NCBI GenBank assembly: GCA_025210735.1
Contig: JAOARD010000013.1
Coordinates: 1 to 64,000 of the forward strand
Origin: Bacteroidales bacterium
Lineage (GTDB): Bacteria > Bacteroidota > Bacteroidia > Bacteroidales > UBA6680
Length of the DNA stretch: 64,000 nt
Direction of reading: 5' to 3'
Shown here: piece by piece, positions 1-64,000 of the stretch
How positions within the stretch are numbered: the stretch's first letter is position 1
How the letters are laid out: every line of letters starts with the position of its first letter
Notes under the pieces: generated by a model
Told to the model about the DNA's origin: nothing
Seen by the model: only the letters and a program-made list of their open reading frames with translations
Database searches by the model: none
Position numbers and translations under genes: made by a program

Positions 1-2
1 AC

Positions 3-122
3 AAAATTAAAGGTAAGTACCTCCAGTTATATCTTAATGAGTTTGTATACAAGTTGAATAGAAGATATTTTGGAGAAAAGTTATTTGATAGGCTTGTTAT
101 AGCGGCAATTACAGGATTATGA
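3..122 (+). pseudogene. C-terminal remnant of an IS1595-family (ISXO2-like) transposase
   Basis: Reading frame 3 from the window edge gives 39 residues ending at TGA 120-122. It contains LYLNEFVYKLNRRYFGEKLF followed by DRLVIA, which matches the end of the ISXO2-like DDE transposase domain (pattern YLNEF-x-R-x-NRR...FD-x-L). The upstream part lies outside the window, so I cannot tell whether the element is intact. No terminal inverted repeat is obvious after the stop, and the following frame looks like a gene cut by the insertion. Family assignment rests on the motif alone. Confidence 0.7.
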
Positions 123-588
123 CTTATTACGGATATACAGTAAAGATAATTACGAAAAGTGTTTCAAGGGTGATACTATTGATATATTCAATACTATAGA
201 GGGAACAACGTATGATTTTGATGAAGAGTATCTTGTTCAATTAAAAAGTTTACGTACTCTAATTAAGAGTAAAGAAATATTACTTCAGAAGCAAGAATTA
301 GTTTGGAATAGTAAAACAAAGAATAAGCAAAAGTTACGGATTTATATGACTCCAATAATTGGTAAATTATGTAATTGTTGTTTGTTTATTGATGATAAAA
401 AAGGATCAAAATTAAATTTTAAATCACCAGTATTCATCCCTGTAGGAGGATTTAAATATGATAAAGATTTTGAATTATCCGAGTTATATAAAATAGTATT
501 AATTACTGATTTTAGTAGAGTAGATTTTTCAAGTCATTTCCCTGTTGATATTTATGGAAGATTTGTGTCAAAAGCTAGAATTAAATAA
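103..588 (+). pseudogene. 5'-truncated orphan ORF next to the transposase remnant
   Basis: The frame is open from just after a TAG near 100 to the TAA at 586-588 (161 codons), but the first ATG is at 346. The sequence before that ATG reads like ordinary protein (DLLRIYSKDNYEKCFKGDT...), so the real start was probably lost when the adjacent IS element inserted or recombined. If translated from 346 it gives 80 residues. There is no signal peptide, transmembrane segment or family motif I recognise. It could instead be a short functional gene starting at 346, but the coding-like upstream frame argues for truncation. Confidence 0.4.
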
Positions 589-676
589 ATGTTGATAACT
601 TATGAATATTCAGTGCTTAATCAGTATGAAATGAGGCTAATATTTGGTTTTAATTAATCTATCCAAGTTAATTATT

Positions 677-1198
677 ATGAATAAGTTAATTTTGTTGCTT
701 ATTGTCTTTTTTACATTTCTTAATAACAGTATTTTAAATGCTCAGGATAATCCGGTTTGCTTGAGGGAGTTTAATGATTATCTGTTGTTTAGATTTAAGT
801 CTGAAATTGATATATATTTAGATAATGAGGTATACAAACCAATACCACTATCTGTAGAATTACCAGATAAAATTAAATATTGGGAGATAACAAATAGTAG
901 TAATTTCGGATTCTATTATAAATCTGATCAGGTAATATTTATTTCTACTGATATTTATGATAAAAGGGAGAAAAAGGACACTAGTTATATACCATCAAAG
1001 ATGATTGTTGAGGATCTGATTACTAATGAGTTTAAAACAAGCTTGCATAAAAGGTGGAATATTAATTCTATAAAAATAAAAGATAATAGAAATCATTTTT
1101 TAGTAAAAAGAGGAGGGACAATAATCCTGCTTTTAAATATAAAAGATAAGAATATGGAATCTTATACAAACCTTGTTGATGGTATAAAACATAACTGA
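677..1198 (+). CDS. Small exported protein of unknown function
   Basis: 173 residues from ATG 677. A longer frame begins at a TTG (644), but ATG 677 puts a textbook Sec signal peptide at the N-terminus (MNKLILLLIVFFTFLNNS followed by a cleavage site near NAQ-DN), so that start is preferred. The mature protein is about 150 residues, mixed polar/aromatic, with no cysteine pattern, repeat or catalytic motif I can name. It lies in an AT-rich accessory patch between IS and Rhs debris with about 120-bp gaps on both sides, so it may have its own promoter. Periplasmic or surface location is inferred from the signal peptide. Function unknown. Confidence 0.6.
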   Translation: MNKLILLLIVFFTFLNNSILNAQDNPVCLREFNDYLLFRFKSEIDIYLDNEVYKPIPLSVELPDKIKYWEITNSSNFGFYYKSDQVIFISTDIYDKREKKDTSYIPSKMIVEDLITNEFKTSLHKRWNINSIKIKDNRNHFLVKRGGTIILLLNIKDKNMESYTNLVDGIKHN

Positions 1199-1315
1199 AT
1201 ACTATTACTTTAAAATAAGCAGTATATAACAAGTACATGTATAAAATAGATGTAGTTTTAGGTAACTTACATAATTTGTGATATGTAAAAGCAATAGAAG
1301 ATAAATTAACAAATA

Positions 1316-1876
1316 ATGATAAAACGAAGGATTATAATACTACTGTTTTTTATAATTAATATTCTGAATATTAATGCTCAAATAAGTTATGAGACTAAGG
1401 ATTTATTGATAAAGCTTACTTTATTTAAGGAATCATTAGGAACAGAAGAAGTTGTAAATAAAGATTTATTGAATAATTTTCTGAATGTTAATCTACAGAT
1501 AGATACTCTAGAGAATGAGGGTTTTACCCATTTTGATTTTTATTCAATATCTCCTTTATTTGATCCAAATGGTATAGAATACGATAGATTACCTCTAGTG
1601 AGAGCAAATTGCGATGAGTATATTTTGGCAATAAGTAGAACAGATCATCAAGTGTATAGACTTAAAGGGTTTTTCTCTAATGATTTTCCTGCACTTTTAC
1701 GTTCAATGGAGATTCTGAATTATGGAAATATAAGTAACAGAAAAAGATTTGTGGATTGGTATTTTGTTGATAAATTGGATTTTGATTGTCTTTTTAAGGC
1801 ATATATGAGTAACAGTTTTGATGCAAATAAATATCCATGTCTACACTATTGCTCTGAATTTGTAACTACTCATTAA
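1316..1876 (+). CDS. Small exported protein of unknown function
   Basis: 186 residues with a signal peptide (MIKRRIIILLFFIINILNINAQ, likely cleaved after NAQ). The mature part contains a C-terminal run with two cysteines (C-L-H-Y-C-S near the end) and one further cysteine around residue 103, but no catalytic signature is apparent. It is not visibly similar to the preceding exported protein. Its place just before an Rhs remnant and a broken membrane protein suggests it belongs to a cassette of orphan toxin/immunity or surface genes. That is an inference from context only. Confidence 0.6.
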   Translation: MIKRRIIILLFFIINILNINAQISYETKDLLIKLTLFKESLGTEEVVNKDLLNNFLNVNLQIDTLENEGFTHFDFYSISPLFDPNGIEYDRLPLVRANCDEYILAISRTDHQVYRLKGFFSNDFPALLRSMEILNYGNISNRKRFVDWYFVDKLDFDCLFKAYMSNSFDANKYPCLHYCSEFVTTH

Positions 1877-1903
1877 CATTTTATGTATTTAAGGTAATAA
1901 ACT

Positions 1904-1940
1904 ACTATCTCATTTTGTGTTAATATCAAGATGGGATAGT
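1904..1940 (+). terminator. Terminator-like hairpin after the second exported-protein gene
   Basis: An imperfect inverted repeat (ACTATCTCATTTT against AAGATGGGATAGT) lies 28 bp past the stop at 1876 and is followed by TTTTA. It would form a stem with one mismatch and a wobble pair. It overlaps the beginning of the Rhs remnant's open frame, so it is offered only as a plausible transcription end. Confidence 0.35.
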
Positions 1941-2142
1941 TTTACTTATCCTTAATGATAATATGACAGTTGACCCAAACAAAGGTTTATCAGATATAAA
2001 ATACAATAACCTTAATCTGCCATACTCCATAACCAAAGGATCTGATAAGATAGGTTATGTATATGATGTTACAGATAGTAAGTCAGCCAATAAGGTACTT
2101 GAACTTGGTTGTAACTGCCAAAAATTGAAGAATGATAACTAA
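1924..2142 (+). pseudogene. Rhs/YD-repeat protein remnant
   Basis: The open frame from the TAA at 1921-1923 to the TAA at 2140-2142 encodes NDNMTVDPNKGLSDIKYNN, then LNLPYSITKG and GYVYDVTDSKS. This is the Bacteroidota form of the Rhs repeat (G-N-M-T-x-D-x-N-K-G-L-x-x-I-x-Y-N-x-L-N-L-P ... Y-x-Y-D). Only about one repeat unit remains. After KSANKV the sequence diverges to a short unrelated tail. No secretion signal or remaining shell exists, so this is a displaced tip fragment. Such fragments arise when Rhs loci recombine and leave old C-termini and immunity genes downstream. Confidence 0.75.
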
Positions 2143-2521
2143 TAAAAAAGGTTTTACAAGATTAAATATTACATTAATCATATTAAGTATTATACCGTAT
2201 CTGTTTACAATAGCAAAGAAAGAAGGGGGGCTGCATTTTAATTTAAAAAATTTATATGTATAAGGTTTTGCTATAGTTTCTTACCTTCTTGTTGTAATGT
2301 TATTTTCAGGTAAAAAATATCTTGGGAATGAAGTTAAGGCTAAGGTTAAGTTTAGAAAGTATTGTGTTTATGGTTTAAATAAAATAATAGTAGCCATTAT
2401 AATAGGCTATACTTTAATAGATGATAAGCTTTTGCCTGAAAAAAGCACTATACATTATTTATACTTTTTACTTTTAAGTCTTTTCTTTCTATTGCACCTT
2501 AGGTTAAGAAAAATAGAATAA
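2132..2521 (+). pseudogene. Four-TM membrane protein gene split by an in-frame TAA
   Basis: An ATG at 2132, overlapping the end of the Rhs remnant, opens a 43-codon frame that stops at TAA 2261-2263. The same frame resumes immediately with GFAIVSYLLVVMLFSGKKY and runs to 2521. Reading through gives about 129 residues with four hydrophobic segments (NITLIILSIIPYLFTIA, FAIVSYLLVVMLF, KIIVAIIIGYTLI, YLYFLLLSLFFLLHL). The simplest reading is one gene with a nonsense mutation. Translation of only the distal part from ATG 2297 (74 residues) is the alternative. Overlap with an Rhs tip is the usual place for an immunity protein, but that role is inference. Confidence 0.5.
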
Positions 2522-2588
2522 GTTAAACATGATTTGTATCTCAAAAGGTTAGGCATAACATTTTGTTTGTCTTTATGAAAAAGAAAAA

Positions 2589-3017
2589 ATGAAGTATATA
2601 ACAATATTAGGATTGCTATTTATAAATATAATCCTTCCCGCACAATCAGTACATTATAAATTAGATGATAAAGGTAGAGGTTCTTCCGGTAATCATGTAG
2701 ATATTAGTATTCTGACTTTGAGTACTGATTCAACATACAGATATCAGAATTTGCGGTTTGCAAATAAATGGAGCAGAAGAAAATATATTGTATCAGAAAG
2801 AGTAGTTGAGTATGGTAGATGGATAAAAGATGCAGATACAATAAAATGTTATACAGAGTACCCTTTAGAGAGAAAAGGAGATAAAACATACTATTTTTAT
2901 GCAAAGAATAGAATATACTATATGAGATACCCTTTCTGCGAATATACATTTAAGTGCAGTAAGAAATTTCCGTGGAAAAGGATAAGTGAGGAAAAAGCAG
3001 ATATGTTCCTTAAGTAG
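2589..3017 (+). CDS. Small exported basic protein of unknown function
   Basis: 142 residues starting with a signal peptide (MKYITILGLLFINIILPAQS). The mature protein is rich in Lys, Arg and Tyr. It contains the stretch RVVEYGRWIKDADTIKCYTE, reminiscent of small beta-rich lipocalin- or META-like secreted proteins in which a G-x-W-x-x-x-x-D-T-I turn precedes a strand, and two later cysteines (CEYTFKC). I do not recognise a defined family. The lipoprotein gene downstream starts 19 bp after this stop, so the two are probably co-transcribed. Confidence 0.6.
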   Translation: MKYITILGLLFINIILPAQSVHYKLDDKGRGSSGNHVDISILTLSTDSTYRYQNLRFANKWSRRKYIVSERVVEYGRWIKDADTIKCYTEYPLERKGDKTYYFYAKNRIYYMRYPFCEYTFKCSKKFPWKRISEEKADMFLK

Positions 3018-3036
3018 AAATGAATAGATTTTAGTA

Positions 3037-3630
3037 ATGAAGTATATATATGTTGTGACTTTATGTTTACTGTTAATTAGTTGCAATGAACATAACGGAT
3101 CAGAAGAGAATAAAACCTTCTTAAAAGAAGTTGACAGAATCGATAAAGATGAACTCGAACTTATTGATGTAATCTATAATAATAGGCTAAGAAGTAGTGA
3201 TTTAGAAATCTACTATGATTATAAAAGTAATGAGGAGTATTATGATTCATTAATAAGAATCTCATTCAAATCAGATTCAAATATAGAGTCTAAGCTTTCA
3301 GGTGCAAAAGAGAGAGTTGATAACTACATCTCTTCAAGAATTAACGAAGTAAAAAATGAGTATTACAACAGTGATGTTTTGCCGGGAGGAGAAGAATTTT
3401 ATAATCTGTTTGAACTTGAAGATACTGTATTCCTGAATTTTTTACTGAAAGTTTTAGAAGAGCATGATTATAAAGATTATGATGGTATAATAAAAGACTT
3501 TTTAGAATACTATCCTAATTTACTACCTGACAGTGTTAGATACGATTCTGTTTTTTGTTGCGACGTTGCATGCAACGTCGCAACAAAAAACAGACCCGGT
3601 TTTGCTGAATCTAATGGGTCTGTTTTCTAA
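3037..3630 (+). CDS. Lipoprotein of unknown function with a 3' end built from a palindrome
   Basis: 197 residues. The N-terminus MKYIYVVTLCLLLISC-N is a type II signal peptide with lipobox LLIS-C (acylated Cys about residue 16), so the product should be a membrane-anchored lipoprotein. The body is very acidic and helical (many Asp, Glu, Tyr). The last 25 or so codons (CCDVACNVATKNRPGF...) are compositionally unlike the rest because they are encoded by a perfect 48-bp palindrome and the following hairpin. The original stop was probably displaced by insertion of that element. It appears to be the second gene of a two-gene unit with the exported protein upstream. Confidence 0.6.
   Translation: MKYIYVVTLCLLLISCNEHNGSEENKTFLKEVDRIDKDELELIDVIYNNRLRSSDLEIYYDYKSNEEYYDSLIRISFKSDSNIESKLSGAKERVDNYISSRINEVKNEYYNSDVLPGGEEFYNLFELEDTVFLNFLLKVLEEHDYKDYDGIIKDFLEYYPNLLPDSVRYDSVFCCDVACNVATKNRPGFAESNGSVF
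3547..3594. repeat. Perfect 48-bp palindrome (REP/terminator-like) inside a gene end
   Basis: The left arm 3547-3570 (TCTGTTTTTTGTTGCGACG plus TTGCA) and right arm 3571-3594 are exact reverse complements with no loop. It is flanked by T- and A-runs in the way of a bidirectional terminator. It is far more GC-rich than its surroundings and lies inside the coding frame of the lipoprotein. It overlaps a second hairpin, so the two structures are mutually exclusive. Confidence 0.85.
3587..3626. terminator. Bidirectional terminator between convergent genes
   Basis: AAAACAGACCC (3587-3597) and GGGTCTGTTTT (3616-3626) form an 11-bp perfect stem with an 18-nt loop. It lies at the meeting point of the rightward lipoprotein gene and the leftward DUF6261-like gene and carries T-runs on both strands. 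The left arm shares bases with the preceding 48-bp palindrome. Confidence 0.6.
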
Positions 3631-3662
3631 CTATTATGATTAACTAAACTAAATGTTCGTAA

Positions 3663-4358
3663 TTAATTTCTGCGCTTTCTGGCGGCAAGCATCTCCCGGT
3701 CAATAATCTGATTAATACTCATCATAATTGGTTTCCACTCTGCATCCTCTTCAACAGTAACCTTTGATGTTATATAGGTATTTACCTGCTTAATAATCTT
3801 CTTAATATCCTTCATAATCTCGTCAGACTTTCTGCCATCGTTTCCAGTAATATAAGAGTCACGCTCCTTAATACTAACCTCAAGATTATTGATATCTTTT
3901 TTTATATCCTCAACCAAATCCTCAACAGATAAAGCAGCAATATTTTGTATTGCCTCTGGAACATCAAAATCGCGGATTAGATTACTTGCCTTAGAGTTCT
4001 GAATACTGTAAGCCTCATTATGCATATCCCAACCATGGCGCTCAATAATAGAAATCAACTCATTTGCCGCCTCTCTCTTATCTCTGTTTTTAGACAGACT
4101 GTAACCTTTAAGGATATATTTCAGCGAACGAAATGAGTTATTGAACGAGCTGTCATTTGCACTAACAGTCTTTGTAATAGACGATGTTGTTGCTTTATAC
4201 ATACTACCCTCAAGCTCATTCAACGTATCTTTCAGGCTGTTGCGTAGTCTTGTAATTACTGCATCATCAATATTGCTGTCAATAATAGCATTCAAATAAC
4301 TTACTGAAAATGTATAAAAAGAATCCTGAGTTAAAAGATGATAGTTTATGGTTCTCAT
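3663..4358 (-). CDS. DUF6261-like protein
   Basis: 231 residues, no signal peptide, predicted almost all alpha-helical and cytoplasmic. The start MRTINYHLLTQDSFYTFSV, the long amphipathic helices and the basic tail (EMLAARKRRN) resemble the DUF6261 family that is abundant in Bacteroidota and of unknown function. The assignment is from memory of the family's look, not from a search. It is transcribed alone, leftward, converging on the lipoprotein gene, with a large repeat-containing non-coding region behind its start. Genes of this type often occur in many copies per genome near variable regions. Confidence 0.55.
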   Translation of the reverse strand: MRTINYHLLTQDSFYTFSVSYLNAIIDSNIDDAVITRLRNSLKDTLNELEGSMYKATTSSITKTVSANDSSFNNSFRSLKYILKGYSLSKNRDKREAANELISIIERHGWDMHNEAYSIQNSKASNLIRDFDVPEAIQNIAALSVEDLVEDIKKDINNLEVSIKERDSYITGNDGRKSDEIMKDIKKIIKQVNTYITSKVTVEEDAEWKPIMMSINQIIDREMLAARKRRN

Positions 4359-5228
4359 ATATTAAATGTACTGGTTAATAATCAATGCTCTATAACTAAA
4401 TTAACCAATAAAATTGATAAAGTCAAATAAAGCTTAGATAAATTTACTAATCATGTGGATTAATAATTGTATCAGTGATACACAACCAATCTCATTTATA
4501 ACCATTATAAAACGCCCTTCATATAGCCGTAAAAAAGCCACGCTACTCTATTCTGATAGCACACCACAATACAGTTCTTACAAGCCTGTTGTACATTATT
4601 ATTTTGTAGCCGTAAATTTTTTGAACCAGTTTGCTGCAACAAATCTGTTCTCAGGTTTTCCGGAGAACCCGTTGTACGATGTTTTTGCGTTGCCGAGAAT
4701 TTTTTGAACCTATTTACCGGAACAGATAAGCTCCCTGACTTTTTTTGAACCCACTGTACGATGTTTTTCTGTTCCCGAAAAAAAATTGAGCTTATTTGTC
4801 AGAGCAGATGCGTTCCCGAACTTTTTTTCAACTCATTGTACGGTGTTTTGCACCTTCAAAAACTTTCTGAGACGTTAGATAATTCTGTATTTGATCTTCA
4901 GTACCTATATCGGGAATAAAAATGAGCTATGTCAACTGGGTATTTTCTCTTATACAGAGCTAATTTCATAAAAAACTGCTGCTTAATGTTTAATATTTCG
5001 TTGATTTTTTGTTACTTCGGGCTCCTTTATATCACAATATTTTTTTATAAAACATATATATCAGATAAATTATATATAGTTGATATATTATGCTTTATGC
5101 GATATTAAGGAGTAATCCTCCTAAAGGAAGATATTTTTTATCCCGGACATATTATTAAGATTTGATAACAACTATTCAAAACTATAATATACTGTATGCC
5201 CGGGGCAAACAGAAATAAACTGGAACAT
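4359..5228. other. Long intergenic region with tandem repeats upstream of the T2SS-like locus
   Basis: About 870 bp separate the leftward DUF6261-like gene from the first pseudopilin gene. The middle holds the 82-bp repeat array. The last 300 bp are strongly AT-rich and must contain the promoter of the secretion locus. I see a small hairpin (AGGAG-TAATC-CTCCT, 5108-5122) about 105 bp before the pseudopilin start, but no convincing TTTG-N19-TAnnTTTG match. The 84-codon frame at 4453-4707 runs into the repeats and is not believed. Confidence 0.6.
4570..4880. repeat. Degenerate 82-bp tandem repeat, about 3.5 copies
   Basis: The landmark GTAC in TTGTACGATG-like sequence recurs at 4591, 4674, 4756 and 4838 (spacing 83, 82, 82). 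Each unit also contains TTTTTTGAAC, a YATTTR...GGAACAGAT-like block and a TTCCCGA-like block. Copies have diverged, and the frames through them have no consistent coding signature, so the array looks non-coding. Confidence 0.7.
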
Positions 5229-5639
5229 ATGCAAAAACTATCGTCTAAAAAGCTAAAAGCTTTTACACTATCAGAGTTACTTATTGTACTGGTTATTGTG
5301 GGTATATTACTGTTATTGGCTCTGCCAAAACTTATGCCGCTTATATCAAAAGCAAAATCAACCGAGGCACAGCTACAGTTGAGTCACCTGCATACACTTC
5401 AGAACACTCACTTCTTTACCTACTCCCGATTCTCAGATAATCTTGAGGAGATTGGTTTTGAACAGGAGAAACTGAATGGCGAAGGAGGTACAGCAAACTA
5501 CAGAATAGAGATTGTAGAGGCCGGACCTGACGGATTTGTTGCCCGTGCTACCTCTGTTGTTGATTTTGACAGAGATGGTAAATTTAATATGTGGGAGATT
5601 GATCAGGACAAGAAACTTGTTGAGGTAGTTAAGGACTAA
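5229..5639 (+). CDS. gspG: Major pseudopilin, GspG-like
   Basis: Structural subunit of the inner-membrane-anchored pseudopilus. From ATG 5229 the protein has a short basic leader (MQKLSSKKLKA) followed by FTLSELLIVLVIVGILLLLA, the class III prepilin signature with Glu at +5. Cleavage would fall between Ala and Phe, so the -1 residue is Ala rather than the usual Gly. The C-terminal part has VDFDRDGKFNMWEID, an Asp-rich loop like the calcium site of GspG. An in-frame ATG at 5196 would add 11 residues; the later start gives the typical leader length. First gene of the locus; its TAA overlaps the ATG of the prepilin peptidase by one base. Confidence 0.85.
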   Translation: MQKLSSKKLKAFTLSELLIVLVIVGILLLLALPKLMPLISKAKSTEAQLQLSHLHTLQNTHFFTYSRFSDNLEEIGFEQEKLNGEGGTANYRIEIVEAGPDGFVARATSVVDFDRDGKFNMWEIDQDKKLVEVVKD

Positions 5640-6091
5640 TGATTGTTGCTATTGCTCTTTGCGTGCAGCTTATTTATGCATTTATACAAGACAGCAAACA
5701 GCGTGCACTCTCGTTGTGGTTGCTCATAACAATATCGGTATCCGGACTATTGTGGAGCTACAATAACTATGGAGTTCTCTATCTTGCTGAGTATATAATA
5801 AACATGCTGTTTCTGCTGTTTATGTTTGGCGGAATAACAATATTCTGGAAAATAAGAAGAGGCAAAGATGCAAACCTGCTTAAACAAGCATTTGGTGGTG
5901 CCGATGTATGGATGATTATACTACTTGCTATAATGTTACCTCCGGTAATGTTTGTATCAAACGTAATAATAGCATCAGTAACATCGCTGCTACTTGCAAT
6001 AATCTTCAGATGGAAAACAATACCACTTGCAGGAGTAATGAGTTTATGTTTAACACTATTTGTAATTATTAATCAGCTTAATATTATCTGA
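5639..6091 (+). CDS. gspO: Prepilin peptidase, A24 family, short form
   Basis: Integral membrane aspartyl protease that cleaves the leaders of the pseudopilins. At 150 residues it has only the peptidase core and lacks the N-terminal methyltransferase-type domain of PilD. The two catalytic aspartates are recognisable: D18 in FIQDSKQRALSLW (consensus D-x-x-x-R-x-x-P/S) and D89 in FGGADVWMI (consensus G-x-G-D). About five or six transmembrane helices cover the rest. Translational overlap (TAATG) with the gspG-like gene upstream and a 2-bp gap to the ATPase downstream tie it firmly to this system and suggest a dedicated enzyme. Confidence 0.85.
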   Translation: MIVAIALCVQLIYAFIQDSKQRALSLWLLITISVSGLLWSYNNYGVLYLAEYIINMLFLLFMFGGITIFWKIRRGKDANLLKQAFGGADVWMIILLAIMLPPVMFVSNVIIASVTSLLLAIIFRWKTIPLAGVMSLCLTLFVIINQLNII

Positions 6092-6093
6092 AT

Positions 6094-7530
6094 ATGTCAG
6101 ACTTATTAGAGTTAGGAACAGAAGCTATACAGAGTCTGAGCGCAGCACAGGCATGGCACTACAAAATATTGCCCGGTGCACCCGATGGCGATAATCAGAC
6201 AGTATATTGTGCCGACAGAGATGATATTGATGTTTTAGCAGAGGAGATTACTGTAATACTCAACAAGAATGTAATTGTTGAGATTATAGATGATAAATTG
6301 CTGAACAAAGGTCTGGCACGCTACTATGGCAGAAAAACCGAAGGAGCTACACTAATAGAGGGGGTACAGGAAGATGATTTTCTGTTGCAGATGATAGATG
6401 AGGCTGCCCGAGTAAAGTGTAGTGATATACATTTTGAGCGATATGAGACCAAGTGCCGTGTACGTATGCGTATAGACGGAAAACTTATAGAGCGTTACGT
6501 ACTTGATTCAGATACATACCCAACATTAATAAATAAGATAAAGATACTATCTAACCTTGATATTGCAGAGAAACGTTTGCCACAGGCCGGACGACTATCC
6601 TTTGGACAGACAGGATCTAAGATAGATATCCGTGTATCGGTATTACCAACCCTACATGGCGAAAAGATTGTTCTGCGTCTGCTAAGTAACGATGCTTCTG
6701 AGATAAACCTTGACGATCTGGGGTTTAATGAAGAGCAGATGCAGGAGTATCTGAGAGCCGTAAAGAAACCAAACGGAATAATACTAATCAGCGGACCTAC
6801 AGGATCGGGAAAAACAACAACACTGTACGCAACATTAAAACTGCTGAATAAAGAGACCCATAACATATTAACAGTTGAAGATCCTGTTGAGTATACACTT
6901 GAGGGGATAAACCAGGTGCATGTAAAGGAGAGTATAGGGTTAACATTTGCAGAGGCATTGCGTACATTCCTGCGCCAGGATCCTGACATTATAATGCTTG
7001 GTGAGATACGCGACAGCGAAACAGCACAGATGGCTATACGTGCTGCTCTTACCGGTCACATTGTGTTATCAACAATACATACAAACTCAGCCTGGGGTAT
7101 AGTATCACGACTAAAGGATATGGATATACCATCGTTTCTGTTAACCGGAACACTTAATATGGCAATGGCGCAACGTCTGGTAAGAGTACTGTGCCCGCAC
7201 TGTAAAGCAGCGAAACCATTCTCGGCTGGTTATATGCCACCCGGATACGATATACCGCAAAAAATAGATAAACACTACGAGGCTGTAGGTTGCAGCGCAT
7301 GTTACTATACCGGCTACAAAGGACGTAAAGCAGTATATGAGATGCTTACAATAGATCAGTCGTTAACAAAATATATTAAGAACGATAGCGAAGATATTAA
7401 CAACTATTTCAAAGAGAATAAAAAGACACGCCTATCTGATGCAGCATTTGATCTGTTACTCAGAGGCGAGACATCAATAGAAGAGATATACCCGATAATA
7501 CTTGATCAGACAAATAACATGTCAAGATAA
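6094..7530 (+). CDS. gspE: Secretion ATPase, GspE/PilB-like
   Basis: Cytoplasmic hexameric ATPase that powers pseudopilus assembly. Of 478 residues, about 1-95 form the N-terminal domain. The ATPase core carries Walker A GPTGSGKTTTLY (G234 onward), the Asp box EDPVEYTLEG, Walker B DPDIIMLGEIRD, and the His box TGHIVLSTIHTN. A zinc-binding insertion has two cysteine pairs, CPHC and CSAC, followed by GYKGRKAVYEML as in GspE and PilB. Length is near the GspE norm. It sits 2 bp after the prepilin peptidase gene. It is closer to E/B ATPases than to the retraction ATPase PilT because of the zinc motif and N-domain. Confidence 0.95.
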   Translation: MSDLLELGTEAIQSLSAAQAWHYKILPGAPDGDNQTVYCADRDDIDVLAEEITVILNKNVIVEIIDDKLLNKGLARYYGRKTEGATLIEGVQEDDFLLQMIDEAARVKCSDIHFERYETKCRVRMRIDGKLIERYVLDSDTYPTLINKIKILSNLDIAEKRLPQAGRLSFGQTGSKIDIRVSVLPTLHGEKIVLRLLSNDASEINLDDLGFNEEQMQEYLRAVKKPNGIILISGPTGSGKTTTLYATLKLLNKETHNILTVEDPVEYTLEGINQVHVKESIGLTFAEALRTFLRQDPDIIMLGEIRDSETAQMAIRAALTGHIVLSTIHTNSAWGIVSRLKDMDIPSFLLTGTLNMAMAQRLVRVLCPHCKAAKPFSAGYMPPGYDIPQKIDKHYEAVGCSACYYTGYKGRKAVYEMLTIDQSLTKYIKNDSEDINNYFKENKKTRLSDAAFDLLLRGETSIEEIYPIILDQTNNMSR

Positions 7531-7597
7531 TATTATCAGACAGAACATATAAAGATACAAGGGATTTACCCTGATAACAGAGAATAGACAGACAGAT

Positions 7598-9490
7598 ATG
7601 AGAATACACTACAGAGCAATATGCATAGTTATTATTTTTACATCGCTGGTCAGCAACCTGTTTGCCAACCAGAAAGAGTTTAAAGATATAGAGAAGGAGC
7701 TGCGTGCACTTTCAGACTCAATACCGGCACTTAGCCAGACAATAGATATTACAGTAACCAACATTCCGGTGCAGGAATTTCTGCGCGGAGTTGCAAACAA
7801 TAGCGGACTTAATCTGAATGTTGATACCAGCGTTTCAGGAACCATTGTTAATAACTTTACAGGAGTAAAAACAGTTGATATATTGCTGTTTCTGTGTCGC
7901 GAGTATGGGCTATCAGTAAGGGTTATTGGTAATATAATAACCATATACAAACCATATATTGCTCCGCCTGAGATAGATAAAGTGGTATGGAACGATACAA
8001 CACAACGCGTATCGCTCGATTTCAGACAAGAGAAACTAACAGATGTGGTTCGTCTTATAACAGAATATACAGGTAAAAATGTTGCTGTATCGTCTGATAT
8101 AGAGACAAAAAGTATAAACTATTTTGTACGTAATGCAGATCTGGCTCATGCAATGGAGAGTATGGCATTTGCAAACGGACTGCAATATAAGCTTGCTGAC
8201 AACGGATTTACACTGTTGAGTAAAAAGGTTAAGAAACCACGCAGTTCGCGCAACAGAAACAATAACAATGGAGGTTACGATGAGCATCAGCAGTACAAAC
8301 CACGAGGTAAAGTAAATATTACAGATATCAACAATATTGAGCTAAGTCTGGTAAACGAGCCGTTTATGCCTCTTGTACGCGAGATATGCGATAACCTTGG
8401 GATAAGTTATGTATTTCAGGAGCCAATTGACAGAAAGGTAAACTTCTTTGGACGCAAGGTATCTCTATACGACTTCCTGACAAGCATAACCGAGGGTACA
8501 CCATTTACATATCTGAATAATAACGGAGTACTTATATTTGGTCAGAAGATAAAGACAGAACTGTTTAAGAATAGCATAATAAAGATGACACACCGCTCTG
8601 TTGATAGCCTGAGCATGGCTATACCACGTGCGCTAAAGAGTGGATGTGAGATAAAAGAGCTGGTAGAGTATAACAGTCTGCTGGTATCGGGACCTGAGCC
8701 ACGTGTTAAACAGATTACAGAGTTTGTTAAGGAGCTTGATAAAACAATTCCGGTAATACTTATTGAGGTAATTATTGTTGATGTTAAAAAGAACTACACA
8801 ATAGAGACAGGTATAAGAGCCGGAACAGGTAAAAACCCAACACCTACAAACCAGACAATATTCCCGGGTGTTGACTATACACTCAGCACAAAAAGTATTA
8901 ACAATATTGTTGATAAGTTTAACGGCGTATTCTCAACAAGCATTGGTAAGGTATCAAGCAACTTCTATATGAGTATTAAAGCACTTGAGAACAACGGGGT
9001 ACTAAAAATAAGATCAACACCAAAGCTATCAACACTTAACGGACGCAAAGCGGTACTTACAAGTGGCGAGAAGAAATACTATAAAGAGGAGAAAAATCAA
9101 TATTACGGAACACAGAACCCGCAATTATCGAGCAGTTATGAGTGGAAACCACTTGATGCAGAACTTAAACTAACTATACTGCCAATAGTATCAGAAGGAG
9201 AGGAGATAACCCTCTCTATAGAGGTTGAGCAGTCGGAGTTTACAGCCAGGGAGTTTGATGGCGCTGCACCTCCCGGATCTATAACCCGTAAGTTTGTATC
9301 GTCAATAAGAGTTAAGAATGAGGAGATGGTGCTGCTAGGAGGTATAGAGAAACTCTCAAAAACGGACTCAAGCACAGGTATACCGCTATTGGCACGTATC
9401 CCGGTAATAAAGTGGTTATTCTCATCAAGAACAAAGCAGAAGACAAACGATAAACTTAATGTATTTATTAAGCCGGTAATCCTGAACTGA
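7598..9490 (+). CDS. gspD: Secretin, GspD-like outer-membrane channel
   Basis: Forms the multimeric outer-membrane gate. The 630 residues begin with a signal peptide ending near SNLFA-NQ. They continue with an STN/N0-like domain (about 45-120; VQEFLRGVANNSGLNLNV), further N-domains, a low-complexity Asn/Arg linker (about 210-235), and the C-terminal secretin domain from about 390 to the end. That domain shows VEVIIVDVKKNY, RSTPKLSTLNGRKAVLTSGE, and the end pattern GGIEKLSKTDSSTGIPLLA with IPVIKWLFSS. The stop codon overlaps the next start by one base. Outer-membrane insertion might use the lipoprotein encoded further on; that is inference. Confidence 0.93.
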   Translation: MRIHYRAICIVIIFTSLVSNLFANQKEFKDIEKELRALSDSIPALSQTIDITVTNIPVQEFLRGVANNSGLNLNVDTSVSGTIVNNFTGVKTVDILLFLCREYGLSVRVIGNIITIYKPYIAPPEIDKVVWNDTTQRVSLDFRQEKLTDVVRLITEYTGKNVAVSSDIETKSINYFVRNADLAHAMESMAFANGLQYKLADNGFTLLSKKVKKPRSSRNRNNNNGGYDEHQQYKPRGKVNITDINNIELSLVNEPFMPLVREICDNLGISYVFQEPIDRKVNFFGRKVSLYDFLTSITEGTPFTYLNNNGVLIFGQKIKTELFKNSIIKMTHRSVDSLSMAIPRALKSGCEIKELVEYNSLLVSGPEPRVKQITEFVKELDKTIPVILIEVIIVDVKKNYTIETGIRAGTGKNPTPTNQTIFPGVDYTLSTKSINNIVDKFNGVFSTSIGKVSSNFYMSIKALENNGVLKIRSTPKLSTLNGRKAVLTSGEKKYYKEEKNQYYGTQNPQLSSSYEWKPLDAELKLTILPIVSEGEEITLSIEVEQSEFTAREFDGAAPPGSITRKFVSSIRVKNEEMVLLGGIEKLSKTDSSTGIPLLARIPVIKWLFSSRTKQKTNDKLNVFIKPVILN

Positions 9491-10716
9491 TGATTGATAA
9501 ACTGTATAACAAAAAATTCTGGCTCGGAAACAGTGTTATGGGATTAGCCATAACGCTGAATCCTTCAGGGGTATCGTCAGGTAAAGCTGTGCATATAAAG
9601 CGCAAAAAATCTGAAACCAATATAGAGGAGCAGTGGAGCTTTAACTCTATAGATATCCCAAAAAAGGTAAAACGAACATACCCATGTGTTGTAAACCTGT
9701 CAGGCAGCGGAATTATACATAAAATTGCTAAAAAGGGAGAGAAGGTTGGCGACCATTTTCCAGACTTTAACAGCTCACAATTCTATGTACAGACCATTCC
9801 GTTTGGCAACGGATATGTTATATCGGTTATTCGCAAGAGCAGGGTAGATGATATAATAGACGAGTTGCGTGGAATGGGATTTACCATTGCCGGAATATCA
9901 CTCGGGGCACCACTGCTTATAAACTATGCAGCTGTTATAGATAGTAATGTAGAGACTATTGCTTTTGATGGATTACGATTTGTAATACAACAGGGTAAAG
10001 TTGTTGGTGTATCGCGCAGTAAAGATAGCGATCACTCGCTATATATATCAGGCGGACGTATAGATACAGCAACAGTTCCGGCATATCTATCGGGATTAAA
10101 CTACTTTATTAAAGGAGCAGAGTGTAGTGCTGTTGACTGGACAGATGCAAACAGAGAGGTGTTCTTTAAACGAATGATAAAAATTACAGGATTGTCTGTA
10201 CTAATACTGTTCTTTACAGTGCTTATGGTTAACTACCTTCTGTTCGACTATTACTCATCGTTACGTGCAGAACAGGATGAACTTTTTAGTTTTAACCAGA
10301 GTACACTGCGCGAAAACTCATTATTAAAGAAAAAACTTGAGTATAAACGAACCCTGTTTGACAGATTCTACTCAGTACGCGACAGAGATTTTGCATACTA
10401 TGCCGATAGAATATTTGCTGATACACCCGCCGGAGTATCACTTACAGATTGGTGGATGGCTGCACCGGAAATTAAACGAAACAGATTTCAGAAGAGTGTA
10501 GAGTACAATTACGGAACAATTAAGATATCTGGTACTGCCAGAACCGATGTTGCTTTTGAGCGATATGTAAACAGACTTAAGAACAACAAACTGGTTGAAA
10601 GGGTATATATTCTTGATTTTGTACAGCCCGGAGATAGTAAAACAGGTGAGTTTAAACTTAATGTAATTATTAATAGAGGTAAACATACAGATAATGGCGA
10701 AAAGAGGAAAAAGTGA
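9490..10716 (+). CDS. gspL: Assembly platform protein, GspL/PilM-PilN-like
   Basis: 408 residues. The N-terminal ~225 residues look like a cytoplasmic actin-like (PilM/GspL) domain, including VETIAFDGLRFVIQQGKVVG. One transmembrane helix spans about 231-251 (GLSVLILFFTVLMVNYLLFDY). After it come a coiled coil (SLRAEQDEL...LLKKKLEYKR) and a small alpha/beta PilN-like periplasmic domain ending in an extremely basic tail (HTDNGEKRKK). This fused M+N layout is what GspL has. It is expected to link the ATPase to the inner-membrane platform. It overlaps gspD by one base and the M-like gene by 23 bases. Assignment is by architecture and position, because this family is weakly conserved. Confidence 0.75.
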   Translation: MIDKLYNKKFWLGNSVMGLAITLNPSGVSSGKAVHIKRKKSETNIEEQWSFNSIDIPKKVKRTYPCVVNLSGSGIIHKIAKKGEKVGDHFPDFNSSQFYVQTIPFGNGYVISVIRKSRVDDIIDELRGMGFTIAGISLGAPLLINYAAVIDSNVETIAFDGLRFVIQQGKVVGVSRSKDSDHSLYISGGRIDTATVPAYLSGLNYFIKGAECSAVDWTDANREVFFKRMIKITGLSVLILFFTVLMVNYLLFDYYSSLRAEQDELFSFNQSTLRENSLLKKKLEYKRTLFDRFYSVRDRDFAYYADRIFADTPAGVSLTDWWMAAPEIKRNRFQKSVEYNYGTIKISGTARTDVAFERYVNRLKNNKLVERVYILDFVQPGDSKTGEFKLNVIINRGKHTDNGEKRKK

Positions 10717-11233
10717 GGTTAAGCTATACCTGTTGCTGATATCGGCTGTAGTATTTGCCTTTATAGTTTGGAATGTAGCACTTTCTGAGACATTAATACT
10801 GCGCAGCAAATATAAAGATATACAGAAGAAACTGGATAATAACGAAGATATAGGGAAGAGCATTGGAATAATGAAATCTACCCTTAAGCAATACTCACAA
10901 CTTATAGGTGAGATTGCTACCGATGAGTTCTCGCATGAACAGTTACTGTCTGAGATAAGCAAACTATGTGTAAGATATAATGTACGCATAACAGAATTTC
11001 CGGAGGTTAATATTCACGATCTGAGCAGCGACAGAATATTCACCTCTAAGGTGGTTATTGAGGGTACTACATTTAACCTTCTTAAACTGCTTAAGCAGTA
11101 CGAGACAAAGGGTAAAAGTGGTAGTATTGTTAGTACCAGATTTTACAGTAAAACGTACCGGAAGACAGGAAAAACAACCTGTATTTTGGTAATGTATATA
11201 GAGAATGTTAAACATATTGAGCAAAAGAGTTAG
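10694..11233 (+). CDS. gspM: GspM/PilO-like inner-membrane protein
   Basis: 179 residues with a short basic cytoplasmic start (MAKRGKSEVK), one transmembrane helix (about 11-29), a coiled-coil region (ILRSKYKDIQKKLDNNEDI), and a ferredoxin-like alpha/beta domain (ISKLCVRYNVRITEFPEV ... VVIEGTTFNLLKLLKQYE). That is the GspM/PilO plan, and the position directly after a GspL-like gene agrees. It would form the periplasmic partner of GspL. The gene starts inside the end of the L-like gene (23-bp overlap), implying translational coupling. Sequence identity to characterised GspM is probably low; the call relies on architecture. Confidence 0.7.
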   Translation: MAKRGKSEVKLYLLLISAVVFAFIVWNVALSETLILRSKYKDIQKKLDNNEDIGKSIGIMKSTLKQYSQLIGEIATDEFSHEQLLSEISKLCVRYNVRITEFPEVNIHDLSSDRIFTSKVVIEGTTFNLLKLLKQYETKGKSGSIVSTRFYSKTYRKTGKTTCILVMYIENVKHIEQKS

Positions 11234-11240
11234 ATATACT

Positions 11241-11328
11241 GTCGCATTTAGCGGAGTTTTGTCAGATTGAGTGGAGTCGTTTGTCACATTGAGCGGAGCC
11301 GTTTTGTCACATTGAGCGGAGTCGAAAT
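11241..11328. repeat. Four short REP-like repeats (about 22 bp) within the T2SS-like locus
   Basis: Units of the form GTCACATTGAGCGGAGTCG start at 11241, 11261, 11283 and 11306 (spacing 20, 22, 23), with the last copy ending GAAATG. The first copies are degenerate. This GC-rich motif stands out from its surroundings and resembles dispersed intergenic repeats known from many Bacteroidota genomes. It separates the M-like gene from the lipoprotein gene. Confidence 0.75.
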
Positions 11329-11414
11329 GTATAGCTCTCAACTCTGCACTAATAGACAGAAGCTTACATGTATCATTCATTAGATAAAAGATAAAGAGAA
11401 TAAAAAATAAACAT

Positions 11415-12374
11415 ATGGAAAATAGCAGAGTAGTATTATATGTAATAGCAGTGTCGGCACTGCTGCTTGCAGCCTGCGAAGATATCTTTGAGAAGGATGT
11501 ATCAGATGTAAAATTAGAGATGATATCGCCTGCTGATAAGATGAGTTCACCAGAACAGGGTATAATGTTTAAATGGCGCGAGAATGAAGATGCTGAGCGT
11601 TACAACCTACAGGTAGTTAAAGGAGAATTCTCTGCAATAACAAACTTCTATGTAGATACATTGATATCAGTATCCAGATTCGAGAAGGTGTTATCTGCCG
11701 GTAATTTCCAGTGGCGTGTTCGTATTGTAAACGGCTCATCAAAATCGGAATGGGTAACACGCAGTTTTACAATAGAGCAGAGTAAAGATATAACAACAGT
11801 AGAGCCTGTACTACTTACACCAGAAAATCAGGCAGCAACAAATAAGAGCGATGTAGAGATGAGTTGGGAGGCACTTGATGGCGCATCAAACTATACACTA
11901 CGTGTTTATAAATCGGGCTGGGGAAGTGAACTGGTAGAGGATATTAGTGTGTTTGAAGGGACAAAGAAGAGTGTTACGCTTGTTGATGGTACATATACAT
12001 GGGGAGTAATAGGACGCAATAGTGCAAATAATTCGCGTCCGTCAACACGTGTATTAACAATAGATACCAAGAGTCCTGTTGCATCAGAACCATCTACCCC
12101 TGCAGAGGGTGCTGTACAAACATCATTTGATGTTCTGTTTACATGGACAAGACCAACCGACAATGGTAGTGCATTATCAGATTCAATAATAATATCAAAA
12201 ACCAATAAATTTAAAAAGGCAGATATAGTAGCAAAAGCTCTTGTAACAGGCGATGCGCGATACAATGCAACGTTCACAGAGAAGATAACCTACTACTGGC
12301 GACTTAAAACATTTGATAAAGCGGGTAATAGCTCCGGTTATTCGGCTGTTAAATCGTTCAGAGTTAGTTTTTAA
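11415..12374 (+). CDS. Lipoprotein with fibronectin-III-like modules, T2SS-locus component
   Basis: 319 residues. The signal peptide ends in lipobox LLAA-C (acylated Cys about residue 21) followed by EDIFEK, so the protein should be anchored in a membrane. The rest is three beta-sandwich-like modules of about 95 residues, each ending in a Y/F-x-W-R/G-V/L strand (FQWRVRIVNGSSKSEW; YTWGVIGRNSANNSRP; YYWRLKTFDKAGNSSG). The pattern is that of fibronectin type III or Ig-like domains. It could assist secretin assembly in place of the GspS pilotin, or be a surface-exposed cargo receptor. Neither is shown by sequence. Its place between the M- and C-like genes argues for a structural role. Confidence 0.7.
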   Translation: MENSRVVLYVIAVSALLLAACEDIFEKDVSDVKLEMISPADKMSSPEQGIMFKWRENEDAERYNLQVVKGEFSAITNFYVDTLISVSRFEKVLSAGNFQWRVRIVNGSSKSEWVTRSFTIEQSKDITTVEPVLLTPENQAATNKSDVEMSWEALDGASNYTLRVYKSGWGSELVEDISVFEGTKKSVTLVDGTYTWGVIGRNSANNSRPSTRVLTIDTKSPVASEPSTPAEGAVQTSFDVLFTWTRPTDNGSALSDSIIISKTNKFKKADIVAKALVTGDARYNATFTEKITYYWRLKTFDKAGNSSGYSAVKSFRVSF

Positions 12375-12470
12375 TATAATCCAGTGATGAATAAACTCCT
12401 ATCTATGGTAGAACAGATAGTGTTCTGATGTATTAGTAGGAACAGATCATTGAAAAGAAAAAGGAAACGG

Positions 12471-12965
12471 ATGAAAAAATCGAAGAACAAAAAGATAAAC
12501 TACCTTCTGATACCTGCCGTAGCTGGTATATGGGGTATAATTATCTACAAGGTATTTTTCTCAATGGCATCTGATGGTTATGAGTTTGTTAATAAAGCAG
12601 GAGGAGTAGCAGGCGAGAGTGTTGAGTTACCTGAGCAGCGTAAATACAGACTTAAGCTGAACTATACCGATCCGTTTACCAAAGGTGCAGCAATGGCGGA
12701 ACCAGAATATGGCGATGACAGAGGTGATAACTACTACGGATATAATACTGATGTTGTTGTTAATAACAGTAATATTCAGTGGCCTGAGATAAAATATTAC
12801 GGATTATCAAGCAATAAGAAGAAACGTGTTGGCTGGATAAGTATATCGGGTAAATCGTTGCTTGTGCGCAATGGCGATGTATGTAACGATGTTGTTGTGA
12901 AAAGAATAATGGGCGATTCTGTGCTTCTGAAATATAAAGGTGAGTACAAAACATTTAAGATGTAA
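12471..12965 (+). CDS. gspC: GspC/PilP-like periplasmic connector
   Basis: 164 residues from ATG 12471; an upstream in-frame TTG at 12450 would add seven basic residues. There is one N-terminal transmembrane helix (YLLIPAVAGIWGIIIYKVFF). A linker follows with the motif YRLKLNYTDPF. The C-terminal homology-region-like domain contains IKYYGLSSNKKKRVGWISISG, split by its basic loop, then a LLVRNGD turn and VVVKRIMGDSVLLKYKGEYK. This is the GspC HR / PilP pattern that contacts the secretin N0 domain. Its location beside other Gsp components supports the call. No PDZ domain is present. Confidence 0.75.
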   Translation: MKKSKNKKINYLLIPAVAGIWGIIIYKVFFSMASDGYEFVNKAGGVAGESVELPEQRKYRLKLNYTDPFTKGAAMAEPEYGDDRGDNYYGYNTDVVVNNSNIQWPEIKYYGLSSNKKKRVGWISISGKSLLVRNGDVCNDVVVKRIMGDSVLLKYKGEYKTFKM

Positions 12966-13056
12966 TTTCCGGTTCTGATGTGAGAGATATCTCAGTAATT
13001 GGTAACAGAATCTTATTATAGTTAATTAAAAAAGATATAAAATAGAATACAGACAT

Positions 13057-13626
13057 ATGGGAAGAGTATATTTTGTGATATTAACAATTCTGTTTACAGT
13101 TGCCGGTTCAAATGCCAGCGGACAGGATTATGATGAGGCAACAAGATCTGTAACGCTTAATTACAGAGACTCAACTATATATTTCAGGGTAATAAGAGAG
13201 AAACCATATAAAATTGATAAACCACGGTATGCTATCTATAGTAAAGGTAAAATACAGGAGGTTGATGCTTTAATATCAGGATCACCGCTGCATGGTGTAT
13301 ATGAGGTATTTGACGCAGAGCGTAATATTATACGCAGAGGTGAGTACTACAGAGGTGTTAAACATGGCAGATGGATTGAATTTACCAGAGACGGTCATAT
13401 TAAGAGTGATCAGAACTGGAAACGTGGCGAGAGAGTGGTTGAGAAGGTTAAGAAGAAGAGAAAAAAGAGCAAGAGAAAAGATAAAGCTGTTACAGAAACT
13501 GAGCAGAAAGAGAAGAGGGGATTCTTTAAACGGATTGGAGATATTTTCAAGGGCAAAGAGAAGGATAATAAAAAAGATGATATAACCAATGAGGCGGTAT
13601 CTTCAGAACATAACAAACCTAAGTAA
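13057..13626 (+). CDS. Exported MORN-like protein with a Lys-rich tail, T2SS-locus component
   Basis: 189 residues. A signal peptide (about 1-22, ending NASGQ) precedes a beta-rich domain containing a MORN-type motif (RRGEYYRGVKHGRWIEFTRD). From residue 125 on the sequence is extremely basic and low complexity (KKKRKKSKRKDK, then KGKEKDNKKDD). The tail would bind acidic surfaces such as LPS, nucleic acid or another component. I know of no counterpart among standard T2SS proteins. It lies inside the operon and the next gene begins 38 bp before its stop, so its expression is coupled to the pseudopilins. Function unknown. Confidence 0.65.
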   Translation: MGRVYFVILTILFTVAGSNASGQDYDEATRSVTLNYRDSTIYFRVIREKPYKIDKPRYAIYSKGKIQEVDALISGSPLHGVYEVFDAERNIIRRGEYYRGVKHGRWIEFTRDGHIKSDQNWKRGERVVEKVKKKRKKSKRKDKAVTETEQKEKRGFFKRIGDIFKGKEKDNKKDDITNEAVSSEHNKPK

Positions 13627-14875
13627 GAGAATAAAGGGAGGTGCTCTCTCATATGTAATACTTATGATTCTGATCTTAAGTATTATGTTATCTATGTATC
13701 TTCTTTACAGATACTACAAGGTTAAAGAGGTTGATATTGAGTATGTATCGTTACAACTTCAACAAGATATTAAATCGGGTATTAATCTGTTAGAGCACAA
13801 CGTTGTTGATATCTCCGATACCGGTACAGAGTTAGCTCTGTTTGAAGGATCTGTTGATAGCCTTAGGTTTGTAAAGAGAGCTTGGGGTGTTTTTGATCTT
13901 ATTCATATTACCGCTATATACAGAGGTAAAACGCGTAACAGAACAATGCTGAGTGGCGTTAACTACAAGGCCGAAGCATTTCCTGCACTATATCTTGCCG
14001 ATAAAAACAGATATCTATCTATAAGCGGAAAGTCCGGTATTGTTGGTAACTGTATATTGCCGCGTATGGGAATACGCAGAGGTTATGCAGAGGGTGTTGG
14101 CTTTTATGCAGACTCACTTGTATATGGTAGTGTTGGTGAGGCAGATAAAGTATTGCCTAAGATAGATGACAGGTTTACCAATATCGATTATTTGAGTTAT
14201 CAACAATCTGACTCAACTGTTAATTACGCCTCAATACCATTTGGTAAGGTGCTGTTTAACTCTTTTGCCAATAACAGGATATCTATTGCAGGTAAAAAGA
14301 TGTTCAGGCCATCGGGTGTGAAACTTAAGGGTAATATTGTATTAAGTGCCGACAGTCTTATAGTTTTAGATAAGAGCATGATGCTTACAGATATTATTGT
14401 AAAAGCCCAGGAGATACATGTAGAGAGTGGGTTTAAAGGGCGGGTGCAACTATTTGCCACAAAACGGGTGGTTATAAACGGAGGAGTTACCCTTATCTAC
14501 CCTTCGGCAGTTGTTGTAAGCAGTAAACACAAACCCGATAAGCTAAAACCAATGGTTACTGTAGGTAAGGGTACGGCTATATATGGTGCTGTTTCTGTAA
14601 CCGATACCGACAAAAAGAGTAAGGAGATTATATATAAAGCAAATCCCGGAAGTTTTGTATCGGGTGTTGTTTATGTTGATGGGGTTGCCTGCCAACAGGG
14701 TACAGTTCATGGTAGTATCTATACTGAGATGTTCAGGTACAGATCGCGTATTGCAGAGTATGAGAATCATTTGTCGGGTATAGTTATTAACAACAGAGCT
14801 GTTAAAAAAGGCTTTGCTGTTCCTGATATGTTTAATAGTAAAACCAATATAAAATGCATGTTCCGGGTGGAGTAA
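13589..14875 (+). CDS. gspK: Minor pseudopilin, GspK/PilX-like, with beta-solenoid-like ectodomain
   Basis: 428 residues. The N-terminus has a basic leader ending RIKG-GALSYVILMILILSIML, a prepilin-like site followed by a hydrophobic helix. There is no Glu at +5, which is characteristic of the tip subunit GspK. The extracytoplasmic part is large. Around residues 240-350 it shows short alternating strands with repeated I/V-x-V/I pairs (LKGNIVLSADSLIVLD; IIVKAQEIHVESGFKG; RVVINGGVTLIYPSAVVV), suggesting a right-handed beta-helix or bactofilin-like solenoid rather than the usual GspK fold. It overlaps the preceding gene by 38 bp and the next by 22 bp. Confidence 0.65.
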   Translation: MRRYLQNITNLSKRIKGGALSYVILMILILSIMLSMYLLYRYYKVKEVDIEYVSLQLQQDIKSGINLLEHNVVDISDTGTELALFEGSVDSLRFVKRAWGVFDLIHITAIYRGKTRNRTMLSGVNYKAEAFPALYLADKNRYLSISGKSGIVGNCILPRMGIRRGYAEGVGFYADSLVYGSVGEADKVLPKIDDRFTNIDYLSYQQSDSTVNYASIPFGKVLFNSFANNRISIAGKKMFRPSGVKLKGNIVLSADSLIVLDKSMMLTDIIVKAQEIHVESGFKGRVQLFATKRVVINGGVTLIYPSAVVVSSKHKPDKLKPMVTVGKGTAIYGAVSVTDTDKKSKEIIYKANPGSFVSGVVYVDGVACQQGTVHGSIYTEMFRYRSRIAEYENHLSGIVINNRAVKKGFAVPDMFNSKTNIKCMFRVE

Positions 14876-15222
14876 AGCTTAAAGGATCTACCTTAATTGA
14901 GGTAATTGTTGCAATGACCATTCTTACACTGTTTTGGGCTATAGCAATGACTATTGTTGTTAAGATAGATTTTGAGCTAAATGAGATACGACAGCAGCGT
15001 GCAATGTATTTCCTTACCAAAGCTGTTAATGGCAATCAGGAGATAACCGATATACCAGAAGATTGGGATATTGTTGTTGATAAGATAGACGATAAGGACG
15101 GATTAACTCTGGTTGAGTTTAGGATAAAGGATAGAAGAGGAAAGGTTGTTTACAGACTTAACAGGTGGGAGAAAACAGAGGATTATAACAGACGAATGGA
15201 GGCAGACAGCTTTTTCAGATAG
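14854..15222 (+). CDS. gspI: Minor pseudopilin, GspI-like
   Basis: 122 residues with a classic prepilin signal: leader MHVPGGVKLKG, then STLIEVIVAMTILTLFWAIA with Glu at +5. Cleavage would be after Gly. The short globular domain (LTLVEFRIKDRRGKVVYRL) has the size expected of GspI. Its start lies 22 bp inside the K-like gene. In characterised systems I, J and K form the pilus tip complex, and the contiguous order K-I-J/H here fits that. The letter is by size and position, since minor pseudopilins are hard to separate from one another by sequence. Confidence 0.7.
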   Translation: MHVPGGVKLKGSTLIEVIVAMTILTLFWAIAMTIVVKIDFELNEIRQQRAMYFLTKAVNGNQEITDIPEDWDIVVDKIDDKDGLTLVEFRIKDRRGKVVYRLNRWEKTEDYNRRMEADSFFR

Positions 15223-15226
15223 TATT

Positions 15227-15718
15227 ATGAACAGAGGAACAGGGATATTATACAGATTAAGAACTAAGAGGTTGCGGGCGTTTACATTGTCGGAGCTTGT
15301 AATTACTATGGTACTTATTGTAATTGTGGTATCATCAGCTATGGCTGCATATAAGTATCTGTTCAGATATACCATAAATCATAAACAGTCAGAGATTCAG
15401 GACTACACTATGTTTCAGAGTATTCTTAACAGCGATGTTGAAAAATCGGAACTGGTTATAGCATTGGCTTCTGACAGGTTTGTTACACGTAACTACAACA
15501 TGACAGAGACGGAGTATATTGTTGATATGAATTTCTGGGTAAGAAAGACTCAGGCAAGACAGGATACATTCTTTTTTAGCACAGAGAGCTTTGTGTTTGA
15601 GACATTCTATAACTCAGATATTGTACATACCATTGACCTTGTTGCATGCTACGATGATGTTGTTATTAAGTGGGTAAAGCGTTATCCTGAGCATTTTTAC
15701 TGGACTAAAAGGCGATAA
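15227..15718 (+). CDS. Minor pseudopilin, GspJ/GspH-like
   Basis: 163 residues from ATG 15227, four bases after the previous stop. A longer frame starting at 15146 is rejected because it overlaps the I-like gene and hides the leader. The N-terminus MNRGTGILYRLRTKRLRA precedes FTLSELVITMVLIVIVVSSA, a prepilin site with Ala at -1 and Glu at +5. The C-terminal domain is mixed alpha/beta. It could be J (a tip subunit) or H; position after the I-like gene favours J. The stop is followed by 71 bp of leader before the F-like gene. Confidence 0.7.
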   Translation: MNRGTGILYRLRTKRLRAFTLSELVITMVLIVIVVSSAMAAYKYLFRYTINHKQSEIQDYTMFQSILNSDVEKSELVIALASDRFVTRNYNMTETEYIVDMNFWVRKTQARQDTFFFSTESFVFETFYNSDIVHTIDLVACYDDVVIKWVKRYPEHFYWTKRR

Positions 15719-15737
15719 TATGGAACTAATCAAGAGG

Positions 15738-15794
15738 ATGATTATAAATGCGAGTTCCATCTGGCAATTGAAAAACAAATTATAAACAGATGAA
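15738..15794 (+). promoter_or_regulatory. Leader repeat upstream of the F-like gene, pairs with its start codon
   Basis: The segment contains GAGTTCCATCTG, a 23-nt A-rich spacer, and CAGATGAA, in which ATG (15790) is the start of the F-like gene. CATCTG (15758-15763) is the reverse complement of CAGATG (15787-15792). The same arrangement, with an identical spacer length and high identity, occurs before lpxB. It could be a repeat that supplies a leader, or a start-codon-masking hairpin. Confidence 0.55.
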
Positions 15795-16932
15795 GATTGA
15801 TCTTAAAAATATAGAGACGTCAGATAACATAAAGAGCGGTAAAGGTACTGCTGTTAATGATAGTGTTCCGTTCTGGAAAAAGGAGATATCATTAAAGAAA
15901 TCGTTCCCGAATAAGCGCAAGGCCGATATGTATGCCGAGTTTGCAATTATGATTGAGAATGGTGTTGATATTCTTACATCTGTTGATCTGTTGTATAAGG
16001 AAGAGAAGAAGGCACAGGAGAAGCAGTTTTTCCTTATGGCAAAGGAGCGACTGATAATGGGAGACTCTTTCTCGACCATTGTAAAAGATAAGTTCTCATC
16101 GTATGAGTACTACAGTATAAAGATGGGTGAAGAGAGTGGACGTTTAGCAGAGGTATTCGGTATACTAGCCGAGTTTTATGATCGTAAGGTTAAGCAGAGT
16201 CGTCAGCTTATAAGTGCAATTACATATCCAATAATTGTATTGTTAACAGCCGTTCTTGCTGTATGGTTTATGTTATCGTTTATAGTACCGCTGTTTAGCG
16301 ATGTGTTTACCCGTTTTGGATCTGAACTGCCGGCATTAACAGAGATGTTAATGGATATGTCTGAGTTTATGAACCAATATAGCTCTGTGATATTTTTTAC
16401 TATTCTTGGAGTGATAATAGTATTGTACAGACTAAGAAAACGAACATTCATGCGCCGTTTATCCGGAGGTCTGGTTATGCGTATCCCTCTTCTGCGTAAT
16501 ATGTTTACAAGAATATACGTAGATAGACTGTTTCAGGCACTATCATTACTTGTTAAGGCTAATGTTCCTCTTGTAAGAGCCATAGAGTTGTCTGGTAAGA
16601 TGATTGGATTCTATCCGCTTGAGAAGATAATGGAGCGTATTCATAAGGGGCTTATGGTTGGTGAGAACCTATATGTACTTATGGAGCGTGAGAAGTTTTT
16701 TGATAGTAAATTAACTGTTCTTATAAAGGTTGGAGAAGAGGTTAATCAACTTGGTAACATGTTTGACAAGTTGCATAAACAGCTATCAGAAGAGGTGGAG
16801 CATAAAGCCTCGCAGATGGGAAGTATTGTAGAGCCAATGCTTATTATTATTGTAGGTGGTCTTGTTGGAACAATACTTATAGCAATGTACCTCCCAATGT
16901 TCCAGTTAGGAGGCAGTATTATGGGGCAATAG
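15790..16932 (+). CDS. gspF: Inner-membrane platform protein, GspF/PilC-like
   Basis: 380 residues. It contains two copies of the T2SSF helical-bundle domain (about 45-165 and 245-365). Signatures are MIENGVDILTSVDLLYKEE in the first and LLVKANVPLVRAIELSG in the second, plus GEESGRLAEVFGILAEFYDR and GEEVNQLGNMFDKLHKQL. Transmembrane helices lie at about 144-170, 198-217 and 347-372. Family members interact with the ATPase and rotate or scaffold pseudopilin insertion. It is the last gene of the locus; the next gene is convergent. Its separate leader suggests it may be regulated apart from the others. Confidence 0.93.
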   Translation: MKIDLKNIETSDNIKSGKGTAVNDSVPFWKKEISLKKSFPNKRKADMYAEFAIMIENGVDILTSVDLLYKEEKKAQEKQFFLMAKERLIMGDSFSTIVKDKFSSYEYYSIKMGEESGRLAEVFGILAEFYDRKVKQSRQLISAITYPIIVLLTAVLAVWFMLSFIVPLFSDVFTRFGSELPALTEMLMDMSEFMNQYSSVIFFTILGVIIVLYRLRKRTFMRRLSGGLVMRIPLLRNMFTRIYVDRLFQALSLLVKANVPLVRAIELSGKMIGFYPLEKIMERIHKGLMVGENLYVLMEREKFFDSKLTVLIKVGEEVNQLGNMFDKLHKQLSEEVEHKASQMGSIVEPMLIIIVGGLVGTILIAMYLPMFQLGGSIMGQ

Positions 16933-16948
16933 AGATAAACATTAAGTT

Positions 16949-17836
16949 TTATCTCTCTCCCGGACCATATATCATTATGTTGCCATGGTTGATATTCAGG
17001 TTTACCGGGAAGGTGGTTTTTATTGAGTCGCCATCAAGGTGAACCGGTTGTGGTGTTTCAGAATCTATTATGAATTTTTTGCCTCGCAGAATTGTTGTGT
17101 ATCTTGATTTGTGCATGTTTTTTGTAAACATACGTATTGCAAGCGCAGGTGTTTTCCATACCGGAAATCTTTTAACAATAACAACATCTATTAGACCATC
17201 GGATATATCGGCTTGTGGCGATATGTATGCATTATTACCAAACTGCGATGAGTTGGCAAAGCTTATTGCAAAAGCCTCTGTAGTTATTGTGTTGTTGTTA
17301 TCGTCGGTTATGGTGTATTTTGCGGGTTTATAGCTAAAGAACTCCTTAATGGTAACCTTTGCATAGTTTTTTAGTCCGCGTTGCCCAAATGTGTTGAAAA
17401 CATCGGCTACATGTGCATCAAATCCGGTACCAGAAACATTCATAAAGAAGTTCCCGTTCAATGATACCGTATCGGCACTGAATTTTTTGTAGTTATTAAA
17501 TCTTTTCAGATTCTTTTTCAGGCTCATCTTTATACCCATATGGCGCGCAAGTCCGTTACCGGAACCTGTAGGTATTATAGCAAGTGCAGTATCGGTATTT
17601 CCGGCAAGTCCCATTGCAACCTCATTAACAGTACCATCGCCACCAACAGCAGCAATTATATCATATTTACCTGCGTTCTCTCTGCTAATATCTATTCCGT
17701 GTCCTTTATGCTCTGTATACATTAAAGATATATCAAACCTCTCTTTGTTGATAAGTTCAGATATGTATTTTTCTGCTTTTTTGCTTTTGTGTACACCAGA
17801 TATTGGGTTAATGATAAAGAGAACCTTGGTTTTCAT
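16949..17836 (-). CDS. Diacylglycerol/lipid kinase, YegS/BmrU-like
   Basis: 295 residues, typical length for the DAGK catalytic family. It begins with the nucleotide-binding pattern KVLFIINPISG and has the signature AAVGGDGTVNEVAMGL (G65-G66-D67-G68) and PTGSGNGLARHMG. The family phosphorylates diacylglycerol or related lipids using ATP; the exact substrate is not readable. It is transcribed leftward, converging on the F-like gene with a 16-bp gap. glnS lies upstream on the same strand behind its own terminator, so the kinase is probably independently transcribed. Confidence 0.88.
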   Translation of the reverse strand: MKTKVLFIINPISGVHKSKKAEKYISELINKERFDISLMYTEHKGHGIDISRENAGKYDIIAAVGGDGTVNEVAMGLAGNTDTALAIIPTGSGNGLARHMGIKMSLKKNLKRFNNYKKFSADTVSLNGNFFMNVSGTGFDAHVADVFNTFGQRGLKNYAKVTIKEFFSYKPAKYTITDDNNNTITTEAFAISFANSSQFGNNAYISPQADISDGLIDVVIVKRFPVWKTPALAIRMFTKNMHKSRYTTILRGKKFIIDSETPQPVHLDGDSIKTTFPVNLNINHGNIMIYGPGER

Positions 17837-17931
17837 TGGTAGTGATATGCTTTTAGTTCTGAGAGTATATGTGTAACTATGTTTGTATAAAACTCAGTAT
17901 GTTATAGTTTATTCGGAATTTATGCTAAATA

Positions 17932-17957
17932 AGAAACTGCCTGAAAAGGCAGTTTCT
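17932..17957 (-). terminator. Hairpin terminator downstream of glnS
   Basis: AGAAACTGCCT and AGGCAGTTTCT form a perfect 11-bp stem with loop GAAA just past the glnS stop (leftward transcription). The following bases on that strand are AT-rich but not a pure T-run. Confidence 0.7.
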
Positions 17958-17965
17958 GTATTGTA

Positions 17966-19675
17966 TTATTTCTTTTTCTGTTTACTCCACGAATCTTTTA
18001 GTGTAACAGTTCTGTTGAATATCAGATTATCTTTTGTGCTGTCTTTATCAACACAGAAGTAGCCTATGCGCTGGAACTGGAATCTGTCTTCCGGTTTAGC
18101 TTCAAGTACCGATGGCTCTGCATAGCAGTTATCAAGTACGTTAAGTGAATCCGGATTTATGTAGTCTTTAAAATCAGAACCATCTTTTTTACCTGCAGGA
18201 TCAGCATCGCTGAAAAGCCTGTCGTACAAATTAGTTTTGAATTTAACTGCATGTTTTGCCGATACCCAGTGAAGTGTTCCTTTTACTTTACGTTTGCTTG
18301 CCTCAGTACCACTACCACTTTTTGAGTCAGAATCGTATGTACAGTGTATCTCTGTAATATTTCCGTCGCTGTCTTTAACTATCGACTCTCCTTTTATTAT
18401 ATATGCATTCTTAAGGCGTACCTCTTTGGCAAGTGTAAGTCTGAAGAATTTCTTAGGAGCATCCTCCATAAAATCCTCACGCTCTATATAAAGTACCTTA
18501 GAGAATGGCATCTCTCTCGATCCAGAATTCTCATTCTCAGGGTTATTCTCAGCTGTAAGCATCTCCGATTTATCCTCAGGATAGTTGTCTATAATAAGTT
18601 TTACCGGATCAACAACAGCCATTATTCTTGGTGCTGTTTTATTCAGATCTTCTCTTACACAGTGCTCAAGTACAGCAAGGTCTATAATGTTCTCGCGTTT
18701 AGCAACACCAATTGTATTAGCAAAGTTTCTTATAGATTCTGGTGTATATCCTCTGCGTCTTAAACCGCTGATAGTAGGCATACGAGGATCGTCCCATCCG
18801 TTAACAAGATCTTTCTCAACAAGCTCAAGTAGTTTACGCTTACTCATAACTGTGTAACTAAGATTAAGTCTTGCAAACTCTCGCTGTTTTGGTCTGTCGC
18901 CTTCAGCAATCTGATCTAGAAACCACTCATATAGCGGACGGTGATTTTCAAACTCCAGTGTACATACAGAGTGTGTAATATTCTCAATGTAGTCAGACTG
19001 ACCGTGAGCAAAGTCGTACATTGGGTATATATTCCACTTATCGCCAGTGCGGTGGTGGTGTGCATGCATTATCCTGTACATAATAGGATCGCGCATGTGC
19101 ATATTTGGTGAGTTCATATCAATCTTAGCTCTAAGAATTTTAGAACCATCTGCATGAACTCCGTTTTTCATCTCTTCAAATATCTTCAGACTCTCTTCTG
19201 CAGGTCTGTTGCGGTAAGGGCTCTCTATTCCAGGCTCAGTAGGAGTGGTGCGTTGTTTGCTAATCTCCTCCTGTGGCTGCTCATCTATATAAGCTTTACC
19301 CTCTTTAATAAGTTTTATTGCCCATGCATAAAGCTGATCAAAATAGTCTGATGCATAGTGCTCCTGGTGCCATTTAAAGCCCAACCAGCTGATATCCTCT
19401 TTTATTGCATCAACATATTCCTGCTCCTCTTTTGATGGGTTTGTATCATCGAAACGAAGATTGCAGTGACCGTTGAATCTATCGGCCAATCCGAAGTTCA
19501 GACATATTGATTTTGCATGACCAATATGTAGATATCCGTTTGGCTCAGGAGGAAAACGTGTATGAACTCTTCCGTTATTAACTCCCTCTTTGATATCGTT
19601 ATCAATAATCTCTTCAATAAAGTTGAGGGATGTGTTCTCATTCTCCTCTTCTTTGTTTATTATATCTTGTTTCAT
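17966..19675 (-). CDS. glnS: Glutaminyl-tRNA synthetase
   Basis: 569 residues, class Ib aminoacyl-tRNA synthetase charging tRNA-Gln directly. The HIGH signature appears as [14 protein letters not shown] (HIGH at 50-53). The KMSKS-equivalent is VMSKRKL near residue 275. Other landmarks are [53 protein letters not shown] and the two C-terminal anticodon-binding beta-barrels. Length matches bacterial GlnRS (about 550-580). Presence of glnS means this organism need not rely on GatCAB for Gln-tRNA. The 5' region (about 230 bp) has two hairpins and probably its own promoter. Confidence 0.96.
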
Positions 19676-19718
19676 ACGTTTATAATTTTCCTTTTTTGAT
19701 ATAAGATGAGGCTTGTTG

Positions 19719-19792
19719 ACTCTTAATAGTGTAAGAGTTATAACCTATGGTATCTTATTAAACAATGTTTGCATAGTTGTTTGTAAACAACT
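19719..19792 (-). promoter_or_regulatory. Two hairpins in the glnS upstream leader
   Basis: Between infB and glnS, on the glnS-sense strand, sit a stem AGTTGTTT/AAACAACT (19775-19792) and a stem ACTCTTA/TAAGAGT (19719-19738). A TAGTTTTG element lies further upstream and is a fair match to the Bacteroidota -7 box TAnnTTTG. I know of no named glnS riboswitch with this shape, so this is only a candidate leader. Confidence 0.3.
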
Positions 19793-19850
19793 CTACTAAT
19801 ATACAAAACTAATAAATAATAGTCTATTGTAAATATCTCTGTTAACCAAA

Positions 19851-19879
19851 AAGGAGGTTGATTTATTGTCAACCTCCTT
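19851..19879 (-). terminator. Terminator of the rimP-nusA-infB operon
   Basis: AAGGAGGTTGA (19851-19861) and TCAACCTCCTT (19869-19879) form a perfect 11-bp stem with a 7-nt loop, located 25 bp past the infB stop in the leftward direction, with TTTGG following on that strand. Confidence 0.75.
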
Positions 19880-19903
19880 AATATATTATTTTATGATGTT
19901 TGA

Positions 19904-22888
19904 TTAAAGTTTCTTTTTAACCTCAACCTCTTCGTATCCTTCAATTATATCGCCCACTTTAATGTCGTTAAAGTTGTTAATGTTAAGTCCACATTCGTAT
20001 CCTGATGCAACCTCTTTAACATCGTCTTTAAATCGTTTAAGTGCTCCAAGTTCTCCTGTGTAGATAACAATACCGTCGCGGATAAGTCTGATTTTTGTAT
20101 TTCTGTGGATTTTACCCTCTTTAACCATACATCCGGCAATTGTACCAACCTTAGATATTTTGAATGTCTCTCTAACCTCAATTGTTGAAACAACCTCCTC
20201 TTTGATTTCAGGAGACAACATACCTTCCATTGCATCCTTAATCTCGTTAATTGCATCGTAGATGATAGAGTATAGTCTGATATCAATCTCTTCTTTCTCA
20301 GCAAGCTTTCTTGCTCCCATTGATGGTCTAACCTGGAATCCAACAATAATAGCGTCAGATGCAGATGCAAGCATAACGTCTGATTCAGAAATCTGTCCAA
20401 CACCTTTGTGGATAACATTAACCTGTATCTCCTCAGTAGACAGCTTGATAAGTGAATCTGAAAGTGCCTCGATAGATCCATCCACGTCACCCTTAACAAT
20501 AACGTTAAGCTCCTGGAAGTTTCCGATTGCAATACGACGTCCAATCTCATCAAGAGTAATGTGCTTCTGAGTTCTAAGACCCTGCTCACGCTGTAATTGC
20601 AGACGTTTTGTAGCAATCTCTTTAGCCTCACGCTCTGTAGCCATAATGTTGAAATTATCTCCGGCTTGTGGAGCACCGTTAAGACCAAGGATAAGTACCG
20701 GTGTTGCCGGACCTGCTTTGTCTATCTTTTTATTACGCTCATTGAACATTGCCTTTACACGTCCCATGTAACTTCCGGCAAGTATTATGTCACCATTCTT
20801 AAGTGTACCATTCTGGTTAAGAATAGTTGTTACATAACCTCTACCTTTATCAAGTGCCGATTCAATTACAGTACCTGATGCAGATTTGTTAGGGTTAGCT
20901 TTAAGCTCCAGCATGTCTGCCTCAAGAAGAACTTTCTCAAGTAGCTCCTCAATGTTAATACCATTCTTAGCAGATATATCCTGACTCTGGTATTTACCAC
21001 CCCACTCTTCAACAAGGTAGTTCATATTTGCAAGCTCCTCTTTAATCTTCTCAGGATTAGCTCCAGGCTTATCAATTTTGTTAATTGCAAATACAATTGG
21101 TACACCCGCTGCACTTGCGTGGTTAATAGCCTCAATTGTCTGTGGCATCACACTGTCGTCAGCAGCAACAATAATAATTGCAATATCTGTTACCTGAGCA
21201 CCACGTGCACGCATCGCTGTAAACGCTTCGTGACCCGGAGTATCAAGGAATGTGATCTGTTTTCCTGATGATAACTTAACGTTGTATGCTCCGATATGCT
21301 GTGTAATACCTCCGGCCTCACCGGCAATTACATTGGCTTTACGTATATGGTCAAGTAGTGATGTCTTACCGTGGTCAACGTGTCCCATAACGGTAATAAT
21401 AGGAGATCTCTCTACAAGATCTTCTTCACTATCTTCCTCTTCTTTAATAGCTTCCTGTACTTCAACACTAATAAATTCTGTTTTAAAGTTGAATTCATCA
21501 GCAACAAGACCTATAGTTTCAGCATCAAGACGCTGGTTAATAGATACAAACAGTCCCATGTTCATACAGGTTGCAATAACCTCAGTAACCTGAACGCTCA
21601 TCATGGTAGCAAGTTCATTTACAGAAACAAACTCAGTTACTTTAAGTACGTTCTTTTCTTGTTCCTGTTTAGCCATCTCCTCCTGATGTTTCTGCGAAAC
21701 GGCATCTCTTTTATCACGTCTGTGCTTAGAACCTTTACTCTTACCTTTAGAAGTAAGTCTTGCAAGGGTCTCCTTAATTTGCTTTTGAACATCCTCCTCG
21801 CTTACCTCCTTACGGACTGGGCGTTTGTTTGCAGGAGCATTTCTTCTTTTGGCGTTATTGCCTTTATTTTTCTTTAACTCAGGAGTTGTTATCTTCTTGT
21901 TTGTGTTGTCGATATCAACTTTTGAGTCTTTTTTAATACGTTTTCTTTTCTTTTTACCTGCCTGATCAGAGTTGTTGTTTTTATCGCCGCCTCCCGGAAG
22001 GTCAATTTTGCCAACAATTTTTGGACCTGATATTTTCTTTTTACCATCTTCACCCTGACCTCTGTTGTCGTTTGATCTGTTATCCTGATTAGAGTTACGA
22101 GATTTAAAATCATCTTTTCTCTTCTTCTCTCTCTCTTTTCTTTCGTCTTCTTTCTGCTTTTTAGTTTTCTTAGCAGGACGAGTTTTTGAGTTAATAGAGC
22201 TAAGATCAATTTTACCAACAACTTTTACCTTATCAGCAACGTTAGGAGTCTTTTCTTCTACAGCGGCAGTTTTTTCAGGTACATCCTTAACTATTGGTTT
22301 CTCCTCTTTTTTCTCTACAGGTTTTTCGGCTTTTGGTTTCTCCTGTGGCTCTTTTTTTACAGGTTCAGAAACTTTCTCACTCTTTTTAACAACAGGAGCC
22401 TCAATTTTTTTCTCAACAGGTTTAGCAGCAGGTTTTGCAACTTCCTGTTTTTTCTCTTTCTCAGGCTTCTCTTGTTTTGGTTCAGGTTTCTGAGTCGGAG
22501 CTTTCTTTTCAAGCTCAACTTTACCTACAACCTTAAGCTCAATACGCTCTTTTGGTTCTTCGGTTTCTATAATATTATCAGAAGACTGCCCTTTAACAAT
22601 AACCTCTTCTTCGTTGTTATCTTCTTCAGGTGCATCCTCTTTATTATCATTTATTGATACAGTTTCCTGCTTAGATTTCAGAGTAATAGATTTAGACTTC
22701 TTCTTTAGAGAAAGGTCAGAACCATACTCTTTAAGCAGAAGATCGTACTGCTCGTCACTAATCTTATTATTAGGATTCGAATCTAAATCGGCTCCTTTTT
22801 TGTTTAAGAACTCAACTATGGTAGAAATACCTACGTTTAGTTCTCTTGCTACCTTGCTAATTCTTGTTCCTTTGTTGCCTGCTGCCAT
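19904..22888 (-). CDS. infB: Translation initiation factor IF-2
   Basis: 994 residues. IF-2 is a GTPase that places initiator tRNA on the 30S subunit. An IF2-N domain opens the protein ([20 protein letters not shown]). A long, highly charged Lys/Glu/Pro linker (about 75-400) follows. The G domain near residue 500 has [27 protein letters not shown] and [11 protein letters not shown], and domains II-IV end with [12 protein letters not shown]. The extended linker is usual in Bacteroidota. It is the last gene of a leftward operon after rimP and nusA, followed by a terminator. The charged linker explains the many spurious frames on both strands here. Confidence 0.97.
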
Positions 22889-22942
22889 ATTATGAGCTTT
22901 CGCTATTTTGTTTCAATAAATCAGGTGGCTAAGTTACTCATT

Positions 22943-24184
22943 TTATTCAAACTCAGCCTTAATAATTTTAATAACTTCTTGTATAGTCTCTTCTTCAAGA
23001 TCTGTACGTCTTAATAATTCATCTTCTGGAATTTCAAGAACATTTCTGGCTGTGTCGCATCCTATTGACTTTAACGCATCAATAACCCAACCTTCTATTT
23101 CGTCAGAGAATTCATCAAGATTAACATCATCGTCCATATCTTCCTCAGACTGCTCGCGATATACATCTAATTCGTATTCTGTAAGCTGGCTTGCAAGTTT
23201 AATGTTAAGCCCTCCTTTACCAATTGCTAAGGAAACCTCATTAGGTTGAAGGTAAATTTCAGCTCTATTGTCGTCGTTAAACAGTTTAATTGAGGTAATT
23301 TTTGCCGGACTTAATGCCCTTTGTATATATAATTGTGTGTTATTAGTATAGTTAATAACATCAATATTTTCGTTACGTAGCTCTCTTACTATACCGTGAA
23401 TTCTTGATCCTTTCATACCAACACATGCTCCTACAGGATCAATTCTTTCATCGTACGATTCAACAGCAACTTTAGCTCTTTCACCCGGAACACGAACAAT
23501 CTTCTTAATTGTAATAAGACCATCGAATATCTCTGGAACTTCAAGCTCAAATAGTCTCTCAAGGAATACAGGAGCAGTTCTTGAAAGTACAATTATTGGG
23601 TTGTTATTTCTCATTTCAACCTTAATAACGGCTGCTTTTACTGAGTCACCTTTTCTGAAGAAATCACTAGGAATCTGTTCAGTTCTTGGCATAACAAGTT
23701 CGTTACCTTCATCGTCAAGAATAAGAATCTCTTTTTTCCATACCTGGTAAACCTCACCACTAACAATTTCACCAATTCTGTCTTTGTAGCTATTAAAGAT
23801 ACTGGTCTTCTCTAACTCAAGAATCTTTGATGTCAGATTTTGTCTAAGTGCTAAAACAGATCTTCGTCCAAAGTCAATTAGCTTAACCTCATCGGTAACC
23901 TCTTCGCCAACTTCATAGTCCGAGTCAATTTTTCTTGCATCAGTTAATGTTATCTGAAGGTTTGAATCTTCAATCTCATTATCATCTACAACCTCTCTGT
24001 TTCTCCATATCTCAAAATCACCTTTATCAATATTGATAATTACATCAAAATTTTCGTCGGTACCGTATTTTTTCTGAAGAAGATTACGAAATACATCTTC
24101 CAAAATACGCATCATTGTTGCGCGATCTATATTTTTCAGTTCTTTAAATTCCGAAAATGTATCGATCAAATTGATGTTCTCCAT
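22943..24184 (-). CDS. nusA: Transcription termination/antitermination factor NusA
   Basis: 413 residues. An N-terminal RNA polymerase-binding domain is followed by the S1 domain (GEIVSGEVYQVWKKEILIL) and two KH domains (DPVGACVGMKGSRIHGIVRE and NEVSLAIGKGGLNIKLAS). A short acidic C-terminal helical segment ends the protein. It lacks the duplicated C-terminal repeats of Escherichia coli NusA, as expected for this phylum. It starts 19 bp after rimP on the leftward strand and precedes infB by 54 bp, the classical rimP-nusA-infB order. The cluster ties transcription elongation to ribosome assembly and initiation. Confidence 0.96.
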   Translation of the reverse strand: MENINLIDTFSEFKELKNIDRATMMRILEDVFRNLLQKKYGTDENFDVIINIDKGDFEIWRNREVVDDNEIEDSNLQITLTDARKIDSDYEVGEEVTDEVKLIDFGRRSVLALRQNLTSKILELEKTSIFNSYKDRIGEIVSGEVYQVWKKEILILDDEGNELVMPRTEQIPSDFFRKGDSVKAAVIKVEMRNNNPIIVLSRTAPVFLERLFELEVPEIFDGLITIKKIVRVPGERAKVAVESYDERIDPVGACVGMKGSRIHGIVRELRNENIDVINYTNNTQLYIQRALSPAKITSIKLFNDDNRAEIYLQPNEVSLAIGKGGLNIKLASQLTEYELDVYREQSEEDMDDDVNLDEFSDEIEGWVIDALKSIGCDTARNVLEIPEDELLRRTDLEEETIQEVIKIIKAEFE

Positions 24185-24203
24185 ATGTATAGTTTTTTTG
24201 TTT

Positions 24204-24668
24204 CTACTTAAATGATATTACTAGTCTGGTTTCAACCTCTTCTTTGTTGAATACATCTTTGTATTCAATGGTTTGTTTCTTTTTATGCCCTTCTACTTTC
24301 TCTTTCTTTTTATACTCTACAGTGATAGTGTTGTCGGTAACCTCAGTCATTTTACCAACTATTTTGTTCCCATCACTCAGCTTAACCTCAACCTCTTTGT
24401 TAAGATTTTTCTCATATTGCTGATTCACTTTAAAAGGCATGTCAAGACCTGGTGTTGAAACTTGTAGTTCAAAATCCTCTTTTTCTCTGTCGAGACTGCC
24501 CTCAATGGCACGGCTTATTTTCACACATTCGTTAATTGTAAAGCCTTCTATACCATCAACCAAAACATTTATTCTATTACTGCTGTCTATCTTAATATCA
24601 ACAATATAGTGTGCTTTGGTATCCAGATTGTTCTCTACAATTTGTGTTATAAAATCTTTAGAAATCAT
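24204..24668 (-). CDS. rimP: Ribosome maturation factor RimP
   Basis: 154 residues, matching RimP (about 150). Landmarks are DIKIDSSNRINVLVDGIEG, ECVKISRAIEGSLDREKEDF and ELQVSTPGLDMPFK, which is the L-x-V-S-S/T-P-G-L-D-x-P signature, then the C-terminal Sm-like beta-barrel. The protein aids 30S assembly. It is the first gene of the leftward operon, read from a strong promoter match 60 bp upstream and through a leader hairpin. Confidence 0.95.
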   Translation of the reverse strand: MISKDFITQIVENNLDTKAHYIVDIKIDSSNRINVLVDGIEGFTINECVKISRAIEGSLDREKEDFELQVSTPGLDMPFKVNQQYEKNLNKEVEVKLSDGNKIVGKMTEVTDNTITVEYKKKEKVEGHKKKQTIEYKDVFNKEEVETRLVISFK

Positions 24669-24687
24669 AGGTTTTAAATACTAAAAT

Positions 24688-24704
24688 AGGGGACATCGTC
24701 CCCT
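24688..24704 (-). promoter_or_regulatory. GC-rich hairpin in the rimP 5' leader
   Basis: AGGGGAC and GTCCCCT form a 7-bp perfect stem with a 3-nt loop, 20 bp before the rimP start and downstream of the promoter. It lies in the transcribed leader of a translation-factor operon, so it could stabilise the mRNA or modulate translation. It is not followed by a T-run, so it is not a standard terminator. Confidence 0.5.
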
Positions 24705-24727
24705 AAATTTTCCTTCTCTTTTCGATG

Positions 24728-24758
24728 CAAAAGTAAGTATAAAAGATTTATTTTCAAA
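24728..24758 (-). promoter_or_regulatory. Promoter of rimP-nusA-infB, Bacteroidota sigma-ABfr type
   Basis: On the leftward strand the sequence reads TTTG (24758-24755), exactly 19 nt, then TACTTTTG (24735-24728). This is a full match to the -33 TTTG / -7 TAnnTTTG consensus of the Bacteroidota primary sigma factor. Initiation about 7 nt later would give a roughly 50-nt leader containing the GC-rich hairpin. Confidence 0.8.
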
Positions 24759-24848
24759 ATAAAAGCGTTAAAACATGTTTAGTGCAATATGTATGTTTAG
24801 GAATATTAACTATTTTGTGACATGTAAAATATATTATTGCGTGGTATT

Positions 24849-26087
24849 ATGACTGAGGTAAAGCGAAAGATAATTAATGATCCGGTATATGGGTTTATAA
24901 ATTTTGATAATAGTTTTCATCTGGACTTGATAGGACATAAATCTTTTCAGCGGTTGAGGCGAATTAAACAGTTGGGTTTAACAGATTATGTATATCCGGG
25001 TGCATTTCATTCACGTTTTCAGCATGCCTTAGGTGCAGGGCATCTTATGACAAGAGCACTTAATGTGTTAAGAAGTAAAGGGTGTGATATAACAGATGAA
25101 GAGGAAGAAGCTGCTATATCTGCAATTTTACTGCATGATATAGGGCACGGACCGTTTTCTCATGCTCTTGAGTTTAGTGTTATTAAAGGGGTAGATCATG
25201 AAGTGATGAGTCATCTTTACATGAACAGACTTAACAGGGAGTTTAACGGGCGGTTAGATTTAGCAATAGATATTTTTAATGGTGATTATCATAAAAAGTA
25301 CCTGCATCAGTTGGTGAGTAGTCAGTTAGATGTTGACAGACTTGATTATTTGAGGCGGGATTCATTTTTTTCTGGAGTTAGTGAAGGAGCAATAGGATTG
25401 GAGAGGATAATAAGTATGCTTACAGTTGTTGATGGCGATATAGCAGTTGAGCTTAAAGGTATTTATTCTGTAGAGAAGTTTTTGCTAGCCCGCAGGTTAA
25501 TGTATTGGCAGGTTTATTTGCACAAAACAGTTGTTGCTGCAGAGGAGTTGCTTATTCAATTATTACGCAGAGCCCGTTATGTATTCACTAAAGATAAAGA
25601 TTTGTTTGTTACCCCGTGGTTAAGATTTTTTTTCTCAACAGATGTTTTAAATATTATAGAGACTAATGATCTGATAAAAATAGATGAGATTATAGCTAAT
25701 TTTGATATGATTGATGATGCAGATATAATGACTTGTGCAAAGTACTGGACAAGGAGTGATGATAAAATTTTGCGTTATCTTTCTGTTGCGCTAATAAACA
25801 GAAATCTGCCTAAGGTTATTTTAAGTGGGACAAAATTTGATACTGATTTGGTCAAAAAAATTGAGGATAAAACATTAAAGAAATTTGAAATTGGACGTGA
25901 TGATCTGGACTATCTTGTTCATTCATCTGTTATTTCTAATAAGGCATATTCTCCGGTATTGGATACTATTAAGATTCTTAAAAAGGATAGTAGTGTAACG
26001 GAACTTGCACAGGTGTCGGATCTTATAAATCTTGCAGTTTTATCAAAAGAGGATAAGAAATATTGTTTATGTTATCCGCGTATATAG
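24849..26087 (+). CDS. HD-domain phosphohydrolase (dNTPase-like)
   Basis: 412 residues from ATG 24849; an upstream in-frame TTG (24837) is not preferred. It contains the HD metal-binding pattern: FHSRFQHALGAGHLM, LLHDIGHGPFSHALE, and a distal Asp in QLDVDRLDYLRRDSF. This is the YdhJ/SAMHD1-like group that hydrolyses nucleotides, often dGTP or other dNTPs; the true substrate is not readable. It precedes lpxD, and this pairing is widely conserved in Bacteroidota, although a functional link to lipid A is not known. It runs divergently from rimP. Confidence 0.88.
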   Translation: MTEVKRKIINDPVYGFINFDNSFHLDLIGHKSFQRLRRIKQLGLTDYVYPGAFHSRFQHALGAGHLMTRALNVLRSKGCDITDEEEEAAISAILLHDIGHGPFSHALEFSVIKGVDHEVMSHLYMNRLNREFNGRLDLAIDIFNGDYHKKYLHQLVSSQLDVDRLDYLRRDSFFSGVSEGAIGLERIISMLTVVDGDIAVELKGIYSVEKFLLARRLMYWQVYLHKTVVAAEELLIQLLRRARYVFTKDKDLFVTPWLRFFFSTDVLNIIETNDLIKIDEIIANFDMIDDADIMTCAKYWTRSDDKILRYLSVALINRNLPKVILSGTKFDTDLVKKIEDKTLKKFEIGRDDLDYLVHSSVISNKAYSPVLDTIKILKKDSSVTELAQVSDLINLAVLSKEDKKYCLCYPRI

Positions 26088-26147
26088 ACACATAAATAAT
26101 AATATTTGTTATTTTTGTCCCAATTTTTCATACAAATTTGGATAAAT

Positions 26148-27179
26148 ATGGAGTTCTCAGCTGCACAAATTGCTGAATTTTTAAAAGGTACAGTAGAAGG
26201 TGATAAAGATGTAAAAGTTTTTGATCTGTCAAAGATAGAGGAAGGAAAACCCGGAACATTAACTTTTTTATCAAACCCAAAATACACTCATTATATATAT
26301 GATACACAAGCTTCAATTGTGTTAGTTAATAACGATTTTAAGGCAGAGAAGGATATTGCTGCTACGCTTATCAGGGTAGAGGATTCTTATCAGGCTCTTG
26401 CTTCGTTGCTTGATCTGTATCAGCAATCTAAACCTCAGAAAACGGGGATACACCCAACAGCGGTTATTGAGGAGAGTGCAGAAATAGGTGAGAATGTATA
26501 TATTGGAGCAAACGCTTATATTGGTGAAGATGCTGTGATTGCTGATAATGTTAAGATTTATCCTACAACATATATTGGTGATTTTGTATCGATAGGTGAG
26601 AATACAATGATTTTTCCGGGAGCAAAAATTTATGAGGCATGTGTAATTGGCAAGAATTGTACAGTACATGCCGGAACAGTAATAGGAGCAGACGGATTTG
26701 GATTTGCACCATCGGCATCAAATAATTATAAGAAGATACCTCAGGTAGGAAATGTAATTATAGAGGATTACGTTGAGATAGGAGCTAATGCTACTATTGA
26801 CAGAGCAACAATGGGATCAACAATTATCAGAAAAGGTGTTAAGCTTGATAATATGTTACATGTAGCTCATAATGTTGAGATAGGAGAGAATACAGTAATG
26901 GCTGCACAGAGTGGTGTTGCCGGTTCAAGTAAGATTGGAAAGAACTGTATGTTTGGTGGTCAGGTTGGTATTGCACCACACTCAAAAATTGCCGACGGAG
27001 CTAAGGTTGCAGCTCAGTCAGGTATTTCATCGCCTATTAAAGAGGAGAACGCAATGGTTATCGGATCGCCATATATGGACTTCAGACTGTTCAGAAGGGT
27101 GTATGTTTATTTCAAAAACTTACCGCAAATTGTAAAACGTTTAGAGAGTCTAGAAAAAGAAGTAGGAGCTAAAAAATAA
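26148..27179 (+). CDS. lpxD: UDP-3-O-(3-hydroxyacyl)glucosamine N-acyltransferase
   Basis: 343 residues from ATG 26148; a longer frame from TTG 26106 adds a hydrophobic stretch that does not belong. The N-terminal uridine-binding domain ([19 protein letters not shown]) precedes a long left-handed beta-helix of hexapeptide repeats ([19 protein letters not shown]). It then has the catalytic-region pattern [20 protein letters not shown] and a short C-terminal helix. It adds the second hydroxyacyl chain in lipid A synthesis, third step. It lies upstream of lpxC/fabZ and lpxA in the same direction. Confidence 0.96.
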
Positions 27180-27257
27180 TATTAGGGCTGCTAAGTAACT
27201 TTATTTTTATATATTGCGGCGTTTTTCGTTTGAGTAAATTAAGATAATTAAGATATT

Positions 27258-28640
27258 ATGGCTGAAAACCAAAGAACTTTAAAATCTGAGGTAAAGCTTA
27301 CTGGTAAAGGGCTACATACTGGAGTTAACGTTAATCTTGTGATTAAGCCCGCTCCTGAGAATTCGGGAATTGTTTTCAGAAGAGTAGATTTAGAAGGGGA
27401 GCAAGAGGTTAAGGCTCTTGCCGAATATGTTGTTGATACTGCCAGAGGTACAACAATAGAGAAAAATGGAGTTAGAGTTAGCACAATAGAGCACCTGATG
27501 GCAGCGCTGGCTTCTCAAAGAGTAGATAACGCAGTTATAGATATAGATGGTCCTGAGGTTCCTATTATGGGAGGTAGCTCAAGGATGTTTCTTAACGCTA
27601 TATTAGAAGTGGGTATACAGGAGCAGGATGCAGAGAGAGAGTATCTTGTGATTGATGAAAAGATAGAGTACAGAGACGAGGAAAATGGCGTTGAGATATG
27701 TATATATCCTGACGATAAATTTAATGCGAATGTTCTTATCGATTATAACTCAAAGGTACTGGGGCATCAGTATGCAGAGTTAAACTCATTAGATGATTTT
27801 GATAAGGAGATTGCATCGTGTCGTACGTTTGTATTTTTTCATGAATTAGAGGTTCTTCTTAAGCATAACCTTATTAAAGGTGGTGATTTGGAGAATGCGA
27901 TTGTTATCATGGAGAATCCGGTTGAGCAAAGTGAGCTTGACAGAATTGCGGATCTTTTTAACAAACCTCATGTTCAGATTGAAGAGAGTGGAGTACTTAA
28001 TAACATTAAGTTATCATACTCTAATGAGCCTGCTCGTCATAAGCTTCTTGATCTTATTGGTGATCTCGCATTGGTAGGTATGCCTATTAAGGCAAGAGTT
28101 ATAGCAAAACGTCCTGGACACTTGGCAAACACAGAGCTTGCTAAGAAGATAAGACAAATGCTTAAGAAGCCAAAGGCACCTAAGTACGATCCGGAGAAAG
28201 AACCTGTATACGATGTAAACGGAATTAAGAAGATGCTTCCGCACAGACCTCCGTTTCTTCTTGTAGATAAAATTATAGAGCTTACAGAGAACTCTGTAAC
28301 AGGTATGAAGAATGTTACAATGAACGAGCCGTTTTTTGTAGGACACTTCCCTGAAGAGCCTGTTATGCCGGGAGTTTTAATGGTAGAAGCAATGGCTCAG
28401 ACAGGTGGTATTTTGGTTCTGAGTACTGTTCCGGATCCTGAAAATTACTCTACTTACTTTATGAAGATAGATAATGTTAAGTTTAAGAGAAAAGTAGTTC
28501 CTGGTGATACTTTACTGTTCAGATTAGAGCTTATTTCTCCGGTACGTAGAGGTATTGTTCATATGTCGGCAAAAGCTTATGTTGGAAACAGTGTGGCTGT
28601 AGAAGCAGAACTAATGGCGCAGGTAATTAAAAATAAGTAA
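27258..28640 (+). CDS. lpxC/fabZ: Bifunctional UDP-3-O-acyl-GlcNAc deacetylase / 3-hydroxyacyl-ACP dehydratase
   Basis: 460 residues, a fusion typical of Bacteroidota. The N-terminal LpxC part (about 1-305) has zinc ligands in STIEHLMAAL (H79) and RHKLLDLIGDLALVG. The C-terminal FabZ part (about 318-460) has MLPHRPPFLLVDKI with its catalytic His near 328, and GHFPEEPVMPGVLMVEAMAQ with the catalytic Glu near 376. The first enzyme commits to lipid A; the second makes unsaturated acyl-ACP for elongation. Fusing them balances lipid A against phospholipid acyl supply. Followed after 21 bp by lpxA. Confidence 0.97.
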   Translation: MAENQRTLKSEVKLTGKGLHTGVNVNLVIKPAPENSGIVFRRVDLEGEQEVKALAEYVVDTARGTTIEKNGVRVSTIEHLMAALASQRVDNAVIDIDGPEVPIMGGSSRMFLNAILEVGIQEQDAEREYLVIDEKIEYRDEENGVEICIYPDDKFNANVLIDYNSKVLGHQYAELNSLDDFDKEIASCRTFVFFHELEVLLKHNLIKGGDLENAIVIMENPVEQSELDRIADLFNKPHVQIEESGVLNNIKLSYSNEPARHKLLDLIGDLALVGMPIKARVIAKRPGHLANTELAKKIRQMLKKPKAPKYDPEKEPVYDVNGIKKMLPHRPPFLLVDKIIELTENSVTGMKNVTMNEPFFVGHFPEEPVMPGVLMVEAMAQTGGILVLSTVPDPENYSTYFMKIDNVKFKRKVVPGDTLLFRLELISPVRRGIVHMSAKAYVGNSVAVEAELMAQVIKNK

Positions 28641-28661
28641 CAAGCAGAAATATTTAATATA

Positions 28662-29456
28662 ATGAATCAACCACTAGCATATGTTCATCCAGAGGCCAAG
28701 ATAGCGAGAAATGTTGTTATTGAGCCTTTTGTAACTATAGCAAAGAATGTAGAGATTGGTGAAGGTACTTGGATTGGTCCTAATGTTACAATTATGGAGG
28801 GTGCTCGTATTGGGAAAAATTGTAAAATTTTTCCGGGTGCTGTTATCTCTGCAATTCCACAAGATCTGAAATTTAAAGGCGAAGATACAATTGTTGAAAT
28901 TGGTGATAACACAACTATACGTGAGTGTGTTACTATTAACAGAGGTACTTCTGCAAAGGGCAAAACTAAGGTAGGAAATAACTGTATGCTTATGGCATAT
29001 AGCCATGTTGCTCACGACTGTATTATAGGTAACAATGTTATTATTGTTAATAGTGTTCTTTTAGGAGGAGAGGTTATTGTTGATGACTTCGCAATTCTTG
29101 GAGGAGGATCAGCTATTCATCAGTTTGTACACATTGGAGCGCACGTAATGCTGCAGGGTGGAGCTTTAGTAGGAAAAGATATTCCTCCGTATGTAAAAGC
29201 TGCACGTTTCCCAATATCATTTGCCGGAATTAACTCAATAGGTCTTAGAAGAAGACAGTTTACAAACGATAAGATTTCTGAGATTCAGGAGATATACAGA
29301 ATGTTGTACCTGAGAGGAATGAATGTATCGCAAGCTATAGAGTTTATTGAGGCTGAAATGCCTGCTTCTCCGGAGCGCGATGAGATATTACTGTTTATAA
29401 AGAATTCGCGAAGAGGAATTATTAAAGGATATAATAGTGGTAAGGAGATGATTTAA
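28662..29456 (+). CDS. lpxA: UDP-N-acetylglucosamine O-acyltransferase
   Basis: 264 residues, the usual LpxA size. The protein is a left-handed beta-helix of hexapeptide repeats (VEIGEGTWIGPNVTIMEGA; GKNCKIFPGAVISAIPQDLK) with the catalytic histidine in LMAYSHVAHDCIIGNNV and a C-terminal helical domain (RRRQFTNDKISEIQEIYRML). It catalyses the first, reversible step of lipid A synthesis. It follows lpxC/fabZ by 21 bp in one transcription unit and ends at a perfect 28-bp palindromic terminator. Confidence 0.97.
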   Translation: MNQPLAYVHPEAKIARNVVIEPFVTIAKNVEIGEGTWIGPNVTIMEGARIGKNCKIFPGAVISAIPQDLKFKGEDTIVEIGDNTTIRECVTINRGTSAKGKTKVGNNCMLMAYSHVAHDCIIGNNVIIVNSVLLGGEVIVDDFAILGGGSAIHQFVHIGAHVMLQGGALVGKDIPPYVKAARFPISFAGINSIGLRRRQFTNDKISEIQEIYRMLYLRGMNVSQAIEFIEAEMPASPERDEILLFIKNSRRGIIKGYNSGKEMI

Positions 29457-29476
29457 TTACTACTTATATGATATAC

Positions 29477-29504
29477 AAAAAAGGAGGCTTAAGCCTCCTT
29501 TTTT
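29477..29504. terminator. Bidirectional terminator between lpxA and the oxidoreductase gene
   Basis: A perfect 28-bp palindrome (AAAAAAGGAGGCTT and its complement) separates the rightward lpxA operon from the leftward oxidoreductase gene, with A- and T-runs giving a U-tail in both directions. Its last base is also the last base of the oxidoreductase stop codon. Confidence 0.85.
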
Positions 29505-30472
29505 TATTTATTCATATGTTCCATTATCATCTTTGCAAGATTAAGAGCATTGTATCCATCGTCAATAGATACCTCTGGCGTTGTGTTGTTTATTATTGAG
29601 TTGTAGAAACTATTTAGCTCTTCAACAATAGCATTGTGTTCTTTTACATCAGGAGTATCAATAATAAACTGTTTTTTAGGTCTGTCATCACCTAAATCCA
29701 ATATAAGGGCAAACGGATCGTCAACGGGTTCTTTTACGGGTAAAACCTGAATATATTCACTTTTCTTCTCTAAGAAATCAACAGTGATGTATGCTGTTTC
29801 CTGAAAAATTCGTGTTTTACGCATAGTTTTCATTGAGATTCTGCTTGATGTCATATTTACAACACATCCATCTTCAAATTCTACTCTTGCATTTGTAATA
29901 TCCGGAGTATCGCTTATTATTGCAACTCCACTTGAGTGAACCTTCTTTATTTTAGATTTAACCAGATGAAGAACAATATCCAGATCATGTATAAGAAGAT
30001 CTAACACAACAGGTACGTCTTTGTTTCTTGGATGAAACTGTCCTAACCTGTGAAGCTCAATGAACTTAGGTGCCGATATCTTGTCTTTTATAGCTCTGAA
30101 TGCAGGATTGAATCGCTCAACATGACCAACCTGAATTTTTAGGTTACGCTCTCCGGCAATTCTTTTAAGTTCTGCAGCCTGCTCAAGTGTGCTTGTTACA
30201 GGTTTCTCTATAAATACGTGCTTGCCATTCTCTAATGCAGTTTTTGCAACATCAAAATGTGAGGATGTAGGTACCACAACATCAATAACATCTACTTCGT
30301 TAATAAGAGCTTGTAATGACGGGAATGATTTAATATCAAACTCCTTTTCAACATTCTCTGATGTCTCTTTATTAATATCGTAAAAACCTACTAACTCAAA
30401 ATTAGCAAGTTTATGACATCTTACATGGTTTTTTCCAAAGTGTCCGACACCTACAATTCCTACTTTAAGCAT
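29504..30472 (-). CDS. Gfo/Idh/MocA-family NAD(P)-dependent oxidoreductase
   Basis: 322 residues. The Rossmann fold starts at residue 3 with VGIVGVGHFGKNHVRCHKL, and the conserved EKP motif is in HVFIEKPVTSTLEQAAELK. A C-terminal alpha/beta substrate domain includes DLLIHDLDIVLHLV, with a possible catalytic His (H-D-L-D). The family oxidises or reduces sugars and sugar nucleotides. A UDP-GlcNAc 3-dehydrogenase (GnnA-like) role would fit the lpxA neighbour, but no GnnB-type aminotransferase is nearby, so the substrate is open. It lies 2 bp after the barrel-protein gene on the same strand, forming a pair. Confidence 0.85.
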   Translation of the reverse strand: MLKVGIVGVGHFGKNHVRCHKLANFELVGFYDINKETSENVEKEFDIKSFPSLQALINEVDVIDVVVPTSSHFDVAKTALENGKHVFIEKPVTSTLEQAAELKRIAGERNLKIQVGHVERFNPAFRAIKDKISAPKFIELHRLGQFHPRNKDVPVVLDLLIHDLDIVLHLVKSKIKKVHSSGVAIISDTPDITNARVEFEDGCVVNMTSSRISMKTMRKTRIFQETAYITVDFLEKKSEYIQVLPVKEPVDDPFALILDLGDDRPKKQFIIDTPDVKEHNAIVEELNSFYNSIINNTTPEVSIDDGYNALNLAKMIMEHMNK

Positions 30473-30474
30473 AT

Positions 30475-31611
30475 CTATTTAAATATTTTTACTGTTTTTA
30501 AGAAAAAATCTCTGTTTAAATTTATATAACAACCATATGACATGTCGTATTTACCGCCATGCAGGTTGTAATATGTCTCATATCTTGCTCCAATATTAGC
30601 ACCTTTGCTAAACTCATAGAACAATTCAGCCTTAAAGATAAAAAGTTCTCGGTTAGGAAGTGATATATTTTTTATAACAGATGCAGAACCGAAGATGGGT
30701 TCGCCTCTTGGAACTATGAAACTATTTGCATTCCAGTATCCTGCATAAACATTCAGATATTTACTTTTACCATATATAATAGGATAAAAAGCATTTCCTT
30801 TTCTGAATTTTCTCTTCGGAATATCAGATATATCCTTATAATGTACAGCATAAATTTTGGCACCAATCTCGTTTACAAGACCATCAAATTTGTATCCAAC
30901 ATGGGCTCCAAGTACAAAGTTTGTAAGCGATTCAAGAGGTTGAGATAGTGTATCTACCTGTCCGCCAATATGAGCTGTAAGAAACTGTACCGGAATATTA
31001 ACCTTTAATCTTCGCTCTTTTTTAAACAGTCTGAATTCATTTGTCCAGCCTACAGTAAAAACCTCTTTGTCCTTTAACGATGTTCTGAAGATGTACTTTT
31101 CCCAGTTCAGATACAGGTCAGAGTGTATGTATTTACTATCGTATAACATCTGAACTCCGGACTCAATATTGTTGTCTATGTACCGTTCCTGTCTGAATAC
31201 CGGTTCAATAAAGTCATGATTAACTGTTCCGTAAAGCGATCCAATAACAAAGTTAAGGTTCTTGGTTAACCTGTACTGAAACCTTATAATAGGTCTTACT
31301 TTGTCAAATTTATCTCTCCCGTAATAGTTAACCAGATGAATACCTGTTTCTAGTTTTGATCTGCTGCTTGGGTAATATTTTACTGTAGCATTTATTAACG
31401 AGGCAAATGTTGTAAACCCCTCGTCGAGATCGTTAAAGAACTCATTATTTCTGAAATAATTTGTGTTCTTAATGTTTAAGTATACTTTATTACTATCACT
31501 CTCCTCAATAAAGTAATTGTCCTTAAATCTGGTCATATCCATTTGCCCGAATAGAGTTATCGGGCACAACATTATGACCACAACTAAATAAAAATTGCGT
31601 TTTTTTACCAT
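30475..31611 (-). CDS. Predicted outer-membrane beta-barrel protein of unknown function
   Basis: 378 residues with a signal peptide (MVKKRNFYLVVVIMLCPITLFGQ). The mature protein alternates polar and hydrophobic residues throughout, is rich in Tyr/Phe/Asn, and ends in strand-like FLKTVKIFK. This is the profile of a 14- to 16-strand outer-membrane barrel. I recognise no named family. It is first in a two-gene leftward unit with the oxidoreductase. Neighbouring lipid A genes suggest an envelope role, but nothing in the sequence proves one. Confidence 0.65.
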   Translation of the reverse strand: MVKKRNFYLVVVIMLCPITLFGQMDMTRFKDNYFIEESDSNKVYLNIKNTNYFRNNEFFNDLDEGFTTFASLINATVKYYPSSRSKLETGIHLVNYYGRDKFDKVRPIIRFQYRLTKNLNFVIGSLYGTVNHDFIEPVFRQERYIDNNIESGVQMLYDSKYIHSDLYLNWEKYIFRTSLKDKEVFTVGWTNEFRLFKKERRLKVNIPVQFLTAHIGGQVDTLSQPLESLTNFVLGAHVGYKFDGLVNEIGAKIYAVHYKDISDIPKRKFRKGNAFYPIIYGKSKYLNVYAGYWNANSFIVPRGEPIFGSASVIKNISLPNRELFIFKAELFYEFSKGANIGARYETYYNLHGGKYDMSYGCYINLNRDFFLKTVKIFK

Positions 31612-32144
31612 CAGATTTTATAATATAGCGTTAAATTATCTCTTGTGCTCCAGGCTTAATTTGTGTTGGGCAAAAATAGACTATTATTCATATAAATAAT
31701 ATGATTACAAGCATTAATTACATATTATTATAACAAAGTGAAGAACATTGTGTATGAATGTAATAATTCGTACGGTGTACTTTGGTTTATAACGTACTTA
31801 TAAACATGTTTTGTTTAGGTTTTTCTGTTGAGTAAATTATTATTATAGATGGCAAAACTCAAAAGGAAGTGATAATTATTTTCTGTGAGATTACGTTGAG
31901 AAGTCTGATTTTTTTGGAGGGCTGAGTTCTAAACACAAATTTAAAATGGGATAATAATATTTAATTTTAGCATCTTTGTTTATATTAACAAATAGGTTTA
32001 ATAAGATCTATAAAAACAGAATTTACAGAGGTGTAATGACGCATGATAATGGTTTTTCACACACATGAGAATGGTCATTCACATACGCGAGAATGATTAT
32101 TATGCGGAGTTCCATCTGACAAATAAAAAAACAATTATAAACAG
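31612..32144. other. 533-bp divergent intergenic region before lpxB
   Basis: No credible ORF is present. The part nearest the barrel gene must hold its leftward promoter. Near lpxB, 32033-32104 contains three degenerate units of about 22 bp with a shared GAGAATG- or ATAATG-like core (GCATGATAATGG, CACATGAGAATGG, ATACGCGAGAATG). These merge into the leader repeat shared with gspF. The rest is AT-rich sequence in which I see nothing definite. Confidence 0.5.
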
Positions 32145-32149
32145 ATGAA
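32105..32149 (+). promoter_or_regulatory. Leader repeat upstream of lpxB, pairs with its start codon
   Basis: GAGTTCCATCTG, a 23-nt A-rich spacer and CAGATGAA, with the lpxB ATG (32145) inside the last block. CATCTG (32113-32118) is complementary to CAGATG (32142-32147). The block matches the one before the F-like secretion gene at 15752-15794, with the same spacer length and about 18 of 23 spacer bases identical. Confidence 0.55.
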
Positions 32150-33272
32150 ATATTATATAATAGCCGGTGAGGCATCTGGAGATCTGCACGGATCAAATCT
32201 GATGAAGGGGATTAAGAATTACGATAGTAGTGCCGAATTCAGAGTTTGGGGTGGAGATAAGATGTGTGATGCCGGAGGGGATTTGGTAAAGCATTATAAA
32301 GAACACTCCTTTATGGGGCTTGTTCCGGTTATAAAAAATATACGCACAATTAAAGCAAATTTTAAATTGTGTGAAGAGGATCTTAAACAATATAAACCTG
32401 ATGTGCTGATTCTTATTGATTACTCAGGATTTAACTTGCGGGTTGCAAAATTTGCTAAAGCAATGGGACTTAAGATATTCTATTATATATCACCACAGGT
32501 ATGGGCATGGCGTAAAGGCAGGGTAAAAACAATTAAGCAGTTAATTGATAAAATGTTCGTTATTCTTCCGTTTGAGAAAGAGTTTTATGCTTCTTATGGT
32601 TATGATGTAAAATTTGTAGGACACCCACTGCTTGATGCTATTGAAGAGTATAAGAAAAATAAGCTTATAAGTAAGAGTGAGTTTATTGAAAAATATAGAT
32701 TGTCTGAGAAACCAGTAATAGCAATTTTGCCAGGAAGCAGAAAACAAGAGATAAAGGAGAAGCTACCTGAGATGCTTGGCGTTGTATCTAATTATAAGGA
32801 TTATCAGTTTGTAATAGCGGCAGCACCATCAATTGACGAGTCGTACTACAGAGGTTTTATATCTGAAGATGATGATGTGAAATTGATATTTGATGATACC
32901 TATAATATATTGAATAATTCTACAGCAGCACTTGTTACATCAGGAACTGCAACGCTAGAAACGGCTCTGTTTAAGGTGCCTGAGGTTGTGTGCTACAGAG
33001 GAGGAGCGCTATCATATTATGTGGTTAAATACCTTGTTGATATTAAGTTTATATCAATAGTTAATCTGATAATGGACAGACAGGTTGTAAAAGAGCTTAT
33101 ACAGTATGATCTTAACAGAGATAATATTATTAAAGAGCTTGATAAGATTCTTAATGATAAAACTTACAGAGATAAAATGTTAACTGATTACGATGTGCTT
33201 GCAACAAAACTTGGAGGTGTTGGGGCTTCAGAAAGAGCGGCATCTGTAATGATTGAAGAGTTGGAAAAATAA
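32145..33272 (+). CDS. lpxB: Lipid-A-disaccharide synthase
   Basis: 375 residues, a GT19 glycosyltransferase joining UDP-2,3-diacylglucosamine and lipid X. Signatures are IIAGEASGDLHGSNLM at the N-terminus, DYSGFNLRVAKFAK, YYISPQVWAWRKGRVKTIKQ, VGHPLLDAI, AILPGSRKQEIKEKLP, and TSGTATLETALFKVPEVVCY near the donor site. Length is normal. It is the only lipid A gene here not in the lpxD-C-A cluster. It has its own leader repeat and terminator, so it is transcribed separately. The surE gene that commonly precedes lpxB in this phylum is absent here. Confidence 0.96.
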   Translation: MKYYIIAGEASGDLHGSNLMKGIKNYDSSAEFRVWGGDKMCDAGGDLVKHYKEHSFMGLVPVIKNIRTIKANFKLCEEDLKQYKPDVLILIDYSGFNLRVAKFAKAMGLKIFYYISPQVWAWRKGRVKTIKQLIDKMFVILPFEKEFYASYGYDVKFVGHPLLDAIEEYKKNKLISKSEFIEKYRLSEKPVIAILPGSRKQEIKEKLPEMLGVVSNYKDYQFVIAAAPSIDESYYRGFISEDDDVKLIFDDTYNILNNSTAALVTSGTATLETALFKVPEVVCYRGGALSYYVVKYLVDIKFISIVNLIMDRQVVKELIQYDLNRDNIIKELDKILNDKTYRDKMLTDYDVLATKLGGVGASERAASVMIEELEK

Positions 33273-33277
33273 TATAT

Positions 33278-33308
33278 AAAAAAGGTTGCTTTTAAAGCAA
33301 CCTTTTTT
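33278..33308 (+). terminator. lpxB terminator
   Basis: AAAAAAGGTTGCTTT and AAAGCAACCTTTTTT pair as a 15-bp stem with one unpaired T at the tip, immediately after lpxB and ending in a T-run. It may also terminate leftward readthrough from the tRNA on the opposite strand. Confidence 0.85.
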
Positions 33309-33310
33309 AG

Positions 33311-33383
33311 TAGCGGGGACAGGACTCGAACCTGTGACCTTCGGGTTATGAGCCCGACGAGCTGCCAACTGCTCCACCCCGCA
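33311..33383 (-). tRNA. tRNA-fMet (CAT), initiator
   Basis: A 73-nt cloverleaf on the minus strand: acceptor TGCGGGG/CCCCGCT with a mismatch at 1-72, anticodon stem CGGG-CTCATAA-CCCG with three consecutive G:C pairs, anticodon CAT, and T-arm ACAGG-TTCGAGT-CCTGT. The 1-72 mismatch plus three G:C pairs identify the initiator. CCA is not encoded. Confidence 0.95.
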
Positions 33384-33535
33384 ATATATCTTTAATACAA
33401 ATTATTTCGTTTTTGCGAGTGCAAAGGTACGTCATTATTATTAATATCCTAATTTTTTAGAATAAAATGTGGTTTTTAGAGTCTGTTTGATCTCTTTTAT
33501 TCCTATTTTTGTTTAAACCAAAATAAAAACAGATT

Positions 33536-33919
33536 ATGCCAAGAGTATTTAAGCCGGTAGATATCTCGAAAGAAGAGAAAGAGTTACGTAAAGATTATTT
33601 TGACAGACATACCCCTCATGTTGTTTGTGATTCAGAGGTGAAAAGAGGAGAAAAATTTAAAGTTAAAGTTGTAATTGGTGATGAGTATAGTCATCCGGAT
33701 AATCATGATCACTATATAAGTACAATACAGCTGTGGAATAGAGAGACTCTTATTGCAACAGCGTCATTTGCATCAGGTATACTGGCTAATCAGAAGAGTC
33801 ATTTTGAGGTGGATTTTTATATTATTCCAAGTGTGAGTATGAATCTTACTGCTATGGCCGTATGTACAAATCATGGTCTTTGGCAGAGCGATAATGTAGA
33901 GGTAAAGGTGATAGATTAA
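33536..33919 (+). CDS. Superoxide reductase, neelaredoxin type
   Basis: 127 residues, a single-domain (class II) superoxide reductase that reduces superoxide to peroxide without making oxygen. Iron-centre ligands are visible: His in DRHTPHVV (H25), H53 and H59 in HPDNHDHYI, and C110 and H113 in AVCTNHGLW. There is no N-terminal desulforedoxin (Cys4) domain. The enzyme is typical of anaerobes and microaerophiles and points to an oxygen-sensitive lifestyle. It is transcribed alone, converging on the protease gene with a 3-bp gap. Confidence 0.9.
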   Translation: MPRVFKPVDISKEEKELRKDYFDRHTPHVVCDSEVKRGEKFKVKVVIGDEYSHPDNHDHYISTIQLWNRETLIATASFASGILANQKSHFEVDFYIIPSVSMNLTAMAVCTNHGLWQSDNVEVKVID

Positions 33920-33922
33920 CTA

Positions 33923-36274
33923 TCACCTGACAATAATTTTAAATTGTTCTGTAAACAGATCTGAATATACATATACTACATATATGCCGGTGTCTAACTT
34001 GCTTAAGTCTAAAGGTATCACCTCTTTTTTAGAGGTCATATCTACTTCCTGAGTTACTAATACTTGTCCGGAAGATGATACAATCTGAATTATTATATTC
34101 TCAACTTTTGATAATAAATCTAATTGTAGATCTGCTTTTCCTTCGGTTATTACATTTGGGAATGTATTTGCCTCTTTTACAATATTAATAGCTTTGTCTC
34201 TTTGATAAGGTACATTAATTGTATCAGAGCTTAAAATACACCCATATATATTTTGTGCTTTTACATGATAACTACCGCTTTGTGAGACATTATACATTGG
34301 TTCTCTTGCATCAACTATAGGTATATTGTTTCTATACCATTGATGGTTTGTATCGTCATCGTCATCAACAATTAATTTATGGTAATCTATTCTTATTACT
34401 GGGTCAAGAGGCGATTTAAGTACATTTATGCTATACTCTGTTGATATAGCATAAGAGTCGTTAATGTTTAACGAAGGTCTCTTTTCACCTGAATTTATAT
34501 ATCTGAATGATATTTTCTTACTTTTTTCATTACCTTCCAGTATCTCAACTTCGTCATCGAATATCCAACTATATTGTACTTCTTCTTTTAAATCACCTAC
34601 TTCTGCTTGTAATGTAATGGTATCAGTAGGGCAATAACTTGTTCCTGTCATTTTTATAGAGGCACAAGGATTTATTAAAACAGAATTTTCCAATGTAACA
34701 GATTCTGTATTGCCAATGGTTGCTGAAATAGAGTATCTTCCAGGTCTGTTGTATACAACTTTTATAATACTGTTATTTTCGGTTTCAAATACCTTGGCAT
34801 CTTTGTCTGTCACCCATCTTATTTGTGTTGTATTCTTTTTTTCGTGTTCTGCAAGTTTTACTCTGTATACTATTGTGTCTAGCGGACACGCTATTCTTGG
34901 TATAATATTTATTCTTGTACTGGATGCTGTATTATATGGGTCATATCCTTCAAGTGATTCTGTGCCACTATTACCCGGATCTAACCAGAATTTTAATTGA
35001 TTTTCAGGTGCTTCGTAGTAGTTCCAGGAGTATGACATTTTCTGATACAGGTCATTAAAATTATATGAACAGGATGCCTCTCCGCCAGTTAATGTACCAA
35101 TAACTTGTCCGTCTTTATTTAATAGAGGGCTACCAGAAGAGCCACCCTCCGTTGTACCGATATCCCATTTTCGTATTAACCAGTGTGAATTAGTAAGAAA
35201 ATGAGATCCGTAATTCGAGGTTGTTGTAGAATCATAATCAACACTAATCTTTTTTATATCCGCACTGGGATGATGTATACAAGACGAGTATTTGTTTCCA
35301 TTTTCAGAAGCACTCCAGCCCAGATAGTATGGCTGAAATTGCTCTGGAGGGGTTGTTGATAGCTGAAGAAGCGTGAAATCTAACCTGTTGTTTGCTCCTG
35401 TAGCAATTAGTTTAGATCCCGATATAGACTGTTTTGACGAAGCATTATTGCTTCCGCAGTATGAGCTTTCGTAGTTAAACAGAAAAACAGCATCCTTTGC
35501 CACCTCTTCTGAATTTATACAGTGATTTGCTGTAAGAAAATAAGGTGTTTCGTCGCTGTTGGTGTTATTTACAAGAGCACCGGTACAATAATATCCGTCA
35601 AAAAATATACGGGCAATAGATCTTTTAGTATCTTGATAAGCACTTCCTTCGTCACAATTTATATTTACATTACAACTACCTGATGCAAAAATACCTTTGT
35701 CTTTTTTGTCAAATACTCCTAAAAAGTCATATACAATTTTGTCAATTATCAGTGTCGGTATATCCTCTGCTGGATTTGTGTGTATATACTGAACAACAAC
35801 TTTGTCGCTTTTTACAGGAGCAATTGCCAAACGTTTAGATGGTTTATTATTACTACTTGTAAAAGCTCCTCTATAATATGTTTTGTCTCTATTGTATACA
35901 AACAGCATTCCTCCATCTGGGAGCTCAAAATTTGAGAATATTACCTGAATGCTTTTAGCATCCTTTGCGTATATACCGGTTTCCCAAATCTTGTAATTGT
36001 TATCTGCTGTGTACCATTTACCATGGGTATTACTGTTAATAGTAATACTTATAGCTTCACCAAATTTTCCTTTTTTATATCTGTACGGAGAGTTATCAGA
36101 TGTAACAGATTCAAATGTTCTGATATTCTTTATTCTCGTTTTATCAATTTTAATGAATGAAGATTTTGTAGCTCTTCGTTTATTATAGTTATAAGGAAAC
36201 ATATCTTTTGTGATTTGTCCTGGGGCAGAAGAGGAGAAAATTAGAAGGAATATTGCATAGTAGATTTTTTTCAT
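33923..36274 (-). CDS. Secreted Lys-C-like serine protease with T9SS sorting tail
   Basis: 783 residues. A signal peptide (MKKIYYAIFLLIFSSSAPGQ) precedes a pro-region and a trypsin-fold domain with the triad H251 (FLTANHC), D299 (NRLDFTLLQL) and S380 (TEGGSSGSPLLN). This resembles lysyl endopeptidase/API-type enzymes of the phylum. C-terminal PKD/Ig-like segments (about 455-700) contain paired cysteines. The last 80 residues end DLSKLDTGIYVVYVYSDLFT...IIVR, a type A C-terminal sorting domain. It should be exported by the T9SS whose translocon sprA lies close by. Substrate specificity is inferred. Confidence 0.85.
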   Translation of the reverse strand: MKKIYYAIFLLIFSSSAPGQITKDMFPYNYNKRRATKSSFIKIDKTRIKNIRTFESVTSDNSPYRYKKGKFGEAISITINSNTHGKWYTADNNYKIWETGIYAKDAKSIQVIFSNFELPDGGMLFVYNRDKTYYRGAFTSSNNKPSKRLAIAPVKSDKVVVQYIHTNPAEDIPTLIIDKIVYDFLGVFDKKDKGIFASGSCNVNINCDEGSAYQDTKRSIARIFFDGYYCTGALVNNTNSDETPYFLTANHCINSEEVAKDAVFLFNYESSYCGSNNASSKQSISGSKLIATGANNRLDFTLLQLSTTPPEQFQPYYLGWSASENGNKYSSCIHHPSADIKKISVDYDSTTTSNYGSHFLTNSHWLIRKWDIGTTEGGSSGSPLLNKDGQVIGTLTGGEASCSYNFNDLYQKMSYSWNYYEAPENQLKFWLDPGNSGTESLEGYDPYNTASSTRINIIPRIACPLDTIVYRVKLAEHEKKNTTQIRWVTDKDAKVFETENNSIIKVVYNRPGRYSISATIGNTESVTLENSVLINPCASIKMTGTSYCPTDTITLQAEVGDLKEEVQYSWIFDDEVEILEGNEKSKKISFRYINSGEKRPSLNINDSYAISTEYSINVLKSPLDPVIRIDYHKLIVDDDDDTNHQWYRNNIPIVDAREPMYNVSQSGSYHVKAQNIYGCILSSDTINVPYQRDKAINIVKEANTFPNVITEGKADLQLDLLSKVENIIIQIVSSSGQVLVTQEVDMTSKKEVIPLDLSKLDTGIYVVYVYSDLFTEQFKIIVR

Positions 36275-36385
36275 ATTGTTCCTTTAAATTTTGATGAAGA
36301 ATAAATTTCAGTATTTGTGAAATATTGTTTTTCTAAGCCAACGATTTATGTATTTTTACATTACGAAAGAGACACAAAACACTAT

Positions 36386-36967
36386 ATGTACGAATATTTA
36401 AAAGGATTAGTTACAGAAATTTCACCAACTTATATTGTGGTAGAAGTGAATGGGGTAGGGTATTTTATCAATATATCTCTATATTCATTTGGGTTAATTG
36501 GCAGTAAAACAGAAGTTAAACTTTTTGTTCATCAGGTTGTGCGTGAAGATGCACACGTGTTTTATGGTTTTGTTCAGAAAAGTGAACGAGAAGTATTTCG
36601 GAATTTGATATCGATTTCCGGCGTTGGACCTAATACAGCAAGAGTGATGTTATCTTCATTATCGCCTGCAGAGATAACTGATGCAATAGTATCTGAGGAT
36701 GTTAAAATACTGAAAACAATTAAGGGTATAGGCGAAAAATCTGCAAAAAGAATAGTTGTTGAGCTTAAAGATAAATTATCAAAAGGAGTAGAAAACATAG
36801 AAATAAAGAACGTTGAGCACAATAGAAATAAAGATGAAGCGTTATCTGCTTTAGTAATGTTGGGATTTATGAAAAACAGTGTTGAAAAGGTTCTTAAAAA
36901 GATTGTTAACGAATCTGATAATCTTTCCGTAGAAGAGTTAGTTAAAAGAGCATTGAAAGAATTATAA
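36386..36967 (+). CDS. ruvA: Holliday junction DNA helicase subunit RuvA
   Basis: 193 residues from ATG 36386 (MYEYLKGLVTEISPTYIVVE). A longer frame from GTG 36317 is rejected because RuvA begins with the OB-fold strand seen at the ATG. Helix-hairpin-helix motifs ISISGVGPNTARVMLSSL and IKGIGEKSAKRIVVELKDK follow, and a flexible linker leads to the RuvB-contacting domain III (DEALSALVMLGFMKNSVEK). It binds Holliday junctions and recruits RuvB. sprA starts 10 bp later, so the two are co-transcribed, an arrangement common in Bacteroidota. Confidence 0.95.
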   Translation: MYEYLKGLVTEISPTYIVVEVNGVGYFINISLYSFGLIGSKTEVKLFVHQVVREDAHVFYGFVQKSEREVFRNLISISGVGPNTARVMLSSLSPAEITDAIVSEDVKILKTIKGIGEKSAKRIVVELKDKLSKGVENIEIKNVEHNRNKDEALSALVMLGFMKNSVEKVLKKIVNESDNLSVEELVKRALKEL

Positions 36968-36977
36968 TAAAATATTC

Positions 36978-39900
36978 ATGACCATACTAAAAAAATATTT
37001 ATTACCATCTATATTTCTACTAGCCATTGCATGGTTCATTATCAACCCCGGATATTCAGGAATAGTTGATGCTGTAGAAAGTATATTGCCGGAAAATGAT
37101 TCAATAAAGGATAAAACATCTTTAGAGAAACTTCCCAGCATAACAGATATTAAGAGTCCGTTGATTCCTAAAACTAGCCCTAAATTAGATCTGGAAATTG
37201 TTTTTGATTCAGAGAAGGGTGAGTATGTGGTAAGACAGAAGCTGGGAAACAAAGATTTTGGTGTTCCTAAGTATATGAGTGTTGATGAGTTTAAATCGTA
37301 TGACTTTGAACAGTCGATATATAAATACTGGAAAGAGAAATCTGATAATGCACGAATGGCCGGAGGCGATAACAGGCTTGTTGGAGGAAGGCTGAGAATT
37401 GGAGGAGGAGCTTTAGATAAGGTTCTTGGAGATAATGCTATTGAGATTATCCCTCAGGGTAGTGCAGAGCTATCATTAGGTGTTAAGATTAACAAACAGG
37501 ATAACCCTGTGTTAATGGAGAACCAAAAAAGTACTGTTAACTTTGATTATGACTCAAAAATTCAAGCGAATGTAACCGGAAAGGTAGGAGATAAGTTTAA
37601 AGTGAACTTTGATTACAATACAGAGGCAACATTCGATTTTGAGAATAATGTTAAGATAGAGTATAAGGGAGATGAAGACGAGATAATTCAGCGAATAGAA
37701 GCTGGTAATGTAACATTCCCTTTGAGTGGAACGCTTATAACTGGAAGTCAGAGCCTTTTTGGTATTAAAACCGATTTGCAGTTCGGTAAACTCTCTGTAT
37801 CAGGAGTATTCTCGCAGCAACGTGGAGAGTCTTCGGTAATTGAAGTTAAAGGAGGTGCTCAAACACAGAGTTTTGAGATAAGAGCCGATGAGTACGAGGC
37901 AAACAAACACTTTTTCTTAGCACAATATTTCCGTGAGAATTATAATAAATTTGTAGCAACACTTCCGCTAATAAACTCAGGAATAAAGATTACAAGGGTA
38001 GAGGTTTGGGTAACCAATAAAACTTCTGAGTTTGAGAACTCAAGAAATATTCTTGGTCTTATGGATCTTGCAGAACGTGGAGCAAATATATCTAATCCAC
38101 TAATTAATAGTGTAACATCTGGTGATAATCCTATGAATCTGCCGGATAATAAACTTAACGATCTGTATACTGATCTTAAGACACTTCCGGGAGTTAGAGC
38201 TATTGAGTCACTAAATTCAACACTAAACGGATATAAGAACTTTAAGGTTGGTAGAGATTATGAGAAGATAGAGAGTGCCCGTAAGCTTGACACACGAGAA
38301 TATAAAGTAAACTACGATCTTGGATTTGTTACTGTTAATACATCACTTAATAACGATGAGGTTCTGGCGGTTGCTTTTGAATTTCAGAGTGGAGGAAAGA
38401 CGTATCAGGTTGGAGAATTTTCTAATGATGTAAAAGCTCCTGATGTTCTTATGCTTAAGCTGATAAAAGGAACGAATATAACACCTAAGTTAAATACATG
38501 GCATCTTATGATGAAGAACGTGTATGCAACAGGAGGTTACCAGTTGAGTAGCGATGGATTTTTCCTTGATGTAATGTATGAGGACGATAAAGCAGGAACA
38601 TCTATTAACTATATTCCGGCAGGAAATCTTAATAAGAAGATGTTGCTTCAGGTACTTGGATTTGACCGTGTGAATAATCAGGGATTCCCAACACCAGATG
38701 CGATATATGATTATGTTGAGGGGGTAACAGTATTATCTTCGAATGGACGAGTATTTCTTCCTACACTAGAACCTTTTGGTCAGGATCTTTACGATAAGTT
38801 TGATGATCCGAATCTGGCACAGAAATATGCATTTACGGCTCTTTATGACTCTACAATAACAAAAGCAAAAGAACAGACAGTAAAGAATAAGTTTAAGATA
38901 ATTGGATCGTTTAAATCATCAGGAGGGTCTGATATACAACTTAATGCAATGAATATTCCTAAAGGATCTGTAAAGGTTACTGCCGGAGGTATTGAGCTTG
39001 TTGAGAATATTGATTTTACAGTTGATTATACATTAGGAAGGGTGAAGATTGTAAACCCTGCTTATCTGGAATCTGGAACGCCTTTAAGGATATCGACAGA
39101 GAGTAATTCGTTATTTAATGTTCAGACTAAGACATTATTAGGGACACACCTGAACTATCAGTTTAATGACGATTTTAATATTGGTGCAACCATAATGAGT
39201 TTGTCAGAACGTCCGTTAACGCAGAAAGTAGATTTTGGTAATCAGCCAATACATAACGTTATATGGGGACTTGACGGGTCATATAAAACAGAATCGAGAT
39301 TCCTGACAAAACTTGTTGATAAAATTCCTCTGATTGAAACAAAGGAGATATCAAGTATTGCTGTATCAGGTGAATTTGCACAGTTCTTGCCAGGACAATC
39401 TAAAGCTGTTGGTAATTCAGGTGTTACGTATCTTGATGATTTTGAGGGTGCAGAGAGTCCTATGACGCTGGAGGATAAATATTCATGGTATCTTGCCAGT
39501 GTACCTCAGTTGCAGCCAAATCTGTTTAAGGAGTCGTCAGAAACAGGTCTCGGAACAGGATTTAACCGTGCACGTATAGCATGGTATAATATAGATCCAA
39601 TATTCCAGAGAGACGAAGCCCTTACACCATCACATATTAAATCTGATGATGATCAGCAATCTAACCATTATGTAAGGGAGGTTTATGAACAGGAACTTTT
39701 TCCTGCAAAGGAGTCGCAGAACTATGAGATAAACAGATTAAGTACATTTGACCTTACATATTATCCGGACGAGAGAGGCCCGTATAACTACGAGACAGCA
39801 GGTACACCTTATTCAGCAGGTATAAACAATCAGGGTAAGCTATCTAATCCAGCATCAAGATGGGGGGGGATTATGCGTAAGCTTACAAATAATAACTTTG

Positions 39901-42900
39901 AGCAATCTAATGTTGAATATATTGAGTTCTGGTTAATGGATCCGTTTATATATGATCCGGATCATAAAGGTGGAGATCTTTATATAAATCTTGGTAGCGT
40001 GTCAGAGGATATACTTAAAGACTCAAGAAAGACATTTGAGAATGGTATGCCAAAGGATGCTCTTGTTGTTGATGTAGATACAACTGTATGGGGACGTGTC
40101 CCTATTAAACAACCTGTTACAAAATATTTTGATAACACTTCAGGTTCACGACAATATCAGGATATTGGTTTAGATGGTCTTAATAATACAGATGAGCAAT
40201 CGTTCTTTTCGAGTTATGTAAGTTACATTACTGCTAATGTAACTAATGCTGCCAGAAGAGACTCAATTGTATTTGACCCGTCTGGTGATGACTTTCTTTC
40301 TAATCGTGGATCGGCACAGGATCAGGCAAAGATGTCAATTCTGAATAGATATAAGTATTATAATAACCCTCAAGGTAATACTCCTGAGGGACAGGGTACT
40401 GCAAATTCATCAACACTTAGTCCTGACAAAGAGGATATTAATGATGATAATACCCTTAGTGAAGTTGAGGCATATTATCAGTATAAAATAAGCCTTCGTC
40501 CAGAAGATCTTGTACAGGGTGGAAGATATATAACAGATATTGCAGAGAACGATAGTCATAAACTTCCTAATGGTACAGTTGGAAAAGTAAAGTGGTACCA
40601 GTTTAAAATTCCGGTATCAGAATTCAGTGGAAAATACGGACCAATTGATGACTTTACATCAATTAGGTTTATGCGTATGTTCCTTAAGAACTTTAATGAC
40701 AAGGTAGTATTACGTTTTGCAACATTTAAACTTGTACGTAGTGAGTGGCGTAAGATTGATAAATCATTCTCTGTAGGTCACGAAGGATTATCTACTCCGG
40801 AATCTTCAAATACAAACTTTGTTGTTTCAACTGTGAGTATTGAGAAGAATGGTAACCGTAGCCCGATTCCTTATGTGTTACCTCCGGGTATTGAGAGAGA
40901 GAAAGATTATACTACAAATCAGACAATACGCCAAAATGAGCAGGCTCTATCTATTAAGATTGAGGATTTGAAGGATGGTGATGCAAGGGCTATATATAAA
41001 CAGACAGCTTTTGATATAAGAAGTTATAACAAGTTGAAACTAGAGGTGCATGCTGAGGCTGTACGCGATGGCGAGTTAAAAGATAAGGATCTGAATCTGT
41101 TTATACGTTTAGGATCTGACTTTAAAGATAATTATTACGAGTATGAGATTCCTTTACACCTAACACCTTTCGGAAGTAATATTGATCAGCTTATATGGCC
41201 TGAAGATAACAGACTTAATCTTGATCTTCAGAAATTTGTTGATCTTAAGTTATCAAGAAATAAAGCAATGAAGAAGGATGCCAATGTATCGTATACAACG
41301 CGTTATACTCTTAAGGATGGTGAAAACTATTTGAGTATTGCCGGAAATCCTACTATGGCAAACATTCAGACAATGGTAATTGGAATAAGAAACCCTGCTC
41401 AGAATGTAGCAACGGTAAGTACCGATGACGGTTTATCTAAATCGGCAGAGATTTGGGTTAATGAGTTGCGTGTATCTAATCCGGATGAGTCTGGTGGGTG
41501 GGCTGCTTCTGGAAGAATGACAACTAAGCTTGCTGATTTTGCAACAATATCGCTTGCCGGAAGTATTACAATGCCGGGATTTGGTAGTATTGACAAAAAG
41601 GTTCATGAATTAAGTAAAGACAAGATATACTCTTATGATATTACAACAAACTTCAGACTTGGTAAATTCTTTCCTGAACAACTGAAGGTTAATATGCCAC
41701 TGTTTGTTGGTTTCTCACAAGGCTTTATAAATCCTATGTACGATCCGGTGAATACCGATGTTAAGCTTGATGAGTCTCTTAAGAACTATGATACTAAAGC
41801 AGAGAAGGATTCTATAAAATTTGTAGCACAGGATTTTACAGAGCGTAAGAGCTTGAATTTCTCGAATATTCAGGTAAACAGATCATCTAAAAAACCACAG
41901 TTTTACGATCCTGCAAACTTCTCGTTGAGTTACTCGTATAATTCACAGTTTCATAGAGATATAAATACTAAGTATAATTATAGTAAGACATATAAGGGGG
42001 CATTTAACTATGTATATAATATGCGTCCTAAACCGGTTACACCGTTTAAGAGAGTGAACTTTCTGAAATCAAAGTATACAAGATTAATATCAGATTTTAA
42101 CTTTTTCTATCTTCCGTCGCAGTTATCATTCAGAACAGATATTACGCGTCAGTATACAGAGGTTAAGTTCAGAAATATTACACAACCAGATCTTGATATG
42201 CCAACATCTGTTAATAAGGATTTCTTATGGAACAGGTATTATACAATGAAATTTGATCTTACACAATCGTTAAAGTTGGATTATAAGGCAACAGTACGTT
42301 CACGTATTCAGGAGCCTGATACAATATTTGGTGTTGTGAACAAAGACAGATATAGTGCGGAGTATGATTATTGGAAAAAAGAGGTGTGGTCAAGTATAAT
42401 GGATGGTGGAGATCCTATACAATATAATCATACTATTGATGCAAGTTACAGGGTGCCAATTAATAAGTTGCCAATGCTGGATTGGACATCGGCAAATGTT
42501 AATTACTCTGCTAACTATAGTTGGGATTACATGCCGTATACTGCCGATACATTGAATGTTGGAAATAAGATTCAGAACTCAACAGTGATTCAGGCAAATG
42601 GTCAGCTTAACTTCCTTAAACTATATAATAAAGTAAAATATCTGAAAGGAATTAATCAGGAGTTTGACAGGCTTGAGAGGGCAAAAAAGAGGAAGAAAAA
42701 AGTTGAAGTTCAGTTTACGGCAGATAATCAACGTTTGAGAGCACGCAGTACTAAACGAATAAAGCATAATTTAGGTACAACAAGTGTAAGTGTTAGAATT
42801 ACTGATGATAGCGGAAACAGAATTGATAGTCTTGAGTATAAAGCAATAGATAAAAATACAGTAAGAATAAAATCGTTTGTGGCTGTTCCGAAAGCACAGA

Positions 42901-44351
42901 TTACTGTAACAGGAAAAATTGCTGAAAAGGAGAAGATAGGACGAATAATTACTCGTACCGGATTACGTTTGCTGATGAGTGTGAGAGATTTTAGAATATC
43001 TTACTCTCTTAATCAGGGAACATTTGTTCCTGGTTATGACAGAAGTTCAAGTTGGTTCGGAATGTCTGGTTCTGCGCCTGGAGTACCTTTTATACTGGGA
43101 TATCAGGATAATAACTTTGGACAAAAGGCTCTTGATAATGGTTGGTTAACAAATAACCCAAGATTTAACTCATACTATACAATGAATACAAACAGAACGC
43201 TTGTATTAAGATCTAAAGTAGAGTTAATAAAAGGATTAAAGATTGACCTTACTGCAAACAGGAGTTATTCAAAGAATTCTCAACAGTTATTTGGAGGTCC
43301 GCAGAATGTTGAACAGATGCAGACATATAACGGAAACTTCTCAATGTCGGTTATCACTTTAAAAACAGCATTTGAATTCCCTGATGGTGATAATAACTTT
43401 AAGTCATCAGCTTATGAAGACTTTAAAGCATACAGGAGAATAATCTCTAACAGACAGGCTGATGCATTTTTGAATTCAGGCAAGAGCGTAGCTAATAATG
43501 AGATTGATCCGTCAAAGAGTGATAGTGAAGGATATCGCGAAGGATTTGGATCAACATCGCAGGAGGTTATTCTTCCGGCGTTCTTAGCTGCATATACTGG
43601 TCAGGATGCAAGTAAAGTAGATTTAAAACTTATTAAAGATATTCCTGCACCAAACTGGAAGATCACATTTAATACACTCTCAACATTTTATGGTCTCAAG
43701 AAGACATTTAAAACATTTAATATAAATCATAGTTATTCATCTGTATATAGTATCGGTTCGTTCCTGAATGGATCAAACTATAATATACAAGATGGAGTTA
43801 TTGTTGTAGATGTTGATAAACTTGATGCACAGAGAAACCTTCCGTCTGAGATGCTTGTATCCGGAGGTATATCTATAAGTGAAAAGTTTTCACCGCTTGT
43901 TGGATTTGATTTAACAACTAATAGTAATATTACTGGTAGATTTGCTTACAACAGATCGCGTAATCTTACATTTGGTTTTGAGAACAACCAACTTGTAGAG
44001 GATTATAGTAAGGAGTGGATTATTGGTTTAGGATATAGATTTACTGATTTGTCGTTCATATTCAAATCATCAACAAATAGTAAAATGATGAATAGCACAC
44101 TTAACCTGAGAGCTGATTTTGGTATAAAAGATAATATCAATATTATACGAAAACTATCTGAAGATGTTAATGATGTAACAGGCGGACGAAGATCATTCTC
44201 ATTAAGAGCAACAGCTGATATGGTGATTTCCAGTCAGTTAAACTTTATCTTCTATTTTGAGAGAAAATCAGATACTCCTTATACATCAGCTAGTTACAAG
44301 CGTTCTGATACGCAAGTAGGTTTCACGTTAAGATTTAATTTGTCACAATAG
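36978..44351 (+). CDS. sprA: T9SS outer-membrane translocon SprA (SOV)
   Basis: 2457 residues. SprA is a giant 36-strand outer-membrane barrel through which T9SS cargo leaves the cell. The N-terminal hydrophobic segment (LLPSIFLLAIAWFIINPGYS) acts as signal. Recognisable stretches are GGDNRLVGGRLRIGGGALDK, NFDYDSKIQANVTGKVGDKF, SQQRGESSVIEVKGGAQTQS, YLDDFEGAESPM (a strongly conserved SprA hallmark) and EIWVNELRVSNPDESGGWA. The barrel ends with strand VGFTLRFNLSQ. Length fits the family (about 2300-2500). Neighbours ruvA and gcvH are the expected ones. The nearby proteins with sorting tails are probable clients. Confidence 0.96.
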   Translation: MTILKKYLLPSIFLLAIAWFIINPGYSGIVDAVESILPENDSIKDKTSLEKLPSITDIKSPLIPKTSPKLDLEIVFDSEKGEYVVRQKLGNKDFGVPKYMSVDEFKSYDFEQSIYKYWKEKSDNARMAGGDNRLVGGRLRIGGGALDKVLGDNAIEIIPQGSAELSLGVKINKQDNPVLMENQKSTVNFDYDSKIQANVTGKVGDKFKVNFDYNTEATFDFENNVKIEYKGDEDEIIQRIEAGNVTFPLSGTLITGSQSLFGIKTDLQFGKLSVSGVFSQQRGESSVIEVKGGAQTQSFEIRADEYEANKHFFLAQYFRENYNKFVATLPLINSGIKITRVEVWVTNKTSEFENSRNILGLMDLAERGANISNPLINSVTSGDNPMNLPDNKLNDLYTDLKTLPGVRAIESLNSTLNGYKNFKVGRDYEKIESARKLDTREYKVNYDLGFVTVNTSLNNDEVLAVAFEFQSGGKTYQVGEFSNDVKAPDVLMLKLIKGTNITPKLNTWHLMMKNVYATGGYQLSSDGFFLDVMYEDDKAGTSINYIPAGNLNKKMLLQVLGFDRVNNQGFPTPDAIYDYVEGVTVLSSNGRVFLPTLEPFGQDLYDKFDDPNLAQKYAFTALYDSTITKAKEQTVKNKFKIIGSFKSSGGSDIQLNAMNIPKGSVKVTAGGIELVENIDFTVDYTLGRVKIVNPAYLESGTPLRISTESNSLFNVQTKTLLGTHLNYQFNDDFNIGATIMSLSERPLTQKVDFGNQPIHNVIWGLDGSYKTESRFLTKLVDKIPLIETKEISSIAVSGEFAQFLPGQSKAVGNSGVTYLDDFEGAESPMTLEDKYSWYLASVPQLQPNLFKESSETGLGTGFNRARIAWYNIDPIFQRDEALTPSHIKSDDDQQSNHYVREVYEQELFPAKESQNYEINRLSTFDLTYYPDERGPYNYETAGTPYSAGINNQGKLSNPASRWGGIMRKLTNNNFEQSNVEYIEFWLMDPFIYDPDHKGGDLYINLGSVSEDILKDSRKTFENGMPKDALVVDVDTTVWGRVPIKQPVTKYFDNTSGSRQYQDIGLDGLNNTDEQSFFSSYVSYITANVTNAARRDSIVFDPSGDDFLSNRGSAQDQAKMSILNRYKYYNNPQGNTPEGQGTANSSTLSPDKEDINDDNTLSEVEAYYQYKISLRPEDLVQGGRYITDIAENDSHKLPNGTVGKVKWYQFKIPVSEFSGKYGPIDDFTSIRFMRMFLKNFNDKVVLRFATFKLVRSEWRKIDKSFSVGHEGLSTPESSNTNFVVSTVSIEKNGNRSPIPYVLPPGIEREKDYTTNQTIRQNEQALSIKIEDLKDGDARAIYKQTAFDIRSYNKLKLEVHAEAVRDGELKDKDLNLFIRLGSDFKDNYYEYEIPLHLTPFGSNIDQLIWPEDNRLNLDLQKFVDLKLSRNKAMKKDANVSYTTRYTLKDGENYLSIAGNPTMANIQTMVIGIRNPAQNVATVSTDDGLSKSAEIWVNELRVSNPDESGGWAASGRMTTKLADFATISLAGSITMPGFGSIDKKVHELSKDKIYSYDITTNFRLGKFFPEQLKVNMPLFVGFSQGFINPMYDPVNTDVKLDESLKNYDTKAEKDSIKFVAQDFTERKSLNFSNIQVNRSSKKPQFYDPANFSLSYSYNSQFHRDINTKYNYSKTYKGAFNYVYNMRPKPVTPFKRVNFLKSKYTRLISDFNFFYLPSQLSFRTDITRQYTEVKFRNITQPDLDMPTSVNKDFLWNRYYTMKFDLTQSLKLDYKATVRSRIQEPDTIFGVVNKDRYSAEYDYWKKEVWSSIMDGGDPIQYNHTIDASYRVPINKLPMLDWTSANVNYSANYSWDYMPYTADTLNVGNKIQNSTVIQANGQLNFLKLYNKVKYLKGINQEFDRLERAKKRKKKVEVQFTADNQRLRARSTKRIKHNLGTTSVSVRITDDSGNRIDSLEYKAIDKNTVRIKSFVAVPKAQITVTGKIAEKEKIGRIITRTGLRLLMSVRDFRISYSLNQGTFVPGYDRSSSWFGMSGSAPGVPFILGYQDNNFGQKALDNGWLTNNPRFNSYYTMNTNRTLVLRSKVELIKGLKIDLTANRSYSKNSQQLFGGPQNVEQMQTYNGNFSMSVITLKTAFEFPDGDNNFKSSAYEDFKAYRRIISNRQADAFLNSGKSVANNEIDPSKSDSEGYREGFGSTSQEVILPAFLAAYTGQDASKVDLKLIKDIPAPNWKITFNTLSTFYGLKKTFKTFNINHSYSSVYSIGSFLNGSNYNIQDGVIVVDVDKLDAQRNLPSEMLVSGGISISEKFSPLVGFDLTTNSNITGRFAYNRSRNLTFGFENNQLVEDYSKEWIIGLGYRFTDLSFIFKSSTNSKMMNSTLNLRADFGIKDNINIIRKLSEDVNDVTGGRRSFSLRATADMVISSQLNFIFYFERKSDTPYTSASYKRSDTQVGFTLRFNLSQ

Positions 44352-44379
44352 TTGATTTAACAAAAAATAGTTATTTTTG
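44352..44379 (+). promoter_or_regulatory. Candidate promoter of gcvH
   Basis: TTG (44352-44354), 17 nt, then TATTTTTG (44372-44379), matching the -7 TAnnTTTG element well but the -33 element and spacing only partly. It lies 40 bp before the gcvH start, immediately after the sprA stop. Confidence 0.4.
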
Positions 44380-44418
44380 AGGCTGAAAAGATAATTAACG
44401 TTTTTAAATATAAATGAT

Positions 44419-44799
44419 ATGAACGTTCCACAAGATTTAAAGTACACTAAAGATCACGAATGGATTCGTGTTGAAGGTGATGAGGCTGTAATTGGTGTTA
44501 CAGACTTTGCTCAGGGCGAGTTAGGAGATGTAGTTTTTGTTGAGATAGAGACTGAAGGTGAAACTCTTGATAAAGAAGAAGTTTTTGGTACTATTGAGGC
44601 AGTTAAAACTGTATCTGATATGTTTATGCCTATTGCCGGTGAGGTAATTGAGGTTAATCCGGTTCTTGAGGATACTCCGGATATTGTAAATAAAGATCCT
44701 TTTGGAGAGGGTTGGATGATCAAATTAAAGATTACTAATCCAGCTGAGCTTGATGAGCTATTGTCAGCAGAGCAGTACGCTGAAGTTATTAAAGCATAG
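44419..44799 (+). CDS. gcvH: Glycine cleavage system H protein
   Basis: 126 residues, a lipoylated carrier that shuttles the aminomethyl group between the P, T and L proteins. Landmarks are LKYTKDHEWIRVEGDEAVIG, ITDFAQGELGDVVFVEI-like strands, lipoylation site K63 in GTIEAVKTVSDMFMP, and GEGWMIKLK near the end. Length matches the family. The genes for P, T and L are not in this window, so they must be elsewhere. It is followed by a clear terminator and preceded by sprA, as in related genomes. Confidence 0.96.
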   Translation: MNVPQDLKYTKDHEWIRVEGDEAVIGVTDFAQGELGDVVFVEIETEGETLDKEEVFGTIEAVKTVSDMFMPIAGEVIEVNPVLEDTPDIVNKDPFGEGWMIKLKITNPAELDELLSAEQYAEVIKA

Positions 44800-44815
44800 T
44801 AATATATAATGAATT

Positions 44816-44845
44816 AACCCCGCACTATGCTGCGGGGTTTTTTTA
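44816..44845 (+). terminator. gcvH terminator
   Basis: AACCCCGCA (44816-44824) and TGCGGGGTT (44831-44839) form a 9-bp GC-rich stem with a 6-nt loop, followed by a run of T. It is a textbook intrinsic terminator. Confidence 0.9.
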
Positions 44846-44894
44846 TATATAAAGGTTAATAGATATATAACCTTTGAAAAACAAATTTTGGAAT

Positions 44895-45278
44895 ATGAAG
44901 GATTTTAAATTTTATACAGAGATTGATGCTCTTCCAACAGATGTATGGACTTGTTTAACTAATCCGCTTACAATAGAGTTATGGTCTGGTTATAAAGCAG
45001 AAATGAGTACAAATGCCGGAGATGAGTTCAGTTTGTGGGAAGGTGATATATGCGGAAAGATAGTATCGGCAACAGAACCTCGTGAACTTATACAGCAGTG
45101 GTATTTCGGAGATGCAGTTGAGGAATCGATAGCAATAATTCGTATTCATCCTTTTAAATCAGACAGATGCAAGGTTGAGGTCAGACACAGTAATATACCT
45201 GATGAGGATTACGATAATATAGTTGAAGGTTGGCGTGAATATTATATTGGAGCAATTGTTGATTTTCTTGAGGAGTAG
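44895..45278 (+). CDS. START/SRPBCC-like (AHSA1-type) small protein
   Basis: 127 residues from ATG 44895; the TTG at 44874 would extend the frame by seven residues without support. The sequence MKDFKFYTEIDALPTDVWTC, then LTNPLTIELWSGYKAEMST, and GKIVSATEPRELIQQWYFGD matches the AHSA1/START-like helix-grip fold that binds small hydrophobic ligands or acts as a co-chaperone. The C-terminal helix ends YYIGAIVDFLEE. The call is to fold only; ligand and role are unknown. It lies between gcvH and a convergent large barrel gene. Confidence 0.7.
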   Translation: MKDFKFYTEIDALPTDVWTCLTNPLTIELWSGYKAEMSTNAGDEFSLWEGDICGKIVSATEPRELIQQWYFGDAVEESIAIIRIHPFKSDRCKVEVRHSNIPDEDYDNIVEGWREYYIGAIVDFLEE

Positions 45279-48200
45279 TTAAAAAACTGCTTTTAGTTCT
45301 AAAGAGCCGGTATGAATCATTTTTGTTTCAGGCAGGTTTCTTCCGTGATAAACAACAGACAGGTTTAGAAGTTTTGTCAGCTGTCTGTTAAATCTTATCT
45401 CCAGAATAGTATTATTACCAGGTTTAAGAGCATCAAGCATCTCATATGCAATTGGAGATTGATCATCTCCTGTATACTTCAATACAATGTATTTTAGCTT
45501 AATCAGAGCTAAGCTTTTTCTGTCTCTGGTATTATATGTAGACGATACTTCCCAATCATATTTTCTTGCACTCTCTTTGTTACCAATAGTGTTGTCTTTT
45601 ATACCATTATTGTGTGCTAACTCTACCATAAATATATCTGTAGGGCGCAGGGTTAGCTTTAACAGATTTGTCCGTTCACTTATGTTATAATTCTTGGTTT
45701 TGAGGTAATCTGAGTTATTCCTTTTTTTACCAATTTTAAACTGATTCTCTATTGTAACTACTCTAGATGGAATCCACTTAAGAATAAATGTGTTATTATT
45801 AAGTTTTCTGCTGTCGGTACCATTAACCATAAGATTTATATTATTGCCACTTTTATATACATGCTTTAATATTAGTTTTCTGGTTAGTTTATAAGTAGCA
45901 ACATTGCTTATACTCTGATTTAGGAATACTATACTGCTTTTATAACTATCACTGTAAAATATGTTCATGTTTTTAAGAATATCATCACTACTACTTTTTC
46001 GTTCCGATTTATAAGAGAAGTTATTTGTGAGATTTTTTATTGACAGAATCTTTCTCTTTTTAGATTTAAATAGTCTGCTAAAGTTGATTCTCAGATTAAG
46101 GTTAAAACTATTCTTATATACTGATTCATACTCTGTAGATGTTTTAAATATTCTTATATATTCTGCCTGATCTGTAAACTGAGCTATCTCAAACTCATCT
46201 AACTCTTTTATGTTATTATTGTTGTAATCAGTCCAACTGTATACCCCTTTTCCGGGAGCAACTTTCAGGTATACAAATTCTTTCCTGTTCTCTAAACCAG
46301 AACCAAAAGAGTAACCTGTACCGCCAGTTATAAATCCTCTTTTTACCTTAAACCTATAGTTTATTCTTGCATTAAGTGTGTTTTCAGGGATATTGTCAGA
46401 GGCTTTGGTTTTCGCACTTACATTTCTATAATTCAAAATTGCAGAGAAGTGGTTCCCCTTTTTTGAGGTATTCTCGTACTCAGCATTAAACTGATGAGCA
46501 AGTGTATATGGTTTAATTTCATTGTTGAGTAATCTATTATCGTTTCGTACCATATACGATATTTTAGTATGACTCTTTTTATTTATCTTACTTTTTAAAA
46601 AGAGTTCTCCGGCAATACTACTTTTACTATTATCGGCAAGTAATCCGCTTTTTCTGTTTTTCCATACTATATGTTCATAAAGTTGTTTAACTCCAATAAC
46701 AGATTTTTTTATGTTTATTGTTGCTTCACTATTCTGATTTAAAAAGGTGCTTTTATTAATAGAGTCGGAAGTAAACAGATAGCTTGCATTGGCAGAGGCT
46801 CTTAAGTTTTTATTATTATACTGATAACTAACAGATGGTTTGTGCCTTTTTGCATCACTACCGTTCGTCATAAAGCCATATCCTATATCAGCAAAGTGTC
46901 TTTTACCTATAATACTGATGTTGTTTTCAACAAAATTATCTGTGGTGGCTATATTATCAATAATATTCCACTCTCTGTTGTACTCAATACCTCTGAAATC
47001 TTCAGGTGTGCTAAAATTTTTGTTTCTATATATGTATGTAAAGTTGTTTTTTACTTCGGTACTGTCTTTAGTAAACAACCTTGTGATAAAATTCTGTCTT
47101 ATTGCTATTCCTGAATTGTCACCATCGTCAATCTCTGAGTATAGATTTTTATCGGCGTAACTATATGCAATTTCAGATTCAGAAACAGTTGTTTTTGATA
47201 CAACACCTTTCCATCTGAAATTTATTAAATGATTATCTGTAGGTGTATTTATATGTGTAGAGGGTTCGTAATCACCACTCTTTTTTCCGTTAACTCTTAC
47301 ACTGTATTTGAATGATTTACCTGTGGCAAGTATTTTATCAATAACATAATCTCCATTTCCGCTACCAACATATCTGAATCTTACATCAAAGAAAGCCTTA
47401 TCAGGATCGTCAGATTGTCTGTAAAATGTAATTTTTTTTCCGGATATTGTTGTATCAATTTTAGCATATAGTATTCTATCATTGCTATACTTTACACTAT
47501 CAACCATAGATATCTGGGCTAGATCTGAATTATCACCAATTGTAGACAAGTAATTTACATTGTCATCAGACAGATCAATTGAGATTGGTTTATTTGGATT
47601 ATCTTTCTCTCTGTAATAGTTAATGCTAAATGTATGTTTCTCTCCTGAAAAACTGTTTTTAGATAGTATCTGATATCTTGAATATGATCTGTCGGTATAT
47701 TCAAATTCAACAGTAATTCTGGAGTTTTCTGTTATTGGATTTTTAGCAGTAAACGATATCTCGCCAAGATTATAGTCTATAACATAATCAAAATTATATC
47801 CTCTTTTTAATAGTTTACCATCTAAATAAACTCTTTCTGAACCAGATATCACTATTATGTTTAATTCGTTATTTCTTCCTGATATCTTATATGGCCCCTG
47901 ATTTCCTTCTATACTTTTTAACAGGAGTTTATGATATATGCCCTTGTTAACTGTAATTGCCTGTGATGTTATAATTGTATCTTTTCCTGATACAGATGTG
48001 TTTATCTTTACTTTTGCACCCTGACCTTTTCTGTTTAATCTGAGGAAATAAGAATTATCAGACTTGGTAATAATATCTCCGGCAGTAATATCAAAACTAT
48101 TGCTGTATAACCTTACAAAAACACGATCAAAATCCTGTAACTGTTGTGTATACCCGTCAGGTTGAAATGGTATGTTATTATCTGTAATTACCCCCTGAAT

Positions 48201-48713
48201 ATTAATATTGTCAGATATAGGGCCGTTTATCTGGAGATTGAGCTTTGAATCAAACACCATATCCTGATTACTACCAATACTAAAACCTCTTGATATACTT
48301 CCGGATCTGTTTAGTTTATCGGTAAAATTGGTTTTGTTTTCTTTAATTCCTTTGGTTTGATCTAGTACATTAAGAGGCTCTCTATTTTCTGTATCAAGCA
48401 ATTTGCTATTAAAATACTGCTGACTATCTTTAAGTTTTATCTTAAATATCCTGAAGTTAACATTTAAAGGTAAGTGAACATCTAAAGAATCCTTAATATA
48501 TATTATACCTTTATAGTAATCAACATATAGTTTATTACTAATTGTTCCTGAATTATTATTAACCTTAACTGTACCCGGTATAATGCTGTATCCATTGGTA
48601 TTTAAGGTGTCGGTATATCTACTGAAGACCACACGCTTGAAATTTGTAGTTTGCTGACCCGATAATGTGGCAGCAAAAATAAAGAGCAGTATTATAACTT
48701 TTATAATCTTCAA
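45279..48713 (-). CDS. Large outer-membrane protein with SprA-like architecture, function unknown
   Basis: 1144 residues with a signal peptide (MKIIKVIILLFIFAATLSGQ). An N-terminal region (about 130-350) carries SISRGFSIGSNQDMVFDSKL, QINGPISDNINIQGVITDNN and LQDFDRVFVRLYSNSFDITA, followed by DYVIDYNLGEISFTAKNPIT. The last recalls the VDYTLGRVKIVNP element of SprA next door. From about 480 on there are alternating strands typical of an outer-membrane barrel, ending TGSLELKAVF. I believe it is a distinct, conserved Bacteroidota surface protein related to SprA in plan only. It converges on the START-like gene and diverges from waaA. Confidence 0.65.
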   Translation of the reverse strand: MKIIKVIILLFIFAATLSGQQTTNFKRVVFSRYTDTLNTNGYSIIPGTVKVNNNSGTISNKLYVDYYKGIIYIKDSLDVHLPLNVNFRIFKIKLKDSQQYFNSKLLDTENREPLNVLDQTKGIKENKTNFTDKLNRSGSISRGFSIGSNQDMVFDSKLNLQINGPISDNINIQGVITDNNIPFQPDGYTQQLQDFDRVFVRLYSNSFDITAGDIITKSDNSYFLRLNRKGQGAKVKINTSVSGKDTIITSQAITVNKGIYHKLLLKSIEGNQGPYKISGRNNELNIIVISGSERVYLDGKLLKRGYNFDYVIDYNLGEISFTAKNPITENSRITVEFEYTDRSYSRYQILSKNSFSGEKHTFSINYYREKDNPNKPISIDLSDDNVNYLSTIGDNSDLAQISMVDSVKYSNDRILYAKIDTTISGKKITFYRQSDDPDKAFFDVRFRYVGSGNGDYVIDKILATGKSFKYSVRVNGKKSGDYEPSTHINTPTDNHLINFRWKGVVSKTTVSESEIAYSYADKNLYSEIDDGDNSGIAIRQNFITRLFTKDSTEVKNNFTYIYRNKNFSTPEDFRGIEYNREWNIIDNIATTDNFVENNISIIGKRHFADIGYGFMTNGSDAKRHKPSVSYQYNNKNLRASANASYLFTSDSINKSTFLNQNSEATINIKKSVIGVKQLYEHIVWKNRKSGLLADNSKSSIAGELFLKSKINKKSHTKISYMVRNDNRLLNNEIKPYTLAHQFNAEYENTSKKGNHFSAILNYRNVSAKTKASDNIPENTLNARINYRFKVKRGFITGGTGYSFGSGLENRKEFVYLKVAPGKGVYSWTDYNNNNIKELDEFEIAQFTDQAEYIRIFKTSTEYESVYKNSFNLNLRINFSRLFKSKKRKILSIKNLTNNFSYKSERKSSSDDILKNMNIFYSDSYKSSIVFLNQSISNVATYKLTRKLILKHVYKSGNNINLMVNGTDSRKLNNNTFILKWIPSRVVTIENQFKIGKKRNNSDYLKTKNYNISERTNLLKLTLRPTDIFMVELAHNNGIKDNTIGNKESARKYDWEVSSTYNTRDRKSLALIKLKYIVLKYTGDDQSPIAYEMLDALKPGNNTILEIRFNRQLTKLLNLSVVYHGRNLPETKMIHTGSLELKAVF

Positions 48714-48767
48714 GTGTGGTTAATGTTTTTGATGTAACAAAAATAAAACGAAGAAGGATATTTTTAA

Positions 48768-48798
48768 TTGTGATATTTGCTTTTACCTGTTAATTTTG
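48768..48798 (+). promoter_or_regulatory. Candidate promoter of waaA
   Basis: TTG (48768-48770), 20 nt, then TAATTTTG (48791-48798), a match to the -7 TAnnTTTG box with a partial -33 element, 16 bp before the waaA start in the divergent gap. Confidence 0.45.
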
Positions 48799-48814
48799 GA
48801 GAAAAATTAGTTTA

Positions 48815-50047
48815 ATGGCAGTAATATACTCAATAGGAATATATATCTATTATCTTTTGATAAAAATATCTTCGTTGTCAAATGATAAAGCAAGGCTTTG
48901 GATAAGAGGAAGAAAGAATTGGAAAAAGAGATTGTCTGATGATATAGTAAAAGATAAACAGAATGTTTGGTTTCATTGTGCATCACTAGGTGAGTTTGAA
49001 CAGGGTAGACCATTGATTGAAGCCTACAAAAATAAATATCCGGACAGAAAGATTGTATTAACGTTTTTTTCCCCTTCAGGATATGAGGTAAGAAAAAACT
49101 ACGATGGAGCAGATTATATCTATTATTTACCGCTTGATACAAAAAGAAATGCAAGAGCATTTATAGATATTATAAAACCTGTAGAGGTGTTTTTTGTAAA
49201 GTATGAATACTGGAATTTCTATTTTAAAGAGCTTAAAAAACGTGAAACACCACTGTATATGGTCTCTGCAATCTTCAGACAGAAGCAGATGTTTTTTAAG
49301 AGTTATGGTGGTTGGTATCGGGGTATTCTTAAGTGTGTAAAATATTTCTTTGTACAGGAAGAAGGATCTGAACACCTTCTGAAAAGCATTGGATTTACCA
49401 ATAGTACAATAACAGGCGATACCAGATTTGATAGAGTTTATCAGATAGCAGGAAATGCAAAGGATAATGATATTGTAGAGTCATTTGTTAGAGATTCTTC
49501 TTTTACAGTAGTTCTTGGTAGCTCATGGGAGAAAGATGAGGTTATTGTAAAAGAAATGATAAATAGTGATCAGTATAATCATGTTAAGTTTGTGGTAGCA
49601 CCTCATCATGTTGATAGAAAAAATGTTTTACGAATTAAACACCTTTTCGGAGAGAATGATACTGTAATGTATAGCGAGACAGATGTACAAGATGTTTCAA
49701 ACTATAGGTTTCTTGTTATTGATTGTATAGGTTTACTATCATCACTTTATAAATACGGAAATATAGCATATATTGGTGGTGGTTTTGGTGTTGGAATACA
49801 CAATATACTGGAGGCTGCAACGTTTGGTTTACCTGTAGTTTTTGGTCCTAACCATAAACGTTTTAAAGAGGCTAATGATTTAAAAGAACTTAAAGGAGCA
49901 TTTGGTATAACAAATGCCGACGATTTGAATGCCGTGATGAGTAAATTTGTTGAGAATGAAAAATATCTGGAACAAACATCTGATATTGCACGTAAATATA
50001 TATTGGAAAAACTGGGTGCAGTATCAGCAATAATAAATACTATATAA
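48815..50047 (+). CDS. waaA: 3-deoxy-D-manno-octulosonic acid (Kdo) transferase
   Basis: 410 residues, GT30. It attaches Kdo to lipid A (or its precursor) at the cytoplasmic face. The N-terminal membrane anchor (MAVIYSIGIYIYYLLIKI) is followed by WFHCASLGEFEQGRPLIE, the family's catalytic Glu motif. Later motifs are VKYEYWNFYFKELKK, TGDTRFDRVYQIA, LGSSWEKDE, FVVAPHHVDRKN, and YIGGGFGVGIHNILEAATFG with VVFGPNHKRFKEA. Length is normal. With lpxA, B, C and D in this window, most of the inner-core assembly is represented. The TPR regulator starts 15 bp downstream, probably in the same transcript. Confidence 0.95.
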   Translation: MAVIYSIGIYIYYLLIKISSLSNDKARLWIRGRKNWKKRLSDDIVKDKQNVWFHCASLGEFEQGRPLIEAYKNKYPDRKIVLTFFSPSGYEVRKNYDGADYIYYLPLDTKRNARAFIDIIKPVEVFFVKYEYWNFYFKELKKRETPLYMVSAIFRQKQMFFKSYGGWYRGILKCVKYFFVQEEGSEHLLKSIGFTNSTITGDTRFDRVYQIAGNAKDNDIVESFVRDSSFTVVLGSSWEKDEVIVKEMINSDQYNHVKFVVAPHHVDRKNVLRIKHLFGENDTVMYSETDVQDVSNYRFLVIDCIGLLSSLYKYGNIAYIGGGFGVGIHNILEAATFGLPVVFGPNHKRFKEANDLKELKGAFGITNADDLNAVMSKFVENEKYLEQTSDIARKYILEKLGAVSAIINTI

Positions 50048-50062
50048 ATAAACGCTTTTTAC

Positions 50063-51898
50063 ATGAACATTATAAAGACACTACTTTTAATAATCTTTTT
50101 TACCCTTATAACACAAAGAACAAAGGCCGATGATAATAAAGCACTAATAGCGGCAGTTGATTCTCTGAACCATTTGTCGTTTTTCTATCTGAATCAGGAT
50201 ATTATGCTTTCGCGTACTTATGCGAATAAAGCTATAAAGATGGCTGAAGCTATTGATTATGCCGGAGGAAAGAGCGATGGTTTGGTTAATATGTCTATCT
50301 ATCAGCACTATTGCGGACAGCAGGATAGTGCACTCTACTTTCTTGATCTGGCACTTGAATCTGTTGGTGATGATGTTTACAGAAAATCGAAGGTGATACT
50401 TAATAAAGGAAACATATATTACAAAAGCGGGAATTTCCCTGAATCATTTTCACTATATAGTGAGGCATACAATCTGAGTACAGAGAATGCTTTTGCTGAT
50501 GTTGAAGCTTCTGCACTTCTGAATCTAGGGTTAATATATGAACATCAGGGACGAGCTGAAAAGGCGATAGAGTATCTATTTAATGCACTAAAAAAACATA
50601 AGGAGTTAAATAGCAGACAGAATATTATATTAACACTTGTTAATATTGCTAATATATACAACGAGCAGACAAAATATGATAAGGCTCTGGAATACTTTCT
50701 AGAAGCATCTGACCTGTTACAGGGAGGGTATAACAAACGCTTACATGCCAATATATTTATGAATATTGGTAATTTATATCTGCAACTTAAAGATTTTGAT
50801 AAGGCTCTTGACTATTACAGGAATGGAATGGCAATATATGAGGAGCTATCTGATAAACAAGGTATGTCGGGTTGTTTGAATAATATGGGTACGATATATT
50901 CATATAAGGGCGACTACAAAAAATCTCTGGATCTTCATACACATGCACTTCAGATAAAAGAATTAATCGGAGATAAACGTGGAGCTATTCACTGTTTAGC
51001 AAATATTTCAGAATCATGGTTCTCACTCAACGATAATATTAAAGGAGAAAAAGCTGCATTGGAGGCATTGAGTAGAGCTAATGCAATTGATTATAAGGAG
51101 ATGATTGCATCTGTATCTAAGATCCTCTATGAAACCTATCATAAACAAAATGATTATAAGAAATCGTTCAAATATCTTCTGGAATATTCGGAACTTAAAG
51201 ACACTTTGTATAGTGAGAAGAAAGAGATTATTGCAGAGGAGGTTCGTACGCGTTATGAGGTTGAACAGCATGAGAGTAAACTTTTATTGCAGAAGCAGAG
51301 AATAGACCTGTTAGAGCAGAAAAAGATGGGTAATATGATTCTGTTTTTGGGACTTGTACTAATTACAATATCTGTGTTTACTGTAATTATTCTTGCTTAC
51401 AGAAATAGGGTGAATAAAAAGCTTATTCATGCACATCAACGAGAAAAAGAGTTAACAGATGAACTTAATTACCATGATAAGGAACTTGGTGATTTTGCAT
51501 TAAGAATTTCGCAGAAGAATGATTTTTTAGAGGTATTGCGTGCAAAGATAAAAGAGGTGTTTGCAAAGGCAGTTAATCCGGAAGCAAAAAAACTGGTAAC
51601 AGAGTTAGGTAATCTGGTATCTATAAATCTGAATATTGAGAAGGATAGAGAGGATTTCTTAAAGCATTCTGCACAATTGGATAATAGCTTTGTAAGAAAA
51701 CTTGAAGGGTTATACCCGGATCTTACAGAGGATGACAAGCGATTATCCGTTTATTTAAGACTTAACCTTTCGTCAAAAGAGATATCAACACTGTTTAATA
51801 TCTCTGCAAAGAGTGTAAATATGAAACGCTACAGGTTACGAAAAAAGATGAATGTTCAACAGGAGATATCGTTGTTTGAATTTTTGAATAATATCTAA
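50063..51898 (+). CDS. TPR-containing membrane regulator with C-terminal HTH
   Basis: 611 residues. A signal-like segment (MNIIKTLLLIIFFTLITQRT) precedes six or more TPR units (about 60-330, such as ALLNLGLIYEHQGRAEKAIE and SGCLNNMGTIYSYKGDYKKS). A coiled coil leads to one transmembrane helix (about 426-446, MILFLGLVLITISVFTVIIL). A cytoplasmic coiled coil and a LuxR/GerE-like helix-turn-helix end the protein (LTEDDKRLSVYLRLNLSSKE, then ISTLFNISAKSVNMKRYRLR). This layout occurs widely in Bacteroidota and suggests one-component envelope-to-DNA signalling. Targets unknown. It follows waaA by 15 bp and ends at a terminator. Confidence 0.8.
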   Translation: MNIIKTLLLIIFFTLITQRTKADDNKALIAAVDSLNHLSFFYLNQDIMLSRTYANKAIKMAEAIDYAGGKSDGLVNMSIYQHYCGQQDSALYFLDLALESVGDDVYRKSKVILNKGNIYYKSGNFPESFSLYSEAYNLSTENAFADVEASALLNLGLIYEHQGRAEKAIEYLFNALKKHKELNSRQNIILTLVNIANIYNEQTKYDKALEYFLEASDLLQGGYNKRLHANIFMNIGNLYLQLKDFDKALDYYRNGMAIYEELSDKQGMSGCLNNMGTIYSYKGDYKKSLDLHTHALQIKELIGDKRGAIHCLANISESWFSLNDNIKGEKAALEALSRANAIDYKEMIASVSKILYETYHKQNDYKKSFKYLLEYSELKDTLYSEKKEIIAEEVRTRYEVEQHESKLLLQKQRIDLLEQKKMGNMILFLGLVLITISVFTVIILAYRNRVNKKLIHAHQREKELTDELNYHDKELGDFALRISQKNDFLEVLRAKIKEVFAKAVNPEAKKLVTELGNLVSINLNIEKDREDFLKHSAQLDNSFVRKLEGLYPDLTEDDKRLSVYLRLNLSSKEISTLFNISAKSVNMKRYRLRKKMNVQQEISLFEFLNNI

Positions 51899-51920
51899 AT
51901 GTAGATCGTAAAATATTATA

Positions 51921-51950
51921 AACAGCTACTATTCAGTAGCTGTTTTTTTA
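51921..51950 (+). terminator. Terminator after the TPR regulator
   Basis: AACAGCTACT (51921-51930) and AGTAGCTGTT (51935-51944) make a perfect 10-bp stem with loop ATTC, followed by TTTTTA. Confidence 0.9.
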
Positions 51951-52018
51951 TATGTATATATTGTTATAGTAAGTGGTAAATGCATGTAGTATCATTGTGT
52001 ATATGTATTAGTAGTGTT

Positions 52019-52041
52019 TTTGACTAATCGTGCTTTATTTG
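52019..52041 (+). promoter_or_regulatory. Promoter-like element upstream of the first giant surface gene
   Basis: TTTG-N11-TTTATTTG (52019-52041), ending 25 nt before the ATG at 52067. The same layout with the same spacing occurs before the paralogue at 56258. The -7 portion is a variant of TAnnTTTG. Spacing differs from the standard 19 nt, so an alternative sigma factor or activator site is possible. Confidence 0.4.
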
Positions 52042-52066
52042 TTGTAGAACTATAAACACTATTGAT

Positions 52067-55000
52067 ATGATTAGAAAATTTACCCTTTTAGTTGTTTCTG
52101 TTCTTTTGGCCGTTGCGGCAAAATCACAGACAATTTATGAAGGATTTGAATCAGGAGTAGTTCCTGTGGAGTGGAAGGTTATTAACAATAATAACGATTC
52201 CGGGAAATGGCGTACCAGTGGATATGCAAATATGTTTGGTGCATATGGCGTTGAACTAAAGAAAAAGTGGAATGAGTCATTTGATGACTATCTTATATCG
52301 CCAAAATTTGTAGTAAAAGAGGGCGATCAGCTGAGCTTTTATGCACGATCATTGAGCAATGAGGACAAAGGGGCATTTAAAGTATTAGTATCTAAAGGGG
52401 CAAGAATAATAAGTGATTTAAACATAGTAGTAGCTGATATTCCAGAAAAGAATATGGAGTGGCAAAAGTTTACTTATACACTTACAGATAATGCTAGTAT
52501 TAGTGCCGGTGACGAGATATGTTTTGCTATTTACGCTTATGACAAAGGTAAGTCTAACCTTAGAATGGATGCTTTTGTAGTTGATGTTGTGCAAACAGCA
52601 CCTAAGGCTTCTCTTAGCAAAACTGCTGTTACTATTGATGCAGAAGTCGGTATATCATCAACATCAGAATACATTACAATCACCAATACCGGTAAAGATG
52701 GATTGGTTATCAGTGAGGTAACAAATCTTTTAGGAACAGCTTTTTCAACAACATGTACTTCAGATGCAACAGCATCGTTGAATCTTAAACAACACGAATC
52801 ATTCTCGTTTAACTTCTCATTTAAGCCCGAGGAGGCAAAAAGTTACGAGAAAGATTTTGTTATAGAAACGAACGGTGGTGATATAACAATCAAACTTACA
52901 GGAAACGGAAAAGCAAAGGTTCCGGCAGTTGATAATCTTACAGAGGAGTTTGAGGGAGATGATATACCTGCTAACTGGACTGTTTACGATGGAAACAATG
53001 ATAATAGTAGTTGGAAGATAAACAATAGCGAGAATCATACCGGAAGCAGATCGGCAGAGTGTAAACGATCTATGAGTTATGAGAACAATGACTGGCTTGT
53101 ATCTCCGTTGCTAAAGGTTAAAAACGGATCTGTATTAACATTCTATGCACGATCAAGTTTCAGATTAGATAACGATCAGATGCAGGTTGTTGCCTCTAAA
53201 ACAGGTAAAGACTTCTCAAAAGATTTTAATATAGAGGTTCTTCCAAAACAAAAAGTTCCTAGTAGCTCATACAGAGAATATAGTGTTGTGCTTTCTGATA
53301 TTGCAGGCATAAATGCTGACGATGAAATATTTGTAGCAATAAAATCAGTATCGGCAAAAGGATCGTATTCGTTATATGTAGACGATTTTAAACTTGAAGC
53401 TCCAAAAGATGTTGCGATTAATATAAATAATTGGGAGACTGTATCAGAGATTAATAAAACATCAAATTCAGGAGATATATTTAAGATTGGTAACAACACA
53501 GCAGAAACTGTAAGAGTTGAAAGTATATCAGATGTGTCACCATTTACTCTGTCGTTAAGTGTTGGTGATGAAATTAATGCCGGAGAGAGTAAGAAATTCT
53601 CTGTAACTTATAAACCAACAGAGGTAAATATTCATACAAGAGAGGTTGTTATAAAAACATCTCATGGCGATGTTTCAATTAACCTGAAAGGAGAATCAAA
53701 AGCTCCGCAAATAGCATCAACTAAGATAGAAGAAGATTTTGAAGGGGGAATACTTCCTGAGAATTGGATTATTCATAATGTGAATGATGATAACAATAGT
53801 TGGAAGTTATCAGATAAGAGTTACAATGCTCATGGAGGAAGATACTCTGTTTTGATAGAGCAACACTCAGTTAATGTTCATAACGACCTTTTGGTTCTGC
53901 CAAAACTTAAAGTTGAAGATGGTTGTAGATTCAAGGTTTGGTTATCAGGATTTAATGATAATTCTCAGATAATAAATATAAAAGCCTCAAAAAGCGGTAA
54001 TGATGCAGCTGATTTTAATATAACAGTTAAATCAGACTATACTGTTCTTAAAGACTGGACAGAGCTTGATATTGTACTAACAGATAATGCAAATATTAAT
54101 GCAGGAGATGAGATATATCTTGCAATTCAGGCAATATCAGAGCCAATAACAGGAGTATTACCTGCTAAACTAATTGTAGATGACATATTTGTTGGAGCAG
54201 ATTCCGGACAGAGTAATATGGCATTGATAACAAAATTCAATCTGCCAGGACAGATTGGTGAAACAGTTATAGATTCATATGCAAACAGAGTTATTGTTAC
54301 AATGCCTGGTAATATTGATGTTAGTAACCTTAAACCTGTTATTGAGGTGTCAAAAGGTGCAACAGTAACACCAGATGGCAATACAACACAAGACTTTAAT
54401 AGTAATGTTGAGTATAAGGTAACAGCTGAAAATGGTGATACCAGAACATGGTCAGTACTTGTTGATAAGAAGATAATACCGGGAGATAATAAAATATTAA
54501 AGTTTAGTGTTGACGGACAGATTGGTGATACAGAGATATCGCATGACGCTAAAACAGTATCGTTAAAGTTACCATATAATTCAGATCTGTCATCTGTTAA
54601 ACCAACAATAATTGTATCTGCCGGAGCAACTGTTACACCTGTAAGTAATGCAGCTGTAGATTTCTCATCAGGAAGTGTTAACTATACTGTTCAGGCATCA
54701 ACAGGGGAGCAAGCAGTTTATAAGGTTACAATTACAAAGGAAGAACCTGCAAAAGATATTAGTGTATCTGTTAATAAACCAGAATATGTAAAAGTGCCAA
54801 AAACACAGGCTCAGTTTACATTTAAAGCTAATATTCAGAACGGAGGTATAGATGTTACTACTCCACTTAATGTTGACTTTACAGTTGAGGGTTATTCGTA
54901 TACAAATTCATCAGCGTTAGAGATCCCTTTTGCAGCTGGTAGCACTCAAACAGTAGTTGCCGGAGAAAAGTTTGTTGCAAAAAAAGGGCTGTTTAAAATG

Positions 55001-55822
55001 ATGGCGACAGTAAATTATACTGATGATGATATTTCGAATAATAGCGCTACTATGATGTATGAGGTTACAGATTCTGTAATGGCTCGTGAGAATGCCAACC
55101 CAGATATCTATAAAGATATAGCTGTTAATGGTGAGGGAGCTCAGATGTTTGAATTGGTATCAAAAGATACAATAAATTCTGTTACACTTATGCTTACAAC
55201 GAATAAGAATTCAGCAGGTGATGCATTTGTAGAGGAGAAATCAGTTATTGCGATAAAGATATACAAGTTTAATGGTACAAAACCAACAGATTTAGTATAT
55301 GAAAGCGGTAAACAAGAGTTTGCAAGCACAGGATTTACAAAACATACTTTTAGTCTGGATAAACAAGTAATTCTTAACGAGGGTAAATATGTCTTTTCTG
55401 TTGTGAATATGGGTAGTACAGCATTAAAACTTGCTGCAACAAGTAAAGTATTTACAGAGAATACAGTATTTATTAATAATACAACAGATTGGATCGTTGC
55501 AACAAATGCATCGCAGTACACATTTGTAATTCAACCAAATGTTTTGGCAGGAAAGAAATTCAAGAACACAACCACGTCTGTTGATTCAGAAGATCATAAT
55601 AATGTTATTATATATCCAAATCCTGTACAAAGTATACTTACAATAGAGAATGTAAACGGAGCGCTGGTAAGAGTAATGAATACTCAGGGAGTTGTTATGT
55701 ACTCTGCAAAGTCAGATAGTGATATTTACAGAATAGATACAAACAGGTTTAAAAATGGTGTATATATCATTAATATCTTAAATGGTAAAACGTCTCAGAA
55801 CAAAAAGGTAATTTTTAGGTAA
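52067..55822 (+). CDS. Giant T9SS-exported surface protein with choice-of-anchor J modules
   Basis: 1251 residues. A signal peptide (MIRKFTLLVVSVLLAVAAKS) precedes three beta-sandwich modules of choice-of-anchor J / cleaved-adhesin type (about 25-178, 293-448, 555-710; each opens F-E-G/S-G-x-x-P-x-x-W). The first two are followed by an ASH/choice-of-anchor D module (TNTGKDGLVISEVTNLLG). Two DUF5018-like modules (about 720-890; LPGQIGETVIDS and GQIGDTEISHD), a CARDB-like region and a type A sorting tail (IIYPNPVQSILTIENVNG...) complete it. It is predicted to be displayed or secreted through the T9SS. The ligand is unknown; adhesion or polymer binding is plausible. Confidence 0.85.
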   Translation: MIRKFTLLVVSVLLAVAAKSQTIYEGFESGVVPVEWKVINNNNDSGKWRTSGYANMFGAYGVELKKKWNESFDDYLISPKFVVKEGDQLSFYARSLSNEDKGAFKVLVSKGARIISDLNIVVADIPEKNMEWQKFTYTLTDNASISAGDEICFAIYAYDKGKSNLRMDAFVVDVVQTAPKASLSKTAVTIDAEVGISSTSEYITITNTGKDGLVISEVTNLLGTAFSTTCTSDATASLNLKQHESFSFNFSFKPEEAKSYEKDFVIETNGGDITIKLTGNGKAKVPAVDNLTEEFEGDDIPANWTVYDGNNDNSSWKINNSENHTGSRSAECKRSMSYENNDWLVSPLLKVKNGSVLTFYARSSFRLDNDQMQVVASKTGKDFSKDFNIEVLPKQKVPSSSYREYSVVLSDIAGINADDEIFVAIKSVSAKGSYSLYVDDFKLEAPKDVAININNWETVSEINKTSNSGDIFKIGNNTAETVRVESISDVSPFTLSLSVGDEINAGESKKFSVTYKPTEVNIHTREVVIKTSHGDVSINLKGESKAPQIASTKIEEDFEGGILPENWIIHNVNDDNNSWKLSDKSYNAHGGRYSVLIEQHSVNVHNDLLVLPKLKVEDGCRFKVWLSGFNDNSQIINIKASKSGNDAADFNITVKSDYTVLKDWTELDIVLTDNANINAGDEIYLAIQAISEPITGVLPAKLIVDDIFVGADSGQSNMALITKFNLPGQIGETVIDSYANRVIVTMPGNIDVSNLKPVIEVSKGATVTPDGNTTQDFNSNVEYKVTAENGDTRTWSVLVDKKIIPGDNKILKFSVDGQIGDTEISHDAKTVSLKLPYNSDLSSVKPTIIVSAGATVTPVSNAAVDFSSGSVNYTVQASTGEQAVYKVTITKEEPAKDISVSVNKPEYVKVPKTQAQFTFKANIQNGGIDVTTPLNVDFTVEGYSYTNSSALEIPFAAGSTQTVVAGEKFVAKKGLFKMMATVNYTDDDISNNSATMMYEVTDSVMARENANPDIYKDIAVNGEGAQMFELVSKDTINSVTLMLTTNKNSAGDAFVEEKSVIAIKIYKFNGTKPTDLVYESGKQEFASTGFTKHTFSLDKQVILNEGKYVFSVVNMGSTALKLAATSKVFTENTVFINNTTDWIVATNASQYTFVIQPNVLAGKKFKNTTTSVDSEDHNNVIIYPNPVQSILTIENVNGALVRVMNTQGVVMYSAKSDSDIYRIDTNRFKNGVYIINILNGKTSQNKKVIFR

Positions 55823-55900
55823 AATAAATATATCCGGATTATGTAGTATTGACGAATCTGATTTAATACTACAGATTTCGGGTTTAGCTACTATTATTTT

Positions 55901-55932
55901 AAAGGTGTTGCATTAAAGCAGCGCCTTTTTTT
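55901..55932 (+). terminator. Terminator after the first giant surface gene
   Basis: AAAGGTGTTGC (55901-55911) and GCAGCGCCTTT (55918-55928) pair as an 11-bp stem with two G-U wobbles, followed by more T. Confidence 0.75.
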
Positions 55933-56040
55933 ATGATAACGTCATCATATAACAAACAACATTTGCTGAGATATTGCTCATTTGATAATGTTCTGAAAAT
56001 TGAAATAAATAGAGAAAAACAGCTAATAATATAGGTATTT

Positions 56041-56214
56041 ATGACTATGATTAAAAATTATCTTTTAAAAATATTTTTTTCGCTATTTGTAGATGCCGGT
56101 ATTTTGTTAATCTTCTGTTTTACAGGTGTTATTATAGGGGTGTGTATATATCAATTACTACATAAAATGCTAGTTGTAGTAGCGGTGTTGATCATTGTTA
56201 GAAGGATGGTTTGA
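56041..56214 (+). CDS. Possible small two-helix membrane protein
   Basis: 57 residues from ATG 56041 (or 55 from 56047): MTMIKNYLLKIFFSLFVDAG, then ILLIFCFTGVIIGVCIYQLL, then HKMLVVVAVLIIVRRMV. Two hydrophobic stretches are joined by a short basic turn, with positively charged ends. It lies alone between the two giant surface genes. Its stop overlaps the TTTG of the downstream promoter-like element. There is no homologue I recognise, and an AT-rich spacer can give such a frame by chance. Reported because it is too short for most gene callers. Confidence 0.3.
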   Translation: MTMIKNYLLKIFFSLFVDAGILLIFCFTGVIIGVCIYQLLHKMLVVVAVLIIVRRMV

Positions 56215-56232
56215 TAAATAGACTTTTATTTG
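56210..56232 (+). promoter_or_regulatory. Promoter-like element upstream of the second giant surface gene
   Basis: TTTG-N11-TTTATTTG (56210-56232), ending 25 nt before the ATG at 56258, in register with the element before the paralogue at 52067. Confidence 0.4.
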
Positions 56233-56257
56233 TGACGAACCTAAAAATGTTATTGAT

Positions 56258-59200
56258 ATGATTAGAAAAGTTACTTTGTTTACTTTCCTACTTATGCTCT
56301 CAATTTTTGCCAATGCGCAAAAATTAGTCAGTGAGAGTTTTGAGTCTGGTGATATACCGGCTACGTGGAAAGTTATAGACAATAACTCTGATACCTACAA
56401 ATGGTATGCTAAGAAAGGGAGTTATGTTGCCAATGATGGTCTATGGGGCATCGAGGTAAGAAATGATACAGGATTTGATGATTACATTATCTCTCCTGAG
56501 TTTACAGTATCAGAAGGTGCTGTATTAAGCTTTGGAGCTCGCACATCATATGGTGACGGTGCTTTTAAAGTAATGGTGTCTAAAGGTGGACAACTTTTAT
56601 CAGGCCTAACAATTGAGCTAGGTAGTGAAGATGCCGTGAAAAATACTTGGAAAGTTTATGAGTATGTTCTTACTGATCATGCTGATATTTCAGCTGGTGA
56701 TAAAATATGTTTTGCACTTTGGGCTGATCCAAGAAACACTACTTGGTTAAGAGCTGATAATTTTGTTGTAGAAGTTCCTGCTGCTAACCCTATTGCAGAG
56801 GTAAATAAATCAACAGTTAATCTTACAGCAGAGAATGGTTTCTCAGCAACATCTGCAAATGTTGTGTTATCAAACACTGGTAAAGATGGACTTACAATTA
56901 CAGGAGTTACAGATTTAGCTGGATCTCCATTTACAACAACGCTTACAGCAGCAGAAGCAGCTAAGGTAAACCTTAATAAAGGAGAGAGTACTTCTTTTAC
57001 ATTTACGTTTGAGCCTACTGCCGAGAATACAACGAATAAAGATTTTGTAATAAATACAAATGGTGGTGATATTACAGTTAAATTAACAGGTAATGGAATT
57101 GCTAAAGTTGCTGCCGTTACAAATATTGATGAAGGATTTGAAGGAGCAGGTATTCCTGCTAACTGGTCTCTATTTGATGGTAATGGTGATGGAAAAACAT
57201 GGATTGTATCATCAAGCAGACCAAATTCTGGAACTCAGTCAATGGAGGCTAAGAGATCAACTGTAGCAAATGATGAGTGGTTAATCTCTCCACGTATTGA
57301 GGTTAAGAAAAACTCTATGTTGGTATTCTATGCTAAATCTAGTTACAGATGGAATAACGATTATATAGAGGTTCTTCTTTCAAAAACAGGAAGAAATACT
57401 TCAAAGGATTTTACGGTTGAATTAGTTGCAAAAGAGAAAGTACCTTCATCGGCATATAAAAAATACGAGATTGATCTTTCAACAGTTGCCGGAATTGCAG
57501 TTGGTAATGAGGTTGTTATAGCTATTAAATCTGTATCTGGGTCAGGATCTTACTCGCTTTACGTTGATGATTTTTCTGTTACACCTCCTCCTCCAATGAG
57601 TTTGAACACAAATGTGTGGAATGTACAGACTGATGTAAACAAAACAGTGAACTCAGGCGACGTATTTGAGATTACTAACAATACTGAGAATGAGATTACA
57701 ATTAATAGTGTTACTGATCTTTCAGCTACACCATTTACAACAACAATTGCTGCTGCTCAGAAGATAGCTGTTGGTGGTAAAATTACATTTGGCATATCAT
57801 ATGCACCTACAGCAGAAGGTGATAATGTAATAGATATGGTTATTGCAACAACGGCTGGTGATGTTACTATTAAACTTAATGGTAAAGCAAATGCTAAGCA
57901 AACAGCTATAGAGACAATAAATGAGGATTTTGAATCAGGTGCTTTAGCTGCTAACTGGAAGATTGTTAATAACAACGGAGATGCTAATACATGGGAGTTT
58001 AGCGGTTCTGGATTATATGTGATTGATGGAGATAAATCATTAGTTATAAAGCAGAGCTCTAGTGAAACTCATGACGATTGGTTGATATTGCCATTGTTAA
58101 AAGTTAAGAGTGAGAATAAACTTAAGGTTTGGTTTCAGGCTAAGAATGATGATGTTACAGAGAAGGTTAACATATTTGCGTCAAAAACAGGATATAACCC
58201 TGCTGATTTCACAATTAAGTTAAAGGAGGATTATAACGCTTCAAGAACAGCAGGTTATGTAACAATTGATCTTTCTGGTCATGCAGATATAAATGTTGAT
58301 GATGAGATCTATATAGCAATCCAATCAGTAGGAAAACCATCTGCATCGTCACTTAAGAATTCAACATCAGTTGATAATATAACTGTTGCTCCATTAAGCG
58401 ATAAAGCGGATATTACATTCCTTTCGTTCCCAGGACAGCTTGAGGTTACAGATATAAATACAGATACTAAGATTGTTACAGCAGAGGTTCCTTATGCAAC
58501 AGATCTTACAGCTGTAAAACCTTTTGTTGGCGTATCTCCATTTGCAACAGCAGTTATACCTGACGATGCAGATTTTAGTGGTGATGTTATTATTAAGGTA
58601 ACAGCTGAGAATGGTACTGTAGTAGACTGGACTGTTAAAACAACAAAAACGGCTCCATCTACAGAGAAGATGATTACAAAGATGTTCTTATTCCCTCAGG
58701 CAGGAACAACAGTTCTTGACGAAGGTGCTAAAACTGTATTGATGTATGCTCCAGCAGGTGCTGATCTTACTAAAATTGCACCTAGAGTAATTGTATCAAA
58801 GTTTGCTAAAGTAAGCCCTGCAACAATGTTAATGCAAGATTTCTCTGCTGGATCGGTAACATATACTGTTACAGCACAGGATGGTTCTACTCAGGAATAT
58901 GTTGTTACTGTAGAGTTAGCTCCTTCTGATAAAGCTATCACAGCATTTACTATACCTAATCAGGTTGGAGCGACTGTTATTACAGAGGCTGACAAAACTA
59001 TTCTAGTAAAAATGCCAGCAGGAACGGATGTTACAGCACTTGTTCCAACAATAACAACAACAAAACAAGCTGGTACATCACCTGCAACAGGTGTAGCTAC
59101 AGATTTCACAAACCCTGTAACATATACAGTTACAGCATTAGATGAATCTACACAGGATTATACAGTGACTGTTGAAGAGGCAACTCAATCAACAGAGAAT

Positions 59201-62200
59201 AAGATATTGACGTTTACTGTACCAAATCAGATTGGTGAGACAGTAATATCTCATGACGATCCTAAAACTGTTAAGGTTGTGGTTCCTAGAGATGTGAACC
59301 TTTCAAAAATACTTCCTGCAATTACTATATCTGATAATGCAAAAGTTGCTCCTGCAACAAATGTAATTACTGATTTTGCTGCAGGTGCAGTTAACTATAC
59401 TGTTACAGCAGAAAATGGAGATGTTGCTTCATACTCTGTAACTGTTGTACATACAGATTCTCCAGAAGGGTTATTTGAAGGTTTTGAGTCTGGTGCACTT
59501 CCTGATGGTTGGAAAACTTACGACGAAGATGGTAACGGTAAGTCTTGGTTTGTAATGGAGTATCCTAAATATCAGGGTAAATATGGTATTAAGACAAAAC
59601 GTAATGCAAGCGGAAGCGATGACTGGTTAGTTACACCTAAGGTACGTGTTAGAGCTGGTGATATCTTCTCATTCTTTGCACGTTCATCTGCAACTAAGTT
59701 CTTAGAGACATTTAATGTTAAGATATCTAAAGCAACAAATGCTGTAGCTGACTTTACAACTGTAGTAGCTGAAGATGTTGTAGCAAAAACAACTGACAGA
59801 GAGTTTACAGAGTACAAATATAAATTAGAGGATATTGCAGGTATTAATGTTGGTGATGAGATCTATATCGCTATTCAGGTAACATCTGTAGATAAAGGTG
59901 AACTACATATTGATAATGTATCTGTTGCTCCGGCTCCTGTAGTTCCTGAAATAGAGCTTGTTTATAAGAAGTTCTGGACTTCGGTAGCAAAAATTAATGA
60001 GACAAAGACTTCTGTTGATTACGTTATTAAGAATAAGTTGGCTGGAACCCTTAAGATAACTGGAATGACTGATCTTACAGGAACACCATTTACTACTACA
60101 TTAGATAAAGATGCAGTTAGTCTTGCAGCTGGAGAAGAAGCTAAATTTACATTCTCATTCAACCCAACAGCACCGGGTGAATATACTCAGCGTTTTGCTA
60201 TTGAGAGTAACGGTGGTACTGTAACTATTGATCTTTCAGGTTATGCTGCACCAGAGCATGCATACCATGAGAGTTTTGAGGTAGAGGCAGAGTATGCTGA
60301 TTGGGAAACTGTTGATCAGGATGGTGATACTCATAACTGGCGTCCTTATAAGCAGGATCCTGTTTATTCACCAGACCTTGCACACACAGGTGAGCACATT
60401 GTATTCTCTGAGTCTGCACTTCTTGTTGGAGGCCCTGTTTCTCCTAATAACTGGTTAATTACTCCACGTGTAATTGTTGCCGATGGTGATAAATTAGCAT
60501 TCTGGGTAGCAGCTGTTTCAGATGTTTCATTCCAGGAGAAATACACAGTTAAACTGTCTGAGAATTCAAAGAAATTAACAGACTTTACAGAGGAGCTTGT
60601 TCCTTTAACTGAGCTTACAACAAATAAGTGGTCTAAGGTTGAGGTTGACCTATCAGCTTATAAAGGAAAACGTGTTTATATAGCAATTATACATACAGGT
60701 GTTTCTAACGTATCTCAATTAATGGTTGATGATGTTATTACACCAGCACTATATGTTCCTACAAAACCAGATATGATTGTGATGAACCCAAGACCAGAGT
60801 ATACAATAATACCTAAGTCGCAGGCTAACTTCACATTTAAAACTAAGGTTTACAATGGTGGTACAGAACTAACAGATCCGTTAAAAGTTAACTTTAGTGT
60901 AGAGGGAACAGCATTCTCTACAGATGCTAACCTTGTTGTACCATTTGCTCCTAAAACAGCACAGAATGTTACTGCAACAGAGGTTTATACAGCAACTGCT
61001 AAAGGTAAGTTTACAATGATTGCTAACATCGATTATCCTGGTGATGACGATCTTGCAACAAATACTTATAAAACGGTTTACGAGGTATCAGACTCAACAA
61101 TGGCACGTGAAGATGGTGTGTCAACTAACTTCACAAAAGCAAAAGGTGATGGTGAGTTAGCTCTTATGTATGAGTTGAATAAGAAGGATACTATTAGTTC
61201 TGTTTCTTTAATGCTTGTTACAGAGCCAAATGCTGATGGTTCAGGATTTACTCAATCAAACACTAAGGTTGGAATTAAGATCTATAAGTTTGATGGTAAT
61301 CAACCAACAGAGCTTGTTTACGAAGAGGATAGAGTTAATCTTGTAAGTGAAGGTAAGACATGGCATACAATACCATTCTATGAGCATACTATTCTTGAGC
61401 CAGGTAAATATCTGTTCTCAGTGGTTAACACAACAGAGAATGGTCAGATACTTAAGCTTTCGTTAACAGAGAATATTTATACTCCAAACACAGTATTTGT
61501 TCAGAATGGTGGTGTATGGAAATCTCTTGATAAGATTAACGAAGAGAATGATAAGGATTATGAGTTTACATTCATGATTCGTCCAAATACTCTTAATGGT
61601 AAGAAATTTAAGGCGGCTACAAAGCCAGATCTTATTGTAACTCCAAAAGCACCTGAGTATATCTCAACTCCATTATCACAAGCATCGTTTAACTTTGGTG
61701 CTAAAGTATACAATAAGGGAGAGGTACTTAATAAAGCTCAGAATGTTAACTTCTCTGTAGAAGGAACAGGTTATTCAAATGATGTAGCACTTACAGTACC
61801 ATTTGCTAAAAAGACAGAGCAGAGTGTAGCTGCAACTGAAGCATTTGTTCCGACTAAAGCTAAGGAGTATAATGTTATTGTTAACGCTGATCTTGCAACT
61901 GATGCTGATAAGTCAAACAATAAAGTTGAGTTTAAGGTTGCTGTATCTGACTCAATTATGGCTCGTGAGGATGGTTCATTACAAAGAATTCTTCCTTCAA
62001 ATGAGAAGATTGATATGTTCTTTGGAGTAGCACACGATGTTGTTGTTAAAGATACACTTACATCTGTAACATTTGCACTTGCATCGTTTAATGCAGATGA
62101 AGACCCTGTAGAGACTACTGCAAAACTTGATATTAAGATATATAAGAAGAATGCTAAGGATACAACGCTTGTAAAAGAGGTTAAAGATCTTTCGTTCACT

Positions 62201-62710
62201 ACAACCGGAACAAAATGGCATACTGCATACCTAGGAAAAGATCTTATACTTGAGCCAGGAAGATACTTCATTGGTTTCAAAGACAGACTTGATCAGGCTA
62301 TACAGATACCATTACATGATAAGTACTTTACAGAGAACACATGTGTATTCCATAATAGTCTTGGAGCATGGTTCCCTCTTGAGAAAGTACTTAAGATTAA
62401 TGCTACTGTTATGGTACGTGCTAACTTTGGTAACACTGGAAAAACTAAGGTTACACCGCCAACAGATATTAATAATGTTGAAACTCTTTCTGTTAAGGTT
62501 TACCCTAACCCAACAACAAGTAATGTTGTGGTTGAGGGAACAGAAGATGCAAATGTTTATCTGTTAAATAGCGCCGGAGTTGTTGTTTATAATACTTACT
62601 CGTCTGATGATAAGGTAACTATTAACTCTGAATTATATCCAAACGGAGTTTACTTTATTAAAGTAATGAAAGACGGTAAGCAACATATGGAAAAAGTTGT
62701 TTTCCTATAA
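56258..62710 (+). CDS. Giant T9SS-exported surface protein, paralogue of the preceding one
   Basis: 2150 residues. The signal peptide MIRKVTLFTFLLMLSIFANA nearly repeats the neighbour's start. Modules in order: choice-of-anchor J (about 22-175), ASH, a second J (290-450), ASH, a third J (550-705), four DUF5018-like repeats (about 715-1065, such as IPNQVGATVITEADKTILV and VPNQIGETVISHDD), a fourth J (1070-1225), ASH, a fifth J (1335-1505), two CARDB-like blocks each followed by an SVSLML- or SVTFAL-type beta domain, and a type A sorting tail (VKVYPNPTTSNVVVEGTED ... MEKVVFL). It arose from the neighbour's family by duplication with module expansion. Function unknown; adhesion is a reasonable guess. 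Confidence 0.85.
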   Translation: MIRKVTLFTFLLMLSIFANAQKLVSESFESGDIPATWKVIDNNSDTYKWYAKKGSYVANDGLWGIEVRNDTGFDDYIISPEFTVSEGAVLSFGARTSYGDGAFKVMVSKGGQLLSGLTIELGSEDAVKNTWKVYEYVLTDHADISAGDKICFALWADPRNTTWLRADNFVVEVPAANPIAEVNKSTVNLTAENGFSATSANVVLSNTGKDGLTITGVTDLAGSPFTTTLTAAEAAKVNLNKGESTSFTFTFEPTAENTTNKDFVINTNGGDITVKLTGNGIAKVAAVTNIDEGFEGAGIPANWSLFDGNGDGKTWIVSSSRPNSGTQSMEAKRSTVANDEWLISPRIEVKKNSMLVFYAKSSYRWNNDYIEVLLSKTGRNTSKDFTVELVAKEKVPSSAYKKYEIDLSTVAGIAVGNEVVIAIKSVSGSGSYSLYVDDFSVTPPPPMSLNTNVWNVQTDVNKTVNSGDVFEITNNTENEITINSVTDLSATPFTTTIAAAQKIAVGGKITFGISYAPTAEGDNVIDMVIATTAGDVTIKLNGKANAKQTAIETINEDFESGALAANWKIVNNNGDANTWEFSGSGLYVIDGDKSLVIKQSSSETHDDWLILPLLKVKSENKLKVWFQAKNDDVTEKVNIFASKTGYNPADFTIKLKEDYNASRTAGYVTIDLSGHADINVDDEIYIAIQSVGKPSASSLKNSTSVDNITVAPLSDKADITFLSFPGQLEVTDINTDTKIVTAEVPYATDLTAVKPFVGVSPFATAVIPDDADFSGDVIIKVTAENGTVVDWTVKTTKTAPSTEKMITKMFLFPQAGTTVLDEGAKTVLMYAPAGADLTKIAPRVIVSKFAKVSPATMLMQDFSAGSVTYTVTAQDGSTQEYVVTVELAPSDKAITAFTIPNQVGATVITEADKTILVKMPAGTDVTALVPTITTTKQAGTSPATGVATDFTNPVTYTVTALDESTQDYTVTVEEATQSTENKILTFTVPNQIGETVISHDDPKTVKVVVPRDVNLSKILPAITISDNAKVAPATNVITDFAAGAVNYTVTAENGDVASYSVTVVHTDSPEGLFEGFESGALPDGWKTYDEDGNGKSWFVMEYPKYQGKYGIKTKRNASGSDDWLVTPKVRVRAGDIFSFFARSSATKFLETFNVKISKATNAVADFTTVVAEDVVAKTTDREFTEYKYKLEDIAGINVGDEIYIAIQVTSVDKGELHIDNVSVAPAPVVPEIELVYKKFWTSVAKINETKTSVDYVIKNKLAGTLKITGMTDLTGTPFTTTLDKDAVSLAAGEEAKFTFSFNPTAPGEYTQRFAIESNGGTVTIDLSGYAAPEHAYHESFEVEAEYADWETVDQDGDTHNWRPYKQDPVYSPDLAHTGEHIVFSESALLVGGPVSPNNWLITPRVIVADGDKLAFWVAAVSDVSFQEKYTVKLSENSKKLTDFTEELVPLTELTTNKWSKVEVDLSAYKGKRVYIAIIHTGVSNVSQLMVDDVITPALYVPTKPDMIVMNPRPEYTIIPKSQANFTFKTKVYNGGTELTDPLKVNFSVEGTAFSTDANLVVPFAPKTAQNVTATEVYTATAKGKFTMIANIDYPGDDDLATNTYKTVYEVSDSTMAREDGVSTNFTKAKGDGELALMYELNKKDTISSVSLMLVTEPNADGSGFTQSNTKVGIKIYKFDGNQPTELVYEEDRVNLVSEGKTWHTIPFYEHTILEPGKYLFSVVNTTENGQILKLSLTENIYTPNTVFVQNGGVWKSLDKINEENDKDYEFTFMIRPNTLNGKKFKAATKPDLIVTPKAPEYISTPLSQASFNFGAKVYNKGEVLNKAQNVNFSVEGTGYSNDVALTVPFAKKTEQSVAATEAFVPTKAKEYNVIVNADLATDADKSNNKVEFKVAVSDSIMAREDGSLQRILPSNEKIDMFFGVAHDVVVKDTLTSVTFALASFNADEDPVETTAKLDIKIYKKNAKDTTLVKEVKDLSFTTTGTKWHTAYLGKDLILEPGRYFIGFKDRLDQAIQIPLHDKYFTENTCVFHNSLGAWFPLEKVLKINATVMVRANFGNTGKTKVTPPTDINNVETLSVKVYPNPTTSNVVVEGTEDANVYLLNSAGVVVYNTYSSDDKVTINSELYPNGVYFIKVMKDGKQHMEKVVFL

Positions 62711-62740
62711 AGAATAGGTTTAGTTTTGTTTTTGTTTACA

Positions 62741-62771
62741 AGGGTGCCGAGGTGGACGGCACCCTTTTTTT
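62741..62771 (+). terminator. Terminator after the second giant surface gene
   Basis: AGGGTGCCG (62741-62749) and CGGCACCCT (62757-62765) form a perfect 9-bp stem with a 7-nt loop, followed by TTTTTT. Confidence 0.9.
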
Positions 62772-62853
62772 ATATCTAACGGTAAAATATTTATTCTTTC
62801 TGTTGACTTTTCTCTGTTAATGTGTTAACTTATATCTTGTAATTGTTAATTGT

Positions 62854-63474
62854 ATGATTATGAGAAAGTCGATATTTAAAGCTGTAGACAGATGTGAGAT
62901 ACTTATAAGAAGTACAGAACACTCAGGAATAAGCTCCGGATTAGGTATATACGGATATACTGAAGATAAGATTGAAGAGGGCATTATTAAACTGAATAGT
63001 GCACGAAGATTACTAAACAGTAGAGCATTAAGTAATAATGCAAATCAGATATTTGTTTTAAGAGAGAGAATTAATGAATATTTTTTGCGAGACAGGAAAT
63101 TATTTCAGATATCATTTGCTTCGCAACCATTGTTAGAGGATATTATTCCCCCATATATTAAGCAGTATTCATATAAGAGGTGGCGAAATACCATAAAGAA
63201 GTTTTATAACGATATAAGCTCAATTCCGGCTGCAATTAAAGCAATTGAAAACTTCTGTTATACCCCAAAAGTAATTACATCCAGACTTAACCTTATTACC
63301 GAACTTGATAAAGCTATTGAGTCGGTATCTGAACTTGCAGATGTTAATGAATATATAAACAATTATGCTGTTTTATATGACCTGATAGATTATTGTAGTG
63401 AATTGGAGATAGTTGCAAAGGAGGTGTTTAAACGAAAGTCGTACCTGTTAAAAACCATGGGAATAGTAAACTAA
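62854..63474 (+). CDS. Helical cytoplasmic protein of unknown function
   Basis: 206 residues, no signal peptide, predicted all-helical with many charged residues. An in-frame ATG two codons in (62860) is an equally good start. It carries GISSGLGIYGYTEDKIEEGI near the N-terminus and CYTPKVITSRLNLITELDKA later. The spacing of helices resembles the four-helix style of small Bacteroidota DUFs, including the DUF6261-like protein near 4 kb, but I see no clear shared motif. It stands alone between the surface-protein terminator and tRNA-Arg and is followed by its own hairpin. Confidence 0.6.
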   Translation: MIMRKSIFKAVDRCEILIRSTEHSGISSGLGIYGYTEDKIEEGIIKLNSARRLLNSRALSNNANQIFVLRERINEYFLRDRKLFQISFASQPLLEDIIPPYIKQYSYKRWRNTIKKFYNDISSIPAAIKAIENFCYTPKVITSRLNLITELDKAIESVSELADVNEYINNYAVLYDLIDYCSELEIVAKEVFKRKSYLLKTMGIVN

Positions 63475-63475
63475 A

Positions 63476-63499
63476 AAAAGCACCACTGCTGATGCTTTT
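63476..63499 (+). terminator. Hairpin terminator between the helical protein and tRNA-Arg
   Basis: AAAAGCA (63476-63482) and TGCTTTT (63493-63499) make a 7-bp stem with a 10-nt loop just after the stop codon; A- and T-runs allow function for both converging transcripts. Confidence 0.6.
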
Positions 63500-63504
63500 A
63501 TTTG

Positions 63505-63576
63505 TGACCCCAACGGGATTCGAACCCATATCGTCAGAACCGGAATCTGAAATTCTATCCATTGAACTATGGGGCC
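63505..63576 (-). tRNA. tRNA-Arg (CCG)
   Basis: A 72-nt cloverleaf on the minus strand: acceptor GGCCCCA/TGGGGTC (with one G-U), D-stem GTTC/GAAT, anticodon arm TCAGA-TTCCGGT-TCTGA with anticodon CCG, T-arm ATGGG-TTCGAAT-CCCGT, discriminator A, no encoded CCA. Confidence 0.95.
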
Positions 63577-63798
63577 CCATATATTATGCGAATATAGAAA
63601 ATATATTTATACCGATATCCCTTTTTAAGACTCATAATGCAACAGAACCATAATATCTGATATATAAAGAATAAAATGGAAACTGATTATTTATCATCAT
63701 TAAGAATGATTATTAAATAAATAGAGGTGTATAAAATCGAACTTCTGTTACTTTTTTTGTAATTTAATGTATAGTATAAAATTTATAACCACAGATTT

Positions 63799-64000
63799 AT
63801 GAAATACTATTTGCAAGTTTTAACCCTACTGTTAATTACATCTTCAGCAAGTTATGCTCAGGATACAATATTCACAAACAAGAAGGACACTATTCTCTGT
63901 ACAATATGTGATGTTAGTGATGGCTCTATTAAGTTTAAGAAGTTTGGTAGTCAGCACGACCGTAAGATCTTGATTCCATTCGATATGGTTAACAAGTATT
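63799..64000 (+). CDS. Exported protein of unknown function, cut by the window end
   Basis: 67 codons are visible from ATG 63799 to the edge. A signal peptide MKYYLQVLTLLLITSSASYA with cleavage before QDTI is clear. The mature start (TIFTNKKDTILCTICDVSDG, then IKFKKFGSQHDRKILIPFDM) is the common Bacteroidota exported beta-protein pattern D-x-I-x-x-x-x-G-x-x-I-x-C-x-I-x-x-V that often precedes a longer domain. The rest lies beyond the window, so no function is assigned. About 220 bp of AT-rich sequence before it presumably holds its promoter. Confidence 0.6.
   Translation, partial: MKYYLQVLTLLLITSSASYAQDTIFTNKKDTILCTICDVSDGSIKFKKFGSQHDRKILIPFDMVNKY

Follow-up and report, generated by a model that had tools for sequence, protein, structure and literature searches.

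A single-copy type IV filament superfamily machine that recurs in Bacteroidia, with a predicted role in protein secretion or surface presentation

Discussion of protein export in Bacteroidota centres on the type IX secretion system (T9SS), and a locus in this phylum that resembles a type II secretion system (T2SS) raises the question of what kind of machine it encodes. The window considered here, that is, the whole stretch of DNA that was analysed, comprises the first 64,000 nucleotides of contig JAOARD010000013.1 of a Bacteroidales bacterium (assembly GCA_025210735.1). Between positions 5226 and 16932 it carries 13 co-directed genes on the + strand, all open, in the order G-O-E-D-L-M-lipoprotein-C-MORN-K-I-J-F. 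Five of the 12 gene junctions overlap (G/O, D/L, L/M, MORN/K and K/I) and two more, O/E and I/J, have gaps of 1-2 bases, which bears out the many overlapping starts described in an initial annotation of this DNA; the genes it named are likewise all open on the + strand, with family matches for G, O, E, D and F. The starts of C and J have been corrected to what are most likely their true positions, 12471 and 15224. We consider it probable that these genes encode a member of the type IV filament superfamily, a machine that is complete and single-copy, which recurs in Bacteroidia and which is predicted to secrete proteins or present them at the surface by means of an ATP-driven short pseudopilus under a single secretin.

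The core set of a T2SS (secretin, GspE-type ATPase, GspF and pseudopilins) is encoded together at the locus. The major pseudopilin G (5226..5639, + strand, as are all features given below; N_methyl, 3.6e-6) passes the cut-off of the generic prepilin N-terminal domain TIGR02532, has a predicted cleavage site after Ala (KA/FTLSE) and ends in a DxDxDG-type loop that is kept in 44 of 47 family members. It has no match to Pfam T2SSG, and its NCBIfam scores for PilA_Myxo (5e-13) and GspG (2.6e-8; 34 of 89 bits) are both under the cut-off. The prepilin peptidase O (5639..6091; Peptidase_A24, 3.2e-8) consists of the A24 domain alone, its 150 aa being too few to accommodate a methylase domain at the N-terminus, and 44 of 45 family members are 145-203 residues long; the second catalytic Asp was recovered in 4 of 45 by a regular expression whose pattern was too narrow. 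The ATPase E (6094..7530; T2SSE, 1.4e-127) scores 479 bits with GspE (cut-off 630) and 476 with PilB, the 630-aa secretin D (7598..9490; Secretin, 1.5e-36) 146 bits with PilQ and 138 with GspD (cut-off 351), and the inner-membrane platform protein F (15790..16932; T2SSF, 5.2e-40) 198 bits with GspF (cut-off 424) against 174 and 157 with two PilC models. The minor pseudopilins I (14854..15222; 122 aa, G/STLIE) and J (15224..15718; 164 aa, A/FTLSE) match N_methyl at 7e-4 and 7.5e-4, just under the cut-off, and J has in addition a ComGF match of 7e-5, also under its cut-off. Among the best 25 NCBIfam matches listed, no cut-off of a T2SS or type IV pilus (T4P) component was reached. The TadA-type family gives E 60.7 bits, compared with 479 for GspE and a cut-off of 373, so that a comparison with Tad profiles, which the initial annotation had recommended, does not identify E as a Tad ATPase.

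The remaining platform proteins and K gave no firm match by single-sequence search and were assigned by family profiles and structure models. The L-like protein (9490..10716) is an inner-membrane platform protein with a C-terminal PilN-like domain, which scores 0.012 in the window protein and reaches E<=0.01 in 14 of the 26 proteins of the family. Its identification as GspL was considered and is unsupported by profile, and a sequence search of the PDB returned no convincing relative. The M-like inner-membrane protein (10694..11233) is PilO-like, its family profile finding PilO (3jc8) with an E of 0.0055. The C-like protein (12471..12965) has a transmembrane helix and an invariant DPF motif, and its model has the fold of the GspC/PilP HR domain on a membrane anchor; this domain scores best with GspC, to which the PilP fold is close.

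K (13589..14875) departs furthest from expectation. The initial annotation had taken this 428-aa protein to be GspK-like, and this assignment has to be abandoned as regards the fold, since the confident structure model shows a beta-solenoid on a pilin, resembling ComZ of Thermus in architecture, and hhalign against K-12 GspK aligns the N-helix only (56 columns, probability 1.2%). ComZ is a tip-associated, DNA-binding pilin whose beta-solenoid has been argued to fit only at the tip (PMC6561018). It is the top Foldseek match of K, although a weak one (E 5.6e-3, probability 0.5-0.6), it is missing among the sequence-profile matches of K at E<=1, and ice-binding beta-solenoids reach a Z as high as that of ComZ. 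Since the match is weak and equalled by Z, the kinship suggested by the model would be one of architecture, descent not being proven. A viral origin of the solenoid was also considered, and no match was found at E <= 0.001. A search of 5.8 billion proteins, with 7995 candidates, gave at least 50 proteins of the K family, the window's own included; none of those 50 has a Pfam domain, and of the 13 that carry a source name 12 are called 'hypothetical' and one 'polymer-forming cytoskeletal'.

Two further genes belong to the set. The first encodes an Ig/FN3-like lipoprotein (11415..12374), recognised by family recurrence and FN3 matches, in which acidic residues follow straight after the lipobox Cys. 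At least two D/E at +2..+6 occur in 24 of 30 family lipoproteins compared with 4 of 19 control lipobox ORFs, a comparison in which the control is small and the 30 lipoproteins are mutually related. Because of this export signal the protein is predicted to be surface exposed. The second (13057..13626) encodes a predicted exported protein of MORN_2 type with a Lys-rich tail; MORN_2 scores 0.016 in the window protein and matches 19 of the 26 proteins of the family at E<=0.01.

That this grouping arose by chance is excluded by its recurrence in 48 further loci of Bacteroidia that were located through E. In these regions, limited by their flanks, and with each ORF assigned to its best family, we counted G in 45, O in 44, D in 48, L in 48, M in 46, the lipoprotein in 39, C in 42, MORN in 31, K in 32, I in 25, J in 33 and F in 33; before this assignment I and J each gave 47 of 49, an inflated figure, since short pilin profiles cross-hit G. 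Of the 48, 22 have the full set of 12 families that were sought, a set that does not include I. In 31 loci the lipoprotein gene has M and C as its immediate neighbours on either side, and the MORN gene adjoins K in 23. The genes which the initial annotation described as being without a classical T2SS counterpart are thus present in homologous loci of related genomes, where their absence would have spoken against its reading. No lipoprotein, MORN protein or 428-aa pilin of these families was found in 73 E loci outside Bacteroidota; these references come from the best 80 of at least 588 loci, the 7 from Bacteroidota having been added to the gene-order count, and many have short flanks, one (L080) being labelled 'uncultured bacterium'. 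Nor was a conserved cargo gene seen in the loci of the machine by blastp (E 1e-5, half-length overlap), the largest unassigned family occurring in 4.

Among 395 genomes of the class Bacteroidia a strong E was found in 62, K in 63 (57 in common with E), the lipoprotein in 55 (52 with E) and MORN in 55 (50 with E and all 55 with K), and the four were strong together in 50; Fisher p is below 1e-45 for each of K, lipoprotein and MORN with E, uncorrected for ancestry. Regions were examined for 40 of the 62 E-strong genomes, one of the 62 being the window's own. In G073 the E match is partial and the neighbours lie outside the set apart from a weak F fragment, so this one of the 62 may carry a different system. 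The 63 genomes with K include six in which E was not found, by a second search as well. The locus runs into a contig end in two of these (G086, G263), and two others are 69% (G076) and 59% (G399) complete; in G154 (100% complete) and G199 (97%) K, MORN, C and the lipoprotein are present but neither E nor D adjoins them, and these two are therefore real exceptions to co-occurrence. The genome studied here is 97.7% complete, and searches of it for secretins, A24 peptidases, E-type ATPases and F proteins found none besides those of this locus. With all candidates scored it gave a single T2SSE-type ATPase match, and therefore no PilT; no PilT was found in any of three genomes of the genus, to which this statement applies, the class-wide survey of E having scored at most 4 candidates in each genome. 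The initial annotation correctly recognised a machine that is self-contained, has a peptidase of its own and is distinct from the T9SS: the T9SS translocon SprA (36978..44351) is encoded 20 kb away and scores 2560 bits with TIGR04189 (cut-off 200).

The machine is not new, and the view that T2SS-like loci are little described in this phylum finds no support in that form. Wang and co-workers described the machine in 2017 in Cytophaga hutchinsonii as the "Bacteroidetes T2SS", a putative T2SS comprising CHU_3191-3202 (PMC5553014), and the same system was treated in 2019 in PMC6668835. The former report also gives the system for two Flavobacterium species, Pedobacter and Odoribacter, with F. johnsoniae in its Table 2. 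C. hutchinsonii mutants in D, F and G grew poorly on cellulose and adhered less; their outer-membrane protein set was altered and their extracellular proteins hardly changed. Motility of the cells was not noticeably changed, the D mutant spreading slightly less, and electron microscopy of the D mutant showed no morphological difference from the wild type. The authors stated that they could not conclude functional equivalence between the gene products and a T2SS (PMC5553014). Denise and co-workers placed the 'so-called T2SS of Bacteroidetes' away from the T2SS, clustering with type IVa pili (T4aP), and proposed a possible novel secretion type (PMC6668835). What is new here is that the genes with no counterpart, encoding the FN3 lipoprotein, the MORN protein and the 428-aa pilin, are conserved parts of the machine across the class Bacteroidia.

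The best reading of these data, in our view, is a pseudopilus for secretion whose tip is of ComZ type, and it has to be weighed against others. The locus could be a highly diverged true T2SS, sister to that of Proteobacteria, whose minor parts have drifted past recognition, and we think this rather unlikely. A phylogenetic check advised in the initial annotation came out divided: in the trees of E and F the Bacteroidia form their own clade outside the T2SS rows, all 33 rows with T2SS context (labels taken from gene context and uncurated, 'other' being no proof of a pilus) lying on a starred branch that excludes them, but a single clade of Bacteroidia and T2SS was not rejected by the AU test (E p 0.477, F p 0.416). 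The preference of F for GspF over PilC, that of the HR domain for GspC, the hydrophobic N-helix of K, which is without Glu as in GspK, and the lack of PilT would all suit a T2SS. G without a T2SSG match, the solenoid on K and the clustering with T4aP (PMC6668835) speak against it, as do searches with K-12 queries, in which GspC, H, I, K, L, M and O found 0 of 50 Bacteroidia loci and GspJ one. The same queries found C in 8, H in 32, I in 17, J in 18, K in 25, L in 6, M in 4 and O in 8 of the 73 reference loci, so the negatives carry weight for H, I, J and K, and those for C, L, M and O, for which few reference loci were found, are weak.

An adhesin or surface pilus of type IVa-like kind, serving attachment, would agree with the preference of D for PilQ over GspD and of G for the Myxococcus PilA model over GspG, with the near equality of PilB and GspE for E, with the PilO match of M and with the lower adherence of the t2s mutants to cellulose (PMC5553014). 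We nevertheless hold such a pilus to be improbable, given a single ATPase and no PilT found in the three genus genomes, and a C. hutchinsonii D mutant that looked like the wild type, with motility not noticeably affected (PMC5553014). It appears about as improbable that the pseudopilus takes up DNA through a ComZ-like receptor tip. ComZ is indeed the best Foldseek match of K, but the match is weak and no PilT was found; F. johnsoniae, a listed carrier (PMC5553014), was not naturally competent where Riemerella columbina was, in a comparison of competence alone, and the phenotype described for the C. hutchinsonii mutants concerns cellulose use and outer-membrane proteins (PMC5553014).

For the secretion pseudopilus, homology suggests that O would cleave G, I, J and K, that G would be polymerised by E and F, and that the L-, M- and C-like proteins may connect D with the inner membrane, C turning its HR domain towards the secretin. 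K, with I and J, is placed at the pseudopilus tip because of the argument made for the ComZ solenoid, and the model suggests that its beta-solenoid could be offered to cargo or to the secretin lumen. As PilT was not found, PilT-driven retraction of the filament is not expected. The FN3 lipoprotein would reach the cell surface and might act there as an exit-side partner of the secretin or as a cargo receptor, and the MORN protein is probably periplasmic, near K. The full second route over the outer membrane that the initial annotation had seen in the locus is an inference, and release of soluble proteins is doubtful because the extracellular profile of C. hutchinsonii was hardly affected, the altered set being that of the outer membrane (PMC5553014). 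It is possible, and put forward here tentatively, that Bacteroidota possess a third kind of machine for secretion across the outer membrane, assembled from parts of type IV filaments and distinct from the T2SS, in which a non-retracting pseudopilus with a ComZ-type K tip, its exit under a surface-anchored FN3 lipoprotein, would deliver proteins to the cell surface alongside the T9SS. K, L, M and C would then be older parts that occur in further classes of the phylum too, and it would be in Bacteroidia that the lipoprotein and MORN protein joined them.

A strong E of this second machine occurs in about one in six of the genomes sampled across the class, and parts specific to it have gone without names until now. 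The list of 13 genes offers markers for detection and candidate tip and exit proteins, and it provides a handle on whether secretion arose from pili more than once, a question raised in PMC6668835. That study used Cytophaga as its representative and reported no further proteins to be tied systematically to a system type, whereas here the 13-gene set is defined in 48 loci. The C. hutchinsonii cluster is alike in having G, an O with A24 domain, E, D, candidates for L, M and C, F and minor pseudopilins together; in the available part of its description the lipoprotein, MORN protein and solenoid pilin are given no role (PMC5553014), and gene numbering there suggests that CHU_3192 may occupy the position of the lipoprotein. 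ComZ of Thermus thermophilus (PDB 6qvi, PMC6561018) shares with the model of K a pilin-like N-terminal part, a large beta-solenoid and a C-terminal strand after the solenoid, but serves DNA uptake. With the proteobacterial T2SS (E. coli K-12 gspC-O) the Bacteroidia machine has in common a secretin, ATPase, platform F, HR-domain C, pseudopilins and a peptidase of its own, and it differs in its short peptidase, its beta-solenoid K and the extra lipoprotein and MORN protein. The T9SS encoded in this genome likewise crosses the outer membrane, but does so with different components.

The locus observed in the initial annotation was read correctly, and the machine is real: its 13 genes recur across Bacteroidia. 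All on the forward strand, they fill positions 5226-16932 of the window, with five of the 12 gene junctions overlapping and two more separated by 1-2 bases. The order is G (major pseudopilin), O (A24 peptidase, 150 aa), E (ATPase) and D (secretin), then L-like and M-like proteins, a lipoprotein between the M-like and C-like genes, the C-like protein, a MORN-type protein between the C-like and K-like genes, the 428-aa K-like protein, I, J and finally F; G, O, E, D and F are clearly named by Pfam/NCBIfam. Among the best 25 NCBIfam matches listed per protein, none of the locus proteins attained a T2SS or T4P component cut-off, the sole cut-off passed being that of the generic prepilin domain (TIGR02532), by G. 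Bit scores for E are nearly equal between GspE (479) and PilB (476), and D scores 146 with PilQ and 138 with GspD.

Every candidate was scored in copy-number searches of the host genome (a 97.7%-complete assembly of 76 contigs, 5.63 Mb). They found one T2SSE-type ATPase, one T2SSF protein carrying its two domains, one secretin and one A24 peptidase, all in the locus. Two genomes of the same genus have one ATPase apiece; with a single T2SSE-type ATPase per genome, the ATPase search therefore found no PilT in any of the three. A further 8.2 Mb genome, G344, has E and K twice on separate contigs (locus L151 on G344:C32, and G344:C19), with a lipoprotein-like match adjoining one copy, and likely carries two such machines. 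In the window, sprA sits 20 kb downstream of the locus and is followed by two large proteins (52067-55822 and 56258-62710), both with T9SS type A sorting tails in addition to choice-of-anchor J domains. A DUF6261 protein is encoded on the reverse strand immediately upstream of the locus (3663-4358), and a closely similar frame occupies the equivalent place in the sister genome's locus, L004. Also upstream there (L004:73-6008) are reading frames and fragments which, by eye, we take to be RHS-repeat-like; a few further genomes have related frames beside the locus.

Conservation was assessed in 40 regions, each at most 20 kb long, taken from the 62 genomes of the class sample with a strong E match (the window's own included), together with seven named Bacteroidota among the best 80 of at least 588 E loci and two same-genus loci. 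One round of phmmer searching, with the proteins of the window as queries (E-value < 1e-3), found the lipoprotein and C each in 40 of these 49 loci, K in 33 and MORN in 28. With one duplicate removed (L038 = L140), a recount by iterated profiles, assigning each ORF to one family, gave for 48 loci G 45, O 44, D 48, L 48, M 46, lipoprotein 39, C 42, MORN 31, K 32, I 25, J 33 and F 33 (E is 48 by construction), all lower bounds because flanks stop short of the second module in many loci. The 12 families queried, I being left out, were all present in 22 of the 48; M and C directly flank the lipoprotein in 31, and MORN adjoins K in 23. No further gene family recurred in more than four loci. Lipoprotein, MORN and K profiles matched none of 73 reference E loci, none titled Bacteroidota and many short-flanked. 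The genes initially claimed to lack a classical T2SS counterpart are thus conserved parts, recurring in Bacteroidia and unmatched in those 73 loci. In the Flavobacteriaceae loci L035, L037, L038 and L140 the lipoprotein is shortened to about 117 aa and the secretin reaches 712-743 aa, compared with about 640; a part could have moved or been lost.

The same families travel together among 395 class genomes, the sample common to all four profiles. Strong E (E-value < 1e-70) occurs in 62, K (<= 1e-10) in 63, strong lipoprotein (< 1e-70) in 55 and strong MORN (< 1e-25) in 55, the last two cut-offs being set post hoc from gaps visible in the match lists. The count excluded weaker matches to these two families, which reflect generic FN3 and MORN repeats and are widespread; weak matches reached 243 of the 395 genomes at <= 1e-3 and, in a second list, 306 at <= 1e-10. 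E and K occur together in 57 genomes, E alone in five, K alone in six and neither in 327. The lipoprotein accompanies E in 52 and MORN does so in 50, while all 55 MORN-positive genomes have K; 50 genomes have all four families and 68 at least one. Fisher p values, which ignore shared ancestry, are 1e-55 for E-K, 7e-51 for E-lipoprotein and 7e-46 for E-MORN. A second search again found no E in the six K-only genomes. In two (G086, G263) the locus meets a contig end, and two (G076, G399) are 69% and 59% complete. The others, G154 (100% complete; K truncated where the contig begins) and G199 (97% complete; L shortened), keep K, MORN, C and lipoprotein with no E or D adjoining (L186, G154:C63, and L185, G199:C25). 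This looks like partial gene loss or an assembly gap, and it is possible that these are decaying loci.

Within the order E is patchy, since it was found in none of 49 Bacteroidales genomes sampled outside the genus (38 and 11 more), whereas databases do contain E from other 'Bacteroidales bacterium' entries and Odoribacter is listed among carriers by Wang 2017 (PMC5553014). At phylum depth, K was found in 30 genomes of a 365-genome sample, and 16 of the 30 belong to other classes. Twelve of these 16 loci were fetched, with limited flanks: K was present in 12, F in 11, and E and D within the stretch in three; in the match list M and C were neighbouring, with no lipoprotein between, in four. Kept in these loci, K and the platform appear to predate the class, barring transfer. 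None of the 12 flank-limited loci shows the lipoprotein or MORN, and both seem to have been added in Bacteroidia.

The novelty of the system itself does not stand, as it is already in print (PMC5553014 and PMC6668835). The same cluster is known from Cytophaga hutchinsonii, where mutants grew poorly on cellulose and had altered cellulose-bound outer-membrane proteins; extracellular proteins hardly changed and cell motility was not noticeably affected, the D mutant spreading slightly less (PMC5553014). In Flavobacterium johnsoniae one protein was matched by both PilB and PilT queries; the strain lacked competence, yet the authors still considered that the homologues it has could be enough for taking up DNA (PMC7965970). 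In mostly non-subscription literature we found nothing on Flavobacterium type II secretion, pseudopilins and T9SS beyond Wang 2017, no MORN repeat tied to Bacteroidetes type II secretion, and no description of a Bacteroidetes solenoid minor pilin, the one match concerning monoderm surfaces. What is new is a defined parts list and a predicted solenoid tip pilin.

In the E tree (124 rows), all 49 Bacteroidia rows fall on one side of a single branch (SH-aLRT 100), outside the 43-row branch (96) that holds all 33 T2SS-context rows; in the F tree (95 rows) the Bacteroidia branch has support 97 and T2SS rows lie on a 39-row branch (98). Bacteroidia and T2SS as a single clade were not rejected by AU tests of E (p 0.477; 96 rows, retaining 21 of the 49 Bacteroidia) or F (p 0.416; 85 rows, 10 long-branch rows removed). 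These sequence trees do not prove an independent origin, nor do they by themselves place the system with T4aP. The parts list and predicted solenoid tip pilin strengthen, without proving, the case for a separate Bacteroidota secretion machine, and the position of E and F apart from T2SS agrees with Denise 2019, which describes the system as potentially a new kind of secretion system with T4aP ancestry (PMC6668835).
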